A DNA stretch of 64,000 nucleotides from the NCBI GenBank assembly GCA_010672925.1, contig JAAHFP010000002.1, forward strand, positions 367,244-431,243. The letters are read 5' to 3'. Within the stretch, counting starts at the first letter, position 1. Each line of letters begins with the position of its first letter. This document shows, one piece after another, positions 1-64,000 of this stretch. The translations under genes were made by a program, and so were the position numbers. Under the pieces are notes generated by a model that was not told where the DNA came from, made no database searches, and saw nothing but the letters and a program-made list of their open reading frames with translations. The DNA is from Symploca sp. SIO1C2 (GTDB lineage: Bacteria; Cyanobacteriota; Cyanobacteriia; Cyanobacteriales; Coleofasciculaceae).

Positions 1-107
1 GAGTTGAGGGGTAAAGCCTTCGCGAAGGGAGTTTAACAGTATTCATTCGGATGCAATCAGCGCGAAGGCTTCCCCCCTAATACTTGTAGGACTCGTATAG
101 CACCTGC

Positions 108-2042
108 TTACTGACCTGAATCCTTACGATATTTCTTTTGTTTGTTGAGATAATCAAATAGAGTCTGGCTCTCCAAGCTTACGAGAGGTTGGGGAACTAC
201 TTTGGCAGTCTCGACCATCAATCCTGGAACAGAAGTCGGGACTGGTGTTGGTTCCTGAACTAATAAAGAATTCAATTTTTTGGATAGCTCCTCAACGGAC
301 TGACTAATTTTCAGTAAAGCAGAAGATACCTCTAAAATAGTCTGACGTGAGGTTTGATATTGAGCTTTAGGCTGAAGTTGGGGAACTGGTATACCATCCC
401 GTTTAAAACGATAGTAATCGGTAGCTCGATTAATGACTTTACGAATAACTTGCTGATGGAGAATATCTTTTTGTTCTTCAGGAGTAAAAATTTCATTGAA
501 CGAGACAGGCAAATCCTGGAGATGTAAGTTAAGCAAATCTTCTAGATCCTGCCTACTGGGAGACTGGATAGTAAGTTGAACATTTCCTTGGCGGTCTGTA
601 ATAGATGAGTTAAGCTTTTTTTGAAATATTTCCCAACTATCGGGAAACATAATAGAGATAATTAGGCTATGCTTAATATGAGTAAATAATTCCTTAATAC
701 TGCTGCCAAAGGCTAAGAGTAAATTGCTATTCTGCTCTAGCCCTAAACTCTCTAATTGGTCAAAAACCATAATTAATGGTTCATCGACCAGGGAAAGCTT
801 GCTAATAACACTGATAGCTTCTAATCCCCAGGTCTCACGGTTAGTTTGTGTATCCCATCTGACATCAATCAAACCTAATGTTTCTAACTCTACTGTTTCT
901 AGCTCAAAGCCAGCCAGCCAGCGTTTAATCAAAAGCTTACGCTTAGGGTCTGTATAGTAACAGTAGCGAATCATCCCTTTTAAGATTTGCCAAGAAAAAC
1001 CCGAACAGTCATAAGTAAACTGCCACCACTGCTCTACTTTTTTCTCAATCAGTTTCCAGAAGTCTCTCTTTCGCTCAGTTCCTACAGAACCAAGAGCTTC
1101 GTAAATCTCCAAGGGATTTTGTTCTAATACCTTAATAATTTTTTCCTCTTTCTGAGTTGGCAAAGGAATATTTTGACGATTAATGATCTTCGACAAAAAA
1201 TAAGCAAGTAAATGATCTAGTTGAGTATAGTTAGTACTACCAACTCTCTGGATTAAGGATTCGAGCACTCGACTATAAATATGGAATAAGATACCATCAG
1301 GATCGTTAGGGTGATTAATAAAGAACAAACGGTTTCTTGCTAACCGCTCCTGAGCCAGACGCATCATGAGGTGACTCTTCCCTGTACCGGGTTCCCCTGT
1401 AACAACTACACCTTGACTTTGGTGGTTCCTATCATCCTTAATTCCTTGAAGAATTGACTTCAGAGCTTGATACTGTTGTTGAGAGATCGTTTTCAAGTCT
1501 GGATGTACCTGAAAAGGATTATCAACTCGGCTACTTACGAAGGGATTGGGGTATTTCTGAAGCAGCTGTTTGATATCTTGTTGAGTCATTTGGAGGTAAA
1601 GCTGATAGGTAAATAAGGCATCGTACCGGGCTAAATGTGCTTGCTCTTCTGAAAAGTATTGGTGGTTAACCCTAAGGTTCAAGTAGGTACTGAGGTCGCC
1701 TAATGAGTAGGATTCTAGATGAGGCCAAGTTATCCTGGCAAGTTTATAGGTACATACCCAGTCACATTTCGGTAAGACCTCTTGGATAAAATTATAGCTT
1801 CGTTGTAAGACTTTCCTGTCGTGATGGGCACAATGGCAAACAATATTTTTGCCTTCAGCAATAGCTTTAAACTCTTGGAGAATTTGCTCTAGAGATTTGT
1901 GGTTGTAGTACGGTTTTTCGTTCCCTACTGCTCCTTGGACAAAAGCTTCATAGATCTGCTCTCCAGTATAGTCTACAACCGCAATCTCTCTCAGAAGTTC
2001 TTGGCCTTCTGTATCGATAACAATGAAATCAATAGGGAGCAT
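108..2042 (-). CDS. DnaQ-like 3'-5' exonuclease fused to AAA-type ATPase
   Basis: 644 residues with two parts. Residues 1-155 look like a DEDDh exonuclease: DTE at 10-12 (Exo I), an HHD around D75 (Exo II) and HLARYD at 136-141 (Exo III, H-x4-D), so all expected acidic and His positions are present. A P-loop GEPGTGKS lies at 216-223 and a Walker B-like stretch (MVFDQLES) near 425, lacking the usual Glu after the Asp. The C-terminal third is helical and ends in a polar, proline-rich tail. Family knowledge: DEDDh enzymes degrade ssDNA or RNA 3'-5', and AAA/STAND-type ATPases often couple sensing to an effector. Inference: an ATP-regulated nuclease, possibly for repair or defence. ATG start at 2042. 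It is a lone gene with no operon partner visible inside the window. Confidence 0.7.
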   Translation of the reverse strand: MLPIDFIVIDTEGQELLREIAVVDYTGEQIYEAFVQGAVGNEKPYYNHKSLEQILQEFKAIAEGKNIVCHCAHHDRKVLQRSYNFIQEVLPKCDWVCTYKLARITWPHLESYSLGDLSTYLNLRVNHQYFSEEQAHLARYDALFTYQLYLQMTQQDIKQLLQKYPNPFVSSRVDNPFQVHPDLKTISQQQYQALKSILQGIKDDRNHQSQGVVVTGEPGTGKSHLMMRLAQERLARNRLFFINHPNDPDGILFHIYSRVLESLIQRVGSTNYTQLDHLLAYFLSKIINRQNIPLPTQKEEKIIKVLEQNPLEIYEALGSVGTERKRDFWKLIEKKVEQWWQFTYDCSGFSWQILKGMIRYCYYTDPKRKLLIKRWLAGFELETVELETLGLIDVRWDTQTNRETWGLEAISVISKLSLVDEPLIMVFDQLESLGLEQNSNLLLAFGSSIKELFTHIKHSLIISIMFPDSWEIFQKKLNSSITDRQGNVQLTIQSPSRQDLEDLLNLHLQDLPVSFNEIFTPEEQKDILHQQVIRKVINRATDYYRFKRDGIPVPQLQPKAQYQTSRQTILEVSSALLKISQSVEELSKKLNSLLVQEPTPVPTSVPGLMVETAKVVPQPLVSLESQTLFDYLNKQKKYRKDSGQ

Positions 2043-2049
2043 TAGGTGT

Positions 2050-2087
2050 TAGATTTTAGATTTTAGATTTTAGATTTTAGATTTTAG
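2050..2087. repeat. Heptameric tandem repeat (TAGATTT)n
   Basis: About 5.4 perfect copies of TAGATTT lie just upstream of the exonuclease/ATPase gene. This is the STRR-type heptamer repeat known from filamentous cyanobacteria. Other heptamer tracts lie near 28.3, 40.8, 42.95, 44.15 and 50.27 kb. Confidence 0.8.
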
Positions 2088-2112
2088 GTGTTAGATACTG
2101 GTGACAAGTTAG

Positions 2113-2232
2113 ATCAAGTTCGGATAAGCAGTGATAATTCCTTTCTACCTTGCAACCTTCTTTCTTCCCTTCTTCCCGGTCGCCTTCTGCCTTATTATCA
2201 CCAAAGTCTAAGTATTTAACCAAACTTGATAT
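2113..2232 (-). mobile_element. MITE-like element, family C, copy 1
   Basis: A 120-bp segment bounded by imperfect terminal inverted repeats of the type ATATCAAGTCCGG..AA..CTTA, with a purine-biased core (GGCAGAAGG on the reverse strand). It matches copies at 25296, 35709, 36351 and 61302. No coding capacity of its own. Confidence 0.65.
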
Positions 2233-2262
2233 TAGGTATATGTCAAGGCTTGACAAAATAGA

Positions 2263-2288
2263 TTATAGTATCATTATTGATACTATAA
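2263..2288. promoter_or_regulatory. Palindromic operator upstream of hicA
   Basis: A perfect 11-bp inverted repeat (TTATAGTATCA, TTAT spacer, TGATACTATAA) ends 7 bases before the hicA ATG. A TTGACA lies at 2250-2255. HicB antitoxins with ribbon-helix-helix domains are known to repress their own operons at palindromes; that this is the HicB site is inference. Confidence 0.6.
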
Positions 2289-2295
2289 ATAATGT

Positions 2296-2589
2296 ATGGC
2301 TCAAATCAACGATATTATTGCTGCGATGCGGCAAAACCCTTGTGATGTTCGTTTTGCTGATTTGAAAAAAGTCTGTACCTGTTACTTTGGAGAAGCTCGA
2401 CAAAGTAAGACATCCCATCTTGTTTACAAGACACCGTGGCAAGGAAACCCTCGTGTCAATATCCAAGAAGGGAAGAATAGAAAAGCGAAACCTTATCAAG
2501 TCCGGCAAGTTCTAGATGCTATAGATAAGCTGGAGAATATCAGTAAACCACCCAACGCTGACTCTTGCGAGTACAAGGAGGGTTATTAG
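2296..2589 (+). CDS. hicA: HicA-like type II toxin (mRNA interferase family)
   Basis: 97 residues, a usual size for HicA. The core has the pattern of the YcfA/HicA dsRBD-like fold: a basic stretch, then KTSHLVYK containing the single His expected at the catalytic position, then a basic RVNIQEGKNRKAKPYQV segment and a C-terminal helix (RQVLDAIDKL). Family knowledge: HicA cleaves mRNA and is neutralised by HicB. The toxin gene comes first, with hicB 82 bp downstream, which is the usual hicA-hicB order. A palindromic operator lies immediately upstream. The gap to hicB contains a weak hairpin (AACGC/GCGTT) that could affect expression of the second gene. The name rests on motif pattern and gene order. 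Confidence 0.75.
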   Translation: MAQINDIIAAMRQNPCDVRFADLKKVCTCYFGEARQSKTSHLVYKTPWQGNPRVNIQEGKNRKAKPYQVRQVLDAIDKLENISKPPNADSCEYKEGY

Positions 2590-2671
2590 TATGCAAGTAA
2601 GTGCTGTTCTTCCTTTTTTCCCAACGCTGTACCTTTCAGGTATGGCGTTGCGAGGAAAGGAGGAAAGAAAG

Positions 2672-2998
2672 ATGAAAATCAACCATGAACATTATACCTA
2701 TCGTGTTACATGGTCTCAGGAAGATGAGGAGTATGTGGGACTCTGTGCAGAATTCCCTAGCCTGTCTTATCTAGACGAATCTCGTGTAGCAGCCTTTGAA
2801 GGTATTGGCAATTTAATAGAGGAAATCCTTGAAGACATGGAAGCCAATGGGGAATCGATTCCAGAGCCAATTGCTGACAAAAAATATAGCGGTAAATTTC
2901 AAGTCAGAATTCCACCAGAACAACACCGTTTATTAGCAGTAAAAGCAGCTGAGTCTGGTGTCAGTCTTAACCGTTATGTTAGTTCTAAGCTTTTTTGA
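2672..2998 (+). CDS. hicB: HicB-like antitoxin with C-terminal ribbon-helix-helix
   Basis: The track ORF starts at 2591, but the ATG at 2672 follows AAAGGAGGAAAG and gives a normal HicB of 108 residues starting MKINHEHYTY. The N-terminal half has the HicB partial RNase H-like fold (YRVTWSQEDEEYVGLCAEFP). The C-terminal half (FQVRIPPEQHRLLAVKAAES, then SLNRYVSSKL) is a ribbon-helix-helix DNA-binding domain. It neutralises HicA and probably represses the operon at the palindrome 5' of hicA. Confidence 0.8.
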   Translation: MKINHEHYTYRVTWSQEDEEYVGLCAEFPSLSYLDESRVAAFEGIGNLIEEILEDMEANGESIPEPIADKKYSGKFQVRIPPEQHRLLAVKAAESGVSLNRYVSSKLF

Positions 2999-3015
2999 TT
3001 TAACTGCGAAAACTT

Positions 3016-3045
3016 TGTAGAGACGCGCCATGGCGCGTCTCTACA
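3016..3045. repeat. 30-bp perfect palindrome, dispersed repeat copy 1
   Basis: The half-site TGTAGAGACGCGCCA is followed directly by its exact reverse complement. Identical copies lie at 7687 and 46310, with a diverged copy at 24033. This copy sits 18 bp after the hicB stop, so it may also act as a 3' hairpin. Confidence 0.85.
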
Positions 3046-3090
3046 TTTAGCGGAATAAAGAAAAATCGTGATGTGAGGGGTCAGGCAACG

Positions 3091-3294
3091 GTCATTGGTG
3101 TCAACTTAAGCCACAACCCTTGCCAATTGATAGTTTCGAGAAGTTCTACTTCAACTGAGTGGGTAGCCTTACCCTACCTGATTAACAGGCGAAAGAGTTA
3201 GCGACAGCAGTATTCTCTTGCTCCCTCAGCTTCCTCAGCTTCCTCAGTTCCCCCAGATTCAAACGCTTTTCAGGTTAAGTTGACACCAATGGCC
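3091..3294. repeat. Possible MITE bounded by 17-18 bp inverted repeats
   Basis: CATTGGTGTCAACTTAA at the left is repeated inverted (TTAAGTTGACACCAATG) at the right, enclosing about 200 bp. The right half holds a CTCCCTCAGCTTCCTCAG tract that recurs inverted near 40.6 and 53.05 kb. No ORF. Non-autonomous element by inference. Confidence 0.45.
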
Positions 3295-3330
3295 AGCGGT
3301 ATCCTAGGAGGGGTGGGTTGGACTCTTCTG

Positions 3331-5109
3331 CTATCCATATACAGGAGTGGCAATTCCTTCCCAACGTGCTTTAATTTGTAGAGCTAAAAACTTCGAGTAG
3401 TGACGTGACTGATGTAAATTGCCGCCGTGAAACCAAAGAGCTTCCTGCAAGGTTGGTTTCCACATATTGCGTAATTCTCCTTCCCAAGGACCTGGATCTT
3501 TAGCAGTATCTGAACCTAATCCCCAACATGGACCTACTTTATCCGCCACTTCTTGAGAAATTAATTCAGCAGCCCAACTATTCATCGATTGATAGCCTGT
3601 CGCATAAACAATTAAGTCAGCCGATAACTCTGTACCATCAGTCAAAACTACTGAATGTTGCTTAATCTGAGCAATATTAGTACCACTCTTTAATTTGACC
3701 TTACCATCAATAATCAACTGAGAAGCTCCCACATCAATATAATATCCGGAACCTCGCCGTAGATAGATCATAAAAAGTCCTGAACCGTCTTCACCAAAAT
3801 TCAAGAGAAATCCGGCTTTTTCCAAAGCTTGATAAAAATCGGCATCTTGTTTAGCTATTTCTGCAAAAACGGGAATCTGGAAACTCGGTAAAATCTTATA
3901 AGGAATGGAGGCAAAAATCAGATCTGCCAGATCCGTTGTGATACCTGCTGCCACTGCACTCTCTGAATATAAGTCTCCTAAGAGGAATTTCATTACTGCT
4001 TCAGATTTAGTCACATGGGTTGATGAGCGCTGAATCATCGTTACATCAGCATCATTTTCCCAGAGGGCAGCACAGATATCGTGGGCGGAGTTATTTGAGC
4101 CAACTACCACACATTTTTTACCTCGGTATGGTTCAGCTCCTGGGTGCATACTAGAATGGTGTTGCTCACCTTGGAACAACTCAGCACCAGGAAATTGAGG
4201 AATATTGGGTTTTCCCGACATACCCGTGGCCAAGACTAACTGTTTGGGACGTAAAACCACTGTTTCGCCATCACGATTAACAGTGATCACCCACTCTTTG
4301 GTTGCTGGTTCAAAATAGGCACTAGTGCATTCAGTAGAACTCCAATAGTTGAGCTCCATAATTTTGGTATAACATTCTAACCAGTCCCCCATCTTATCTT
4401 TAGGAGTAAAAACTGGCCAATGGTCAGGAAAAGGAAGATAAGGGAGATGGTCATACCAAACCGGATCATGTAGACAAAGAGATTGGTAACGTTTACGCCA
4501 AGCATCCCCTGGTCGTTGATATTTATCGACAATAATTGTTGGTACTGCCAAGGATTTTAATCTAGCACCTAAAACAATACCCCCTTGTCCACCTCCGATA
4601 ATCACACAGTAAGGTTGTTGACTGTAGCCTAATTCCGCTTCCTCCTGATTTTTAGTTACCGACCAAGTTTGCCGATGTTTCGCTGCCCCATGCTCTACTC
4701 CCAGGGGGCGAGTTGCTCCTGTTTTTTCGACCTGTCCTTTAAGCTCTGTCATACTAGTGAACAGAGTCCAACATTGATGGTTTTTTAACCGAATATGCCC
4801 CTTACCTCTGGCTACTTCGGTTTCAAAGGTAAACCAACTCTCAATAATACCGTTACTGGAGCTAGCTTCTCCTTCTATTGACCATTGTCTCGGTTGGATA
4901 TTAGGGACAGTTGCTTCTAACATCAATTTGATGTCGTTTTTGCCTTCAAGAGTTTTAATATTCCAAGTAAAGGATACTAAATCACGCCAATAACAATCAT
5001 CAGCAAACATCTCTACAGCTTGATTGAAGTCACCCCTCTCAATTACTTTATTAAATTTTTCTAACCATTCCTTTACTTGTTGAGTTGCTGCTGTAATATC
5101 ATTGTTCAT
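3331..5109 (-). CDS. NTF2/SnoaL-like domain fused to flavin-containing monooxygenase (CzcO-like)
   Basis: 592 residues from the ATG at 5109; the track start at 5118 is a GTG three codons earlier. Residues 1 to about 130 have the look of a SnoaL/NTF2 domain. The remainder is an FAD/NAD(P)-binding monooxygenase of the YUCCA/CzcO type: the first dinucleotide fold VIIGGGQGGIVLGARL near residue 170, then a GDAWRKRY segment, a second dinucleotide fold VVVGSNNSAHDICAAL, and a C-terminal VYATGYQSM characteristic of FMOs. Family knowledge: these enzymes use NADPH, FAD and O2 to oxygenate soft nucleophiles or carbonyls. The substrate is unknown. It stands alone with no pathway partner next to it. Confidence 0.8.
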   Translation of the reverse strand: MNNDITAATQQVKEWLEKFNKVIERGDFNQAVEMFADDCYWRDLVSFTWNIKTLEGKNDIKLMLEATVPNIQPRQWSIEGEASSSNGIIESWFTFETEVARGKGHIRLKNHQCWTLFTSMTELKGQVEKTGATRPLGVEHGAAKHRQTWSVTKNQEEAELGYSQQPYCVIIGGGQGGIVLGARLKSLAVPTIIVDKYQRPGDAWRKRYQSLCLHDPVWYDHLPYLPFPDHWPVFTPKDKMGDWLECYTKIMELNYWSSTECTSAYFEPATKEWVITVNRDGETVVLRPKQLVLATGMSGKPNIPQFPGAELFQGEQHHSSMHPGAEPYRGKKCVVVGSNNSAHDICAALWENDADVTMIQRSSTHVTKSEAVMKFLLGDLYSESAVAAGITTDLADLIFASIPYKILPSFQIPVFAEIAKQDADFYQALEKAGFLLNFGEDGSGLFMIYLRRGSGYYIDVGASQLIIDGKVKLKSGTNIAQIKQHSVVLTDGTELSADLIVYATGYQSMNSWAAELISQEVADKVGPCWGLGSDTAKDPGPWEGELRNMWKPTLQEALWFHGGNLHQSRHYSKFLALQIKARWEGIATPVYG

Positions 5110-5362
5110 TATGCACACCGTTTCTTAAATTTATTACCAATTTTAGATAATTGTGGTCATTAGTACAAGGGATAAATAAGCTTGCAGCCATCTAATTTGT
5201 AACTTGTCATTGACACGGTGAAACAGGGAAACGGTGATGCGGATAGAAGTTAGCCATTTTTTTGTCTTGAATGAGCTTAATGTGAATATTGTGAATAAAA
5301 AAAATAATCTAGAGAACGAATCGTGATATAATTTTTATGGCTTATGTACCTATTGAACAACG

Positions 5363-5866
5363 ATGGATAATCCACCTTGGCAACAAGAATCGGTAATCAA
5401 ACAATCACTATTAATTCTTGATAGTTTTGAAATTTGGTCAACACATGATTTGTTTAACAAACCAGGTTTAGTAGATATCAAAAAAGATTTACTAAATATA
5501 AAAAATTTACCTCAAGATGTAGGCCAAAAACTATTTGAAGCTCCTTTTATTGTTGTCTCTCATGGAACAGAAAGCAACCCTATTTTGAACTATGGGAACC
5601 AGAAAGCCCTAGATATTTGGGAATTGAGTTGGCAAAATTTCACCAAAACTCCCTCACGAGATACCGCAGAAGCAATAGAACAAGCAGAACGCGATCGCTT
5701 GTTAGCAGAAACCAGCAAGCAGGGGTTTTGTGAATTTTCAGTAATACGCATTACTAGCACCGGAAAGCGCTTTAAAATTAATCAGGGGGTAGTTTGGAAT
5801 CTGATTGATGAACAACAAGTTTATCAAGGACAAGCTGCTGTTTATTCTGATTTTTATTTTTTATAG
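5363..5866 (+). CDS. MEKHLA (PAS-like) domain protein
   Basis: 167 residues. The central stretch (IVVSHGTESNPILNYGNQ, ALDIWELSW, then the AERDRLL helix) matches the MEKHLA domain, a PAS-related module found in plants, algae and cyanobacteria; the C-terminal part (GKRFKINQGVVWNLID) fits the same fold. It probably binds a small ligand or protein; no enzymatic motif is seen. The next gene begins two bases after its stop, so the two are likely cotranscribed. Confidence 0.65.
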   Translation: MDNPPWQQESVIKQSLLILDSFEIWSTHDLFNKPGLVDIKKDLLNIKNLPQDVGQKLFEAPFIVVSHGTESNPILNYGNQKALDIWELSWQNFTKTPSRDTAEAIEQAERDRLLAETSKQGFCEFSVIRITSTGKRFKINQGVVWNLIDEQQVYQGQAAVYSDFYFL

Positions 5867-5868
5867 CT

Positions 5869-6486
5869 ATGGATTCATTAATCCAGGTGCAAGCTGTCGT
5901 AGAAACACCTGACTACGAAAGTGAGTTTGTTTGTCCTTGGGAGGTTCCAAAATTCCAACCATTTTCTCTGCTCCGTTTATCGGGAGAGATGACTTATCCA
6001 GAAATTGGGTTAGTTGTTGCTCAACTAGCTCAATATAATCACATAGAACTTGCAAATGAAAAACAAGTAGTTTTAAGGGACATCCTCAAAGCTGAAGGTT
6101 TAGTTTTACCAGGGGGAATACAAGTTATCTCTGAAGGGCAAAAACCTATTTCTCCTAGTTGTTGTGGTGGACTGGAAACATGGCGGGAATGGATAGATTT
6201 TCTACAAACAGGTGATTCACCTTGGTTAGGGCATGATCCTAGTCCTTGGATGGAAAATCAGGGATATTTTATTCGTATTTGGTCAGATGGTGGTATGGAA
6301 CCAGCGAAGAATGCATTTTACATAGATGTTTCACTCTCTGATTTTGAGAGAGGATTGAGGCAGGTAGAACAAGAACTTCAAGCATTTTTGTTCTGCATTG
6401 AGAGTTGGGCTCAAGAAATTGAGTTTGTAGAATCTAGGGAGTTATTGCAAAAATTCAATGAATGCTTTGATATTGGAATACTATAG
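5869..6486 (+). CDS. Conserved hypothetical protein
   Basis: 205 residues, not recognised. Acidic and soluble, without membrane segments or a signal peptide. Aromatic motifs (SPWLGHDPSPWM) sit in the middle, and a predicted helical C-terminus follows (ERGLRQVEQELQAFLFCIES). The start ATG is two bases beyond the MEKHLA gene stop, so translational coupling is likely and the two may act together. Confidence 0.5.
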   Translation: MDSLIQVQAVVETPDYESEFVCPWEVPKFQPFSLLRLSGEMTYPEIGLVVAQLAQYNHIELANEKQVVLRDILKAEGLVLPGGIQVISEGQKPISPSCCGGLETWREWIDFLQTGDSPWLGHDPSPWMENQGYFIRIWSDGGMEPAKNAFYIDVSLSDFERGLRQVEQELQAFLFCIESWAQEIEFVESRELLQKFNECFDIGIL

Positions 6487-6489
6487 GTG

Positions 6490-6678
6490 TTAGGTATTAG
6501 GCAATGGTGACAAGTTAAAGGGTCGTGCATTTTGAAAATTATTGGCAATCAACATCTGAGCGATCGCATCACTTTGACAGATTACCACGCGATCGAAGCT
6601 GTAAGCAGTGACATCAGGATCTGGTAAATTGCTCTGGTTATTTGATGATACAGCGCTTACCGCTGCAATGAGGTACAC
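6490..6678 (-). pseudogene. Possible remnant of a cyanobacterial gene
   Basis: A 62-codon reverse ORF includes FDRVVICQSDAIAQMLIANN, which looks like the interior of a longer cyanobacterial protein I half-recognise but cannot name. The ends are unrelated and no ribosome site is visible, so this is most likely a gene fragment. The rest of 6487-6969 holds only small repeats, such as the hairpin ACAGCGCGAAGCGCTGT near 6740. Confidence 0.25.
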
Positions 6679-6969
6679 CTGAATAAGTTGTCAAGATCTG
6701 ATATATTTCTTCCTCGTCGATTTTACTGTACCTCGTAACAGCGCGAAGCGCTGTAAAGCCTTCGAGGGGTGTGGCGGCAACTGAAATCTGTGCTTATTTA
6801 ACTGCATAACTTAACATTTAAATTGCATCTTTTGCCCTTCCCTAAGCCGCTTGTTAACTTGCCTTACTAAGAATGTCTTAACTGCCCTGGCGACTGCTAT
6901 AGCTTGGTGCTTAACTAGTAGTTAAACTGGAAGCATAGCTCTTGTATCCTATATTATCTATTGCTTGCC

Positions 6970-7662
6970 ATGCCATTAACCCAGGATGTAGAATCTGTTG
7001 ATGTTATCCCACAAGATATCAGCTTCCCACCTAGCGATCTAGAGAGTAACGAGCCTCCCTTGGAAAGTGATTTACACCGCGATCAAATTGATTTATTAAT
7101 TCGCCTACTGCGATGGTTTTGGCAAAAAAAGCAAGACTTCTATGTTTCTGGTAACGTAACGATTTACTACAGTCCACAGCAGCTTAAGTCAGAAGATTTT
7201 CGAGGACCGGATTTCTTTGTTGTACTCAATACGGAGAACAAGCCTCGTAAAAGCTGGGTGGTTTGGGAAGAAAACGGCAAGTATCCCAATGTCATTATCG
7301 AGCTACTGTCTGATTCAACTGCTCCAACAGACAGAGGATTGAAAAAAAAGATTTATCAAGATATCTTTCGTACTCCAGAATATTTCTGGTTTGACCCACA
7401 GACCTTAGAATTTATGGGGTTTGAGCTAGTGAGGGGAACTTATCGTCAATTACCGGCGAATGACCGAGGTTGGCTGTGGAGTGAGCAATTAGAACTTTAT
7501 GTAGGCATTTATGAACAGAAATTACGCTTCTTTACTAGTGAAGGGGAATTAGTACCAACACCGGAAGAAGCCGCTATTGAGCAACAGCAACGAGCCGATC
7601 AAGCTGAAACTTTATTAGCTCAGTATCGAGAACGCTTTGGTGATTTTCCTATCGAAGACTAA
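6970..7662 (+). CDS. Uma2 family (DUF820) putative endonuclease
   Basis: 230 residues from the ATG at 6970; the track start at 6961 is a TTG. The core has the DUF820 pattern: VSGNVTIYY, GPDFFVVL, then PNVIIELLSDSTAPTDRG and LKKKIYQDIFRTPEYFWFDP. GPD, IIELL and the Lys-rich helix supply the acidic and Lys positions of a PD-(D/E)XK fold. Family knowledge: Uma2/DUF820 proteins are very abundant in cyanobacteria and predicted to be nucleases; their role is unsettled. The C-terminus is a Gln/Ala-rich helix (AAIEQQQRADQAETLLAQY), common in this family. Lone gene. Confidence 0.8.
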   Translation: MPLTQDVESVDVIPQDISFPPSDLESNEPPLESDLHRDQIDLLIRLLRWFWQKKQDFYVSGNVTIYYSPQQLKSEDFRGPDFFVVLNTENKPRKSWVVWEENGKYPNVIIELLSDSTAPTDRGLKKKIYQDIFRTPEYFWFDPQTLEFMGFELVRGTYRQLPANDRGWLWSEQLELYVGIYEQKLRFFTSEGELVPTPEEAAIEQQQRADQAETLLAQYRERFGDFPIED

Positions 7663-7686
7663 TTGAGCAAACTGCCAGAATTGCCT

Positions 7687-7716
7687 TGTAGAGACGCGCC
7701 ATGGCGCGTCTCTACA
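7687..7716. repeat. 30-bp perfect palindrome, dispersed repeat copy 2
   Basis: Same half-site (TGTAGAGACGCGCCA) as at 3016. It lies between the ends of the convergent Uma2 and ribbon-helix-helix genes, where a bidirectional hairpin could help terminate both transcripts. Confidence 0.85.
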
Positions 7717-7729
7717 TTTTTATGATACG

Positions 7730-8065
7730 TCAATCTGACAAACTATCTATACTCAAGGGCAACAAGTCCCCTGTTTTCGTTAATCCTAATAACATCGGCT
7801 CCTGTGGTTGAATAAACTTGCCCGTTAATACGCAACGCTCTTCTTGCTGGGCTACCGCTTCAATACTAGCTCTGATATCCTGTTCGGCAAATTGAGGTCG
7901 ATAATCACCGGACTTTTGTTGTACATAGTTCCAGAGAACATCTCGAATCAGAGCCTGATATCCCTGATTGCGGGAAAGTTCTTTGAGCTTCTCTTTCAGC
8001 TCCTTCTCTAGACGGATGCTGGTGACTTCCATATCGGTGGTAGAAGTGCGAGTAAGTGTTCGCAT
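7730..8065 (-). CDS. Ribbon-helix-helix DNA-binding protein
   Basis: 111 residues from the ATG at 8065, chosen because GAGG lies about 10 bases upstream; the longer start at 8092 has no ribosome site. The N-terminus (EVTSIRLEKELKEKLKELSR, then GYQALIRDVLWNYV) is a clear ribbon-helix-helix of the MetJ/Arc/CopG type. The C-terminal half has an unrecognised module including CVLTGKFIQPQEPMLLG. Probably a transcription factor. No toxin gene is adjacent, so an antitoxin role is not supported. Confidence 0.6.
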   Translation of the reverse strand: MRTLTRTSTTDMEVTSIRLEKELKEKLKELSRNQGYQALIRDVLWNYVQQKSGDYRPQFAEQDIRASIEAVAQQEERCVLTGKFIQPQEPMLLGLTKTGDLLPLSIDSLSD

Positions 8066-8160
8066 AACTTTTTTCCTCAAAATAGTGGACATCTTGATAA
8101 TACAAGTGTAGTATTTAAAAGTCAGTATTTTAAATTCCTTTATTCAGCAAATTACCTTCA

Positions 8161-8397
8161 ATGCGCCTTCATCTAACTAGATCCACCTTAAGCACCGCCG
8201 ACAACCGCCCCCGGAATTGGGGAGCAGCGGCGATGCTGGTGGATTTTGTGTATAGAGGCGGATCTGGCTCGATAGAACAGCTCACAGCAGAGATTGGAAA
8301 TCATTTTAATAATGACGCTCCAAGTTTGACTATTGTCGAACCGAAACTAACTAAACGCAGCGGGAGGTACAGGCATATATCAGCTGTACCAATATAA
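8161..8397 (+). CDS. Small hypothetical protein
   Basis: 78 codons, unrecognised, with no clear ribosome site. Its best support is position: it ends 28 bp before a strong intrinsic terminator and runs towards the HNH gene. It might instead be the untranslated leader of that gene. Confidence 0.3.
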   Translation: MRLHLTRSTLSTADNRPRNWGAAAMLVDFVYRGGSGSIEQLTAEIGNHFNNDAPSLTIVEPKLTKRSGRYRHISAVPI

Positions 8398-8425
8398 AAC
8401 AAGAGAACGATAAGAGTTTTCTATA

Positions 8426-8462
8426 CCCCCGCTGCTAACCAAAAAGCAGCGGGGGTTTTTTT
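8426..8462 (+). terminator. Intrinsic terminator 5' of the HNH gene
   Basis: A perfect 11-bp stem (CCCCCGCTGCT / AGCAGCGGGGG), an 8-base loop and seven Ts. It ends 2 bases before the AGGAGG of the HNH gene, so it either ends the upstream transcript or attenuates the HNH gene. Confidence 0.85.
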
Positions 8463-8477
8463 AGGAGGAGTAAAACC

Positions 8478-8996
8478 GTGACAAGCCCGACTCAAGTGTT
8501 AAGCCAATCAGTGGTGGTGTTCTCTAAGAACTACCTGCCTATTAGTCGGATCAATATTAAGCGAGCAGTCTCTCTGTTGGTAACGGGGAAAGCCGAACCA
8601 CTAGATCTAGGCAACAGCAAGAGTTACAGCCTGCGCTCTCCTAGTGTAGTGCTGTTAGTTCCAGAACAAATTCGCTTGACGTTCACCGGTACTGAAAGGA
8701 TTTGGAAAGTCCCACCGGTGAATCGCCGGGAAGTCCTCAGGCGAGACAAGCACACTTGCCAATACTGCGGTAGCACCAAAAATTTGACCATTGATCATGT
8801 AATTCCTAGGTCAAAAGGCGGAAAACACAGTTGGGACAATGTAGTAATAGCTTGTGAATTGTGTAACTCTCGTAAAGGCGATCGCACTCCCAAAGAAGCG
8901 GGAATGCTCTTACACACTAAGCCTAAAGCGCCTATGCATCCTACTGTTGCCTTTGCTGAGCAGTTCTGGCGTGAACACCAAGTAAAGGGTGAGTGA
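8478..8996 (+). CDS. HNH endonuclease
   Basis: 172 residues from a GTG preceded by AGGAGG. The C-terminal half is a classic HNH domain: CQYCG (first Cys pair), LTIDHVIPRSKGG (catalytic DH), WDNVVIACELCNSRKGDRTP (Asn, second Cys pair). The N-terminal part (VVFSKNYLPISRINIKRAVS, LLVTGKAEPL) matches the extension of a widespread cyanobacterial/bacterial HNH family. Metal-dependent DNA cleavage is expected; the biological role is unknown. No intron or methylase is nearby. The gene sits directly after a strong terminator. Confidence 0.85.
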   Translation: MTSPTQVLSQSVVVFSKNYLPISRINIKRAVSLLVTGKAEPLDLGNSKSYSLRSPSVVLLVPEQIRLTFTGTERIWKVPPVNRREVLRRDKHTCQYCGSTKNLTIDHVIPRSKGGKHSWDNVVIACELCNSRKGDRTPKEAGMLLHTKPKAPMHPTVAFAEQFWREHQVKGE

Positions 8997-9099
8997 AAAG
9001 AAAAGTGAGGAAACAAGTAAACAGACGCGGAGAATTAAAACCCTACCTAAAATTTCGTTAACCCCCAAGTAAACCAGTGATAACAGGAGGTCATAAGTT

Positions 9100-9483
9100 A
9101 TGCTGAAACTTACTTATACAGAAAATAGCTTTTGCTTGGAGCTGTTGGCTCAACCATTAGAAGAATGGGTGAGTGCACGAGTAATGCTGGCGCTGCGATC
9201 CGGAACCAGCCTCTGCATTGAACCAAGTAATGCTTCCTTTTTGCTTCCAGCTGATTTACCACAGCTCCAGGCTTTAGAGCGGCAAGGGCAAACAGAAGAA
9301 GCGATCGCTCTGTGTCTGTGTGATGCTGATTATGTGGAAATCAGTCTCCAAGGAACTTGGCTGTCTTCGGACCCTGACTCTGAAGAAGGTATTTTCGTTA
9401 CGATGATGAGCCATGTCGTTGAGTTCTTTCTCTTTAAACTTTGGCAGGAAGCCCAAGCCATGACTTCCGTCATTAGTGAATAA
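9100..9483 (+). CDS. Conserved cyanobacterial protein (alr0857-like)
   Basis: 127 residues, starting MLKLTYTENSF after GGAGG. It resembles a small cyanobacteria-specific family of unknown function that I recall as alr0857-like. Features are an N-terminal amphipathic region, a long acidic middle and a hydrophobic C-terminal helix (MMSHVVEFFLFKLWQEAQAM). No catalytic motif. A terminator follows immediately, so it is probably monocistronic. Confidence 0.55.
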   Translation: MLKLTYTENSFCLELLAQPLEEWVSARVMLALRSGTSLCIEPSNASFLLPADLPQLQALERQGQTEEAIALCLCDADYVEISLQGTWLSSDPDSEEGIFVTMMSHVVEFFLFKLWQEAQAMTSVISE

Positions 9484-9486
9484 TCC

Positions 9487-9522
9487 AGAGGGCATAGTTA
9501 AGTGGCTATGCTCTCTTTTTTT
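9487..9522 (+). terminator. Intrinsic terminator
   Basis: An 11-bp stem with one mismatch (AGAGGGCATAG / CTATGCTCTCT) followed by a T-run, three bases after the stop of the preceding gene. Confidence 0.8.
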
Positions 9523-10319
9523 AAGAAAATTCTCATTTTTTTGTAACTTTTTTAGGTGATTATTACAGTCTATATTCCACTTTTGCAACTGTCATAAGTG
9601 ATAATTTTTAATAAAGTATAATAAATAACAATATTAACTTAATTTAAATTTAAGAACCAAAATAATAAAAAATTGTGTCAATACATAGTACTGTATTTTT
9701 ATCGTCTTACATTATTCCGTATTCTACTTATAGAGTAGGTTTCATCTGTTATATTTGATACAAACGTTATTATTTCAATTCTTAATTCTGTATCAATTTC
9801 TCAATAATCAAGGAAAAAATCGGGACAAATGAATTTTCATCGGCTAACATAAGCAGTTAGTTACGCAAAATACTAAACTCTAATTGCACAAAATCTTATA
9901 CTCCGTTGTGACTTGATAGTGATTAATATGAACATAAGCAGTTTTAGACCCTGGCTATGCCTGTGAGAGCAGATTTAATAACTCTACGACGTGCAAGTAA
10001 TGCCAGAAGCCGTGACCAAGGTGTTGGGATTTTCAACAGAGGTAATTTTGTTGCTTCCTACTTTTGAGGGATTACTTTTCTTAACCCTTTTATGATTTAA
10101 CCTCTTGCCCAAACCACAGAAACCATACTGCTTCCACCATTAAATTTTCCGAAACGGAGTTAGGCCAAGAAATACCCACACAGTCTAGTGTGACAATTTC
10201 AGTTTTTTTAGTGACGACCTAGGAACTTCTCTCAGGGCAAAAGTCGTCAATTTCAATAATTTCCTGGCATCTACATCTAACAGGTGCATTTACCAACCTG
10301 TAGTCGATGGAAAGCCAAC
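9523..10319. other. AT-rich intergenic region 5' of the giant gene
   Basis: About 800 bp without a supported gene. A 36-codon ATG ORF at 9957-10067 has no ribosome site and no recognisable product. The region presumably contains the promoter and a long 5' leader for the giant gene. No riboswitch or operator was recognised. Confidence 0.5.
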
Positions 10320-13300
10320 ATGAATAATTTCAATTCAAGCACTCTCTCCAAACTAGTTTCTGGTGAGGACAACAACGATATATCAGTATTTTACCAGAAA
10401 AAACCTAGTTTCTCGACTGACAAAAATGCAGCAATGCTAGTGGTTATTGACCCCAGAGTCGAAGCATACCAGATGCTAGCAGAAGGGGTTCATCAGGGGG
10501 CAAATGTCTTAATTCTTGACCCTAGCCAGGATGGTATTGAGCAAATTACTCAAACTCTAGCTGGCTATCCTACTTCCACTAGTCTCCATATTGTTTGCCA
10601 CGGTGCTCCAGGAACCCTGCATTTGGGGGATACATTTCTCAACGGAGCAAACTTGGAGCAATACCGCCAGCAGTTGCAAACCTGGGAAGTGGCTGAGATT
10701 TTTTTCTATGCCTGCAACCTAGCGGCTGAAACAATCCCTAGATCTCAATCCTTTCTCAGTCGCTTCCATCAGCTGACGGGTGCTCAGATTGCTGCTTCAG
10801 CGAATAAGATTGGTAATGCCCTCAGAGGTGGTTGTTGGTATTTAGAACACCAAATTGGTCAGATTGCCGGTGAATTGGCGTTTGAATCGGCGGTGATGCA
10901 GGCGTATCCTGGAGTTTTACCGATCATTGTCGGTCCAAGTAACCTGATCACCAGTGAAGATGGAACCGCTACGGGAACTTTTGGGGTTGTTCTCTCTGAT
11001 GTACCCACTGATCCGGTTTTGGTTCTGATTAATGGTGATGCTTCGGAAGGTACTCCTGACCAAACCTTCCTCTTATTTGATGATACTAACTGGAATATAC
11101 CTCAGATCGTTACGGTTACTGGTGTAGATGATGCAGAGGTTGATGGTGATATTACCTACAACCTCAACATAACGCCGATCAGTGGAGACCCAAACTTTAG
11201 GAATGCAGAAGTTATTCAGGTAACTAACCTTGATGATGATGTACTTCCCAATCTCTCCATCAGTGATGTGACGGTGGATGAAGCTGCCGGTACTGCTACG
11301 TTTGATGTCACTCTTAGCCAAGCTAGTGGAGAGGATGTCACGGTAGACTTTAACACCGTCGCTGGTACAGCTGATGACACCACTGACTTTACTGGTGCTA
11401 GTGGTACTTTGACCATTGCGGCGGGAGCTACCACTGGCAGCATCACCGTTAATATCAATGATGATACTCTCAATGAGCTGACGGAAAACTTTACCGTTGA
11501 GCTGAGTAATGCGACTAATGCGACTATTGCTGATGGTCAAGGGGTCGGTACTATTACTGATAATGACCCACTTCCCAATGTCTCCATCAATGATGTGACG
11601 GTAAATGAAGGTGCTGGTACTGCTACCTTTACCGTCAGTCTTGATGCAGCTAGTGGGCAGGATGTAACGGTAGACTTTACTACTACTGATGTCACTGCCA
11701 TTAATCCAGATGACTACACCGGTACTAATGGTACTTTGACCATTGCCGCTGGAGAGACTACCGGCACTATCACCGTAAACATTGCTGATGATAACCTTAA
11801 TGAGCTCCCTGAGGAATTCACTGTAGATCTGACTGGTGCTACCAACGCTACCATTCTTCAAGGTATAGGAACTGGTACCATTACCGACAATGACCAACCT
11901 CCAAATGTCTCCGTTGGTGATGTGACAGTGGATGAAGCTGCTGGCGTTGCGAACTTCACCATCAGTCTTGACGTGGCTAGTGGACAGGATGTGACAGTAG
12001 ACTTTGCTACTGTTGCTGGTACGGCAATCTCTCCTGATGACTTTACCGACACCACTGGTACTGCAACTATTGCTGCTGGACAAACCTCGGTTATCGTTTC
12101 CGTACCAATTATCAACGATACCCTCAATGAAGCTGATGAAACCTTCTCGGTTAGTTTAACGAATGCTACCAACGCCAATCTTACTGAGGCTCAAGGGGTC
12201 GGTACGATTACAGATGATGACGCACTACCGAATCTGTTTATCGATGATGTGACGATAAATGAAGGTGGTGCCGCTACATTTACGGTTAGTTTGAGTCAAG
12301 CTAGTGGACAGAATGTCTCGGTAGATTTTGCCGCCATTGCTGGTACAGCTGATGACCTCAGTGACTTTATTGCTACTAGTAGTACCTTAACCATCGCAGC
12401 AGGAGATACTACTGGCACCATCACCATCAATACCATTGATGATGCCCTTAATGAGTTGCCGGAGAACTTTACCGTTGAATTGAGTAATGCGACTAATGCT
12501 ACCATTACTGATGCTCAAGGAATCGGTACCATTACTGATGATGATGCGGCTCCCAATCTATCCATCAATGACGTGATGGTAAATGAAGGTGCTGGCACTG
12601 CTACCTTTACCGTCAGTCTGGATGCTGCTAGTGGACAGGATGTCACCGTAGACTTTACCACTAATGATTTTACTGCCATTAACCCCGATGACTATACTGG
12701 CGCTAATGGTACTTTGACCATTGCAGCAGGAGATACTACCGGCACTATTACTGTAAACATCGCTGATGATACTCTTGATGAGGGGGATGAAACCTTCACC
12801 GTAGACCTCACTAATGCGACCAATGCCGCCATTGCTGATAACCAAGGGGCTGGTACTATTACTGATAATGACCTAGCTCCTGCACTCTCCATTGATGATA
12901 TCACGGTGGATGAAGCTACGGGCATTGCTACCTTCACCGTCAGTTTGGATCAAGCTAGTGCTCAGGATGTCATGGTAGACTTCACTACCAATGCTGGTAC
13001 AGCGATAACTCCTGATGACTTTACCGATAGTCCTGGTACTTTGACTATTGCTGCCGGACAGACTTCCGCTACAATTTCGGTACCAATTACCAATGATCTA
13101 CTCAACGAAGGTGATGAAACCTTCACGGTCAATTTAACCAATCCCGTTAATGCTACCATCAGTGACCCTCAAGGAATCGCTACGATTACTGATGATGATG
13201 CATTACCGAATCTGTCCATTAATGATGTGACAGTAAATGAAGGGGACGGTACTGCTACCTTTACCGTTAGTCTCGACGCAGTTAGTGGACAGAATGTTAC

Positions 13301-16300
13301 CGTAGACTTTGCTACTCTTGCCGGTACTGCTGATGACCTCAGTGACTTTATTGCTACTAGTAGTACTTTAACGATCGCAGCAGGGGATACCACTGGTACA
13401 ATCACTGTCAATCTTCTTGATGATGCTCTCAATGAACCCATTGAGAACTTTACTGTTGAGCTGAGTAATGCTACCAACGCCAACATTGCTGATGCTCAAG
13501 GAATCGGTATCATTAATGATGATGACGTAGCTCCAGAGTTATCGATTGATGATGTGACGGTGAATGAAGGGGCTGGTACTGCTACTTTTACGGTAACTCT
13601 CGACGCCGCTAGTGGACAGGATGTCACGGTAGACTTTACCACCAATGATGGCAGTGCCATTAACCCCGATGACTTTACTGGTACTAATGGTACTTTAACC
13701 ATTGCCGCTGGAGACACCACCGGCACGATCACCGTAAACATTGCTGATGATGCTCTTGATGAGGGGGATGAGGACTTTACCGTAGAGCTGGTTAGTGCTA
13801 CCAATGCTACCATTGGTGCTGATAACGAAGGAACCGGTACGATTACCGATAACGATTTACCCCCCAATCTCTCCATTGATGATGTAACGGTGAGTGAAGA
13901 TGGCGGGACTGCGACCTTTACTGTCAGTTTGGATCAAGTTAGTGCAGAGGATGTCACCGTAGACTTTACCACTAACGATGGTTCCGCCGTTAACCCCGAT
14001 GACTTTACTGCCACCACCGGTACGGTAACTATTGCTGCTGGACAGACATCTGCTACTATTTCCGTACCGATTATCAGCGATACCCTCAGCGAAACTGATG
14101 AAACTTTCACTGTTGATTTAAGTAATGCTGTCAATGCTAATATCCTTGACCCTCAAGGGGTAGGTACGATTACTGACAATAACCAGCCGCCGAATCTGTC
14201 CATTGATGATGTAGCAGTGGATGAAAATGCTGGTACTGCTACCTTTACTGTAAGTCTTGACCGAGCTAGTGGACAGGATATCACTGTAGACTTTGCTACT
14301 CTTGCTGGTACTGCTCTTGACACTGATGACTTTACTGGTACCAGTGGTACTCTCACCATCCTGGCAGGGGATACTACCGGCACCATCACGGTAAATATCA
14401 CCGACGATACTCTTAATGAGCCAATTGAGGACTTTACCGTTGAACTGAGCAATGCTACTAATGCGACTATTGCTGATGCTCAAGGACTCGGTACCATTAC
14501 TGATGATGATGCGGCTCCAAATTTGTCGATTAATGATGTGACGGTAAATGAAGGAGCTGGTACTGCTACCTTTACTGTAAGTCTTGATGCTGCTAGTGGA
14601 CAGGATGTCACGGTAAACTTTACCACCAATGATGGCATTGCCATTAACCCCGATGACTATACCGGTAATAACGGTGCTTTGACTATTGCTGCTGGAGATA
14701 CCACCGGCACTATCACCGTAGATATTGCGGATGATGCTCTTGATGAGGGGAATGAAACCTTCACTGTAGACCTGGTCAGTGCGACCAATGCCACTATCCT
14801 TGATAATCAAGGGATTGGTACGATTACTGACAATGACCTACCTCCAGTACTCTCCATTGATGATGTGACGGTGGATGAAGCTGCTGGAGTTGTCAACTTT
14901 ACCGTGAGTTTGGATCAAGTCAGTGCCCAGGATGTAACGGTAGACTTTGCTACTCTTGCTGGTACTGCGGTAAATCCTGATGATTTTACTGACACTACTG
15001 GTACTTTGACTATTACGGCGGGACAAACCTCTGCCACTATTGCCGTACCGATTACCAACGATTTGCTGAATGAAGGGGATGAAACCTTCTCGGTTAATTT
15101 AACCAATGCTGTCAATGCTACCATTGGTGACCCTCAAGGAGTCGCTACGATTACTGATGATGATACTCCACCCAATCTGTCCATTGATGATGTGACGGTG
15201 GATGAAGCGGCGGGTACTGCTACCTTTACTGTTAGTCTAGACGCAGCTACTGGACAGGATGTGACAGTAGACTTTGCTACTGTTGCTGGTACTGCTCTGG
15301 AGATAGATGACTTTTCCGGTACTAATGGTACTGTCACCATTCTGGCAGGAGATACCACCGGTACAATTACGGTGGATATCAACAACGATATTCTGGATGA
15401 ACCGAATGAAACCTTTACCGTTGAGTTGAGCAATGCTACCAATGCCAACATTGCTGATGCTCAAGGACTTGGTACTATTACTGATGATGATCTAGCTCCA
15501 GGGGTATCAATTAATGATGTCACGGTAAATGAAGGAGCTGGCACTGCTACCTTTGTCGTCAGTCTCGACGCCGCTAGTGCCCAGGATGTCACCATAGACT
15601 TTGCTACCAATGATGGCACTGCCATTAACCCCGATGACTATACTGGTGGTAATGGAACTTTAACCATTGCGGCAGGAGATACTACTGGCACTATCACTGT
15701 AGATATTGCTGATGATGCCATCGATGAGCTGGATGAAACCTTCACCGTAGACCTGATCAGTGCTACCAATGCTACCATCACTGATGACCAAGGGGTTGGC
15801 ACTATCACCGATAATGACTTAGCTCCCAATCTCTCTATTGATGATGTGATGGTGAGTGAAGATGGGGGTACTGCTACCTTTACCGTTACTTTGGATCAAG
15901 CTAGTGCTCAGGATGTCACCGTAGACTTTACCACTAACAATGGTTCAGCGGTTGACCCTGATGACTTTACTGGCACTGGTGGTACTTTAACTATTACTGC
16001 GGGACAGACATCTGCTACTATTTCCGTACCAATTATCAGCGATACCCTCAGTGAAGTTGATGAAACCTTTACGGTTAATTTAAGCAATGCCGTTAATGCC
16101 AATATCCTTGATCCTCAAGGGGTGGGTACGATTACGGATAATAACCTACCACCGAATTTGTCTATTGATGATGTAATAGTCGATGAAGGTGCTGGTACTG
16201 CTACTTTTACCGTTAGTCTTGACCGAGCTAGTGGACAGGATGTAACCTTAGATTTTGCTACTGTTGCCGGTACTGCTCTGGATATTGATGACTTTACTGG

Positions 16301-19300
16301 TACTAGTGGAACTATCACCATCTTGGCAGGAGATACCACTGGCACGATTACGGTGAATATTGTTGATGATGCTCTTGATGAGCCCATTGAGAATTTTACC
16401 GTTGAACTGAGCAATGCTACTAACGCGATTATCGCTGATGCTCAAGGTCTTGGTACTATCACTGATAATGATGATGCTCCGAATCTATCCATCGATGATG
16501 TGACAGTCAATGAAGGGGCTGGTACTGCTACTTTTACGGTAACTCTTGACGCGGCTAGTGCCCAGGATATCACTGTAGACTTTGCTACTGCTGATGATAC
16601 TGCGATTAACCCGGATGACTACGCTGGTACTAACGGTACTCTTACTATTGCGGCTGGGGAGACCAGCGGTACATTTACTGTAGATATTGCGGATGATGCT
16701 CTGGATGAGGTAGATGAAACCTTCACCGTAGACCTCACTAATGCTACGAATGCGACTATTGCTGATGCTCAGGGAATTGGTACGATTACGGACAATGACC
16801 TGGCTCCCAATGTGTCGATTGATGATATTACAGTGGATGAAGCTGCTGGATTTGCTACTTTCACTATCAGTCTTGATGCGGCTAGTGCCCAGGATGTCAC
16901 GGTAGATTTTGCTACTGCCATTGGTACGGCAGTTAATCCTGATGACTTTACTGATACTACTGGTACTGTAACTATTACCGCAGGACAGACTTCTGCGATT
17001 GTTTCTGTTCCGATTACTAATGACCTGCTCAATGAAGTTGATGAAACCTTCTCGGTCAATTTAACCAATGCCGTCAATGCGACTATTGTTGATGCTCAAG
17101 GGGTTGGTACGATTACTGATGATGACGCCTTACCTAATCTCTCTATTGATGATGTGACGGTGGATGAAGCGGCGGGTACTGCTACCTTTACTGTGAGTTT
17201 GGATGCCGCTAGTGGACAGAATGTTACTGTAGATTTTGCCACTCTTGCTGGTACTGCTGAAGACTTTATTGATTTTCTGAGTACTAATGGTACTTTAACG
17301 ATCGCGGCAGGGGATACTACTGGCACAATTACTGTTAATATCCTTGATGATGCTCTTAATGAGCCCATCGAGAACTTTACTGTTGAGCTGAGTAATGCTA
17401 CTAATGCCAATATTGCGGATGCTCAAGGACTTGGTACTATTACTGATGATGATGTAGCTCCTGAGGTATCGATTAATGATGTGACGGTAAATGAAGGGGC
17501 TGGTACTGCTACCTTTGTTGTCAGTCTCAACCAGGCTAGTGGACAGGATATTACGGTAGACTTTACCACCAATGATGGTACGGCGATTAATCCCGATGAC
17601 TTTACTGGAACTAATGGTACTGTAACTATTGCTGCCGGAGATACCGCAGCCATGATTACGGTAGATATTGCTGATGATGCGATTGATGAGTTGGATGAGA
17701 ACTTCACCGTAGACCTCACCAATGCCACCAATGCTACCATTGCTGATGACCAAGGGACTGGCACTATTATCGACAATGACTTACCTCCCAATGTCTCTAT
17801 TAATGATGTGATGGTGAGTGAGGATGGGGGTGCTGCCATCTTTACGGTGAGTTTGGATCAAGTTAGTGCCCAGGATGTGACGGTAGATTTTGCTACTGCT
17901 GCTGGTACTGCGATTAACCCGGATGACTTTACTGATACTACTGGCACTGTAACCATTGCCGCCGGACAGACTTCTGCCACTATTTCTATACCGATTATCA
18001 GCGATACCATCGATGAAATCGATGAAATGTTCACGGTTAATCTGAGCAATGCTGTTAATGCTAATATTACCGATCCTCAAGGGGTGGGTACGATTACGGA
18101 TAATAATGTACCTCCCAATCTCTCCATTGATAATGTGACGGTGGATGAAGCAGCGGGGACGGCTACCTTTACTGTTAGTCTTGACCAAACTAGTGGACAG
18201 AATATTACGGTAGACTTTGCGACTGTTGCGGGTACTGCGACGGAAACTGCTGACTTTACTGCTAATAATGGCACTCTGACTATCCTGGCAGGAGAGACTA
18301 CCGGCACTATTACTGTAGATATCATTGATGATGCTCTTGATGAGCTCAATGAAACCTTTACCGTTGAACTGAGCAATGCCACTAATGCCAATATTGTGGA
18401 TGCGGAAGGATTAGGTACGATTACCGATGATGACGCGGCTCCCAATTTGTCCATCAATGATTTAACGGTCAATGAAGGTGCGGGTACTGCTACGTTTACG
18501 GTAACTCTTGATGCTGCTAGCGGACAGGATGTCACGGTCAACTTTACCACCAACGATGATACTGCGGTTAACCCAGATGACTTTACTGGTAATAATGGAA
18601 CTCTGACCATTGCTGCCGGAGAAACCACTGGCACGATCACAGTGGATATTGTTGATGATGCCATTGATGAGGTAGATGAAACCTTTACCGTAGATATCAC
18701 TAGTGCTACCAACGCCACTATTACGGATAATCAAGGGATTGGCACTATTACCGATAATGACTTAGCTCCCAATGTCTCCATTGATGATGTGACAGTGGAT
18801 GAAGCTGCTGGTGTTGCTACCTTTACCATTAGCCTAGATGGGGCTAGTGGAGAGGATGTTACAGTAGATTTTGCCACTGCTGTTGGTACTGCGATCGCTC
18901 CTGATGACTTTACTGATACCACCGGCACTGTAACCATTGCCGCCGGACAAACCTCGGCGATTGTTTCTGTAGCAATTGCTAACGATACCCTCAATGAAGC
19001 GGATGAAACCTTTACGGTTAATCTAAGCAATGCCGTTAATGCGACCATCGTTGATCCTACAGGGATTGGTACAATTACCGATGATGATGCAGAGCCTACT
19101 CTGTCCATTGATAACGTAACGGTGGATGAAGCTGCGGGTACGGCGACCTTTACCGTAAGTCTCAACGCGGCTAGTGGACAGGATGTCACGGTAGACTTTG
19201 CTACTCTTGCCGGTACTGCTCTTGATACGGATGACTTTACTGGTAACAGTGGAACTCTCACTATCCTGGCGGGAGACACTACTGGCACGATCACAGTAGA

Positions 19301-22300
19301 TATCATTGATGATGCTCTGAATGAGTCGAATGAAACCTTTACCGTTGAGTTAAGCAATGCCACTAACGCAACTATTGCAGATGCTCAAGGACTTGGTACG
19401 ATTACCGATGATGACGCGGCTCCCAATCTCTCTATTAATGATGTGACGGTTAATGAGGGTGCGGGCACTGCTACCTTTACCGTAACTCTCGATGCTGCTA
19501 GTGGACAGGATGTCACGGTTAACTTTACTACCAGTGATGGTACTGCTGTTAACCCGGATGACTACACCGGTACTAATGGTTCAGTAACTATTGCTGCCGG
19601 ACAAACTACTGGCACTATCACGGTAGATATTGCCGATGATGCTATTGATGAGGTAGATGAAACCTTTAACGTAGATATCACTAGTGCTACCAACGCCACT
19701 ATTACTGATAACCAAGGGGTTGGCACTATCACCGATAATGACTTACCACCTAATATCTCCATTAATGATGTGATGGTAAGCGAAGATGCTGGCACTGCCA
19801 TCTTTACCGTGAGTTTGGATCAGGCTAGTTCCCAGGATGTCACGGTAGACTTTGCAACTACCGGTGGTTCAGCAGTTGACCCCGATGACTTTACCGGCAC
19901 TACTGGTACAGTAACTATTGCAGCGGGACAGACTTCTGCGACTATCTCCATACCAATTATCAGCGATAACCTTGATGAAGTTGATGAAACCTTCACGGTG
20001 GATTTAACCAATGCCGTCAATGGGAATATCCTTGATCCTCAAGGGGTGGGTACGATTACGGATAATAATCTACCACCGAATCTTTCCATTGATAATGTGA
20101 CAGTGGATGAAGCGGCGGGTACTGCTACCTTTACCGTTAGTCTTGATCAAACTAGTGGACAGGATATTACGGTAGACTTTGCCACTGTTGCGGGTACTGC
20201 TGATGCAACTAGTGACTTTACTGGTGATAGTGGCACTCTCACCATCTTGGCAGGAGCAACTACTGGCACCATCACCGTAGATATCATTGATGATGCTCTT
20301 GATGAGCAAAATGAAACCTTTACCATTGAGTTGAGCAATGCTACCAATGCAGTTATTGCCGATGCTCAAGGAATTGGGACTATTACTGACAATGATGAGG
20401 CTCCGAATCTATCCATCGATGATGTGACGGTGAATGAAGGGGCTGGTACTGCTACCTTTACCGTGAGTCTTGATGCGGCTAGCGGACAGGATGTTACGGT
20501 CAACTTTGCGACTAATGATGGTACTGCGATTAACCCGGATGATTATACCGGTAACAGTGGGACTTTGACCATTGCTGCCGGAGAAACCACTGGCACTGTT
20601 ACGGTCAATATCGCTGATGATGCTATTGATGAGGTAGATGAAACCTTCACTGTAGACCTCAGCAATGCTACCAATGCTACCATTCTTGATGCTCAAGGGG
20701 TTGGTACTATTACCGATAATGACCTACCACCAAATCTGTCCATTGGTGATGTCACAGTGGATGAAGCTACCGGCGTTGCTAACTTTACCATCAGTTTGGA
20801 TCAAGCTAGTTCCCAGGATGTGACGGTAGATTTTGCTACGGCTATTGGTACAGCGGTAACTCCTGATGACTTTACTGATACTACTGGTTCAGTAACTATT
20901 GCTGCTGGACAAACTTCCGCGATCGTTTCTGTAGCAATTACCAACGATACCCTTAACGAAGCTGATGAAACCTTTACGGTGAATTTAACCAACGCCGTTA
21001 ATGCTACCATTCTTGATGCTCAAGGGGTGGGTACGATTACCGATGATGACGCCCTACCCAATCTGTCTATTGATGATGTGACGGTGGATGAAGCTGCGGG
21101 TACTGCTACCTTTACTGTCAGTCTTGATGCTGCTAGTGGACAGGATGTCACGGTAGACTTTGCTACTGTTGCAGGTACTGCTGAAGACCTCAATGACTTT
21201 ATTAGCACGAATAGCACCTTAACGATCGCAGCAGGAGCAACCACTGCTACCATTACGGTAAACATCATTGATGATACTGTTGATGAAGCCCTTGAGACTT
21301 TCACTGTTGAGCTAAGTAATGCGACCAATGCTACCATTGCTGATGCTCAAGGGATGGGTACGATTATCGACAATGACGCGGCTCCCAATCTGTCGATTAA
21401 TGATGTGACCTTCAATGAAGGAGCCGGTACTGCTACCTTTATTGTTAGTCTCGATGCGGCTAGTGGACAGGATGTTACGGTAGACTTTATCACTAATGAT
21501 GGTACAGCGATTAACCCGGATGACTACACCGGTACTAATGGTACTGTAACCATTGCTGCCGGACAAACCACTGGTACTATCACGGTAGACATTGCTGATG
21601 ATGCTATTGATGAGCTGGATGAAACCTTCACCGTAGACCTGATTAGTGCTACCAACGCTACCATTGCGGATAATCAAGGGATTGGTACGATTACCGACAA
21701 TGACTTACCTCCCAATCTGTCGATTAATGATGTGACGGTGGATGAAGCGGGGGGCATTGCCACCTTTACGGTAACTCTCGATGCCGCTAGTGGACAGGAT
21801 GTGACGGTAGATTTTGCTACGGCAATTGGTACAGCGGTAACTCCTGATGACTTTACCGATACTACTGGGACCGTTACTATTGCTGCCGGACAGACTTCCG
21901 CGATTATTTCTGTACCGATTATCAATGATTTGCTGATTGAAGGTGATGAAACCTTTACGGTTAATTTAAGCAATGCCGTTAATGCTACCATTACTGACCC
22001 TCAAGGCATCGGTACAATTATTGATGATGAGATACCATCCAATATCTCTATTGATGATGTCACGGTAGATGAAAGTGCTGGTACTGCGACCTTTACGGTA
22101 ACCCTTGACCGGGCCAGCGGACAGGATGTCACGGTAGACTTTACCACTAATGATGGTACAGCGGTTGCTCCCGATGACTTTACTGCTAACAATGGCACCT
22201 TAACTATTGCAGCGGGACAAACCACTGGCACGATTACGGTAGATATCATCGATGATGCGATTAATGAAACTGATGAGACCTTTACCGTAGACCTCACTAA

Positions 22301-24014
22301 TGCTACCAACGCGGTCATTGCTGATGCTCAAGGGATTGGCACTATTACCGACAATGATGGCCCCCCCAATCTTTCTATTGATGATGTCACGGTGGATGAA
22401 GGCGCTGGTACTGCTACCTTTACGGTAACTCTCGATGCCGCTACTACCCAGGATGTCACGGTAGATTTTGCTACTACTGCGGGTACGGCTGTGGCTCCCG
22501 ATGACTTTACTGCTACGAATGGCACTTTGACTATTGCCGCTGGACAAACTACTGGTACGATCACAGTCAATATCGCTGATGATGCTATTGATGAGCTGGA
22601 TGAGACCTTTACCTTAGACCTGAGCAATGCTACCAATGCGGTGATTGCTGATGCTCAAGGAATTGGAACCATTACCGACAATGATGCTGCTCCCAATATC
22701 TCCATTGATGATGTGACAGTGGATGAAACTGCGGGTACTGCAACCTTTACCGTCAGTCTTGATGCTGCTAGCGGACAGGATGTCACGGTAGACTTTACCA
22801 CTAACGATGGTACAGCAGTTGCCCCCGGTGACTTTACTGCTACAAATGGCACCTTGACCATTGCCGCTGGACAAACCACTGGCACGATCACAGTGGATAT
22901 CATTGATGATGGTATTGATGAAGCTGATGAGACCTTTACCGTAGACCTCAGTAATGCTACGAATGCCACTATTGCTGATGCTCAAGGGGTAGGCACTATC
23001 GCTGAGAATACCACTCCTCTGAGTCTGAACAAGACCCTAGATGATGTTATCTTCATTGAAGGGAATGCCGGTGACGATGCTCAACTGCTATTTACCCTTG
23101 ATGAAAGTAACGCCTTTTTTACTAATGAGATTGGGGTATTTATCATTGATGATGACCAAGGTACAGTTAATGGGGTTGCTCCAGGTTCCGCCAACTATCT
23201 AGAAACTGTCCTCGAAAACGGACAAGTAATTCTCTCAGCCCTCGGTGGTAATGAGCTTACTGGTACAGATACCAATCGTCAGTTAGGTTTTGAAGCTGGC
23301 GATCGCTTAGGATTCTACCTAGTGCAAAATGATACCACCGATAATGTCTTGGATGATTTGGCAGGAGGTTCCACCGATACCAATGTCTTCTTCACCTTCC
23401 CCTCTGCTAATTCCGATAACTTCGACCATTTGCAGCTGTCGATGGACGATGACACTATCACCTTAAATTGGGAAGATGCTCTTAATGGGGGAGACCAAGA
23501 CTTTGATGACGTGGTGCTGACAGTTCAACTAACTGATGCTGCTCCTCCTTTAGGAACAGAACTTCAAGGAGATGAGCAGGGAGAACTTATCGATTTGCGG
23601 GATGAGCTAACCGGCTTAATTGCTACTGACTTTGTTACCGCAGAGGATGCTGATTTTGACAATTCCTTTGGCTTCTATGCAGTGGATGACGCCAGTGGTA
23701 GCATCAATGGTATCACTCCAGATAACGCAATTTATGCCGCCTTAGCTGTTAGTAATCGGGTAGATTTAACTGCTGGGTTACCTGGTGGTAGTTTGTTAGC
23801 ACCGTTCTTTATTGCAGATGGCACTGCTGATGAATTCTTGATCTCGAATGCTAGTAATCAACAGGGTCAACTACCCCAAGCTTACTTTAGTTTCCTAGGA
23901 GCTAACCCCGACGGTCGTGATCACATTGCCCGACTAGGGGACAATACCTTCGGTTTTGAAGACAATACTGACTTTGACTACAACGATTTAATCGTACAAG
24001 TTGATTTCACCTAA
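10320..24014 (+). CDS. Giant DUF4347 / Calx-beta repeat / DUF4114 protein
   Basis: About 4,564 residues from the ATG at 10320 (MNNFNSSTLS); the track start at 10284 is a GTG 12 codons earlier. The first 200 residues form a DUF4347 domain: LVVIDPRVEAYQML, LHIVCHGAPGTLHLGD, FFYACNLA, TGAQIAASANKIG. One divergent Calx-beta-like unit follows, then 36 well-conserved units of about 109 residues (DVTVDEAAGTATFTVSL ... DETFTVDL ... GTITDND). The last 420 residues carry two DUF4114-like modules (NWEDALNGGDQDFDDVV and FEDNTDFDYNDLIVQVDF). Asp/Glu-rich Calx-beta loops imply Ca2+ binding. DUF4347 is common at the N-terminus of huge secreted cyanobacterial adhesins; no Sec signal is seen, so type I or other export is inferred. 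No RTX GGxGxDxxx nonapeptides. It is probably a surface or extracellular adhesive fibre. Confidence 0.85.
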   Translation: MNNFNSSTLSKLVSGEDNNDISVFYQKKPSFSTDKNAAMLVVIDPRVEAYQMLAEGVHQGANVLILDPSQDGIEQITQTLAGYPTSTSLHIVCHGAPGTLHLGDTFLNGANLEQYRQQLQTWEVAEIFFYACNLAAETIPRSQSFLSRFHQLTGAQIAASANKIGNALRGGCWYLEHQIGQIAGELAFESAVMQAYPGVLPIIVGPSNLITSEDGTATGTFGVVLSDVPTDPVLVLINGDASEGTPDQTFLLFDDTNWNIPQIVTVTGVDDAEVDGDITYNLNITPISGDPNFRNAEVIQVTNLDDDVLPNLSISDVTVDEAAGTATFDVTLSQASGEDVTVDFNTVAGTADDTTDFTGASGTLTIAAGATTGSITVNINDDTLNELTENFTVELSNATNATIADGQGVGTITDNDPLPNVSINDVTVNEGAGTATFTVSLDAASGQDVTVDFTTTDVTAINPDDYTGTNGTLTIAAGETTGTITVNIADDNLNELPEEFTVDLTGATNATILQGIGTGTITDNDQPPNVSVGDVTVDEAAGVANFTISLDVASGQDVTVDFATVAGTAISPDDFTDTTGTATIAAGQTSVIVSVPIINDTLNEADETFSVSLTNATNANLTEAQGVGTITDDDALPNLFIDDVTINEGGAATFTVSLSQASGQNVSVDFAAIAGTADDLSDFIATSSTLTIAAGDTTGTITINTIDDALNELPENFTVELSNATNATITDAQGIGTITDDDAAPNLSINDVMVNEGAGTATFTVSLDAASGQDVTVDFTTNDFTAINPDDYTGANGTLTIAAGDTTGTITVNIADDTLDEGDETFTVDLTNATNAAIADNQGAGTITDNDLAPALSIDDITVDEATGIATFTVSLDQASAQDVMVDFTTNAGTAITPDDFTDSPGTLTIAAGQTSATISVPITNDLLNEGDETFTVNLTNPVNATISDPQGIATITDDDALPNLSINDVTVNEGDGTATFTVSLDAVSGQNVTVDFATLAGTADDLSDFIATSSTLTIAAGDTTGTITVNLLDDALNEPIENFTVELSNATNANIADAQGIGIINDDDVAPELSIDDVTVNEGAGTATFTVTLDAASGQDVTVDFTTNDGSAINPDDFTGTNGTLTIAAGDTTGTITVNIADDALDEGDEDFTVELVSATNATIGADNEGTGTITDNDLPPNLSIDDVTVSEDGGTATFTVSLDQVSAEDVTVDFTTNDGSAVNPDDFTATTGTVTIAAGQTSATISVPIISDTLSETDETFTVDLSNAVNANILDPQGVGTITDNNQPPNLSIDDVAVDENAGTATFTVSLDRASGQDITVDFATLAGTALDTDDFTGTSGTLTILAGDTTGTITVNITDDTLNEPIEDFTVELSNATNATIADAQGLGTITDDDAAPNLSINDVTVNEGAGTATFTVSLDAASGQDVTVNFTTNDGIAINPDDYTGNNGALTIAAGDTTGTITVDIADDALDEGNETFTVDLVSATNATILDNQGIGTITDNDLPPVLSIDDVTVDEAAGVVNFTVSLDQVSAQDVTVDFATLAGTAVNPDDFTDTTGTLTITAGQTSATIAVPITNDLLNEGDETFSVNLTNAVNATIGDPQGVATITDDDTPPNLSIDDVTVDEAAGTATFTVSLDAATGQDVTVDFATVAGTALEIDDFSGTNGTVTILAGDTTGTITVDINNDILDEPNETFTVELSNATNANIADAQGLGTITDDDLAPGVSINDVTVNEGAGTATFVVSLDAASAQDVTIDFATNDGTAINPDDYTGGNGTLTIAAGDTTGTITVDIADDAIDELDETFTVDLISATNATITDDQGVGTITDNDLAPNLSIDDVMVSEDGGTATFTVTLDQASAQDVTVDFTTNNGSAVDPDDFTGTGGTLTITAGQTSATISVPIISDTLSEVDETFTVNLSNAVNANILDPQGVGTITDNNLPPNLSIDDVIVDEGAGTATFTVSLDRASGQDVTLDFATVAGTALDIDDFTGTSGTITILAGDTTGTITVNIVDDALDEPIENFTVELSNATNAIIADAQGLGTITDNDDAPNLSIDDVTVNEGAGTATFTVTLDAASAQDITVDFATADDTAINPDDYAGTNGTLTIAAGETSGTFTVDIADDALDEVDETFTVDLTNATNATIADAQGIGTITDNDLAPNVSIDDITVDEAAGFATFTISLDAASAQDVTVDFATAIGTAVNPDDFTDTTGTVTITAGQTSAIVSVPITNDLLNEVDETFSVNLTNAVNATIVDAQGVGTITDDDALPNLSIDDVTVDEAAGTATFTVSLDAASGQNVTVDFATLAGTAEDFIDFLSTNGTLTIAAGDTTGTITVNILDDALNEPIENFTVELSNATNANIADAQGLGTITDDDVAPEVSINDVTVNEGAGTATFVVSLNQASGQDITVDFTTNDGTAINPDDFTGTNGTVTIAAGDTAAMITVDIADDAIDELDENFTVDLTNATNATIADDQGTGTIIDNDLPPNVSINDVMVSEDGGAAIFTVSLDQVSAQDVTVDFATAAGTAINPDDFTDTTGTVTIAAGQTSATISIPIISDTIDEIDEMFTVNLSNAVNANITDPQGVGTITDNNVPPNLSIDNVTVDEAAGTATFTVSLDQTSGQNITVDFATVAGTATETADFTANNGTLTILAGETTGTITVDIIDDALDELNETFTVELSNATNANIVDAEGLGTITDDDAAPNLSINDLTVNEGAGTATFTVTLDAASGQDVTVNFTTNDDTAVNPDDFTGNNGTLTIAAGETTGTITVDIVDDAIDEVDETFTVDITSATNATITDNQGIGTITDNDLAPNVSIDDVTVDEAAGVATFTISLDGASGEDVTVDFATAVGTAIAPDDFTDTTGTVTIAAGQTSAIVSVAIANDTLNEADETFTVNLSNAVNATIVDPTGIGTITDDDAEPTLSIDNVTVDEAAGTATFTVSLNAASGQDVTVDFATLAGTALDTDDFTGNSGTLTILAGDTTGTITVDIIDDALNESNETFTVELSNATNATIADAQGLGTITDDDAAPNLSINDVTVNEGAGTATFTVTLDAASGQDVTVNFTTSDGTAVNPDDYTGTNGSVTIAAGQTTGTITVDIADDAIDEVDETFNVDITSATNATITDNQGVGTITDNDLPPNISINDVMVSEDAGTAIFTVSLDQASSQDVTVDFATTGGSAVDPDDFTGTTGTVTIAAGQTSATISIPIISDNLDEVDETFTVDLTNAVNGNILDPQGVGTITDNNLPPNLSIDNVTVDEAAGTATFTVSLDQTSGQDITVDFATVAGTADATSDFTGDSGTLTILAGATTGTITVDIIDDALDEQNETFTIELSNATNAVIADAQGIGTITDNDEAPNLSIDDVTVNEGAGTATFTVSLDAASGQDVTVNFATNDGTAINPDDYTGNSGTLTIAAGETTGTVTVNIADDAIDEVDETFTVDLSNATNATILDAQGVGTITDNDLPPNLSIGDVTVDEATGVANFTISLDQASSQDVTVDFATAIGTAVTPDDFTDTTGSVTIAAGQTSAIVSVAITNDTLNEADETFTVNLTNAVNATILDAQGVGTITDDDALPNLSIDDVTVDEAAGTATFTVSLDAASGQDVTVDFATVAGTAEDLNDFISTNSTLTIAAGATTATITVNIIDDTVDEALETFTVELSNATNATIADAQGMGTIIDNDAAPNLSINDVTFNEGAGTATFIVSLDAASGQDVTVDFITNDGTAINPDDYTGTNGTVTIAAGQTTGTITVDIADDAIDELDETFTVDLISATNATIADNQGIGTITDNDLPPNLSINDVTVDEAGGIATFTVTLDAASGQDVTVDFATAIGTAVTPDDFTDTTGTVTIAAGQTSAIISVPIINDLLIEGDETFTVNLSNAVNATITDPQGIGTIIDDEIPSNISIDDVTVDESAGTATFTVTLDRASGQDVTVDFTTNDGTAVAPDDFTANNGTLTIAAGQTTGTITVDIIDDAINETDETFTVDLTNATNAVIADAQGIGTITDNDGPPNLSIDDVTVDEGAGTATFTVTLDAATTQDVTVDFATTAGTAVAPDDFTATNGTLTIAAGQTTGTITVNIADDAIDELDETFTLDLSNATNAVIADAQGIGTITDNDAAPNISIDDVTVDETAGTATFTVSLDAASGQDVTVDFTTNDGTAVAPGDFTATNGTLTIAAGQTTGTITVDIIDDGIDEADETFTVDLSNATNATIADAQGVGTIAENTTPLSLNKTLDDVIFIEGNAGDDAQLLFTLDESNAFFTNEIGVFIIDDDQGTVNGVAPGSANYLETVLENGQVILSALGGNELTGTDTNRQLGFEAGDRLGFYLVQNDTTDNVLDDLAGGSTDTNVFFTFPSANSDNFDHLQLSMDDDTITLNWEDALNGGDQDFDDVVLTVQLTDAAPPLGTELQGDEQGELIDLRDELTGLIATDFVTAEDADFDNSFGFYAVDDASGSINGITPDNAIYAALAVSNRVDLTAGLPGGSLLAPFFIADGTADEFLISNASNQQGQLPQAYFSFLGANPDGRDHIARLGDNTFGFEDNTDFDYNDLIVQVDFT
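11243..23008 (+). repeat. 36 tandem Calx-beta coding repeats (about 327 bp each) in higher-order array
   Basis: Units are about 109 codons. Reading unit by unit, types A (FAT.AGTA, ending DDDA-APN), B (FTTNDGTAINPDDYTG, IADDA.DE.DETF) and C (DDFTDTTGT.TIAAGQTS, TNDLLNE) cycle ABC through units 1-33. Three near-identical units that fit none of these types follow (34-36, APDDFTANNGTLTIAAGQTTG). Subtypes give 6- and 12-unit super-periods. The long antisense ORFs in the track across this region are by-products of the repeat. Confidence 0.9.
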
Positions 24015-24032
24015 TTACTTGCCGCGAAAACC

Positions 24033-24062
24033 TGTAAAGACGTTGTATGCAACGTCTCTACA
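24033..24062. repeat. Diverged copy of the 30-bp palindrome
   Basis: The outer arms (TGTAAAGACG / CGTCTCTACA) match the family at 3016, but the inner part reads TTGTA|TGCAA instead of CGCCA|TGGCG. It remains nearly self-complementary (two mismatches). Confidence 0.7.
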
Positions 24063-24067
24063 ATGTG

Positions 24068-24110
24068 ACTTGAGGAATAAGGTAATTGCCTGTTCCTCAA
24101 GTTTTTTTTT
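24068..24110 (+). terminator. Intrinsic terminator of the giant gene
   Basis: A perfect 10-bp stem (ACTTGAGGAA / TTCCTCAAGT), a 15-base loop and a run of nine Ts, 54 bp after the stop codon. Confidence 0.85.
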
Positions 24111-24703
24111 AAATCCCTCTTGTTTTGTGCTAATATCATTCATGATGGAAAAGTTGTGCACCTATAGATATCCTCGGTTTTGGTCGTTCACGCCACTACA
24201 AGAGTAAACGATTAGCAATCGCATTATTCTGGTTTAGGGTGCACGTCGGTACTCCCCTACAGAAGATATACCAGAGTTTATTCAAAATTCTAATTGTCAT
24301 CCCTTGAAACAGAATCACAATATATGGTAGGGGCGAGTTCACCTAAAATCTTTCGGTATTTGTCAGTCAATTACCATTACCCGCCCCGGCAGCTTAGGCA
24401 AAGACTGTCCCACCGGGGCGGGTTTAGAAAAATTATCGTTCTTATCCCCCAGTTTTGGTTGAACCCGCCCCTACATATCTACTTTTGTTTTTTTCAGCCC
24501 AATATCAATCACTATTTCAACCGCAGTGTCCGAAGCGTAACGCACCAAATCACGGGTACAGTCATTGTCAAAAATCATCCAAAACCTGCCCAAATGATAA
24601 CCAAGGAAATTGAGCATGTAGAATTTGGTAAAGAGACAGGGTGGTTTTGGCGTTGTATACAGCCATTGCCTTGGTGAAGATTCGCGCCAAACTTGCTCCT
24701 ATA
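24111..24703. other. Intergenic region made of dispersed repeats
   Basis: No supported gene. It contains GTGCACGTCGGTACTCCCCT near 24240 (related to the palindrome inserted in cas6), GC-rich CCGCCCC/GGGGCGG inverted segments, and a GAAGCGTAACGCACCAAAT repeat near 24530 that recurs at about 25.55 and 40.55 kb. Confidence 0.5.
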
Positions 24704-24813
24704 GATACAGCGCTTTGCCCTGTAATAAAGTACACTAACCAGACAAAAGTCCCCCTTAATAAGGGGGATTTAGGGGGATCAAATGTACCCCATAGCAGAG
24801 CAAAATGCTGTAT
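24704..24813 (+). mobile_element. MITE-like 110-bp element, copy 1
   Basis: The sequence from GATACAGCGCTTTGCC to GCAAAATGCTGTAT is repeated almost identically at 48381-48490. The ends are imperfect inverted repeats (ATACAGCGCTTTGC versus ATACAGCATTTTGC), and the core has the AGTCCCCCTTAATAAGGGGG hairpin. No ORF of its own. Confidence 0.7.
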
Positions 24814-24836
24814 ACTGAAGTTTACCCCAAATTCTA

Positions 24837-25028
24837 ATGCAAATCATCACTTTCAACTCACATATTGGTTCAGATGGGCTCTTACAAATAAAACTTCCTA
24901 ACGAACTGAAGAATCAGAATGTAATGGTGATTATTCGCCCCCAAACAAAAGAATGGCTTTCTATCTTACAAAAGACAGCGGGAAGTATTCCTGACTTGGA
25001 ACGACTACCTCAAGCTGTTAATAAATAG
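24837..25028 (+). CDS. Small antitoxin-like protein
   Basis: 63 residues starting MQIITFNSHIGSDGLLQIKL. The N-terminal beta-rich pattern followed by VMVIIRPQTKEW and a helical tail resembles small cyanobacterial antitoxin-like proteins that usually sit before a PIN or similar toxin gene. Here the next gene is a DUF433 protein 13 bp downstream, so no toxin is present and the partner may have been lost. Confidence 0.5.
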   Translation: MQIITFNSHIGSDGLLQIKLPNELKNQNVMVIIRPQTKEWLSILQKTAGSIPDLERLPQAVNK

Positions 25029-25041
25029 GAAAGTTAAAATT

Positions 25042-25311
25042 GTGGGTAAGATCGTAGGTTGGGTTGAGGAACGAAACCCAACAAAGTCTGAAGGACTCTT
25101 ACTAAATGACCCAACTTTTACCAAAATTAGCTATCGCCAAGGAGCCAGTGGTCAACCAGTTGCAGTTATTAGTGGAACAGGAATTAGAGTACAGACGATC
25201 GCAATCGCAGCTTATCGATGGGGATTATCTTCAGATCAACTTGCCCAAGAGTACGGACTAACCGAAACTCAGCTCAGCGATGCGTTGGGTTTTTATATCA
25301 AATCCGGCTAA
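25042..25311 (+). CDS. DUF433 (VapB45-like) protein with repeat-derived ends
   Basis: 89 residues from a GTG. The core (PVAVISGTGIRVQTIAIAAY, WGLSSDQLAQEYGLTETQL, DALGFY) is a DUF433 winged-helix domain, commonly the antitoxin of a DUF5615/PIN-like pair. The first 18 codons read through a GTTGGGTTGAGGAACGAAAC repeat, a common cyanobacterial intergenic element. The last codons and stop lie in the terminal repeat of a MITE (copy 2). Both ends therefore look remodelled by repeats, and no toxin gene follows. Function may be lost. Confidence 0.65.
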   Translation: MGKIVGWVEERNPTKSEGLLLNDPTFTKISYRQGASGQPVAVISGTGIRVQTIAIAAYRWGLSSDQLAQEYGLTETQLSDALGFYIKSG

Positions 25312-25422
25312 ACACTTATCGTATCCCTTTTCTTTGCAACTTTGCTCTCTTCCTTCTGCCGTCTGCCGTCTGCCTTCTGCCTTGTTGTCACCAAAGTGTA
25401 ACTATTCCACCGGATTTGATAT
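25296..25422 (-). mobile_element. MITE-like element, family C, copy 2
   Basis: 127 bp with terminal inverted repeats whose outer 13 bp are perfect (ATATCAAATCCGG). The core GTCTGCCTTCTGCC is the complement of the GGCAGAAGGCAG core of the other copies. The left end supplies the stop codon of the DUF433 gene. Confidence 0.75.
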
Positions 25423-25692
25423 TATCAGATGTATCAGACTCAGATAGATAGAGCGATCGCAACAGAAGAAGCGATTGAAGCTGCTAAAGTGATTTCTAGG
25501 AAAAAATGTACCTATCGTAGGGTGTGTATACCCTTCGGGATGCTCCGCTTAGAGCGCAGCGTAACGCACCAAATTCTGGGTACAATCATTTAAAAAAATT
25601 GCCTAAGCGATCGCTTTTTTCCAACAAGCTTTACACCTATGTTGCCCCAATTCAACCTACACCTCAAATTCCTTGTCTCAATGCTCATCGAC

Positions 25693-25941
25693 GGCGCTAA
25701 TGGGTAGGTGTTTTTTTGAGGAGGTGTAAAAAAATGGCTGAATCGCTTTTTGTACAAGAGTTTGAGGTGTGTTGCTCAAAAAAATCATTAGCGCTTTTGA
25801 TGAAATGCTTATGGTGAGGGGGTTTGAGGGTATTTTCCAGATTAGGGTCTTGCTTAACCAGAGGCTGAAATGCTATATTTTGATTCATTAGCGCCATCGT
25901 ACCTTGAAAACTACATACAGCAAGGGTTTCTGGAAGCCGCT
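25693..25941 (+). promoter_or_regulatory. CRISPR leader 1
   Basis: About 250 bp that is strongly conserved in front of all three arrays. It has a perfect inverted repeat GCGCTAATG / CATTAGCGC (25694 and 25786), a T7-loop-A7 hairpin, and a final segment ending ACATACAGCAAGGGTTTC before the first repeat. Position and conservation define it as the leader, with promoter and integration signals by inference. The track ORFs here are not genes. Confidence 0.8.
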
Positions 25942-26910
25942 GTCGCAATTCCTCTTAATCCCTATCAGGGATTGAAACGCAAGATTTCATAATCAGGCCA
26001 GTAATCAACCAGTTGTCGCAATTCCTCTTAATCCCTATCAGGGATTGAAACACCATCTTTGATGATAAGCCACAGTATCAGCTGGCCAAGTCGCAATTCC
26101 TCTTAATCCCTATCAGGGATTGAAACTCCCAATGATCCGGACTATATGTATGGCTATAAGTCGCAATTCCTCTTAATCCCTATCAGGGATTGAAACTTAA
26201 TAATAGTTCCGATGAGGATGATGATGGTCTTGAGTCGCAATTCCTCTTAATCCCTATCAGGGATTGAAACGCTCCTCTGTGTGAGCGATCGCTTGTGGTT
26301 GAAGTCGCAATTCCTCTTAATCCCTATCAGGGATTGAAACGAGTATGTAGGTGCTAACCAAATGAAGGTTAACCTTAGTCGCAATTCCTCTTAATCCCTA
26401 TCAGGGATTGAAACATAAGGGGGAGCAAAGATCTTAGGCTTAGAATTTTGTCGCAATTCCTCTTAATCCCTATCAGGGATTGAAACATTATGGTAGAAGA
26501 CAAGACAAGAAAACGCAACCCCGTCGCAATTCCTCTTAATCCCTATCAGGGATTGAAACGTAGATGCAATCTTGCCAGACCCCCCTGAGTTGGTCGCAAT
26601 TCCTCTTAATCCCTATCAGGGATTGAAACGATAGTACATTGCAAACGGAGCAAGAAAACGCCCGCTGGTCGCAATTCCTCTTAATCCCTATCAGGGATTG
26701 AAACGAATAATGAATCTTGCTGCATAATCCCGATGTGTGGTCGCAATTCCTCTTAATCCCTATCAGGGATTGAAACAAGGAGTGGAATTGTCCTAGTGAT
26801 GTAAGACCAGTCGCAATTCCTCTTAATCCCTATCAGGGATTGAAACTGACGAATGCCGCCGCCGGGACGCCCGAACCCAAGTCGCAATTCCTCTTAATCC
26901 CTACCAGGGA
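25942..26910 (+). CRISPR. CRISPR array 1, 14 repeats, 13 spacers
   Basis: 37-bp repeats beginning GTCGCAATTCCTCTTAA and ending CCCTATCAGGGATTGAAAC, with 13 spacers of 33-38 bp. The leader is on the left. The last repeat (26881) is cut after 30 bp and has the TACC loop typical of array 2. The 3' hairpin AATCCCT/AGGGATT and the ATTGAAAC handle fit Cas6 processing by the adjacent I-D system. Confidence 0.97.
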
Positions 26911-26917
26911 ATAATCA

Positions 26918-27160
26918 TCAGTAACCCATTTCCTGCAAGGTTTTGAGGTCTTCTTGAAATTCCGCTACATCGTAGTGAACACAGATGTCTCGCTCCGCCA
27001 GCAATGTTTGAAACTGCATTCGATGCATCTCCAGCAATTCGCTGGCTTTTCCCAGACTAATTTTGTCTTGCTCAAAGAGCATAATTACAACTTCTATCAA
27101 AAATTCACGCTCTGACAGACCGCTTACTTTGACAATATCATCGGAAATAACTAGACTCAT
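26918..27160 (-). CDS. UPF0175 family protein (orphan antitoxin-like)
   Basis: 80 residues. LSEREFLIEVVIMLFEQDKI, SLGKASELLEMHRMQF and the acidic tail match UPF0175, a helix-turn-helix family usually placed upstream of a DUF3368/PIN toxin. No such toxin is adjacent. The gene lies between the broken last repeat of array 1 (its stop is 8 bp away) and the leader of array 2, so it probably arrived by an insertion or rearrangement that truncated array 1. Confidence 0.7.
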   Translation of the reverse strand: MSLVISDDIVKVSGLSEREFLIEVVIMLFEQDKISLGKASELLEMHRMQFQTLLAERDICVHYDVAEFQEDLKTLQEMGY

Positions 27161-27232
27161 GGCAATTCCTCCGACTTGGCTTCTCTTATCGTAGCAATCA
27201 GATTTTCAGGTTTCTCATCGAAATTGGTGGAT

Positions 27233-27481
27233 GGCGCTAAGGGATAGGTGTTTTTTTGAGTGAGTATAAAAAAATGGCTGAATCCCTTTTTGTACAAGAG
27301 TTTGAGGTGCGTTGCTCAAAAATTTCTTTAGCGCTTTTGGTGAAATGCTTATGGTGAGGGGGTTTGAGGGTATTTTCTAGATTATGGTCTTGCTTAACCA
27401 GAGGCTGAAATGCTATATTTTGATTCATTAGCGCCATCGTACCTTGAAAACTACATACAGCAAGGGTTTCTGGAAGCCGCC
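27233..27481 (+). promoter_or_regulatory. CRISPR leader 2
   Basis: Near-identical to leader 1 over 250 bp, including the final 80 bp. The inverted repeat here is GCGCTAAGG / CTTTAGCGC (27234 and 27326), with one mismatch. Confidence 0.8.
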
Positions 27482-28105
27482 GTCGCAATTGCAGCTAATC
27501 CCTACCAGGGATTGAAACAAAAAATAAGGCCAAATCACATCTTAACTGGACAAGGTCGCAATTGCAGCTAATCCCTACCAGGGATTGAAACTTGCAAGTG
27601 GCAATTCTGAGACTAGGCCAGCCAATGTCGCAATTGCAGCTAATCCCTACCAGGGATTGAAACCGCCACCTTCAGCTGGCGGACTGCTCCCCAACGTTCG
27701 TCGCAATTGCAGCTAATCCCTACCAGGGATTGAAACGAGGAAATGGAGAGGCGATCGCGAACCGGGACATGGTCGCAATTGCAGCTAATCCCTACCAGGG
27801 ATTGAAACGTGAGTGAGTAGAACCATTCATATCCACCTTGTAAGGTCGCAATTGCAGCTAATCCCTACCAGGGATTGAAACCACCTAGAAATTTCCACGC
27901 CTCATTAAGAGCATCGAGTCGCAATTGCAGCTAATCCCTACCAGGGATTGAAACGCAAGAGCCACTTCCAGGTTTTCTATGGTTTGTATTTGGGTCGCAA
28001 TTGCAGCTAATCCCTATCAGGGATTGAAACTTTACCACTACCGATGGTATTCCAGCAGCTAATATCAAGTCGCAATTGCACTTAATCCCTACCGGGGACT
28101 AAAAC
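27482..28105 (+). CRISPR. CRISPR array 2, 9 repeats, 8 spacers
   Basis: 37-bp repeats beginning GTCGCAATTGCAGCTAA and ending CCCTACCAGGGATTGAAAC; spacers are 35-39 bp. Repeat 8 has TATC in the loop and repeat 9 (28069) is degenerate, as expected at the leader-distal end. The eighth spacer reads in frame as a Calx-beta-like peptide. Confidence 0.97.
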
Positions 28106-28372
28106 AGAGCACTTTCTCAGGGAGCTATCAAGGAGCGATCGCAAATAGAATGCAAAAACAATACCTTACTTGGGTTGTGTTGGGTTTTGTTGCCTCAACC
28201 CAGCCTACGATTCCACTGTTTGGATGACAGATCACAGGCTAGAAGCCTGTTCCACAAGAAGCTGATGATAGAATTAGATGCTTTTACCAGATGTATCTTT
28301 GTTTACCACCTAAAACCTAAAACCTAAAACCTAAAACCTACCACCTACCACCTACCACCTAACACCTACCAC
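28106..28372. repeat. Intergenic repeats, including heptamer tract CCTAAAA/CCTACCA
   Basis: 28304-28372 is a run of CCTAAAA and CCTACCA heptamers that ends at the stop of the WYL gene. Upstream lie GTTGGGTTTTG...CAACCCAG and AGGCTAGAAGCCT hairpins. No gene. Confidence 0.7.
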
Positions 28373-29227
28373 CTAATCCATATAAAGATCGCACATTGAT
28401 TTGATTTCTTCTTTGATACGCGATCGCACAGCTTCTGGAGAAACGATTACACAATTTTTCCCATACCGCAAGACTTCTCTAGTAAACCAAAAAGTATTCG
28501 CAATCCGCCGCACCACTCTTTTTACTTGCGGTGCTCCTGCTAACCAGTCATTGCTGATATCTTCAGTTTTGGTTTTGTAGGCAAAAGCTAAAGTGCCAAA
28601 CAGGTGCATTTCCACTTCTATTTGAGCCAAGTTGGAGCGCCAAGAACCTTTGACGGGAGTAATGGCAGCTTCTGAAATCCGGTCTAAACGTAAGCACCAG
28701 TTGTGGTTTAGTTCCAGTAAATCCTGATTTCCTTCTGTTTCCTCACACCAACAGTCGAGATAATGCCGCTTCTCGTGAAAGTTAATTTGAGCATGACGGA
28801 TCGTAAAGTGCCAAGGTAGATCCGCTGCATCCCGGTAGTCAAGCTGGAAGGGTTGATTACGGCGGATGTAACGCTCTAATTCTAGTCGCCAGGAGGGAGG
28901 GGGATTGGCAACAAATCCTTCGATTTCTCGGCGTAGGGGAATAGATAGTTCACTTCGTTCTAAGAGTAGCTTAGCCATTTCTAATGCTAAGCCTAATTCT
29001 CCGTCATCAGTTAAGGCTTTATGAGCTCTTATCAGAGTATTGATACGGGTTTGACTCCAGTCATTGTTGGGAAGTACCAGAAGCTTGCGACGAGCAATCC
29101 CTTCTACCAATTTAGAAATATTGGGACGATCACCCCAAGTCATACCTAATTCAAGGGCAATTGCCATTAGCTCGGCTTTGTCTAGTTCTGATATAGATAG
29201 GGTAATGGATTGACCTTTACGACTCAC
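28373..29227 (-). CDS. WYL-domain transcriptional regulator of the CRISPR locus
   Basis: No ATG is available near the start: the track start (29239) is TTG, and a GTG at 29227 follows a G-rich stretch at a suitable distance, giving 284 residues. The N-terminus (SITLSISELDKAELMAIALE, then ISKLVEGIARRKL) is a short DNA-binding module. The C-terminal half has a WYL-type ligand-binding fold (LRLDRISEAAITPV; VVRRIANTFWFTREVLRYG). The architecture resembles sll7009, the WYL regulator beside the I-D system of Synechocystis 6803, which is reported to repress crRNA accumulation. It is divergent from cas3 across about 110 bp with palindromic sites. Confidence 0.75.
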   Translation of the reverse strand: MSRKGQSITLSISELDKAELMAIALELGMTWGDRPNISKLVEGIARRKLLVLPNNDWSQTRINTLIRAHKALTDDGELGLALEMAKLLLERSELSIPLRREIEGFVANPPPSWRLELERYIRRNQPFQLDYRDAADLPWHFTIRHAQINFHEKRHYLDCWCEETEGNQDLLELNHNWCLRLDRISEAAITPVKGSWRSNLAQIEVEMHLFGTLAFAYKTKTEDISNDWLAGAPQVKRVVRRIANTFWFTREVLRYGKNCVIVSPEAVRSRIKEEIKSMCDLYMD

Positions 29228-29244
29228 AGGAACCCCCAAAAGTA

Positions 29245-29263
29245 TACGGACACTTTGTCCGTA
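29245..29263. promoter_or_regulatory. Palindromic operator in the WYL-cas3 intergenic region
   Basis: TACGGACA-CTT-TGTCCGTA, a perfect 8-bp inverted repeat just upstream of the regulator start. Likely autoregulatory site, by inference. Confidence 0.55.
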
Positions 29264-29315
29264 AAGAGCTTGATTTCTCCTATTTTCGGTGTCATCATAA
29301 GGTCATTGCAACTAG

Positions 29316-29344
29316 TTACGGACACTATTTACTACTATGTCCGA
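29316..29344. promoter_or_regulatory. Second operator-like site across the cas3 start codon
   Basis: The half-site TACGGACA recurs at 29317 and TGTCCG at 29338, with 13 bp between them instead of 3. The right half overlaps the cas3 ATG. Together with the 29245 site this suggests cooperative repression. Confidence 0.45.
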
Positions 29345-31769
29345 ATACCAGATTACCCTGAAACCTATTTATTCTTGCCCTGCGGAGGAATTGCCGCCAG
29401 GGGTGAAGCTACCAGAAGGTTGGTCATTGTCTTGGCATCAAGCCGCCACTTATGAAGCATTGCAAGACCCGAACATTGATGTGGTGTTCAATACAGCGAT
29501 GACGGGGGATGGGAAAAGCTTAGCAGCTCAGCTAAGAGTCTTACAAGGAGAAGGTTGTGCTCTTTGTCTCTATCCTACCAATGAACTGGCTCGTGACCAG
29601 GAAATGCAGACAAGGAGGTATATCGAACAATTCCAGCCACCCCATGAACCTCGTGTGGTGAGGCTCTCAGGAGCAGAGTTGGAGATTTATGCCGAAAATG
29701 AGGGATTGAGGAAAGGCGCTGCGATCGCTTCTCGTACAGCCCAGGCAGAAATATTACTGACTAATCCTGATATTTTCCACTATTTACATCGAGGAGCCTA
29801 TCTATTTAAAGGGGATAGTCCCGATAAATTGTGGGGGAAGATTGATAAGGATTTTGACTTATTTGTTTTTGATGAATTTCACGTCTTTGAGCCTCCCCAA
29901 ATTGCCGGTGTGATGAACACAATGTTGCTGATTCGCTGTACCAATCGGCGCAAGAAGTTTCTCTTTCTTTCCGCTACCCCTGACCTACAGTTAATTGAGC
30001 GATTGGAAAAGGCAGGATTTCGAGTTAAGCAAATTAACCCCCTAGAGCAACAAAAGTATAAGTTTCCCGATACTGTAGCCGAATCTCAACAATTAGCTCT
30101 CGATAAATGGCGACAGGTATCACAAGCAATTACCCTTAATTTTATTCCCCTTGAACCCTCTTTTCAAGCAGCGGAAACTTGGCTTAAAGAAAACAGTGAT
30201 TTAATTGTGGCTCAGTTTCAGCAATATCCAGGAAGTAAGGGAGCAATTATTCTCAACTCCATTGCGGCAGTAAAACGGCTAGTGCTGTTTTTGCGGGAAG
30301 CATTGCAGCCCTTGGGTTTGACAGTAGGGGAGAATACCGGGTTATCGGGCAGAGGAGAAAAAGAGCGATCGCTTTTAGCAGATTTAGTTATCGGTACTAG
30401 CACTATTGATGTGGGTGTTGATTTCAAGATTAATTTTCTGCTGTTTGAATCCTCTGATGCCGGTAATTTTATTCAACGGTTGGGAAGATTAGGAAGGCAT
30501 GATGGTTATGAACAGGATGGGGAAAAAGTTAGTTTTGATAAGTTCACAGCCTATGCTCTCGTAGCCAACTTTTTGGTCGAACGTTTGTTTAAGAGAAGGC
30601 AGGAGGCAGGAGGCAGGAGGCAGGAGGTAAGAGGTAGGGAGAAGGAGCAGGTGGTAGGTGGTAGGTGGCAGAACCCACCCCTAACCCCTCCAAGGAGGGG
30701 GACAAGAGGTAGGGGGAAGGATATAGAAGGTAGGGTGCAGGAGGCAGGAGGTAGTACCGATGAAACAAACTTTACCACAATAGATGAAAATCCATCTCGA
30801 CCCGTCTCCGCGTCTCCGCGTCCCCGCGTCTCCCTATCACCACATTCCCCAGTCTCTGTATTAGAATCGGGGGGAATTTATGAGCGTCCCTTTTTCCACC
30901 AGACAATTAGTGATAATTATCGAAGAATTAATGATTTTAGAGGCTACTATTCCCGTTGGGGTGCAGTACAGTCATTGCGGCTGTGTTATCAATTAAGCGA
31001 TCGCACAATTAAGCAGCAATATGCTCAAAGTCGGGAGAAATTTAGCCAAGCTTGTGAGGATGTATTTAATACTAACTTAAAACGGGTAGGAGGTAGGGTT
31101 AGTGGCTGGAGAAGAGATTGGCAACAACTTTCTGGTAAGGATAAGGGTAATCCAATTGCCGAAGATGCTTCTAGCTTCCGTGGTGTCAGCATTCTGCAAT
31201 GTGGACTCTATGATCTTACAGAAGAAAACGAGTGCGATCGCTTTAAAACTTACGACTTGCCAGGAATTCTCAGTAACCTAGAGATTGAACTGTGGACAAA
31301 GGCGGCATTTATACGGACACTTAAGGAAACTGCTGCACGGCAAGGAATGCCGATTCCCAAGGGACGTTTTGAGCATTGTCTAGCATTGATGAAGTTGCGG
31401 ACATACCGAGAGAAGCGGTTGAATTGGAAGTTTACTTATCCTGGTAATTTGCAACCCATTGCCGATGCTTGGCAGGTTCAGGTATTAATGGGAATTCAAG
31501 TGTGGCAACCAGATAACCCCTGGATTGGTGAAATTAATCAGCGTTTGAGACTGCAAGGATTAGTTGGTTATGTGCTGCGGCGTCCGGTGGTTGAAGTACG
31601 GAGGCGGTTACAGTTACCAATGCATTTTCAGATTTATCCCATTAGTGATGACTACAGCATACATGAGGCAACTGCTCCCTATGCGATCGCGTTTAGTCAA
31701 TCGGCACTGTTGTTAGATACGTTGGCGTACAGGTTGAAGAGTGAAGGAGGTGAATCGTGGATTGTTTAG
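29337..31769 (+). CDS. cas3: Type I-D Cas3 helicase (Cas3')
   Basis: 810 residues. Superfamily 2 helicase motifs are present: motif I AMTGDGKS, LYPTNELARDQ (Ia), DEFH (motif II), LFLSATPD (III), and GTSTIDVGVDF plus IQRLGRLGRH (V/VI). There is no HD nuclease domain; in type I-D that domain sits in Cas10d, matching this operon. Cas3' unwinds target DNA after Cascade binding. Residues about 420-505 are a low-complexity insert made from intergenic repeats, making the protein longer than I would expect for I-D Cas3'. The ATG overlaps the operator half-site. It is the first gene of the cas operon. Confidence 0.9.
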   Translation: MSEYQITLKPIYSCPAEELPPGVKLPEGWSLSWHQAATYEALQDPNIDVVFNTAMTGDGKSLAAQLRVLQGEGCALCLYPTNELARDQEMQTRRYIEQFQPPHEPRVVRLSGAELEIYAENEGLRKGAAIASRTAQAEILLTNPDIFHYLHRGAYLFKGDSPDKLWGKIDKDFDLFVFDEFHVFEPPQIAGVMNTMLLIRCTNRRKKFLFLSATPDLQLIERLEKAGFRVKQINPLEQQKYKFPDTVAESQQLALDKWRQVSQAITLNFIPLEPSFQAAETWLKENSDLIVAQFQQYPGSKGAIILNSIAAVKRLVLFLREALQPLGLTVGENTGLSGRGEKERSLLADLVIGTSTIDVGVDFKINFLLFESSDAGNFIQRLGRLGRHDGYEQDGEKVSFDKFTAYALVANFLVERLFKRRQEAGGRRQEVRGREKEQVVGGRWQNPPLTPPRRGTRGRGKDIEGRVQEAGGSTDETNFTTIDENPSRPVSASPRPRVSLSPHSPVSVLESGGIYERPFFHQTISDNYRRINDFRGYYSRWGAVQSLRLCYQLSDRTIKQQYAQSREKFSQACEDVFNTNLKRVGGRVSGWRRDWQQLSGKDKGNPIAEDASSFRGVSILQCGLYDLTEENECDRFKTYDLPGILSNLEIELWTKAAFIRTLKETAARQGMPIPKGRFEHCLALMKLRTYREKRLNWKFTYPGNLQPIADAWQVQVLMGIQVWQPDNPWIGEINQRLRLQGLVGYVLRRPVVEVRRRLQLPMHFQIYPISDDYSIHEATAPYAIAFSQSALLLDTLAYRLKSEGGESWIV
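30594..30850 (+). repeat. Dispersed repeats inserted in frame within cas3
   Basis: GGCAGGAGGCAGG tandem units, then CCCACCCCTAACCCCTCCAA (the repeat also found at 35.76, 36.40, 38.23 and 61.29 kb), then TCTCCGCG octamers as near 39.53 and 44.54 kb. All read open in the cas3 frame, between helicase motif VI and the C-terminal region. Confidence 0.8.
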
Positions 31770-31770
31770 G

Positions 31771-31792
31771 GTTTCAATCCCTGATAGGGATT
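31771..31792 (-). CRISPR. Orphan CRISPR half-repeat after cas3
   Basis: The 22-bp reverse complement of the repeat 3' half (AATCCCTATCAGG...GAAAC) begins one base after the cas3 stop. It is exact for arrays 1 and 3. There is no second repeat or spacer. Confidence 0.8.
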
Positions 31793-32113
31793 CTTGGAGT
31801 TAGACGGAGGAGTAAACAGCTTACGCCATTAAGTTCAGACGTAAGTATTCTCAACCCCCAAAAGCTATAAAGCAAGATTTGATAGTAGATGGCTGGTTAA
31901 GCACTTAACAAAAGGACAAACCTAAAGCAATCAATCCTAAACAAGCTTCAGCAATCAATCCTAAACAAGCTTCCCTCTCCTTTCTTCAAACTCAACAATG
32001 CCTCAATATTTTAGAGATTAATAATGAACGAGCAACAACTATTAGCAAGAATTACAGTTAAGACGAAAATCTTTTTAGCTTTTGCAATATTCTCAACAAG
32101 CATCGTAACCCAC

Positions 32114-32281
32114 CGGTCGTTTTAACGACCGGCTAATAGCTCAAGTCCACTTAAGTGGACTAATAACCTTAAGCGTCTACAAAGAATTAGTGAAAGTTTT
32201 TTCAACAAAATTTTTGCTTACCTGTTTATCCAGTCGTCTTTAGACGACTTTAGCTATAAGCCTGGGGTTTAAACCCCAGGC
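32114..32281. repeat. Cluster of four short perfect hairpins
   Basis: CCGGTCGTTTTAACGACCGG (32114), AGTCCACTTAAGTGGACT (32143), GTCGTCTTTAGACGAC (32234) and CCTGGGGTTTAAACCCCAGG (32262). The stems differ, but all are centred on TTTA or TTAA and two are followed by TAGCT. The rest of 31793-32359 has no supported gene. Confidence 0.6.
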
Positions 32282-32359
32282 GGACTTGGCAACTGTCGCA
32301 GGCTCTCAATAGAGACTGGTGATATCTATGGGAGATCAAAATTTTCCTATTAAATCAAA

Positions 32360-32806
32360 ATGACTTACAAAACACCAACAATTGAAGAATTCGGAGAACT
32401 AGCTCAACAACTACCCGAAAAAATACCCTACTTAAAAATGTTAGTCCTATTTGGTTCTAGAGCCACAGGTAAAACTCATGCTAATAGTGATTGGGATTTT
32501 GCGGCACTCTACGATGAACAACTTAGAGAGGAATCTTGTAGAGGTTTTGCCTGGTTTGAGGTTCCTGGACTTGTTGGTGAAATTTTTAACATCAACAGCG
32601 ACAAGATTGATATGGTTGAACTTAATCGTGGCACACCATTGCTGAATTATCATGTAGCGCGTGATGGGAAATTATTATACGAAAAAGAACCTGGAGAGTT
32701 TCTGAATTTTCAACGCCAAGCTTGGAAAACTTATGCCGACACCGCTAAATTCCGTAAGGCTCAACAGCGGAGCATTGAACTATGGCTACAAAGGTGGGGT
32801 GTATGA
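32360..32806 (+). CDS. MNT-type nucleotidyltransferase domain protein
   Basis: 148 residues. LVLFGSRATGKTHANSDWDF contains the GS...DxD signature of minimal nucleotidyltransferases (GS at about residue 34, DWD at about 46-48). The C-terminal half (YADTAKFRKAQQRSIELWLQ) is helical. Family knowledge: MNT proteins pair with HEPN toxins and AMPylate or otherwise modify them, or act as adenylyltransferases in other defence modules. Here the next gene overlaps by ATGA but does not look like a typical HEPN RxxxxH protein. It lies within the cas operon, between cas3 and cas10d, in the same orientation. Confidence 0.75.
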   Translation: MTYKTPTIEEFGELAQQLPEKIPYLKMLVLFGSRATGKTHANSDWDFAALYDEQLREESCRGFAWFEVPGLVGEIFNINSDKIDMVELNRGTPLLNYHVARDGKLLYEKEPGEFLNFQRQAWKTYADTAKFRKAQQRSIELWLQRWGV

Positions 32807-33378
32807 CAGCTCAATTGAACGGTGAAGAAATTATACGTCATATTCAACAAACTTATGAAGATTTTCTAGCAAAACCTGAAAATAGAGAGTTTGTTAATCG
32901 TTTAAGTCTACTAGTCCAAAAGTATCAGCAAATTGCTGCGATGGAAGCTGATGCTGAAACCAATCCTTTGGTAGGTTTGGAGCGCGAAAACCTACTCATG
33001 GAAGCTGAATCTGAATTAGAGGAAATCTCAATTCAAATTAAAGATGCTTGTGAATTAAATCTATCACCGTCTGAGGGAGAACTATTCGAGGGATATACTC
33101 AAGGTGAAATTGAGGAAATACAAGAACTTATGCAGCAATGGAGTCCAGCAACCTATGCTGATGTTGCAGCTAGCATTCTTGATCATGCTTTTAGGAAAGA
33201 TTTTGAACCACTGGATTATCTACGGAGAGCATCAAGGTTTGACAAACCTAAAGCAATCCGCATTCCACGCTTAGGTTCTAGTGAAATGGGTACAGTAAGA
33301 TGGGAGATTAAAAGTACTGGAGAATATCTTATAGAAACACCAGAAGGCAAAATTGTCACCTATGGCTTCAATGATTAA
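32803..33378 (+). CDS. Unknown protein coupled to the MNT gene
   Basis: 191 residues starting MTAQLNGEEIIRHIQ at the ATGA overlap with the MNT stop; the track start at 32782 would extend into that gene. The first 110 residues are predicted helical or coiled-coil and acidic. The C-terminus is beta-rich and basic (FDKPKAIRIPRLGSSEMGTV). No HEPN RxxxxH motif is obvious. Overlap with the MNT gene argues for a joint function. Not recognised. Confidence 0.6.
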   Translation: MTAQLNGEEIIRHIQQTYEDFLAKPENREFVNRLSLLVQKYQQIAAMEADAETNPLVGLERENLLMEAESELEEISIQIKDACELNLSPSEGELFEGYTQGEIEEIQELMQQWSPATYADVAASILDHAFRKDFEPLDYLRRASRFDKPKAIRIPRLGSSEMGTVRWEIKSTGEYLIETPEGKIVTYGFND

Positions 33379-33404
33379 AAAATACTATTGATAAGATTAC
33401 TACT

Positions 33405-33818
33405 ATGGAAAGAGACCAAGCTGCACTTTTTGAACGGAACCGACTTGCTGAATTGAAAAATCGTCTTTTTGCTCAGGAGAGAGCCATGAAAGATGAACGC
33501 CGCAAGTTATGGGAGATAGAAAAAGACTCAGAGGAAGCATATACGGTTTGGAGTAAATTGGAAATTTTATCCACCTATATCGCCGGATATGTTAGTCAGA
33601 TTGTGACTTCAGGTCACACCCGTCAAGAACCTCGTGATGTCATTAACCATTTACATCAGCTGAGTATTTTCGATTTTGACTGTATTGTTGATTGGTATCG
33701 CTCTTCGGAAGCAGAATATCCCAAAATAAAGCAATTTTTTGAACTTTTAGACTATATCCGTCTTCTCACTCTGGAGTATGTCGAACGATATCAGTTACTG
33801 GAAATGCAGCAAAAATAA
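33405..33818 (+). CDS. Unknown helical protein inside the cas operon
   Basis: 137 residues, almost all helical. The N-terminus is a charged coiled coil (LAELKNRLFAQERAMKDERR) and the remainder has an aromatic-rich bundle (FDFDCIVDWYRSSEAEYPKI). No catalytic motif. It lies 26 bp after the preceding unknown gene and 12 bp before the cas10d ATG, so it is cotranscribed with both. It could be a small complex subunit or partner of the MNT pair; both are guesses. Confidence 0.55.
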   Translation: MERDQAALFERNRLAELKNRLFAQERAMKDERRKLWEIEKDSEEAYTVWSKLEILSTYIAGYVSQIVTSGHTRQEPRDVINHLHQLSIFDFDCIVDWYRSSEAEYPKIKQFFELLDYIRLLTLEYVERYQLLEMQQK

Positions 33819-33830
33819 TTGGGGAAGACA

Positions 33831-36800
33831 ATGGCTAAAAAACCTAAGGATGTTGAAGAGTTACAACAACTTTCTCTATTTGACACCGAGATAACCTTAA
33901 ACTCAGAACAAGATGATGACTGGTTAGAGGATGAAGATTTCGGCTTTGATGGGGAACCTTCGGATCGTACTATCGAAACCTCTCAAGCCTTACTCACTCT
34001 CCAACTGCTGCAAGAAGCTATTGAAGCACAAAATCCTGATGATCCAGTAATGCGGGATTTCGGAACATATGTTTTGCCGAAATTGCTGCGATTGGCTATT
34101 GGGGTAACGGCTAAAGGAGGTAAGTTTTTTGATAACATTGACAAAGAACGAGAAGCAGCATGGAAAATCTATTTGTTGATAATCGCTAAATTATTAAATG
34201 GCAATTACTTCAGATTATTTGATTTTTATTTTCGTACCTTGATTCAGCAACACCGGAAACAGAAGGTTCGACGGGATAATGCCGCTGATCAATCCCTGAA
34301 TACTCACTTACTCAATGGCTTATTTCCCGCTAATTTAATTGAGAAACGGTTGGAAAAGCTGAATACCACTATCAAGCGAGTGGTACGAGAAAGGGAACGA
34401 CGCTTGGTGATGGCGGCATTTATTCTCCATGATTTTGAAAAGTTTCCTGAGCCTGATGTACCAGCAAATTGTCGCAAATTATCCATAGCGGAGCATCGCC
34501 AAATTATTGAACGTCTGGTTCATCAGCTAAGATTAGATTCTTTTATTAATCCTGAAGAACCAGAAGCTTATCAAGAGTATATTGATGATTTACTCTGCAT
34601 GGCGTATAATGCCCAAAGACGCTGGGATACTAACTGGAACTTTTCCGAATTTGGACTTAATGTTACCTTAAGCGATCGCGCCCTTAGACAACTTTCCGAT
34701 TTAACCTGTCTGGCGGACTCCCTAGCATCTATAGTTAAGCATCCCCAAGATGCTCAAAATCAAAGACTTAACGACATTATCCACAGTTTAAGCGATGGTA
34801 ACTTGAAGTTTACCTATCACAGTATTGCGGAAAATCGAGGTGTACTGACTAATGTGGTAAATAATGCCTTAATGCAGGCTCATACCGCAGTTAATACAGA
34901 AGCATCTATATATTATGAGCCACTGCTGTATTTACCAACTGGAGTAATCTATCTCGCAACTCGTGATGCACCCCCTATCTCAACGGCAGATTTAACAGAC
35001 AGAGTAGTTACTCAAATCCAATCCCTCTGTCGGCAACAATTACGCTTGAGACAAACCGGTTTTAGCAGAGATGGTAAGGGGATGAAATATGCTGATTATT
35101 ACGAGTTGTTCTTTGATGATGTCGGGTTAATGCAAGTGGCTTTAGATGCTACCTTGCGTATCCTCAATCCCAATAAAACCTCGGTGGCTAAAAGTCGTAG
35201 CGATAATCTGGTCAAGTTTCAGCAAAAAAATGTCCTCTCTGCTGATTATGACTTTATCTTTAAGGATGATATCCGCATTGATCAGCTAGCGGAATTTGGT
35301 GATGTGGTTAGCCGCAAGATTTGGGGGGAGAGAGTTAATCGTATTGCTGTAGCCTGTAAGCAGAATCAGCAGTTACCGAAACTCCCTTATCTGGATTTAG
35401 TGCAGAAAGTTGCTGAATATTGGAACCTCTCGGAATACTTACCCCCAATCCGAGAGATTCAGCGCATTAATGAAAGCCTTAAGGAAAATCAGCTTAAGGG
35501 AAATACAGGAGGAGTGCCTTACGAATGGTACTTTTTAGCCGCCAAGTATCTGGAAAATCATCCTGGGATAGAAGATATTCGTCCCATCGGTGAAAAATTG
35601 ATTACTTATCTTACCAGTCTCACTCAACCGATTACTGCTGAGTACCAGTTACCAGATGGTTGGGATGATTTGAGGCTATGGGTAAAGCAGGTAGTAATGT
35701 TACCGGTGATATCAAGTCCGGTAGAATACTTACACTTTGGTGCAAATAAGGCAGAACCCACCCCTAACCCCTCCAAGGAGGGGGACCGGAGGCAGAAGGC
35801 AGAAGGGAAGGAAGAAGGTTGCAAGGTAGAAGGAGATGATAAGTGTTTAGCCGGTATTCGTAATCAAGGGCAATCTTCTGCAAAGCAGGCGGATATCTTC
35901 CTTAAAGAATTAGCCAATTACCAGCTTGCGAAGAAACCGGGTAGAGGCAGACAGTTAATTTGTTCAATTTCCCATTCTCCCTACACCGTTACTGAACAGA
36001 TGGAGTCAGCGGTTTTGTTTACTCCCCAGGTGTATACCAACAAACAAATGCTAGGAGGTTCTAACGCCAAGCGCAATATTTCCAGTATTGCCGGTTTAGA
36101 GATGATGCTGCGGCAAATTTTGATGAATCAAACCCAAGCCGTTGGCAAGCGATTTGAGGATGGTAAGTACCGCTACCTCTATTTTTATCCCACCTACTAC
36201 TTCACCCCAGAGACAAACAAGTTTCTGCAAAAAGCCTACAGTAGGATTGCTCAAACTCGTTTTGATACCAGTATCCGCAACCATTTTATCAAAAAGAACT
36301 TCCAAGCAGACTTCCAACGCGATCGCTACCAAAGTGTGGATACCTTTCTTATATCAAGTCCGGTTGAATACTTACACTCGGGTAACAAGAAGGCAGAACC
36401 CACCCCTAACCCCTCCAAGGAGGGGGACCGGAGGCAGAGGGCAGAAAGGAATTCTCACTGTTTATCCGAACTTGATACGATTGCAGAAAATCCTAAACCG
36501 GGCAAAGACCGAACCTTTAAGTTGAGCTATCCCGAAGACCAACCGATGACATTTTACTTTATGGCGATGCCACCGGGAAGGGATAGTACGGATACGGAAT
36601 CCTGGGTAATGCCGAGTTGGTTAGCTTTTGCCTTCCCCATGATTCTGGATGTAAAAACCGTAGTTTCCGAGTCGCCGATTCCCCCCTTTAATGATGGTGC
36701 CGAATTTGAAGAAAGCGTTTTTCTCGATAGTGCCCCTTATGCCTTCCGGATGCTCACCAAACGCGATCGCTTCCGTCTTGATTATATCCTGGATGGTTGG

Positions 36801-37529
36801 AAAGAAAACGATATTCAGTATCCCGCCCCTTTAAATGTCCTCACTGCTGCTTATGCCATTCACCTTGATGTTAATGCCAAACAAGGTAAATCTGGTTATG
36901 ACCCTCATTGGGGTAAATTTACCGAACTTGCCAGAGATTTTGCCACCAGTCCTCTCTACGTTTTCAGTTACCTCAACCGTTGGGTTCGCCATCAAGGTGT
37001 GGAAACAGCCTGGATTGAGAAAATTCGACTCTATGCTTATCAATTTTACCCTTGTTTTGACCCTTACACCAAATACAATCGAGACGCGGAGGCATTAATA
37101 GTGGAAGCAGAATCAAGTTTAAATCATCCCCAAAAACTGACGGAACTATATCGTAAGTTCTACCGAGCCAATAAGCGATACAATCCTAAAGCAAATGCTG
37201 TCTTAAAACCCATTGATATTGCTGCCGAAACCATCCTTAAAGCAGAATCTACAGTTTTCCAAGGTGAAGCCTTAGTTGCAGCCGTTGCCGCCGAAATTTT
37301 CAAGCTGATGGAACGAGTTCATGCTTCTACTGCTGAGGGACGCTGGATATTTAGTAAACGAGAAGTAGAAAGGGAGGCAATTTTAGACTTTGCTCGGTAT
37401 TTTGTTGTGGAAGTATTTGAAAAGTCTTTTGCAGGCGATCGCGCTCGTTTAGCCGGACGACAAATTAACCTTATTCGTGATACTTGTGAGTTTTTGTATC
37501 GCCTTGAAGATGACAAGGAGAATGGCTAA
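33831..37529 (+). CDS. cas10d: Cas10d (Csc3), type I-D large subunit with HD nuclease
   Basis: 1,232 residues from the ATG at 33831, preceded by GGGGAAG; the track start is an upstream TTG. An HD motif (AAFILHDFEKFPEP, about residues 197-210) marks the nuclease domain that in type I-D resides here rather than in Cas3. No GGDD palm motif is seen, as expected for I-D. Cas10d recognises the PAM and forms the large subunit of the I-D Cascade. Two MITE copies are translated in frame at about residues 627-678 and 841-882 (both beginning ISSPVEYLH and containing EPTPNPSKEGDRRQ), adding about 95 residues. The flanking protein stays intact, so it may still be functional. Confidence 0.9.
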   Translation: MAKKPKDVEELQQLSLFDTEITLNSEQDDDWLEDEDFGFDGEPSDRTIETSQALLTLQLLQEAIEAQNPDDPVMRDFGTYVLPKLLRLAIGVTAKGGKFFDNIDKEREAAWKIYLLIIAKLLNGNYFRLFDFYFRTLIQQHRKQKVRRDNAADQSLNTHLLNGLFPANLIEKRLEKLNTTIKRVVRERERRLVMAAFILHDFEKFPEPDVPANCRKLSIAEHRQIIERLVHQLRLDSFINPEEPEAYQEYIDDLLCMAYNAQRRWDTNWNFSEFGLNVTLSDRALRQLSDLTCLADSLASIVKHPQDAQNQRLNDIIHSLSDGNLKFTYHSIAENRGVLTNVVNNALMQAHTAVNTEASIYYEPLLYLPTGVIYLATRDAPPISTADLTDRVVTQIQSLCRQQLRLRQTGFSRDGKGMKYADYYELFFDDVGLMQVALDATLRILNPNKTSVAKSRSDNLVKFQQKNVLSADYDFIFKDDIRIDQLAEFGDVVSRKIWGERVNRIAVACKQNQQLPKLPYLDLVQKVAEYWNLSEYLPPIREIQRINESLKENQLKGNTGGVPYEWYFLAAKYLENHPGIEDIRPIGEKLITYLTSLTQPITAEYQLPDGWDDLRLWVKQVVMLPVISSPVEYLHFGANKAEPTPNPSKEGDRRQKAEGKEEGCKVEGDDKCLAGIRNQGQSSAKQADIFLKELANYQLAKKPGRGRQLICSISHSPYTVTEQMESAVLFTPQVYTNKQMLGGSNAKRNISSIAGLEMMLRQILMNQTQAVGKRFEDGKYRYLYFYPTYYFTPETNKFLQKAYSRIAQTRFDTSIRNHFIKKNFQADFQRDRYQSVDTFLISSPVEYLHSGNKKAEPTPNPSKEGDRRQRAERNSHCLSELDTIAENPKPGKDRTFKLSYPEDQPMTFYFMAMPPGRDSTDTESWVMPSWLAFAFPMILDVKTVVSESPIPPFNDGAEFEESVFLDSAPYAFRMLTKRDRFRLDYILDGWKENDIQYPAPLNVLTAAYAIHLDVNAKQGKSGYDPHWGKFTELARDFATSPLYVFSYLNRWVRHQGVETAWIEKIRLYAYQFYPCFDPYTKYNRDAEALIVEAESSLNHPQKLTELYRKFYRANKRYNPKANAVLKPIDIAAETILKAESTVFQGEALVAAVAAEIFKLMERVHASTAEGRWIFSKREVEREAILDFARYFVVEVFEKSFAGDRARLAGRQINLIRDTCEFLYRLEDDKENG
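35709..35864 (+). mobile_element. MITE-like element, family C, copy 3, within cas10d
   Basis: Left terminal repeat ATATCAAGTCCGGTAGAATA, core with CCCACCCCTAACCCCTCC and GGCAGAAGGCAGAAGG, right end GATAAGTGTTTAGCCGG. It is open in the cas10d frame. The right end has drifted more than the left. Confidence 0.8.
36351..36478 (+). mobile_element. MITE-like element, family C, copy 4, within cas10d
   Basis: Left terminal repeat ATATCAAGTCCGGTTGAATA and right end TTTATCCGAACTTGATAC, its imperfect reverse complement. It is read in the same frame as copy 3, giving nearly the same peptide. Confidence 0.85.
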
Positions 37530-37616
37530 TTGCTAATGGTTAATGGCTAATTGCTAATGGCTAATTGGGAATGATTCAAGAATCTAGTACAATATAAAAT
37601 AAAGAAGGTAAGCAAG

Positions 37617-38225
37617 ATGCGTATTTTAGATCCGAACCAATCCTATACCTTTAGTAAAATCTTTGAATTAAGGATTCGTCCCGATGACTTGGCTAATGAG
37701 TTTGGATATAATTTCACTCGTAAGCACTTGCAATTGCCTCAATACCAGCTTGAATTAGAGCATTTAAATTACCTAAAAAATCAGCTTAAAGCAGTACTTC
37801 CTTACGTTGATTTGGTAAACGAAACCTCTCGTCGAGAAGTTTTGATCTCTCAAGTAGTTTTGCAGTTAGTTGGATATACTAAAGCGCAACTAAGAATCGA
37901 GTACTTCATTAAGGTTAACGAGCAATTACAAGGTTACTTAGATTACCTGCTCAGAAGTCCAACGGAGTTGCTAGTAATTGAAGCCAAGCGGGAAGACTTA
38001 GATTATGGTTTTACCCAGCTTGTAGCAGAAATGATTGCTCTAGACAAGTGGGAAAGAACTCCTGAACAATCAATTCTACTTGGTGCAGTAACTACTGGTA
38101 CGATTTGGCAATTTGGTTGTTTGCATCGAGAAACGAAAGAAATTGAGCAAGGATTAGACCTTTATCGAGTTCCCGATGATCTAGATCCACTTATGCGCAT
38201 TCTGGTTCAGGCTCTTGTTGCTTAG
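37617..38225 (+). CDS. PD-(D/E)XK-like nuclease fold protein
   Basis: 202 residues. QLQGYLDYLL followed after a strand by LLVIEAKRED gives the D...ExK arrangement of restriction-endonuclease-like folds, with YGFTQLVAEMIAL as the next helix carrying a Gln. Similar single-domain proteins are widespread in cyanobacteria as putative restriction-like nucleases. It sits between cas10d and csc2 in the same direction, with 87 bp of TAATGGC-type repeats before it and repeats after. It is not a known I-D subunit; a passenger or accessory nuclease is possible. Confidence 0.6.
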   Translation: MRILDPNQSYTFSKIFELRIRPDDLANEFGYNFTRKHLQLPQYQLELEHLNYLKNQLKAVLPYVDLVNETSRREVLISQVVLQLVGYTKAQLRIEYFIKVNEQLQGYLDYLLRSPTELLVIEAKREDLDYGFTQLVAEMIALDKWERTPEQSILLGAVTTGTIWQFGCLHRETKEIEQGLDLYRVPDDLDPLMRILVQALVA

Positions 38226-38502
38226 AAGGCAGAACCCACCCCTAACCCCTCCAAGGAGGGGAACCGGAGGCTCCGAGGGAAGAAAGCGCACAGTAGTGGG
38301 AGCATCTTGCTCCCTGGAAATTACACCAAAACAAGCAATATTTTCCCTGTAATCATACCAAATCCGGTTCTCAGACAAGGGTAAAAATAACTCAAAGTTC
38401 CCCAGAATTGGGGGATTTAGGGGGCGAAGCAATACCTTTTTTTTACCCGTATCATAACCAAAGCGAGCAAGATACAATCTTTACACCTAAGGAGAATTAA
38501 TC
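38226..38502. repeat. Repeat-filled gap before csc2
   Basis: It begins with CAGAACCCACCCCTAACCCC (shared with the cas3, cas10d and 61.29-kb copies). An ACCAAATCCGGTTCTCAGAC piece resembling a MITE end and GGGGGATTTAGGGGGCG follow. CTAAGGAGAATTAATC before the csc2 ATG supplies its ribosome site. Confidence 0.6.
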
Positions 38503-39513
38503 ATGTCTTTCCTCCAAACCGTTGATGCTAAACTATTTCACCAGGAAATTCCCTACAAACCGATGGGAAAATACGTCCACTTCCTCACAATACGAGTCAC
38601 TGAATCCTATCCTTTATTTCAAACTGATGGAGAATTAAATAAAGCACGAGTCAGGGCAGGAGTGCAAGATAAAAAGGCAATTAGTCGCCTCTCCATGTTC
38701 AAACGCAAACAATCTACTCCCGAACGTTTAGTCGGCAGGGAATTACTGCGGAACTATGGTTTAATGACAGCGGAAGAATGCGAGTATAACGTCAGTTTTG
38801 CCATGAATAATCCTGACTGTATTATCTACGGCTTTGCCATTGGCGACTCTGGTTCAGAAAAATCCAAAGTTGTGGTCGATACCGCCTTTTCTATTACAGC
38901 CTTTGATGAATCCCACGAAACCTTTACCCTTAATGCTCCCTTTGAAAATGGTACAATGGCATCGAAAGGGGAAAATGGCACTAAACCTGGTGAAGTTACC
39001 AGTCGCATTAATCAGCAAGACCATATCAGACCCCAGGTATTTTTCCCTAGTATTGTCACCTTAAAAGACCCTACCGAAGCCAGCTTTTTGTATGTCTTCA
39101 ACAATATTTTACGCACTCGTCACTACGGCGCCCAAACCACTCGCACCGGCAGGGTGAGGAATGAATTACTTGGGGTGATCTTTGCCGATGGGGAAATTAC
39201 CAGTAACCTGCGATGGACTCAGGCAATCTATGATCAGATGAAAGCTAAAAATACGATACATTCTCTAGATCCCTTGGATGAAGATGAGGTAATTACCGCA
39301 GCGGTAACGGCTATTGAGTCTCTTATGTCTAAAGAATTTATCGTTCACACTGACTTTATCGGTGATAGCTTTACTCCCCTATTAAATGAAGTGAAAGCAC
39401 TGACAGGAAGCGAAGCAGGAATTACCGCCATGTTGCAGCAAGCCGATACAGAAGCTAAAGCTTACGCTAATAAGCATATGAGTAAGAAGAAGACTACCGC
39501 TAAGTCGAAGTGA
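38503..39513 (+). CDS. csc2: Csc2 (Cas7d), type I-D backbone subunit
   Basis: 336 residues. It shows the Csc2 pattern: N-terminal KYVHFLTIRVTESYPLFQTD, the KRKQSTPERLVGRELLRNYG segment, and the glycine/basic region HYGAQTTRTGRVRNELLGVI. Csc2 monomers form the crRNA-binding backbone of the I-D Cascade. The length is normal. The Lys-rich C-terminus (SKKKTTAKSK) probably helps nucleic acid binding. It starts with ATG after AAGGAG. Confidence 0.9.
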   Translation: MSFLQTVDAKLFHQEIPYKPMGKYVHFLTIRVTESYPLFQTDGELNKARVRAGVQDKKAISRLSMFKRKQSTPERLVGRELLRNYGLMTAEECEYNVSFAMNNPDCIIYGFAIGDSGSEKSKVVVDTAFSITAFDESHETFTLNAPFENGTMASKGENGTKPGEVTSRINQQDHIRPQVFFPSIVTLKDPTEASFLYVFNNILRTRHYGAQTTRTGRVRNELLGVIFADGEITSNLRWTQAIYDQMKAKNTIHSLDPLDEDEVITAAVTAIESLMSKEFIVHTDFIGDSFTPLLNEVKALTGSEAGITAMLQQADTEAKAYANKHMSKKKTTAKSK

Positions 39514-39813
39514 AGTATGGAGACGCGGAGACGCGGAGACGCGGAGACGCGGAGATGGGGGACAAGGGGGACAAGGGGGACAAGGGAGGCAAGGGAGACA
39601 AGGAGGACAAGGGAGACAAGGGGGACAAGGAGGACAAGGAGGACAAGGAGGCAAGGGAGACAAGGGGGACAAGGAGGACAAGGGAGGCAAGGGAGACAAG
39701 GGGACAAGGAAGTAATTCCCAATTCCCGATTCCCCATTCCTAAACAACTAATAACAAACAACCAATAACCAACAACTAATAACCAACAACCAATAACAAA
39801 CAACCAATAACAA
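39514..39813. repeat. Tandem repeat tract between csc2 and csc1
   Basis: GGAGACGC octamers (39518-39555), then about 17 units of the 9-mer GACAAGGGG/GACAAGGAG (39559-39709), then ACAACCAATA-type units up to the csc1 ATG. The ORFs across it on both strands are low-complexity artefacts. Confidence 0.9.
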
Positions 39814-40521
39814 ATGACAATTTACCGTTGCCAACTGGAGTTACACGATAGCCTTTATTTTGCTACTCGTGAAATTGGTAGACTCTATGAGACTGAACCT
39901 GTTATCCATAATTATGCTCTTTGCTATGCTTTGGGATTAGTGGATAGTGAAGTTTACTCGACTACTGTTCCCGCTGAACATTCCTATCGCTACTTTTGTC
40001 CCCAACAAGTACCCAAGTATGAGGAACATTTAACTCCTCTCAATCAGCAGGGGATTTACATAACTCCTGCACGATCAATTAACCATACGGCAATTCTCCA
40101 TACCTGGAAATATGCCAACAATAACTATCACGCCGAAATGCATAAGACTCAGAAGAATATTCCTAGTTTCGGCAGGGCTAAAGAAATTGCACCGGAGAGC
40201 AAATTTGAGTTTTTCGCCATCTCTCAACAGCCGTTAACCTTACCTAAGTGGATTCGGTTGGGTAAGTGGATGAGTAAAGCCGAGGTAACAGTAGAACCAC
40301 TAGAAAATTTTAAGCGATCGCGTGGTGAATTTACTTGTCCCTACCCCCTTAACCCTCTGGATGTGATGTTTACCAATCATGTTATCAGTTACGACGTAGT
40401 GAATATGCCACCAGTTAGCCTAATCCGCAATGTACATATCCAGGGTGAATACTACTATTGGAAGAAACCTCAAAATCTCCGCATTCCCGTACAAATGCAC
40501 TATCAATTTCAGGGTAGGTAA
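39814..40521 (+). CDS. csc1: Csc1 (Cas5d), type I-D
   Basis: 235 residues. The N-terminus IYRCQLELHDSLYFATREIG with LYETEPVIHNYALCYALGL is diagnostic for Csc1, the Cas5-like subunit that caps the 5' handle of the crRNA. The C-terminal half has beta-strands and SLIRNVHIQGEYYYW. Usual length and no insertion. The ATG directly abuts an ACAACCAATAAC repeat tract with no clear Shine-Dalgarno, so translation initiation may be weak. Confidence 0.88.
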   Translation: MTIYRCQLELHDSLYFATREIGRLYETEPVIHNYALCYALGLVDSEVYSTTVPAEHSYRYFCPQQVPKYEEHLTPLNQQGIYITPARSINHTAILHTWKYANNNYHAEMHKTQKNIPSFGRAKEIAPESKFEFFAISQQPLTLPKWIRLGKWMSKAEVTVEPLENFKRSRGEFTCPYPLNPLDVMFTNHVISYDVVNMPPVSLIRNVHIQGEYYYWKKPQNLRIPVQMHYQFQGR

Positions 40522-40857
40522 AAAATTGTACCCATAATGTGGTGCGTTACGCTGCGCTAACACACCCTACTGGCGTGACACAGCTAAAATGGTTCATTAG
40601 AAAGCTGAGGGAGCTGAGGGAGCTGAGGAAGCTGAGGAAGCTGAGGGAGATAGGGAGAAAAATCTATTGCACAGTTTTAGGTGGGTCACGGCACTACGAT
40701 AGCTTTGATTTTAAGACTTCTTGCATCAATCCCGGAAGGGCGTAGCATTTGCGGACAACAATTTTGGTTTTACGGGTAATATGCTAGCGCCAATGCTACA
40801 CCCCTACAGCCAATTCCCAATTCTAAATTCTAAATTCTAAATTCTAAATTCCCAAAC
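40522..40857. repeat. Mosaic of dispersed repeats between csc1 and cas6
   Basis: TGGTGCGTTACGCTGCGCTA, then a GCTGAGGGA tandem tract with an AAAAATCTATTGCACAG tail (related to 53.05 kb), then AATTCTA heptamers up to the cas6 ATG. No gene is supported; the track ORF at 40539 is repeat-derived. Confidence 0.75.
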
Positions 40858-41727
40858 ATGCCTTACAGCCTCATCCTCAATCTCCTCCCCCTCTCTCCCA
40901 TACCCCCTAAATTCCTGAGTGGCAGACATTTACATGCTCTTTTCCTCAATCTTGTCAGCTTTGTAGATAGGAAATTAGGTGACTATCTCCATGAAGCTAA
41001 AGCCGATAAAGCCTTTACCCTAAGTCCCTTACAAATTGTTCGTGATGCACCAACCCGCGATCGCAAAAATCGGCATCATATTCTCCAATGGCAACATGGC
41101 AAACCCATTCCCCCAGGTACTCCTTGCTGGTGGCGCATCTCCCTATTAGATGATGCTCTATTTAGCAAACTTACCTACCTCTGGCTCAATCTTAATCCAG
41201 AACAACCTTGGCATTTGGGACCTGCTGACTTAAAGATTACCAGTATTTTGGGTACTCCTCAAGGGGGTGTGGAGAGGAGGGCGCACGTCGGTGCGCCCCT
41301 ACAGGGGTGGGCAAATGTGGCGACTTATGCTCAATTATATGATCAGGCGTCTGAGAGTAATTGCAATCTTGATTTTGCCTTCTGTACTCCTACTGCTTTT
41401 CGACAGAGTAAATATGACTGTGCCTTACCTTCGCGAGAGTTAGTATTCAACAGCTTAATTAAACGCTGGAATCAATACAGTGGCATTGAATTTACCCATA
41501 CCTTAGTCGAGCATATTTTTCCCAGTTTTTTTGATATCCACACCGAAGTTGCCACTGACTCTCGTAGTAAGTTTATTGGCTGTATCGGAGCCATAAATTT
41601 TCGAATTTTGGGTAATGTTGAACCCCCTACTATTCAGCAAATTAATGCCTTAGCTGATTTTGCTCTTTATTCTGGAGTAGGGCGTAAAACTACTATGGGT
41701 ATGGGGATGGTGCAACGATTGAGATAG
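40858..41727 (+). CDS. cas6: Cas6 endoribonuclease
   Basis: 289 residues. The N-terminus is ferredoxin-like (LILNLLPLSPIPPKFLSGRH), LGDYLHEAK lies near residue 41, and the C-terminal glycine-rich loop GVGRKTTMGMGMVQRL is the hallmark of Cas6. It cleaves the repeat transcript 3' of the AATCCCT/AGGGATT hairpin, leaving an 8-nt ATTGAAAC handle. Residues about 138-150 (GVERRAHVGAPLQG) are a translated palindromic repeat placed between SILGTPQ and WANVATYAQL, where related cyanobacterial Cas6 proteins have only a few residues. Confidence 0.88.
   Translation: MPYSLILNLLPLSPIPPKFLSGRHLHALFLNLVSFVDRKLGDYLHEAKADKAFTLSPLQIVRDAPTRDRKNRHHILQWQHGKPIPPGTPCWWRISLLDDALFSKLTYLWLNLNPEQPWHLGPADLKITSILGTPQGGVERRAHVGAPLQGWANVATYAQLYDQASESNCNLDFAFCTPTAFRQSKYDCALPSRELVFNSLIKRWNQYSGIEFTHTLVEHIFPSFFDIHTEVATDSRSKFIGCIGAINFRILGNVEPPTIQQINALADFALYSGVGRKTTMGMGMVQRLR
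41271..41306 (+). repeat. Palindromic repeat translated within cas6
   Basis: GGGCGCACGTCGGTGCGCCC is an 8-bp inverted repeat around a short loop, followed by CTACAGG. It resembles the intergenic GTGCACGTCGGTACTCCCCT near 24240. Confidence 0.7.
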
Positions 41728-41836
41728 GGACAAGGATGACAAGGGGGATTAGGGGGACAAGGGGGACAAGGGGGACAAGGAGGACAAGAGGGATTAGGGG
41801 GACAAGGGAGATGAGGAGATATATAGGAGGAATTTG

Positions 41837-42229
41837 GTGGTGAAGAGTCAATCATTTAAGAGTCATGAAGATTTGGCAATCTTTCAATTGGCATTTGATA
41901 CAGCAATGAAAATTTTTGAACTTTCCAAAAAATTTCCTGTGGAAGAACGATACTCATTAACTGATCAAATCCGCCGTTCCTCTCGTTCCGTTTGTGCAAA
42001 CTTAGCAGAAGCTTGGAGAAAACGTAGATATAAAGCTGCTTTTATTGCCAAGCTTAATGAATGTGAGTCTGAAGCTGCTGAAACCCAGGTATGGCTCAAG
42101 TTTGCTGTCAAATGTTCCTATCTAGATATTAACAAAGGAAGAGAACTATATGGTATTTACAATCAAGTTTTGAGCGGCTTAGTCAACATGAGAAACAATT
42201 CAGATAAATGGACTATCGGTGATAAATAG
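41837..42229 (+). CDS. Four-helix-bundle protein (23S rRNA intervening-sequence family)
   Basis: 130 residues from a GTG 6 bases after AGGAGG; GTG at 41840 and TTG at 41834 are alternatives. The pattern HEDLAIFQLAFDTAMKIFEL, then SLTDQIRRSSRSVCANLAEA and KAAFIAKLNECESEAAETQV, is the S23/IVS four-helix-bundle family. Members are nucleic-acid-binding small proteins found in rRNA intervening sequences and, as Avd, in diversity-generating retroelements. No reverse transcriptase lies nearby. It sits between cas6 and cas4, flanked on both sides by GACAAGG tandem repeats, which suggests recent insertion. Confidence 0.8.
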   Translation: MVKSQSFKSHEDLAIFQLAFDTAMKIFELSKKFPVEERYSLTDQIRRSSRSVCANLAEAWRKRRYKAAFIAKLNECESEAAETQVWLKFAVKCSYLDINKGRELYGIYNQVLSGLVNMRNNSDKWTIGDK

Positions 42230-42357
42230 ACTTCTAGTAAAAGTCAGATAATAAAGAAAATCTCTCCCTTGTCCCCCTTGTCCTCCTTGTCCTCCTTGTC
42301 CTCCTTATCTCCCTTGTCCCCCTTGTCCATCTGATCTAAATGTATCTAACCAAATCT
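42230..42357. repeat. Inverted GACAAGG tandem repeats before cas4
   Basis: TTGTCCCCCTTGTCCTCC units are the reverse complement of the tract at 41728-41815. The four-helix-bundle gene therefore lies between long inverted copies. Confidence 0.75.
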
Positions 42358-42948
42358 ATGAATAACACTGACTACATCCCAATCGCTTCTCTTAACCAAT
42401 ACAGCTACTGTCCTCATCGCTGTTGGCGGATGTTTTGTGCGGGGGAGTTTACGGATAATCAATACACAATTGAAGGTACTAGTTTACACGATCGCGTCCA
42501 TACTGTCGGGGAAGGTAATCGGGAAGAAACTTGGCAGATTCGGGCTATTTGGCTGAAATCTGAACGCTACCAACTGATTGGCAAAGCGGATTTAATCGAA
42601 TCAGAATCTGGTCAGTTTTATCCTGTGGAATATAAGCGGGGGTATAAGGGAGAGTGGGATAATAATGAGTTGCAGGTATGTGCTCAAGCCTTGTGTTTGG
42701 AAGAGATGACAGGACAAACTGTTACTACCGGTTACCTCTACTATACTCACTCTCACCAACGTCAACCAGTAGAAATTTCAGCTCAACTACGACAAGAAGC
42801 GATCGCGACTATTGAAGCAGTCTCCAATTTATTACAAACCGGTGCTATGCCTCAAGCTTCTTACTCAAAGCGTTGTAAAAATTGCAGTTTGTATTCCCAA
42901 TGTTTACCTCAAGCAGCAGCAAAGGTGAGGCGATATAAGGAGAATTAA
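42358..42948 (+). CDS. cas4: Cas4 Fe-S exonuclease
   Basis: 196 residues from the ATG at 42358 (MNNTDYIPIA); the track start is six codons upstream. Cysteines for the 4Fe-4S cluster are present: YCPHRC at the N-terminus and RCKNCSLYSQC at the C-terminus. RecB-like catalytic motifs are GKADLIE and YPVEYKRG (D...ExK), followed by QVCAQALCLEE. Cas4 trims prespacers and sets PAM and orientation for Cas1-Cas2. It lies upstream of cas1 and cas2 as an adaptation module. Confidence 0.92.
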   Translation: MNNTDYIPIASLNQYSYCPHRCWRMFCAGEFTDNQYTIEGTSLHDRVHTVGEGNREETWQIRAIWLKSERYQLIGKADLIESESGQFYPVEYKRGYKGEWDNNELQVCAQALCLEEMTGQTVTTGYLYYTHSHQRQPVEISAQLRQEAIATIEAVSNLLQTGAMPQASYSKRCKNCSLYSQCLPQAAAKVRRYKEN

Positions 42949-43127
42949 GAATTAAGAATTAAGAATTAAGAATTGGGAATTGGGAATTGGGAATTGGGAT
43001 GCTCTCCCTCAAAGCTCTTTCTCAAAGTCCTCTTTTTAAAGACTCTTTCTCAAAGTCCCCCTTTCAAAGGGGGATTTAGGGGGATCAAGATGCAATAACT
43101 ACCATATCAAATTAAGGAAAATCAATC
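42949..43127. repeat. Heptamer tract and GGGGGATTTAGGGGGATC repeat before cas1
   Basis: (AATTAAG)n and (AATTGGG)n heptamers at 42945-42998, then CTCAAAGTC direct repeats and CAAAGGGGGATTTAGGGGGA. No gene. Confidence 0.8.
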
Positions 43128-44132
43128 ATGGGAACTATTTACATTACCCACGAAGATTCATTTATCGGTAAAGTCGATGAACGGATTACTGTGAAAGTGG
43201 ATAAACAGAAACTGTTGGATGTTCCACTAATTAAAGTTAATGGTATTGTAGTTGTGGGAAGAGCTACAGTGTCTCCGGCAGTGGTTGCTGAATTGCTCAA
43301 CCGTCATATTCCCTTAAGCTTTATTAGAGCAACGGGTAAATATCTTGGTCGATTAGAACCAGAAATGACTAAGAATATTTTTGTTAGAAAAGCTCAGTGG
43401 CAGGCAGCAGGGGAATCGAAACAGGCGGTGCATGTGGTTCGAGGTTTTGTGCGGGGTAAATTGAAAAATTATCGCTATAGCTTACGGCGGCGGGAGCGGA
43501 ACTCTTCTGGGTTAGATTTGCAAGGGGCAATTACTCGTATTGATAAGGTAATTGCTCCGATTAATACCACTAGTTCGATTAATTCCTTAAGGGGGTTGGA
43601 AGGTTCAGGAAGTGCGGCTTATTTTGGCTGTTTGAATCAATTGATTCAGGGGTCAGAGTTTGAATTTGAAGCCAGACGTCGTCGTCCTCCTACTGATCCG
43701 GTGAATTCCCTCTTAAGTCTAGGATACTCTCTCTTGCGTCATGATGTACAAAGTGCTCTCAATATTGTCGGTTTTGACCCTTATTTAGGATATCTTCATG
43801 TAGAGCGTTATGGTCGTCCGTCTTTAGCGCTGGATTTAATGGAAGAGTTTCGTCCCGTAATAGTCGATTCTGTGGTATGTTCGGCCATCAATAAGCACTT
43901 GTTAAAGCCTGGTGATTTTACCAGTGAACCGGTGAGCAATGCTGTATCTTTAACGCCGGAAGGACTTAAGGTATTTCTACGGTTGTACGAACAGAAAAAA
44001 CAGTCAAAATTCAAGCATCCAGTGCTAAAGCGGCAATGTACCTATCAAGAAGCCTTTGAAATTCAAGCCCGACTCCTAGCCAAGTATCTGATGGAAGAAA
44101 CTGACCAATATCCACCGTTAATTGTCAAGTAA
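43128..44132 (+). CDS. cas1: Cas1 integrase
   Basis: 334 residues of the I-D/cyanobacterial Cas1 type. Catalytic positions are visible: E158 in GLEGSGSAAYF, H224 in YLHVERYGRPSL, and the acids of LALDLMEEFRP (about 234-243). N-terminal beta-domain VDERITVKVDKQKLLDVPLI. With Cas2 it integrates new spacers next to a leader. Usual length, and free of repeat insertions, unlike cas3, cas10d and cas6. Confidence 0.95.
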   Translation: MGTIYITHEDSFIGKVDERITVKVDKQKLLDVPLIKVNGIVVVGRATVSPAVVAELLNRHIPLSFIRATGKYLGRLEPEMTKNIFVRKAQWQAAGESKQAVHVVRGFVRGKLKNYRYSLRRRERNSSGLDLQGAITRIDKVIAPINTTSSINSLRGLEGSGSAAYFGCLNQLIQGSEFEFEARRRRPPTDPVNSLLSLGYSLLRHDVQSALNIVGFDPYLGYLHVERYGRPSLALDLMEEFRPVIVDSVVCSAINKHLLKPGDFTSEPVSNAVSLTPEGLKVFLRLYEQKKQSKFKHPVLKRQCTYQEAFEIQARLLAKYLMEETDQYPPLIVK

Positions 44133-44185
44133 ATTCCCAAAATCTTCAATTCTTAATTCTTAATTCTTAATTCTTAATTCCCAAA
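44133..44185. repeat. ATTCTTA heptamer tract between cas1 and cas2
   Basis: About four ATTCTTA units between AATTCCCAAAAT-like direct repeats at each end. Confidence 0.8.
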
Positions 44186-44464
44186 ATGCCCTACATAGTA
44201 ATATCCTACGATATCTCAGAAGACAAGCGCCGCACGAAAATCCACAATATCCTTAAGTCTTACGGGCAGTGGATGCAGTATAGTGTGTTTGAGTGCAACT
44301 TGAGTGATACTGAATATGCCAGGTTGCGATCGCGTTTAGCCAAGGTGATTAAACCAGACCAAGATAGCATCCGTTTCTACTTCCTCTGTGGTTGTTGCCA
44401 AAATAAGGTAGAACGTATCGGCGGTGAACAACTTCGCGATGAGACCATATTCTTTGTATCTTGA
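44186..44464 (+). CDS. cas2: Cas2
   Basis: 92 residues. VISYDISEDKRRTKIHNILK begins the ferredoxin fold and carries the conserved Asp, followed by YGQWMQYSVFEC. The C-terminus has RFYFLCGCCQNKVERIGG. Dimeric scaffold of the Cas1-Cas2 adaptation complex. It is the last cas gene, about 110 bp before leader 3. Confidence 0.95.
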   Translation: MPYIVISYDISEDKRRTKIHNILKSYGQWMQYSVFECNLSDTEYARLRSRLAKVIKPDQDSIRFYFLCGCCQNKVERIGGEQLRDETIFFVS

Positions 44465-44572
44465 TAAGGAGTCACCGAGACAGTCTCAATGAAAAAATTT
44501 TTTCACTACCATGCATGAAAATCTCTCTCTCCGCGTCTCCGCGTCCCCGCGTCCCCGCGTCTCTTTCAATTG

Positions 44573-44821
44573 GCGCTAAAGGGTAGGTGTTTTTTTGCAC
44601 CTCCTAAAAAAAACGGCTAAATCGCTTTCTGTACAAGAGTTTGAGGTGTGTTAGTGAAAAATTTCTTTAGCGCTTTTTCTGAAATGCTTATGGTGACTGG
44701 ATTTGAGGGTATTTTAAAAATAAGGTGTTTGATTAACCAGGGGCTGAAATGCTATATTTTGATTCATTAGCACCTTTGAACCTTGAAAACTACATACAGC
44801 AAGGGTTCCTGAATGCCGCCC
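44573..44821 (+). promoter_or_regulatory. CRISPR leader 3
   Basis: Homologous to leaders 1 and 2. Perfect inverted repeat GCGCTAAAG / CTTTAGCGC (44573 and 44665). The T7-loop-A8 hairpin carries CACCTCCT, the reverse complement of the AGGAGGTG in leader 1. It ends ACATACAGCAAGGGTTCC before the array. Confidence 0.8.
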
Positions 44822-45511
44822 CTCGCAATTGCTCTGAATCCCTATCAGGGATTGAAACGCAAATCAGACACAAGCAGCTAACAATACCAACTCGCAATTG
44901 CTCTGAATCCCTATCAGGGATTGAAACACTTTATGCTTCCATCTTCCACCTCACTAGATATTTTCCTCGCAATTGCTCTGAATCCCTATCAGGGATTGAA
45001 ACGCAAGGGCATTCATTTTTATTACAGCCACATTCAACCTCGCAATTGCTCTGAATCCCTATCAGGGATTGAAACAACTGGTAATTGGTAACTAGCAACT
45101 GGTTAATTGGCCTCGCAATTGCTCTGAATCCCTATCAGGGATTGAAACGATTAGGGTAAGTGGCTCGACCGTTTCCTTTGACCTCGCAATTGCTCTGAAT
45201 CCCTATCAGGGATTGAAACGCAACGTGTGATTTTTTGAGAACAGTTGTGATTTCCTCGCAATTGCTCTGAATCCCTATCAGGGATTGAAACAATTTGACT
45301 TCGTACTTGAATTTACTGACAGTGTCGTCCTCGCAATTGCTCTGAATCCCTATCAGGGATTGAAACTCAGACCCAAAGCTTATTTGTATATGAGATCCAA
45401 TCTCGCAATTGCTCTGAATCCCTATCAGGGATTGAAACATCCAATTCTCTAAATCTACCCTGTGACCAACAGAACTCGCAATTGCTCTGAATCCCTATCA
45501 GGGATTGAAAC
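44822..45511 (+). CRISPR. CRISPR array 3, 10 repeats, 9 spacers
   Basis: 37-bp repeats beginning CTCGCAATTGCTCTGAA and ending CCCTATCAGGGATTGAAAC; spacers are 32-38 bp. All ten repeats look intact, including the last, with no degenerate end. It is directly downstream of cas2. The array ends 8 bp before the stop of the convergent methyltransferase gene. Confidence 0.97.
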
Positions 45512-45519
45512 AGGGCTGC

Positions 45520-46275
45520 TTATATCTCAGGGGATTTGGCTCTGGTTGATTTTTGCAAAGCAACAAAACCGTAACCATACCAATCGTGATACTCTCTGTA
45601 CATTTCAATCTCCCGCTGCTCATTTTCGAGAACAGCTAACGCCTCTGCATCATTCTTATATATCTGACCAAGGTCATTAATTTTTTCTTGCAGTGGCAGA
45701 TAGTAGTTCCACCATGCCTTCTCTGGAAGAATGAAATTTCCAATTAAATCATATCCCCATTCAGGAACCAGATTTAACACCTCCTCCCATGTCCTCATTC
45801 CAGGATAATTTTCTCCCCAATAAGATTGAATAACCTCTGGTGGTTGAGGCTGCAACCAAACTAGCTCACTCACAACCAAATACCCACCAGGTTTGAGCAA
45901 AGCCTGCCATTGCTTTAAGCCTTCTTCCAAGCCAATGATATAAATCGAGCCTTCAGCCCAGAGTAAATCAAATGTTGCTTCCGGAAAAGATAGAGCCAAC
46001 ATTGATTGATTTAAACAGGTAATTTGGTTGAGCAAACCCAGGGCAGTGGCTTGGTCTTGAAGATAATCTAAATATGGTTGATGATTATCGATTGCGGAGA
46101 TGTGACCATCGGTTAACCTAGCTAGTTCTAAGGTTTGTGCCCCCGGACCACAGCCAATATCTAGAATCTTGGGTTGCACTAGCTGAGGAAGCATCTGCCA
46201 TGCCTGCCGAGTGTATTCGTCTCCACCAGGACTTTCCTTGGGAAGATTGTTGTGAATTTCCAAAAAAATTTCCAT
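45520..46275 (-). CDS. Class I SAM-dependent methyltransferase
   Basis: 251 residues. Motif I is ILDIGCGPGAQTLELARL near residue 37, followed by AIDNHQPYLDYL (acidic end of strand 2), FDLLWAEGSIYIIG and LLKPGGYLVVSEL. The C-terminal half is helical (YREYHDWYGYGFVAL). A small-molecule methyltransferase is likely; the substrate is unknown. It converges on CRISPR array 3, the two ending 8 bp apart. Confidence 0.85.
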   Translation of the reverse strand: MEIFLEIHNNLPKESPGGDEYTRQAWQMLPQLVQPKILDIGCGPGAQTLELARLTDGHISAIDNHQPYLDYLQDQATALGLLNQITCLNQSMLALSFPEATFDLLWAEGSIYIIGLEEGLKQWQALLKPGGYLVVSELVWLQPQPPEVIQSYWGENYPGMRTWEEVLNLVPEWGYDLIGNFILPEKAWWNYYLPLQEKINDLGQIYKNDAEALAVLENEQREIEMYREYHDWYGYGFVALQKSTRAKSPEI

Positions 46276-46309
46276 TGGCCACCGTTTCAGTAAACTTTAC
46301 TTTCGTTAC

Positions 46310-46339
46310 TGTAGAGACGCGCCATGGCGCGTCTCTACA
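46310..46339. repeat. 30-bp perfect palindrome, dispersed repeat copy 3
   Basis: Identical half-site to 3016 and 7687. This copy lies between two divergent genes, so termination is not its only possible role. Confidence 0.85.
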
Positions 46340-46391
46340 TGGGTTGGGAAGGCAAGTTATAATTCAACCAACCCCCTAATCTGCTCAACCG

Positions 46392-48275
46392 ATGAGCCAC
46401 TGTATTAATCCTAATTGTCCCAATCCCCAAAATCCAGATAATATCCTCTTATGCCAAGCCTGTGGTTCGGAATTGCTCTTGGCAGGAGAATATCGGGTAA
46501 GTCGGTTACTTAGTGGCAAAGGGGGATTTGGTAGGACTTATGAAGCAACGAGTCAGAGTAGTCAGGCGAAAGTACTCAAAGTTCTAATTAACCATCATAA
46601 CCATCAACCCAAAATTATTGAATTATTCCAGCAAGAGGCGCGGGTGCTTCAGCGGCTGAATCATTCAGGGATTCCTCAGGGAGAGATATATTTTACCTTT
46701 CTACCGAAAGATGCTCAACAGCCATTGCACTGTCTGGTGATGGAGAAGATTGAAGGGTTGGATTTGGAGGAGTATCAAAAACAGCGGCAAAATCGTCCGA
46801 TTGAACAACGGTTAGCTCTCAAATGGCTTATACAATTAGCTCAGATTCTGGATGAGGTGCATCAACAGCAGTTTTTCCACCGGGATATCAAGCCATCGAA
46901 TATTATCCTCAAGCCAGATGGACAATTGGTGTTGATTGATTTTGGTACAGTTAGGGAAATTACCGCTACCTACTATGATAAACAACCACAAGGACAAGTT
47001 ACAGCGATCGCTTCCTTTGGTTACACACCCCCAGAACAACTAAACTATCGAGCAGTACCTCAATCGGATTTCTTTGCTTTAGGACGTACTTTTGTTTTTC
47101 TGCTGACGGGTAAGCAACCGACTGATCCAGATATTTACGACTATCTCAATAATGAATTAAACTGGCGCAATCATAGTTCTGCTCTTGTGCGGGAATTAGC
47201 AGACTTTATTGATCAGCTGATGATGCATTCAGTTAATCAGCGACCAAGTAACACTCAGGTAATTCTACAACGGTTGGCAGAAATTGAGCGAATAATCAAT
47301 CGACAAAAGAATGGCTTGACGAGAAGGCAGTTGATTAAGGTTGCAGGTTTGAGTGGTGTTAGTTTGGTGGGAGGAGTGATTGCTTATCAAACTTGGAAAC
47401 AACAACAACTCAACCTCCAATCCTTTGAATTTGATGTCATAACAGTAGACCTCCAAGGTAAGAAAAATAACCCCAATCGTCGCCAAGCAAAATTCTTTAC
47501 TGAAGACTTGGGTAAGGTCGTAATGCTGGAAATGGTGGCAATTCCTGGTGGTACATTTATGAGGGGGTCTCCAGCTACGGAAGAGGCTCGAATTAACACA
47601 GAAAGTCCCCAGCTTCCCGTAGATATTAAGCCGTTCTATTTGAGTAAATGTACTATCACTCAGGAACAGTGGAAAGCGGTAGCTGCTTTGCCTAAAGTTA
47701 GCCGTGATTTAAATACTGACCCATCTTATTTTAAAGGTGATAATCTACCAGTAGAACAGGTATCATGGCATTCTGTCAAAGAGTTTTGTGATAGACTCTC
47801 AAACAAAATAAACAAAACAAGCAAAACCGGACGTAACTACCGGTTACCTAGCGAAGCGGAATGGGAATATGCCTGTCGTGCTGGCACTACTACCCCTTTC
47901 CACTTTGGGGAGACTATTACCACCGATTTGGTTAACTATGATGGTAACTCGACTTACGGTTTTGGTTCCAAGGGAGAGTATCGACAGACAACTACCAAAG
48001 AAAAGAATTTTCGAGTAGCTAACGCTTTCGGTTTATATGATATGCATGGTAATGTCTGGGAATGGTGTGATGATCATTGGCATTATAGTTATAATGGAGC
48101 TCCAAATGATGGTAGTGCTTGGTTAAAGCAAGGAAATGAAAATGATAGTTATTACCGAGTGCTACGGGGTGGTTCATGGAGCGATAATCCGAAGTACTGC
48201 CGTAGTGCGCAGCGCAACAGATACAACCCGAACTACTGGTACAAAAATATAGGCTTTCGAGTTGCTATTTCCTAG
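46392..48275 (+). CDS. Ser/Thr kinase fused to formylglycine-generating-enzyme (FGE-sulfatase) domain
   Basis: 627 residues. A zinc-ribbon start (CINPNCPNP ... LLCQAC), a Hanks kinase from about 33 to 300 (GKGGFGRTYEAT P-loop, AKVLKVL Lys, HRDIKPSNIIL catalytic loop, IDFGTVRE), one hydrophobic segment near 320-338 (VAGLSGVSLVGGVIAY), then an FGE/SUMF1 domain (IPGGTFMRGSP, RLPSEAEWEYACRAGT, GLYDMHGNVWEWC, YRVLRGGSW, IGFRVAI). It is a known cyanobacterial architecture, probably membrane signalling with an extracytoplasmic FGE-like sensor; whether the FGE part is catalytic is unclear. ATG at 46392, monocistronic. Confidence 0.9.
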   Translation: MSHCINPNCPNPQNPDNILLCQACGSELLLAGEYRVSRLLSGKGGFGRTYEATSQSSQAKVLKVLINHHNHQPKIIELFQQEARVLQRLNHSGIPQGEIYFTFLPKDAQQPLHCLVMEKIEGLDLEEYQKQRQNRPIEQRLALKWLIQLAQILDEVHQQQFFHRDIKPSNIILKPDGQLVLIDFGTVREITATYYDKQPQGQVTAIASFGYTPPEQLNYRAVPQSDFFALGRTFVFLLTGKQPTDPDIYDYLNNELNWRNHSSALVRELADFIDQLMMHSVNQRPSNTQVILQRLAEIERIINRQKNGLTRRQLIKVAGLSGVSLVGGVIAYQTWKQQQLNLQSFEFDVITVDLQGKKNNPNRRQAKFFTEDLGKVVMLEMVAIPGGTFMRGSPATEEARINTESPQLPVDIKPFYLSKCTITQEQWKAVAALPKVSRDLNTDPSYFKGDNLPVEQVSWHSVKEFCDRLSNKINKTSKTGRNYRLPSEAEWEYACRAGTTTPFHFGETITTDLVNYDGNSTYGFGSKGEYRQTTTKEKNFRVANAFGLYDMHGNVWEWCDDHWHYSYNGAPNDGSAWLKQGNENDSYYRVLRGGSWSDNPKYCRSAQRNRYNPNYWYKNIGFRVAIS

Positions 48276-48380
48276 GTGTTATTTCTTCTTTGTTTCCCAG
48301 ATTATCATTTGGGCGGGTTTTTTATCAATGTTGTCGATAAATGGGTTAACAGTGACCTTAAACCCGCCCCTACAGCAATT
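48276..48380. other. Intergenic segment with GC-rich repeat
   Basis: GGGCGGGTTTTTTATC...AACCCGCCCCTAC is an inverted segment like that near 24.4 kb. No gene; the track ORF at 48276 is repeat-derived. Confidence 0.4.
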
Positions 48381-48490
48381 GATACAGCGCTTTGCCCTGT
48401 AATAAAGTACACTAACCAGACAAAAGTCCCCCTTATTAAGGGGGATTTAGGGGGATCAAATGTACCCCATAGCAGAGCAAAATGCTGTAT
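48381..48490 (+). mobile_element. MITE-like 110-bp element, copy 2
   Basis: Same length and nearly the same sequence as 24704-24813 (hairpin core TTATTAA instead of TTAATAA). Ends ATACAGCGCTTTGC / GCAAAATGCTGTAT. Confidence 0.7.
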
Positions 48491-48578
48491 TGTCTGTTTT
48501 GGATATCTAATTCACATTATAAGATATTCAGCGATCGCTAATCTAGAAATGCAATTACATTGCGAGCAATTCAAATTA

Positions 48579-48632
48579 CAGTATATATGTGCGCACATTT
48601 TCCCATTATGAAATAGTATCATAAAAATAGCA
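48579..48632 (+). repeat. TA-flanking repeat, copy 1 (upstream of vapB)
   Basis: CAGTATATATGTGCGCACAT, then TTTCCCATTATGAAATAGTA and TCATAAAAATAGCA. It ends 13 bp before the vapB ATG and contains the 12-bp palindrome ATGTGCGCACAT. It recurs at 49286 and 50141. Confidence 0.75.
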
Positions 48633-48645
48633 ACAAGAAAAAAAT

Positions 48646-48849
48646 ATGATGGTTACCACTCTTCAAATTGACGATAATCTCCTGCAAGAAGCTCTTGCTG
48701 TGAGTGACTATCCAACCACCACTGCTTTGGTTGAAGCAGCTTTACGAGAATATATACAACGTCACAAACAACTCAAAGTGCTGGAATTGTTCGGTACTAT
48801 CGACTACGAAGAAGATTATAACTACAAGCAACAAAGGCAAATAAGATGA
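48646..48849 (+). CDS. vapB: VapB-type antitoxin
   Basis: 67 residues. TTLQIDDNLLQEALAVSDY, then TTTALVEAALREYIQRHKQL, is a ribbon-helix-helix/VapB (DUF2191-like) N-terminus; the acidic tail (LFGTIDYEEDYNY) would wrap the toxin. The stop overlaps the vapC start by 4 bases (ATGA). Autorepression with VapC is expected. Confidence 0.85.
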   Translation: MMVTTLQIDDNLLQEALAVSDYPTTTALVEAALREYIQRHKQLKVLELFGTIDYEEDYNYKQQRQIR

Positions 48850-49244
48850 ATGTCCTTGTTGATACTTCCGTTTGGTCTCTGGCGCTGCGACGCAATTCTC
48901 CAGATCAAGCGATTGCGATTACTAATTTACTGCGGGATTTGATTGCAGAAGGAAAAGTTGTTCTACTGGGAGCGATTCGTCAAGAAGTCCTTTCTGGAAT
49001 TCGTAACAACTCACAGTTTGAGAGATTACGAGACTATCTTCGTGCTTTTCCTGATTTAGAGCTAACTACAAAAGACTACGAACTAGCGGCGGAGTTTTTC
49101 AATATCTGTCGCAGTAATGGTGTTCAGGGTTCAAATATTGATTTTCTCATATGCGCAGTTGCTCATCGTCGTGGCTACAGCATTTTTACCACTGATAAAG
49201 ATTTTGATAATTTCCGATTACATATTCCAGTTCTATTGCTATGA
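48846..49244 (+). CDS. vapC: VapC-type PIN-domain toxin
   Basis: 132 residues. PIN motifs: VLVDTSVWSLAL (first Asp), GAIRQEVLSGIR (Glu), NIDFLICAVAHRRG (Asp) and IFTTDKDFDNF (Asp). Family knowledge: Mg-dependent RNase, often cleaving tRNA, inhibited by VapB. Full length. Confidence 0.9.
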   Translation: MNVLVDTSVWSLALRRNSPDQAIAITNLLRDLIAEGKVVLLGAIRQEVLSGIRNNSQFERLRDYLRAFPDLELTTKDYELAAEFFNICRSNGVQGSNIDFLICAVAHRRGYSIFTTDKDFDNFRLHIPVLLL

Positions 49245-49285
49245 TACCAAATCACTGCCTAGAAAGAATGAACAGCGAAAGATTT

Positions 49286-49375
49286 CAGTATATATGTGCG
49301 CACATTTTCCCATGATGAAATGGTATCACAAAAATAGCAGTAATTGTATCAGTAGGTTACTCAATAACCTAAACT
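49286..49375 (+). repeat. TA-flanking repeat, copy 2 (between the two TA modules)
   Basis: Longer than copy 1. After the shared AAAAATAGCA it continues with GTAATTGTATC and the hairpin AGGTTACTCAATAACCT, as in copy 3. The stretch 49245-49486 has no gene. Confidence 0.75.
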
Positions 49376-49486
49376 TATCCCTACAGATAGACAGAATTTT
49401 CTTCTCAATTCTCAATAGGCTAAGTTGCGATCGCTTGATATTGAACAATAGCATGATTTATGCGGTTGGCTCAAAACACTGGGGAA

Positions 49487-49846
49487 CTAACCTGGATGTG
49501 GTATCAATTGAAATGCTTGTATCATGGTCGCATTGAGAACTTGCACCTGCTTACTGCTCAATTTTCCCAATTTTCTAGCAACTAACAGGTGATTTAGGGT
49601 AGCAATTCGAGTTACTCTCACTTTAGATGAAACTCGCAATCCTGTGCTTGTAAATTCTGGATCTGAAGCATCAATCACAAATTCTTCTGGATTTACGCTA
49701 CTAATATTTTGAGAAGTAATTGCACAAAGGGTAACATCATTGCCGGTTCTGCTTAACCACAGAACTAAAGCGGGACGTAACTTGGTTTGACTGAGGTCAG
49801 TAAACGGAAAATTAACCAGAACAATATCTCCTTTACTTATTGCCAC
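49487..49846 (-). CDS. MazF/PemK-type toxin
   Basis: 119 residues. KGDIVLVNFPFTDLSQTKLR, then PALVLW, is the PemK/MazF N-terminus; GLRVSSKVRVTRIATLNHLL contains the conserved Ser/Arg region. Ribosome-independent mRNA interferase by family. The start overlaps the end of the upstream antitoxin gene by 10 bp. Confidence 0.85.
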   Translation of the reverse strand: MAISKGDIVLVNFPFTDLSQTKLRPALVLWLSRTGNDVTLCAITSQNISSVNPEEFVIDASDPEFTSTGLRVSSKVRVTRIATLNHLLVARKLGKLSSKQVQVLNATMIQAFQLIPHPG

Positions 49847-50079
49847 TCAATCGGTTCTCCATCTTCAATGGTGTATAAATCTGGCTCATCATGCCAAAAG
49901 TTAAAAGCTCCACCTTGATCAGCAAGATGCATCAATTCAAGAGTTGAAGGATAAGGAACATCTCCAAATAATTTTTCTTCTAGCAAAGCTTGTTCTGCGG
50001 GTGACAGGGAGCGAATAGCTTGCACTAAAGACTCAACTAGTTGGGTATTTACTGTTTTGCTTGTGGTAATTTTGCTCAT
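49837..50079 (-). CDS. Antitoxin partner of the MazF-like toxin
   Basis: 80 residues. LVESLVQAIRSLSPAEQALL is an antitoxin-like helix common in cyanobacteria; the acidic tail (FWHDEPDLYTIEDGEP) suits toxin binding. No clear AbrB or ribbon-helix-helix fold, so it is not a standard MazE. It precedes and overlaps the toxin gene. Confidence 0.7.
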   Translation of the reverse strand: MSKITTSKTVNTQLVESLVQAIRSLSPAEQALLEEKLFGDVPYPSTLELMHLADQGGAFNFWHDEPDLYTIEDGEPIEWQ

Positions 50080-50140
50080 ACTTCATTAGTTACGCAGTTT
50101 CACCAATTAATCTTCTATAGCACTGTAAGCAACCGAAATT

Positions 50141-50235
50141 ATAGTATACATGTGCGCACATTTTTCCATGATGAAATAGTATCACAAAAATAGCAGTAAA
50201 TGTATCTGTAGGTTACTAAATAACCCTAACTTCTT
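50141..50235 (+). repeat. TA-flanking repeat, copy 3 (upstream of the MazEF-like module)
   Basis: AGTATACATGTGCGCACATT, TTCCATGATGAAATAGTATC, ending AGGTTACTAAATAACC. It lies 60 bp upstream of the reverse-strand antitoxin gene. Confidence 0.75.
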
Positions 50236-50261
50236 AAAAAAATCAGGGCTCTAACACTTCC

Positions 50262-50298
50262 CAATTCTTAATTCTTAATTCTTAATTCTTAATTCCTA
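50262..50298. repeat. ATTCTTA heptamer tract
   Basis: About four AATTCTT units overlap the last codons of the helicase gene (its C-terminal EAIN and stop). Confidence 0.75.
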
Positions 50299-52959
50299 AT
50301 TAATCGCCTCATTCACCGGAAAACGGTCAAGTAACTGAATAGCACGAATTGCATTACGCCGCAAAGCTTCTGAAATTCCAGGAACATGAGGAATTTGAGA
50401 CAAGATATCCACTGTGCGCCGCAAAATCCGCACAATATTCCCCTCATCTAAATTAGTGTTCTCGCATAACTCACTCCATTCCACTCCTAACGCCCAAGTC
50501 TCTACCAAACCGATAAGTTCATACTCCAACCACACTGGCAAAGCTACACGATGTTTATGCTGCAATTTAAAGACATCTCGCCGCATTGACTTCAAACTAT
50601 CTAATACCTCTGTTACTGCCAAGGTTGGGGAATAGTTAGTATAGCTACCAGAGCGTAGAGTTTCCGTTACCAAAGCTGACATTGCTGCTCCTAGGTGGTG
50701 GGGAGCTAGTTCATCCAATTTACCTGACATTAAAACTAAGCCTAACCACAATTCATTTTCTCCCCGAATGGCAGCAGTTGCTTTTCCTTGAGCTGTGGGC
50801 TTGACCTCATCTAAGCAATCAAATAGTCTTAAAATTTCCATCAGGTTGAGAAATTCTTGCCAGTGGTGAGCTTGTTTTTCTCGAAATTCTGCTTGCAGTT
50901 GATTAATTTCCGTTTGCAGGGCTAACCGACGGCTATGACGTTTGAGCAATTTAGTAGGATTACCCCACTGTTGTAGAGGATGCTCATCTAGTTGGGTTTT
51001 AACTGCTTCCACTACTCGCGCTTGATCCATGACTTCTGGAGCAACAGTTATTTCTGGAGTAGAAGGAACTAAGGCACTCAGGGCTTCGGTTTCTGAAGTA
51101 CCCCGTTTGACTTCCCCTGGCTTCAGATTCAGGGAGTCTGGCGGCTGTAGAGTCCCAATATTGAGGAATTCCCTCCTAACTACATCAGATAAACCCACCA
51201 CATCTGCCGTTGTCGCTACATACCAGCGGTTGGTTGCACTTAAGCATACTAGATAAGGAGATTGACCTTGGCCTTTTGCCTTACTTACCAATACTGCGGG
51301 AATTGGAGAAGATACTTTAACTTGCTTCCCTTTGAGATAGAGAATGGTGCCAGCTTCTAATCCTAGCAAAGCTTGGCTAATGCTCTTGACTTGCTCTTCT
51401 TCCGCTTGCTTTTGCAAAGTTTTCAATAAGCGGCGCTCTTCCCGGAGACGTTCAGCAAGTTTTTCGTAGCTGGTAAAATTTCCTACATTCATCGGTGCTA
51501 GCTGAATATCAATTTTTGCTAGCTCTGTTGTCAACTCCGTAATTTCCTGTTGCAGAGGCTTGAGGTAAAGTGTGGCTCGGTATTGGGCAAAGCTGCGCTC
51601 CACCAAGTCCTGCGCTTCCATGATACTGTGGGTTTGTAGCAAATTCAGTACCATACCATAGGTGGGGGTAAACTGACTCACCAAGGGATCAGACCCACTA
51701 GTTGTTAGGTAAGCTGCCTCCTTAGCACCTTCAAAAGGTGTCTGTAAAGTCACCACATAACCGTTAGTATCCATCCCCCGACGTCCAGCCCTACCAGACA
51801 TTTGCAAAAACTCAGAGGGTTTAAGGAGCCGATGTCCATCATCGGTACGTTTAGAAAGGGTAGAAATGACTGTAGTGCGAGCAGGCATATTAATTCCCGC
51901 TGCTAAGGTTTCTGTAGCAAACACTACTTTAACCAAGCCTGCTGCAAATAATTCTTCCACCAAACCTTTCCAAGCTGGTAAAATTCCCGCATGATGGGCA
52001 GCAATACCACGATAGAGAGGTTCAATTTGTCCAGCACGCCCTGCCTCTGGAAAGTTACTCAAAAACTCATCGACTCGGGTTTTGAGTTGAGCCTCTTCCT
52101 CTTGATTTACCAAGGACAAATAGCTAACTTCCTCTACCGCCTGATCACAACCCCGACGGCTGAAGATAAAGTAAATAGCTGGTAACATATCCCTGTGCTG
52201 TAGTTGCGTCAGGACAGAGGTAACACTAGGGCTTTGGGGACGCTCAGCTCTTCCCCTAACTTTTTGGCGTTTAGGCTTGAGGCGGGGGTTAAGTTTATTG
52301 TTGTGTTGATCTAGCAGGGGAAAAATTCCCTTGGGATTACCAAAGCTAAACTGTAGAGGAACTGGTCGAAAATCTGAATAAATCAACTCAGTGGAGCCGT
52401 GAACCAGATTCATCCAGTCTGTTAGCTGATCGCTGTTAGCAATCGTAGCAGAGAGGGCTACTAATTGGATGTTTGCCGGACAATAAATAATCGACTCTTC
52501 CCAAACTGTCCCCCGCTGGCGGTCATTCATGTAGTGACATTCATCTAGTACTACCGCCTCAACCCTTTCCAAGGAAGTACCGACTTCTCCAATTGGTGTG
52601 CCATAAAGCATATTCCGGAAAATTTCCGTAGTCATCACTAGGACGGGGGCATCTCGGTTAATCGAATTATCTCCAGTGAGTAAGCCAACATTCTCCTCAC
52701 CAAACTTCTTGCGAAAATCCCGCAGCTTTTGGTTAGAGAGGGCTTTTAAGGGAGTAGTGTAGAAAACTCTACCACCTTGTGCTAAAGCACGATAAATACT
52801 ATACTCTCCAATCAAGGTTTTACCAGAACCAGTGGGAGCACAAACTACTACAGATTTACCAGCATTCAGAGCCGCGATCGCCTCTTGCTGAAATTGATCG
52901 AGTTCAAAGGGAAATAGAGTTTTTAGGTCAAGTTCTAGAGAATTAGTGGGAACGTTCAC
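50296..52959 (-). CDS. Ski2/Mtr4-like DEAD/DEAH-box RNA helicase with DSHCT domain
   Basis: 887 residues. Motifs: APTGSGKTLIGEY (I), TTPLKALSNQK (Ia), TGDNSINRDAPVLVMTTEI (Ib), LDECHYMND (II), LSATIAN (III), FATETLAAGINMPARTTV (V) and MSGRAGRRGMDTNG (VI). The C-terminal about 170 residues (ALRRNAIRAIQLLDRFPVNE at the end) have the DSHCT pattern. Family knowledge: 3'-5' RNA unwinding in RNA turnover; the chloroplast relative ISE2 acts in plastid RNA processing. Widely conserved in cyanobacteria, so chromosomal core. Confidence 0.92.
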   Translation of the reverse strand: MNVPTNSLELDLKTLFPFELDQFQQEAIAALNAGKSVVVCAPTGSGKTLIGEYSIYRALAQGGRVFYTTPLKALSNQKLRDFRKKFGEENVGLLTGDNSINRDAPVLVMTTEIFRNMLYGTPIGEVGTSLERVEAVVLDECHYMNDRQRGTVWEESIIYCPANIQLVALSATIANSDQLTDWMNLVHGSTELIYSDFRPVPLQFSFGNPKGIFPLLDQHNNKLNPRLKPKRQKVRGRAERPQSPSVTSVLTQLQHRDMLPAIYFIFSRRGCDQAVEEVSYLSLVNQEEEAQLKTRVDEFLSNFPEAGRAGQIEPLYRGIAAHHAGILPAWKGLVEELFAAGLVKVVFATETLAAGINMPARTTVISTLSKRTDDGHRLLKPSEFLQMSGRAGRRGMDTNGYVVTLQTPFEGAKEAAYLTTSGSDPLVSQFTPTYGMVLNLLQTHSIMEAQDLVERSFAQYRATLYLKPLQQEITELTTELAKIDIQLAPMNVGNFTSYEKLAERLREERRLLKTLQKQAEEEQVKSISQALLGLEAGTILYLKGKQVKVSSPIPAVLVSKAKGQGQSPYLVCLSATNRWYVATTADVVGLSDVVRREFLNIGTLQPPDSLNLKPGEVKRGTSETEALSALVPSTPEITVAPEVMDQARVVEAVKTQLDEHPLQQWGNPTKLLKRHSRRLALQTEINQLQAEFREKQAHHWQEFLNLMEILRLFDCLDEVKPTAQGKATAAIRGENELWLGLVLMSGKLDELAPHHLGAAMSALVTETLRSGSYTNYSPTLAVTEVLDSLKSMRRDVFKLQHKHRVALPVWLEYELIGLVETWALGVEWSELCENTNLDEGNIVRILRRTVDILSQIPHVPGISEALRRNAIRAIQLLDRFPVNEAIN

Positions 52960-53046
52960 ACAAAGTACTTTTCTTTTTGATGCTTATGGACGAGTAAACA
53001 GTGTTCAGTCCCCAACTTACCAGTTATTCATCCAAGAGTAATCAGG

Positions 53047-53124
53047 AGGGAGCTGAGGGAGCTGAGGGAGCTGAGGAAGAAAAATTTATTTATTGCACAT
53101 TTTTAGGTGTGTCATAGCACTATT
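53047..53124. repeat. GCTGAGGGA tandem repeat with conserved tail
   Basis: GGAGCTGAGGGAGCTGAGGA, then AAATTTATTTATTGCACATT and TTAGGTGTGTCATAGCACTA. The tract plus tail matches 40.60-40.70 kb, and the tract alone is inverted near 3.22 kb. Confidence 0.7.
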
Positions 53125-54027
53125 CTACTGCTGACCGTCCAATAAAACCTGATTAAGGACTTGTAGAGCATAACTCCAAACCTGGTAACCTTGTTGATTA
53201 AGGTGTAAGCCATCGGTACTTAACTCCATTTTGAGGTTACCGTCGGTGTCAGCAAAAAGGGGATAGAGTTCTAGATAGATAGCGCCTTCATCTTGAGCAA
53301 TCTCTTTCAGTGCCTGGTTGATTTCCTGGATATCCTTATTAGGAATAGATAACAAGCGATCGCGTCCTTCCCAAGTGGCTTTTTCCGCACCGTGGGGTAA
53401 AATCGACTGGACAACAATCTGAGCTTCGGGATGAACTTGATGTAAGTGACGAATTGTCAGCCTTTGGTTTGCCACAATGGTGTCGCCTTTGATGCCCCGA
53501 ATCAAGTCGTTAATGCCAATCATTACAAAAACAACATCAGGCTCCGTATCATCCAACAGATCTATACGATTGAGCAATCCTGCGGAAGTTTCCCCAGAAA
53601 TCCCCTGATTGAGCCAGGTTATTTCCGGTGCTAGCAATTCCGGGGGGAACCAAAGGCTCAAGGAATCTCCCGCCAGTATAGTTAAATTTTCCGGCTCTTG
53701 GTTACTCACTGCTTGAGCTTCGTGAGCTAACAACTCTACCCACTGCTGGTAATTCAGCTTGTGGCGGGCTCCCAATTCTGGCTTGGGCTTAGCCATTGGC
53801 TTCGATTCCGCTAACTCAGCAGTGGCACCGGAAGAATTGATAGCAGAAGACACAGACAAATGGGACTCCCGCAGGAGCAGCCAGACGATTGCCAGTACCA
53901 GCAGCCCATTGACAGCTAGAGAGAAAACCGCCCAACCGGGATAATTTTTGAAGTGGATGGACACTGAATTTTCAACTCTGTTATTAACGAAAAACACCCG
54001 CCTTCTGCTGAGACTCAATAATTCCAA
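53125..54027 (-). CDS. Membrane-anchored SGNH/GDSL hydrolase
   Basis: 300 residues. One membrane anchor near residues 30-50 (WAVFSLAVNGLLVLAIVWLL), a linker, then an SGNH domain: ILAGDSLSLWFP (block I Ser), QGISGETSAGLLNR (block II Gly), VMIGINDLIRG (block III Asn) and DGLHLNQQGYQVW (block V Asp/His). All catalytic blocks are present, so an active esterase or deacetylase is expected, on a lipid or polysaccharide at the periplasmic face. Confidence 0.87.
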   Translation of the reverse strand: MELLSLSRRRVFFVNNRVENSVSIHFKNYPGWAVFSLAVNGLLVLAIVWLLLRESHLSVSSAINSSGATAELAESKPMAKPKPELGARHKLNYQQWVELLAHEAQAVSNQEPENLTILAGDSLSLWFPPELLAPEITWLNQGISGETSAGLLNRIDLLDDTEPDVVFVMIGINDLIRGIKGDTIVANQRLTIRHLHQVHPEAQIVVQSILPHGAEKATWEGRDRLLSIPNKDIQEINQALKEIAQDEGAIYLELYPLFADTDGNLKMELSTDGLHLNQQGYQVWSYALQVLNQVLLDGQQ

Positions 54028-54107
54028 CTGGAGAAGCGGGTTGACCTTTATTTAATTTAGCAGTAGTTTCTCACGTATTTTAGCAACGATAAAGCATTTC
54101 AGTGCTG

Positions 54108-55601
54108 CTACTTGTAATCATCACCTATAGAGCCCATCGAACCTGCTTCTTTGATGAATCCAGAGTAGGCTTCCATAGCATGTTCGCTAATATCCAAGCC
54201 TTCGATTTCTGCTTCTGGAGTTACCCGGATGCCAATGGTAAATTTCAGGGTTAGCCAGAAGAGAGCACTCATCATTACGGTAAAACCGCCAACGGAGAGT
54301 ATACCAACCATTTGACTAATTAGTTGCTCCGGGCTGCCACCAACAAATAAGCCTCCATCAAGAGTAAACAAGCCAACGGCAAAAGTGCCCCAAATTCCAT
54401 TGACTAAGTGAACTGAGATGGCTCCCACTGGATCATCAATTTGGATGCTCTCTAAGATAGAAACAGAAAAGACTACAATAATACCTGCGATCGCGCCAAT
54501 AATCACAGCGGAAGGATAGGAAACATTAGCACAGCTAGCCGTAATTGCTACTAAGCCTGCCAGGATACCATTGATAATCATGGACAAATCCGGTTTATCA
54601 TCCTTAAGCCAAGAGGTAAAGGTGGCACTAATTCCTCCTGCTGCGGCGGCTAGGTTAGTAGTTAGAGCAATGTAAGCTATATGCTGATTAGCTGCTAATT
54701 CTGAACCTGGGTTGAAACCAAACCAGCCAATCCACAGAATTAAGCAGCCCAGAGTGGCCATACTCATATTGTGACCGGGGATAGCACGGATTTCACCATT
54801 TTTGTATTTACCCAAGCGTGGTCCTAAGATTACTGCTCCCGTTAAAGCAGCCCAGCCTCCCACAGAGTGAACCACTGTGGAACCAGCAAAATCGGAGAAG
54901 GGGGTACTTAAATTAGCTAGCCAGCCATTACTAGACCATATCCAATGTCCAGTAATAGCATAGGAGATAGCTACCAGCATGGCGCTGAACATAACAAAAC
55001 CACTAAACTTAACTCGTTCAGCTACAGCACCAGAAACAATGGTCGCTGCGGTTCCAGCAAAGGCAGCTTGGAAGAGGAAAAATACAGATATAGGTAAACC
55101 AGTAGGAAAGGGGTCTAATCCATAGTTAGCAGGAGCACTGCTACTTAAGAAAAAGCCTTCCATGCCAATAAACGGATTACCGGGATTAAACATTAAGGAG
55201 AAACCAATTGCCCAAAACGCGATAGTCGCAATTGCAAAAACAATCAGGTTTTTTGAGAGAATGTTAACAGCATTTTTCTGGCGACATAAGCCAGTTTCGA
55301 GCATCCCAAACCCAGCATTCATGAAGATTACTAGAACTGCTGCCACCAAGACGAAGAAAGTATTCATAATGCCCTGAACTTGCAGAAGTCCAGGGTCTTC
55401 GATTTTGATGAGTTCAATCGCATCCTGAGCCGAAGCAGCACTATGCCAAGTGATGACAATGACTGCTGCTAGAGGAATACAGGCAAGCCAGTAGGGAGAG
55501 AATGATTTAGCAATAGTTTGCAGTGGATTTAAATTCAGTCGCCCCCTGTTCTTTGGTGAGTGCTGTTGATTAAAACTGTTCTGGAACCTTCGTCTAAACA
55601 T
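54108..55601 (-). CDS. amt: Ammonium transporter Amt
   Basis: 497 residues. A basic N-terminal extension of about 35 residues precedes a hydrophobic signal-like helix ending AASAQDA. Amt signatures follow: [34 protein letters not shown] (first pore His) and [18 protein letters not shown] (second pore His), with [20 protein letters not shown] between them. About 11 membrane helices. It conducts ammonium and would normally be NtcA-controlled; I looked upstream for GTA-N8-TAC and did not find a clear one. Confidence 0.95.
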
Positions 55602-55770
55602 AACTCAGTGGAATTTTTTCCAACATTTCGCTAATTAGCTTTAAAACTAATTAACTATCGTTTGTTTAAGGAATCAGGTAATTTTCTCAGTTAGAACGTT
55701 ATTTTATGACAAAACTTAACAAATCTAAGGGATAGATCATGTAAGTACTTGTTGGCAAGGCGATCGCAAA

Positions 55771-56868
55771 TTATGATGATAAGCTTTCTAAGCCAACAAG
55801 CTGGTAATTTGTTTCCTCTTCTCCTGTTGCTTTATTTACTGATGTCGTTACTTCAAGAGTTGCTCTATATAATTTTTTCCCTACATTTAAATCGTTACCT
55901 ATATTCTTAAGCAACTCCCTAGATATAGTGCCTTGATAATCCTGGTGAGTTTCTTGTTCTTCAAAAATAAACTTTCTATATTTTTTGTCCTTACCTACTC
56001 CAGCTAGCATTAGTTTTCCGATCAAAGCAATTCTTATGGGATTTTCCACCTCTTTTTTGTTAATTATTTCTAAAGCTCTTAAGATGTTGGTATAAGAAAT
56101 TTCAGCAAATCCTCCTTTTCCTGGATCTACAGAACCCCAGTCCAAAGATAAATTGGCTTGTAGGGTTGATAAATTAGTCAATAATGATTTGAATTTTATA
56201 GATGGCTTGCCATATAATTCAGATATTTTCTCCTTAAGAATTTCACTGTTTTCATGTTCACTTGCACTTATTAATTCTAGTAAGTTTTGTGCCGCCTGTT
56301 CTGCAAGAGGCTCTTCAAATAAATTGAGTTGTCTGTATTGTGATAACCCTAGCCTCAGGCCAAAAGATCCATGAAACATTTCTGCAATAGATAATTCTAA
56401 CTCTGATTGCATTTCTTGTCTAACAAATAATCTCTTGCTCTGTACTTTTGACTCTCCAATTGCAATAAAAAAATCTTGCAAAGATTTTAAAACAGAGCCC
56501 ATTTTTTTTGCTGGTGCTTCTTGGCTGTTTTGATCAACATAATTAAACCTAAATTCTAATATCTCTCTATGTTGAGACTTGGCTATGATTGAATTATTTT
56601 TAAGGGCTGCTACAATTTCTGATTTTGGTCTATTTTCAACCTTCTCTAAAGTACTAAAAACCTCCATCATTCGATTGTCAAAGTCTGCAAACTCTCTATC
56701 AAGAGGAACCAATACTCTGATTGTCATATCTTGTTTTTGACATGACCATACAGATGCAATATCACCAATTAACTTTGTCTTTTTCCAGCCTTGAGTTTTG
56801 AGGTATTTTTCTAATTTTAGAGTAGAGATTGTATTTATTGTCTCTCGTTCTAATTCAGGTGCTATCAT
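55771..56868 (-). CDS. Unknown protein partnered with DUF4365
   Basis: 365 residues, not recognised. Near residue 50 it has MTIRVLVPLDREFADFDNRM, a pattern I associate with a family next to DUF4365 genes. The middle (HREILEFRFNY, then LFVRQEMQSELELSIAEMFH) suggests beta strands followed by a helical core; the C-terminus has YRATLEVTTSVNKATGEEET. The start overlaps the end of the DUF4365 gene by 14 bp, implying coupled translation and joint function. Confidence 0.55.
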   Translation of the reverse strand: MIAPELERETINTISTLKLEKYLKTQGWKKTKLIGDIASVWSCQKQDMTIRVLVPLDREFADFDNRMMEVFSTLEKVENRPKSEIVAALKNNSIIAKSQHREILEFRFNYVDQNSQEAPAKKMGSVLKSLQDFFIAIGESKVQSKRLFVRQEMQSELELSIAEMFHGSFGLRLGLSQYRQLNLFEEPLAEQAAQNLLELISASEHENSEILKEKISELYGKPSIKFKSLLTNLSTLQANLSLDWGSVDPGKGGFAEISYTNILRALEIINKKEVENPIRIALIGKLMLAGVGKDKKYRKFIFEEQETHQDYQGTISRELLKNIGNDLNVGKKLYRATLEVTTSVNKATGEEETNYQLVGLESLSS

Positions 56869-57409
56869 TTTTTATCTGTTCCTCCAATGAAAAATTATCA
56901 TTAAATAATTTTGCTCTATCCTTTGCTGCTTGTTGCATTAATTTTGAGATAGCTTCGGGAGTAAATAAATTTTCTTTTGGTATTTCCACTGTAACAGTTT
57001 TTTTGTTATTTGTTGGTTTCTTTCCTTTCAGTGAAGCCCAGTATGCACATTTTTTCATTATTGTTTCTTTTTCTGATATCTCTAGCCAATTAGAAATATT
57101 ATGGGGCACTAACACGACAATTAATATTCGAGGAACAAAAGATTTAATATTAATTAATTTGTTGTAATTTTCAACCTTTAAAGGATATTTAACAAGACCG
57201 TTGTTTTCTTTGGCTAAAGTTGTACATTTAACTTGTGCCTCAATTATTGGTGAATCTATATCCCCAATTTCACCTGGTGCTATAATTGTTAAGTCAATTC
57301 CCGAATTATCCCTAGGTCTACCAGATATTTCAACTGAATATCCACTAATTGAACAAATCAGCTTAATGTATCCATAACTAAACTCTTCTTTTTTAGTGTT
57401 TTCATCCAT
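56855..57409 (-). CDS. DUF4365 (PD-(D/E)XK-like) protein
   Basis: 184 residues. GIDLTIIAPG (Asp), PIIEAQVKCTT (ExQxK, the catalytic-like strand), a Tyr/Leu-rich stretch, then RILIVVLVPHNISNWL and a CAYWASL segment match DUF4365, a restriction-endonuclease-like family. Members occur singly or with partners in defence neighbourhoods. First gene of a two-gene operon. The pair is AT-rich compared with its neighbours (amt, GNAT), consistent with transfer. Confidence 0.7.
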   Translation of the reverse strand: MDENTKKEEFSYGYIKLICSISGYSVEISGRPRDNSGIDLTIIAPGEIGDIDSPIIEAQVKCTTLAKENNGLVKYPLKVENYNKLINIKSFVPRILIVVLVPHNISNWLEISEKETIMKKCAYWASLKGKKPTNNKKTVTVEIPKENLFTPEAISKLMQQAAKDRAKLFNDNFSLEEQIKNDST

Positions 57410-57484
57410 TCTTTAGAACTGCTATGAAGACATTATTTTAGCATCTCTGTTATTCTCTACCCCCTTGCCCTTACCGTCAAATGT

Positions 57485-58066
57485 ATGGAACTTTCGAGTG
57501 GAAAAACACTAATGAAGGAACAACCTACTCTCCAAACAAGGCGACTAACTCTGCGACCCTTCACTTTAACAGATGCTCCCCTCGTACAGCAGTTGGCTGG
57601 CGCACGGGAAATTGCAGCAATGACCCTCTCTATTCCTCATCCTTATGAAGCTGAGATGGCAGAAGAATGGATCAAAACCCATCCAGCATCTTTTGATAAG
57701 GGTATCAGCGTTAATTTTGCTATTGTATTGCGTGAGAGTGGAGTGCTTTGTGGTTCAACTGGCTTAGGAATCGATGCTGAAAATGCCAATGCTGAACTCG
57801 GGTATTGGATTGGATTGCCTTACTGGGGCAAGGGCTACGGTACTGAAGCAGCTCAAGCAGCTGTTCAATATGGCTTTGAGGTAATCGGGTTGCACCGCAT
57901 CCAAGCTTCTCATTTTTCCCATAACCCAGCATCAGCTAGAGTAATGCAAAAGATTGGCATGAGCTACGAAGGTTGTCGCCGCCAGCATATACTCAAATGG
58001 GGTAAATTTGAGGACTTGGAACTCTACGGCATCTTGCAAAGTGACTGGAAGCTTTATTTTTCTTAA
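57485..58066 (+). CDS. GNAT acetyltransferase (RimJ/RimL type)
   Basis: 193 residues (or 184 from ATG 57512, which gives the compact start MKEQPTLQTRRLTLRP). GNAT motifs: LTLRPFTLTDAPLVQQLAG, AELGYWIGLPYWGKGYGTEA (acetyl-CoA pyrophosphate loop) and HRIQASHFSHNPASARVMQK. Similar to ribosomal-protein N-acetyltransferases; the substrate is unknown. Confidence 0.88.
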   Translation: MELSSGKTLMKEQPTLQTRRLTLRPFTLTDAPLVQQLAGAREIAAMTLSIPHPYEAEMAEEWIKTHPASFDKGISVNFAIVLRESGVLCGSTGLGIDAENANAELGYWIGLPYWGKGYGTEAAQAAVQYGFEVIGLHRIQASHFSHNPASARVMQKIGMSYEGCRRQHILKWGKFEDLELYGILQSDWKLYFS

Positions 58067-58159
58067 CCTAAAACCTCAAAGATGAACAAATCATATAGTT
58101 AGTAAAAGTATAGTCAAATATAGACAGACTGAATTTCATTTCAGAAATTCCCTTCACTT

Positions 58160-59383
58160 TCACTTTGAGAGATTAATTCTCCTGGGGTGAACTACGCACC
58201 TCTCTATCCCATAGCGAGTAAACGCATTTGGGAATGCTTTTCTGAGAATATTGTAAGAACCCATCACATCAGCTTGACAGAGAAATCCTCCATCTGTACG
58301 GTATAAACCTCGCTGGATTCTTTTTCCAGAAAAAACTGGTTTTTCCGTTATCTGTCCATAAACTGGCAGAGGATCATTATTGAAAAAGTTAGAAGCACTA
58401 GTATAAGATTCCTCAGTAAGAACCACATTTATCCCTACCAATTGACACTTGTAAGTAATCATGTCGATTAATCGAGCATGGGGAATAGCCACAAATTTTT
58501 GGTTATTGACTTTTCCTAAATTTACCTCTTGTTTCCATCCGAGATTCTTACCAATGACTAAAGTGGTAATTTGTTCCTGGGCTAAGAGATTCACTAAATA
58601 ACGACTAGCTTTGTGAAGATAATCATCTACTTTCTGATTTCGACAGCGAGTTAGACGGCTAATTCTTTTAGAACTTTGACGATTACCAATTAATCTCGAT
58701 TGTAAGAAAGCACGACGTTGGTTATAAAATTGGTTCAGGCTTTTTAACGGTCTGCCATTAATCAACAAAGGAGTAAAATCTGGTTGATTTGAAGTTACAG
58801 CCATCAAATTATCTACACCTAAATCTATTGCTGCTATCTTGTCATTAGGGGCTAAGAACTGTTCATTTTTATCATAAATCACCTCGATTACATAACAATC
58901 ACATTGGGGAACAATTCTCACTTCAGCTATCCAAGAAGCTACTCTAGTCGTCAACTCGATTGAAGTCCCCGATAGTTTGACCAAACCTTTTCTTAGGGCA
59001 ACTTTACTTATAGCTTGAATCGTATACACTAAAATATTTCTACCCTTATTTTTGTCTTTATAACCGGGTATTTTCGGTTGGCCTAGAAACTTATCGGGAT
59101 TAGTCTTAAATTCTGATGAAGCTTGAAAAAAAGATTTCCAGTTACGGTCTAATCCTCTTAATATTTGCTGTGATACTTTAGCGGGTAAAGCTCGATATTG
59201 CTCGTTATCTTTCATCAAGGAAGCCATCTGATGATAAGACAAATAGCCATGGCCATAAATGAAGTTTTGACGGATTAGATAATTAGCACAGTTGTAAAGA
59301 TTTTTCGACTGCCAAGATAAATTATCTATCTGTGTCCAAAATTGATGTCCTTTCTTAATAATGTGTCTTTCTGCTAGTAACAT
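58160..59383 (-). CDS. tnpB: TnpB-like RNA-guided nuclease (IS605 OrfB/IS1341 type)
   Basis: 407 residues. The N-terminal wedge and helical part (NLYNCANYLIRQ) is followed by a RuvC-like domain: IDLGVDNLMAV (first Asp), a second strand LVIGKNLGWKQEVNL where the usual catalytic Glu position reads Gly-Lys, VVLTEESYTSAS with two Glu, and ADVMGSYNILRKAF (last Asp). The zinc-ribbon cysteines are absent. No tnpA is nearby. Inverted TATAGTCAAA / TTTGACTATA sequences (58109 and 59456) might mark the ends. A guide (omega) RNA would be expected past the gene 3' end near 58070-58160. Confidence 0.85.
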   Translation of the reverse strand: MLLAERHIIKKGHQFWTQIDNLSWQSKNLYNCANYLIRQNFIYGHGYLSYHQMASLMKDNEQYRALPAKVSQQILRGLDRNWKSFFQASSEFKTNPDKFLGQPKIPGYKDKNKGRNILVYTIQAISKVALRKGLVKLSGTSIELTTRVASWIAEVRIVPQCDCYVIEVIYDKNEQFLAPNDKIAAIDLGVDNLMAVTSNQPDFTPLLINGRPLKSLNQFYNQRRAFLQSRLIGNRQSSKRISRLTRCRNQKVDDYLHKASRYLVNLLAQEQITTLVIGKNLGWKQEVNLGKVNNQKFVAIPHARLIDMITYKCQLVGINVVLTEESYTSASNFFNNDPLPVYGQITEKPVFSGKRIQRGLYRTDGGFLCQADVMGSYNILRKAFPNAFTRYGIERCVVHPRRINLSK

Positions 59384-59471
59384 TACTGTCTGTTAGCTTC
59401 TAGCTGTAGCATATTGAGAGATCTTCATGTGTACATAATAGCATATATGACTAGGTTTGACTATATTTTTA

Positions 59472-59627
59472 GTGAAACTTTACGATACTCAACAATTACC
59501 GGAACAGGTGCGCGAGGATTTTGTCAAAGAGCTAGTGGATAGCTATTTAGAATATCATCCGGTAAAAGAAGATGGTTTAACTCATGTAAAGATGGTTAGA
59601 CTTGAAGTTGAAGCGATCAAATGTTAG
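59472..59627 (+). CDS. Short ORF beside the tnpB element
   Basis: 51 codons from GTG (MKLYDTQQLPEQVREDFV...), with a protein-like composition and an amphipathic helix, too short for the track. It begins 7 bp after the putative tnpB element end and overlaps the next gene in another frame. It could be the 3' part of a gene cut by the element, or a small antitoxin-like protein. Confidence 0.35.
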   Translation: MKLYDTQQLPEQVREDFVKELVDSYLEYHPVKEDGLTHVKMVRLEVEAIKC

Positions 59628-60189
59628 TTCGGTGGGTGTGAATTCAAACAGTTTTTTTGTCAGCTCATTTCCCTTCTTAGGGCATCGCCAGCTCTTTTCC
59701 CTAGTGACAAGTTGCTCAGTAGCAGTAGCTCTTACCAGTTGTAGTAGTGTAACTATTGACCAATACCAAGCCACAGCAGAAACAACTTTTACCTGGCGAG
59801 TTAGGTATACTATTGATGAGGCTACTTACAGAAACCCGCGCTTTGAGGAATTTGCTTCCAACTCTCTACTTAACTACAACGGTGAGAAACCAGAAGACGC
59901 GGTAATCGGACCTGATGACGAAGGCTTGTGGTGGCCTAAGATGCCTCCAAAACCTAGTATAGATCAAGTAGAGCAACGGGAAAAAGTTCAAGAAATCCAT
60001 CATAAACCCGAACTTTTGCGTACTGTAAAATATCATTTAACCTACCAACAAGATGGCCAAACAGTTACCTTACCGACTAACTATCAGGTTTATCGGCAGG
60101 TAGCTAGAGCTTATCCTTATGGAAAAAAATTGCAGCTGACTTTAGGTATTAATGATGGTTCTGTGGAGAAAGCTGAGCCATTGGATTGA
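59602..60189 (+). CDS. Putative lipoprotein of unknown function
   Basis: 195 residues from TTG; GTG at 59632 or 59638 are also possible. A basic start, a hydrophobic stretch and the lipobox LTSC near residue 47 (SVAVALTSCSS) indicate a lipoprotein signal. The mature part contains TFTWRVRYTIDEATYRNPRF and PDDEGLWWPKMPPKP, and a beta-rich C-terminus (RTVKYHLTYQQDGQTVTLPT). Not recognised; similar small lipoproteins are found in cyanobacteria. Confidence 0.6.
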   Translation: MKLKRSNVSSVGVNSNSFFVSSFPFLGHRQLFSLVTSCSVAVALTSCSSVTIDQYQATAETTFTWRVRYTIDEATYRNPRFEEFASNSLLNYNGEKPEDAVIGPDDEGLWWPKMPPKPSIDQVEQREKVQEIHHKPELLRTVKYHLTYQQDGQTVTLPTNYQVYRQVARAYPYGKKLQLTLGINDGSVEKAEPLD

Positions 60190-60250
60190 TAGGGAGCTGG
60201 GGGAAGACAAGGGAGACAAGGGAGACAAGGGAGATAAGGGAGACAAGGGA
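60190..60250. repeat. GACAAGGGA tandem repeat
   Basis: About five 9-mer units GACAAGGGA, the same family as at 39.56 and 41.73 kb, followed by TCCATTCGACCTTC direct repeats up to the next gene. Confidence 0.8.
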
Positions 60251-60339
60251 GTGAGGAAACACCCAATTCCCAATTCTCCATTCGACCTTCTCCATTCGAC
60301 CTTCTCCATTCTCCATTCCCAATTTTCCAATAATTAATT

Positions 60340-61302
60340 ATGAAGAATGAAGATCAAATGCAAGCCTTAATAAGGCCAATTATTCTGCAAGCACAAACAG
60401 AGCTTTTACCACCAGAGAAGTTCTATCGTCTTTGTCAACGACTGCGCAATCAAACTAGTATCAAAAGATTTTATTTCTTAACTCCGCCTCCTAATTTGAT
60501 TCCCTTGCAGCCTCATCAAATTTCTCCCCATCAGCTGTGTAAATTTTTGGATAGATTAGCTCACTATGTCAGCTCTGTTTCTCTAGAAGGTCACCAAGAA
60601 ATATTCTACCTACAAAGAGTAAATATCAGGTTAAGGGGTGTTAAAAGGAAGGTAGTTCTAGTAAAAAGGAGAGTAACTCAACACCAGCATATCACCATTG
60701 CTACAGGGATGAAGGTTGAAGTAGAAATAGTTGGTGCAGGGATGATTGGTAGAGTAGCTCGTTTGAGAATTAATGATGGCCAAGATCTTGCCTTTAAAGC
60801 TTTTTTTGACCCGGATTTTGTGTGGCAGCATGGCCCTTGGGCAGAAATTCCTATTGGTATTCGACTGAAAGCTTGTCAGGTGACTAAAGACTTACCAGAA
60901 TTTTTGTTTGCAGGTCAGGATTGGGCTGTATGGGAATGGATTTACCCTCATACTAATCCTCAGTCAAGAAAAGAGGGGATAACCTATGAACAGTTTGCCC
61001 AAGTGGAAGGTTTAACTAAGCTAAATCCCTTGAATCACAGCAACTACAACCCTTATAACATGCGCTTAGATCCAGGCGGAATTCAGAAAGAATATTGGGG
61101 AAGACGCTTCCATGATTTCCTCAGAGGAATTATCTTTTATGGCAAAAAAGCTCATCGAGAAGGTTTCCAGTCATTGACTCTCTATATGAAGGTAAATATG
61201 CTTCGTTATTTATGCTTACGATTAATTGCTTTAATCTTTCCTAAATTTATTCAACCTCACCAAGCGAGCTCAAGAAGTCTCCGAGGCAGAACCCACCCCT
61301 AA
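60340..61302 (+). CDS. Unknown protein with a kinase-like core
   Basis: 320 residues. GMIGRVARLRINDGQDLAFK resembles a kinase glycine-rich loop followed by a Lys strand, and AVWEWIYP sits where a hinge would be. RLDPGGIQKEYWGRRFHDFL follows, but no HRD/DFG catalytic loop is evident. It may be a degenerate or APH-type fold; this is weak inference. The last codons (GRTHP) and the stop derive from the repeat GGCAGAACCCACCCC joined to a MITE, so the natural C-terminus was probably replaced. Confidence 0.5.
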   Translation: MKNEDQMQALIRPIILQAQTELLPPEKFYRLCQRLRNQTSIKRFYFLTPPPNLIPLQPHQISPHQLCKFLDRLAHYVSSVSLEGHQEIFYLQRVNIRLRGVKRKVVLVKRRVTQHQHITIATGMKVEVEIVGAGMIGRVARLRINDGQDLAFKAFFDPDFVWQHGPWAEIPIGIRLKACQVTKDLPEFLFAGQDWAVWEWIYPHTNPQSRKEGITYEQFAQVEGLTKLNPLNHSNYNPYNMRLDPGGIQKEYWGRRFHDFLRGIIFYGKKAHREGFQSLTLYMKVNMLRYLCLRLIALIFPKFIQPHQASSRSLRGRTHP

Positions 61303-61405
61303 TATCATGTCCGGTTGAATACTTATCATTAAGACTGACGCAACAGACGCGGGGACACGGGGACGCGGATAATTTTTATCGTAAGTGATTAGACGGATAT
61401 GATAT
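61302..61405 (+). mobile_element. MITE-like element, family C, copy 5
   Basis: ATATCATGTCCGGTTGAATA at the left and GACGGATATGATAT at the right are inverted ends; the core has ACGCGGGGACACGGGGACGC. Its left end overlaps the stop of the preceding gene. The remaining 61406-61569 holds no gene. Confidence 0.7.
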
Positions 61406-61569
61406 AACCCCCTCCCAAGGGTAGGTTTTTAATATTTCGGTTAAGAAGAGACAAGAGAGGAAAGTAGACAAGTAGACAAGGAGGATTTTTCATGAAAAAC
61501 TGGGCTTTTATTTCTGGCTTCTTTTTGGACTGAAGTCTTACTACTGCTTATTACTTATTCTCCCAAGCC

Positions 61570-61887
61570 CTACTTAGGAGGAGTAATCGTGAAGGAAATT
61601 GAGCGAGTGGACGGAACTACTTTGCTTGACGTTGACTGCTTAAGCTGCTCCTGATTCGGTGGATTAGTCTGACTACTATTGTCTGCTGTTGGTAGATGAT
61701 TGTTCGCTTCAGATGGCTCTGGTTGTTGTCCAAAAGACCAACTAACATATTTGCTATAGTTAGAAGCGATCGCTAACAAGGCTCCACCGACGATAAATAC
61801 TGGCAGGGGTATAGTGAAGTCCTTCATCCATTGATACAGTTCCACCATCCCCAACAAAACTAGAAAGCTGAATATCCAAACTCTCAT
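61570..61887 (-). CDS. Small membrane protein
   Basis: 105 residues. Two hydrophobic segments (VWIFSFLVLLGMVELYQWM and LPVFIVGGALLAIASNY), then a Gln/Ser/Pro-rich hydrophilic tail. It resembles small conserved cyanobacterial membrane proteins; function unknown. It lies downstream of prk in the same direction but beyond a hairpin, so probably a separate transcript. Confidence 0.6.
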   Translation of the reverse strand: MRVWIFSFLVLLGMVELYQWMKDFTIPLPVFIVGGALLAIASNYSKYVSWSFGQQPEPSEANNHLPTADNSSQTNPPNQEQLKQSTSSKVVPSTRSISFTITPPK

Positions 61888-61938
61888 AAATTTAATTTCT
61901 TGTTTATACCAAAATATTTTTTATTGTGCCAAAATTTA

Positions 61939-61969
61939 AGCGCGAGAGACTAATGTTGGCTCTCGCGCT
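61939..61969 (-). terminator. Probable terminator of prk
   Basis: A perfect 10-bp stem (AGCGCGAGAG / CTCTCGCGCT) about 35 bp past the prk stop. On the reverse strand TTAAATTTT follows, a weak U-tract. Confidence 0.65.
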
Positions 61970-62004
61970 CTATAGGATTATCGGAAAAACCCTTTATTAC
62001 TTAG

Positions 62005-63006
62005 CTAAACCGTAGCAGCAACCTTAGAGGCACCAGAAGTCAAGCGCTCATAAGTAGACCGCATTTTTAACCCAACCAGAACCTGGAACAATCCAGAACC
62101 ATTATTAGAGCCAGGATAGTCAGGATGCTTGAGCATCAGCTCGGTCATTTCACCGTAGAATTTAGTAGAGGTATTGCTCAGATGACTCTCGATATAGATC
62201 ATTTCATCAAGATTGTCAAACTGACCATCCACTTCTAAGATGGAGACCTCGTTTCCAAAATAGTTGTCTGGCCCGTAATACATTTTTAAACCAGGATAGG
62301 CACAGGTGAGTTTGCGGCCACAGGGTCTCCAGTCAATAGTTGACCCCTCATCAAATAGATAGACTGGATCAAAGCCTTCCACACCTTCCTTCTGAACTAA
62401 ACGTACTCGCAGAAGTTTACTTTCCTTGTCATCCTTAATCAGCTCTGTGGGCAAAATCTGGATAACAACGTCAGCGTGTTCCTTTTGTGGTTCAATATAA
62501 GCTTCAAAGTCTGGGCGTCTGGCATTAATAGAAGCTAGGACATCTTCATAGCGGTGACCCCGCTCTGCCATATCCCGTTGAATTTTCCAATTAATCTTGA
62601 CTTCATCACTAATATCAAGGTAGACACTGAAATCAATCAGCTCTCGCACCCGCTCATCATACATCGGGTGCAGTCCCTCAATTACCACCACCTTATTCGG
62701 CTCAATTCGTTCTGGTGGATCAAGTTCACCAGTTTCATGATTATAAATAGGCTTATCAATTGCCTGACCATTCTTGAGCGCTTTGATTTGCTCAGCCATT
62801 AGGTCAAAATTATTTGCCTTGGGGTTGAGTGCAGTAACTTTTTGCTCTTTACGCTGTTTTCTATCCAAACTGTGATAGTCATCTAGGCAAATGACTGTCA
62901 TGAACTCTTCGCCAAAAAGATCTATCAAGCGGCGCAAAAACGTTGACTTCCCGCATCCAGAGTCTCCGGCAACACCAATTAATACCACGCGATCTAGCTG
63001 GGTCAT
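62005..63006 (-). CDS. prk: Phosphoribulokinase
   Basis: 333 residues, normal for cyanobacterial PRK. It phosphorylates ribulose-5-phosphate to RuBP in the Calvin cycle. P-loop GDSGCGKST (14-22) includes the regulatory Cys18, with the partner Cys40 in VICLDDYHS; a C-terminal cysteine pair lies in RPCGRKLTC. This is the pattern of the CP12/thioredoxin-regulated enzyme that forms the GAPDH-CP12-PRK complex. EGLHPMYDERVREL is the Walker B region. It is divergent from petH, a recurrent cyanobacterial pairing. Confidence 0.98.
   Translation of the reverse strand: MTQLDRVVLIGVAGDSGCGKSTFLRRLIDLFGEEFMTVICLDDYHSLDRKQRKEQKVTALNPKANNFDLMAEQIKALKNGQAIDKPIYNHETGELDPPERIEPNKVVVIEGLHPMYDERVRELIDFSVYLDISDEVKINWKIQRDMAERGHRYEDVLASINARRPDFEAYIEPQKEHADVVIQILPTELIKDDKESKLLRVRLVQKEGVEGFDPVYLFDEGSTIDWRPCGRKLTCAYPGLKMYYGPDNYFGNEVSILEVDGQFDNLDEMIYIESHLSNTSTKFYGEMTELMLKHPDYPGSNNGSGLFQVLVGLKMRSTYERLTSGASKVAATV

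Positions 63007-64000
<994 letters not shown>

Follow-up and report, generated by a model that had tools for sequence, protein, structure and literature searches.

The locus and its three unassigned genes

In a 64,000-nucleotide stretch of the Symploca sp. SIO1C2 genome (the window), a complete type I-D CRISPR-Cas locus carries three genes between cas3 and cas10d, which raises the question of whether these genes form one functional unit and what they do inside a cas operon. The initial annotation treated them as a single cassette under cas control, either toxin-antitoxin-like or signalling, that might guard the CRISPR locus. The locus comprises a WYL regulator, cas3, the slot genes, cas10d, csc2, csc1, cas6, cas4 and cas1, and the I-D type of Cas3, Cas10d, Csc2, Csc1, Cas6, Cas4 and Cas1 was confirmed with NCBIfam models. 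Three intact plus-strand ORFs fill the interval downstream of the cas3 stop codon at position 31769 (Table 1). The gene arrangement read from the letters alone was borne out, as the coordinates agree with an ATGA overlap between genes 1 and 2, and gene 3, modelled as all-helical, ends 12 bp before the cas10d ATG at 33831. The contig measures 768 kb and genome completeness is 97.9%, so that an assembly join is unlikely. Conserved homologues of genes 2 and 3 occur across Cyanobacteria, which sets both apart from chance ORFs.

Table 1. Features in and around the cas3-cas10d interval (window coordinates)
Feature	Position	Strand	Description and basis
WYL regulator	28373..29239	-	Divergent to cas3; PADLOC WYL, E 9e-14
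cas3 of type I-D	29337..31769	+	Preceding gene; TIGR03158, 405 bits
Pseudo-repeat 1	31771..31792	-	Reversed, exact 22-nt copy of the 3' part of the array repeat (repeat search)
Conserved pseudo-spacer segment	31793..31845	-	Plus strand reads ACGGAG..AGCTTACGCCATTAAGTTCAGACGTA; identified against the DNA after cas3 in other I-D operons
Pseudo-repeat 2, approximate position	31846..31870	-	Degenerate in the window, stem lost
Palindrome cluster of a multicopy intergenic repeat	32110..32290	.	Between the CreA-like remnant and mntA
mntA (gene 1)	32360..32806	+	148 aa; Pol-beta/MNT nucleotidyltransferase, type VII antitoxin family; no hepT neighbour
Gene 2	32803..33378	+	191 aa; start codon overlaps the mntA stop in ATGA
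Gene 2, N-terminal helical linker (residues 1-84)	32803..33054	+	Putative trimmed pre-toxin segment; G408 alignment and AlphaFold
Gene 2, C-terminal putative toxin domain (residues 85-191)	33055..33378	+	Alignment, RHS C-terminal homologues, Foldseek
Gene 3, predicted helical immunity/antitoxin protein for gene 2	33405..33818	+	137 aa; adjacency to the gene-2 domain, six-helix model
cas10d/csc3	33819..37529	+	Next operon gene; TIGR03174, 1081 bits; ATG at 33831

The Cas10d sequence of the window contains repeat-derived in-frame insertions (SSPVEYLH..PTPNPSKEGDRRQ, present twice), as a result of which the protein is 1236 aa long and matches its profile in three separate pieces. Cas3 also contains such an insertion (RRQEAGGRRQEV..).

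Gene 1 is an MntA antitoxin without a hepT neighbour

By its sequence, gene 1 belongs to MntA, the family of HepT-neutralising nucleotidyltransferases. It scored 81.9 bits against the NCBIfam equivalog NF047752 (MntA_antitoxin; cut-off 60), and its best solved relative is the MNT antitoxin of Aphanizomenon flos-aquae (PDB 7ae2_B, E 9.5e-44 over residues 3-148). The nucleotidyltransferase motif claimed earlier is indeed intact, as gene 1 carries GSRATGKTHANSDWD, corresponding to GSx10DxD, a motif that AMPylation has been shown to require in a Legionella relative (PMC11586414). The protein thus shares with the HepT-MntA type VII system (PDB 7ae2, 7ae6, 7ae9) its family, full-length similarity and the GSx10DxD motif, and the operon slot is shared as well, since it holds mntA-hepT beside cas10d in relatives. 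It differs in that the window has no adjacent HEPN toxin with an Rx4-6H motif and contains an unrelated putative toxin/immunity pair instead. Searches by tblastn and blastp of positions 31700-34300, covering gene 2 and its flanks, revealed no HEPN remnant (best E 0.04 to 0.06, short matches). In the window, hepT is therefore absent with no detectable remnant, and genes 2 and 3 stand in its position.

The cas3-cas10d interval is a recurrent landing site for toxin- and nuclease-like genes

MntA homologues were found in 56 and Cas10d in 101 of 390 genomes of the class (cyanobacterial). The interval was then read in 74 other I-D operons in which both cas3 and cas10d lay on the fetched stretch; the first 20 stretches were chosen by their MNT matches, but with the later batches added, the majority of the complete cas10d loci in the survey are covered. 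In this sample mntA occupies 33 of the 74 slots, and 32 of these 33 also hold a HEPN gene. The usual order, mntA-(ATGA)-hepT-cas10d, was seen in 32 of the 74 operons. The slot HEPN usually overlaps mntA and bears RNxLxH, and a representative matched the Aphanizomenon HEPN toxin 7ae9_A with an E-value of 1.7e-66. The only mntA-bearing operon among the 33 to lack HEPN belongs to G408, a genome of the same family as that of the window, where a YhcG gene follows mntA. MntA is therefore an ordinary resident of the slot, normally paired with hepT.

Other cargo is also frequent. YhcG/DUF1016 (PDDEXK) nucleases were found in 11 of the 74 operons, DUF5615 PIN-like genes with DUF433 partners in 12 and Uma2 in 7, these counts not being exclusive, since an operon can hold several of these families, also alongside MntA-HepT. 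Small toxin- or nuclease-like genes thus settle recurrently between cas3 and cas10d of type I-D operons, which makes the interval a hot spot. The combination of mntA, gene 2 and gene 3 occurs in none of the 74, same-family genomes included, and was found in a single genome only, an outcome that the initial annotation itself had named as speaking against a functional trio.

Genes 2 and 3 resemble a polymorphic toxin and its immunity protein

Gene 2 contains no HEPN motif, as had been noted, and neither gene 2 nor gene 3 showed significant similarity to a Pfam, NCBIfam, PADLOC or PHROGs family. Homologues of the C-terminal 105 residues of gene 2 were identified in 28 and those of gene 3 in 41 of the 390 cyanobacterial genomes. 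In the contexts read, the two adjoin in nearly all cassettes and usually form a stand-alone pair of approximately 105-118 and 130-148 aa. The neighbourhoods of these cassettes are varied, and none of the 20 contexts read contains I-D cas genes. Some gene-2 copies in other genomes carry stops. The three genes of the window are consequently not one cassette, as had been thought, since MntA belongs to the slot and the other two make up a pair of their own that is found elsewhere without cas genes. What stands of the toxin-antitoxin-like module proposed for this operon is its content, namely an MntA and a putative toxin/immunity pair, but not its unity as three genes. A further homologue of gene 3 is present in the Symploca genome itself (C185:14642-14965; L320:5628-6032, minus strand), solitary and with no gene-2 partner.

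A scan of GTDB contigs with a single protein gave no matches, and a profile scan retrieved 64 loci. In Exilibacterium, a Thiotrichaceae MAG and another gammaproteobacterium (L217, L218 and L219), the gene-2 domain forms the C-terminal end of an RHS-repeat protein of 1752, 412 (the contig starts inside it) and 1753 aa, respectively. A gene-3 homologue lies directly downstream in all three loci, overlapping or adjacent (E 2e-9 to 3e-9), and another was detected in L220 (E 1e-13). A C-terminal toxin domain followed by an immunity gene is the standard layout of polymorphic toxins. When the whole of gene 2 is compared, its linker included, the closest homologue lies in G408 (residues 26-191, 52% identity over 167), and the counterpart of gene 3 there agrees with it at 57%. 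In G408 the gene-2 homologue makes up the tail of a longer ORF that has a hydrophobic, pre-toxin-like region (L294), and repeated 159-aa paralogues flank this tail in an arrangement that resembles arrays of orphan toxin cassettes. On the strength of the RHS-tip layout and the orphan tail of G408, gene 2 is a putative toxin domain and gene 3 its predicted immunity protein. Since the G408 homologue is the tail of a larger ORF, gene 2 of the window is best described as a putative trimmed polymorphic-toxin tail, and the pair was apparently captured from a bacterial-warfare toxin locus. Derivation of the gene-2 N-terminus from HepT was ruled out, as this segment aligns with the linker in the G408 tail.

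Compared with RHS/YD-repeat polymorphic toxins, the window shares the C-terminal domain of gene 2 and a gene-3 homologue, adjacent and in the same order. It differs in lacking the delivery part (RHS, secretion and pre-toxin regions); gene 2, of 191 aa with an 84-residue helical linker left, is not an exported multidomain effector, and the pair is located inside a cas operon. The plasmid and phage collections gave no gene-2 matches, and a search of IMG/VR with gene 2 gave only five short, weak ones, which were left out of the counts.

Structure prediction, which had been suggested together with profile searches for both genes, gave a lead to a toxin fold for gene 2 but no solved relative for gene 3. 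The AlphaFold model of gene 2 (pLDDT 94, pTM 0.67) has an N-terminus made entirely of helices and a C-terminal domain of helices and sheet. Gene 2 differs from a standard HepT in this predicted fold as well as in its lack of a HEPN motif, so that the objection foreseen in that respect falls away. The window retains each of the ten invariant positions of the family (W113, Y118, H128, L140, R141, A143, F146, L176, I184 and G188). The best Foldseek match was the CDI toxin 8ey4_A (probability 0.97, TM 0.62 to the target, E 0.45, not significant), and three of the next four were the colicin D tRNases 1tfo, 1v74 and 1tfk, the E-values ranging from 0.45 to 1.2 and likewise not significant. Because of these E-values the enzyme class is a lead only, the leading one being that gene 2 is probably a colicin D/CdiA-like RNase (tRNA nuclease). 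The invariant H128 is a candidate catalytic histidine for RNA or tRNA cleavage. Comparison of gene 2 with the colicin D and CdiA-CT tRNA nucleases (8ey4, 1tfo, 1v74) gives a weak predicted fold match (TM about 0.62 to the CDI toxin) and no significant sequence match, and gene 3 is unlike any solved immunity protein. A sequence search of the PDB with the gene-2 and gene-3 profiles produced no significant match, and the six-helix model of gene 3 (pLDDT 92.8) has no structural relative among solved PDB proteins.

A CreA/CreR-like element downstream of cas3

Many I-D operons contain, directly 3' of cas3, a CreA/CreR-like mini-CRISPR: two sequences that resemble the array repeat, in reversed orientation and with a distance of about 73 nt between them. 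The loci compared (L140-L159, L224-L283 and L313-L318) were analysed over the first ~250 nt after cas3. The pseudo-spacer, on the minus strand, starts after ATTGAAAC, and its seed matches a plus-strand site 46-113 nt past the second repeat that is accompanied by GTH, GTN/GTH being the published I-D PAM (PMC10212523). The mean number of seed matches was 9.53 of 11, versus 7.70 (SD 0.14) in 200 shuffled pairings, and the GTH PAM was present in 46 of 51 loci versus a shuffled mean of 12. Both a seed match and the PAM were found at 41 of the 51 loci, with 34 different seeds. At these 41 loci the match rate was 0.95-1.0 at positions 1-5, 0.27 at position 6, 0.7-1.0 at positions 7-11 and 0.29 at position 12. 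The mismatches at positions 6 and 12 fit the six-nucleotide periodicity of Cascade, and positions 1-5 and 7-11 are those of the CreA pairing rule in type I-B (PMC8501985). Since independently varying seeds keep matching, these comparisons speak strongly for a regulation guided by Cascade in other I-D operons.

With CreTA/CreR (PMC8501985, PMC12737573), the related I-D operons share two repeat-like sequences around a pseudo-spacer, of which nucleotides 1-5 and 7-11 find their match close by, at a site that has the I-D PAM. The I-D element differs in its placement between cas3 and a slot for protein toxin-antitoxins or nucleases, and in its decay in the window. It could serve autoregulation of the downstream cas genes (CreR-like), toxin control (CreTA-like) or both. 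Its frequency is 32 of 37 among operons with MNT/HEPN, 9 of 17 among those that carry other nucleases and 7 of 20 where neither is present (Fisher p 2e-4, uncorrected for phylogeny). A CreA-like RNA aimed at the cas3 promoter was also considered and rejected, the matches being no better than shuffled ones (7.88 vs 7.82). The literature searched, within whose reach the original CreR paper did not fall, contained no type I-D case of CreTA/CreR. The abstract of that paper reportedly names types I-B, I-E and V-A.

In the window, pseudo-repeat 1, whose position is common to many I-D operons, is intact and the body of the pseudo-spacer is conserved, with one recognisable repeat in place of the two that define the element. 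No seed target (nucleotides 1-5 and 7-11) with a GTH PAM was found in the window for this pseudo-spacer, and none of the 21 spacers of the window arrays has a seed match with a PAM in the slot. The idea of an addiction module guarding the CRISPR locus thus draws indirect support from the toxin-antitoxin-rich slot and from the element in other genomes, but the window copy of that element is degenerate. RNA control seems to have been lost where hepT gave way to a pair with its own protein antitoxin, an order of events read from one genome.

The multicopy repeat that contributes the palindrome cluster upstream of mntA was found at 21 genome sites with at most one mismatch, and at none in the control. 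The perfect palindromes in 32110-32290 include GGTCGTTTTAACGACC, GTCCACTTAAGTGGAC and GCCTGGGGTTTAAACCCCAGGC.

Origin and possible role of the pair in the window

Taken together, the gene order and gene families of the window, the position of hepT in relatives and the toxin-tail architecture of relatives lead us to propose, with a probability of about two in three, that a captured polymorphic-toxin/immunity pair has taken the place of hepT and acts as a protein toxin-antitoxin module co-expressed with cas10d. The ancestor of the slot would have held the type VII pair mntA-hepT; hepT would then have disappeared, the incoming pair keeping the ATGA translational coupling to mntA and leaving MntA with no local HepT. 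Gene 3 would bind and block gene 2. Were the operon lost or shut off, for instance when a phage takes over the cell, the toxin, as the more stable partner, would be set free to cleave RNA and would halt growth, and such an arrest might both favour retention of the I-D locus, as an addiction module does, and provide abortive infection.

A broader and more tentative proposal, which we hold to be less probable than its contrary, is that the I-D cas3-cas10d interval serves as a dedicated slot for exchangeable toxins, over which a crRNA-like RNA exerts control by way of Cascade. Whenever Cascade is lost or inhibited, the resident toxin would then be freed, be it HepT, YhcG, PIN or another, and the slot of the window would have been re-loaded with a polymorphic-toxin/immunity pair bearing its own protein antitoxin, its RNA control decaying afterwards.

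That the pair landed by chance, is tolerated as gene 3 neutralises gene 2 and plays no CRISPR role is the strongest alternative, although we consider it unlikely. It would account for the restriction of the trio to one genome, for the many unrelated contexts and occasional decayed copies of the gene 2/gene 3 pair, and for the degenerate state of the adjoining CreA-like element. Against such a neutral landing, all three frames are intact and tightly spaced, with the ATGA coupling, and other lineages have repeatedly gained toxin or nuclease modules in this slot, a pattern that suggests that such cargo is selected for.

Two further alternatives assign a different partner to MntA, and both appear improbable to about the same degree. 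According to one, MntA would AMPylate gene 2 as it does HepT, so that genes 1 to 3 would make up one toxin with two antitoxins. The ATGA coupling of mntA to gene 2 fits this idea, as does the undecayed state of mntA despite the loss of hepT: 4 of 28 conserved positions are changed, which is not unusual when compared with the 0-6 changes in relatives that have a HEPN neighbour. The toxin/immunity pair occurs elsewhere without any MNT, however, and the predicted fold of gene 2 is unlike HEPN, whose active-site motif is absent. According to the other, MntA would be kept against a HepT encoded elsewhere and its neighbours would be irrelevant to it. A single distant HepT-like ORF is indeed present elsewhere in the genome (C235:19417-19494, MRNRLVHEYDD), but the similarity is low (E 0.006 over 26 residues), which makes it a distant HepT at best, and cross-neutralisation is not known. 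The remaining suggestion, an undescribed I-D accessory or second-messenger system in which the MNT would be the signal synthase and genes 2 and 3 the effector and regulator, is very improbable, as nothing beyond the position within the operon favours it, the MNT is a short, single-domain MntA and not a larger signalling nucleotidyltransferase, and toxin/immunity loci account for genes 2 and 3.

The preferred reading, a captured pair in the place of hepT, makes of the trio an orphan MntA and a captured toxin/immunity pair in a recurrent I-D toxin-antitoxin slot. It would mean that the tail of a warfare toxin, together with its immunity gene, can replace the toxin of a toxin-antitoxin system within a cas operon, a single locus joining type VII toxin-antitoxins, inter-bacterial polymorphic toxins and CRISPR maintenance. 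The survey also exposes, in dozens of I-D operons, a toxin slot and an adjoining crRNA-like element with a Cascade pairing signature, which together make the reason for toxin-antitoxin genes in CRISPR loci directly testable in type I-D.

Other features of the window

The window contains two CRISPR arrays (25942-28124) with 21 spacers, whose repeats differ slightly (CCTCTT and GCAGCT variants). Each array is preceded by a copy of a 296-nt leader, the leader copies being 92% identical. A 4576-aa ORF extends from 10284 to 24014 and contains tandem repeats that, by their appearance, resemble Calx-beta units.
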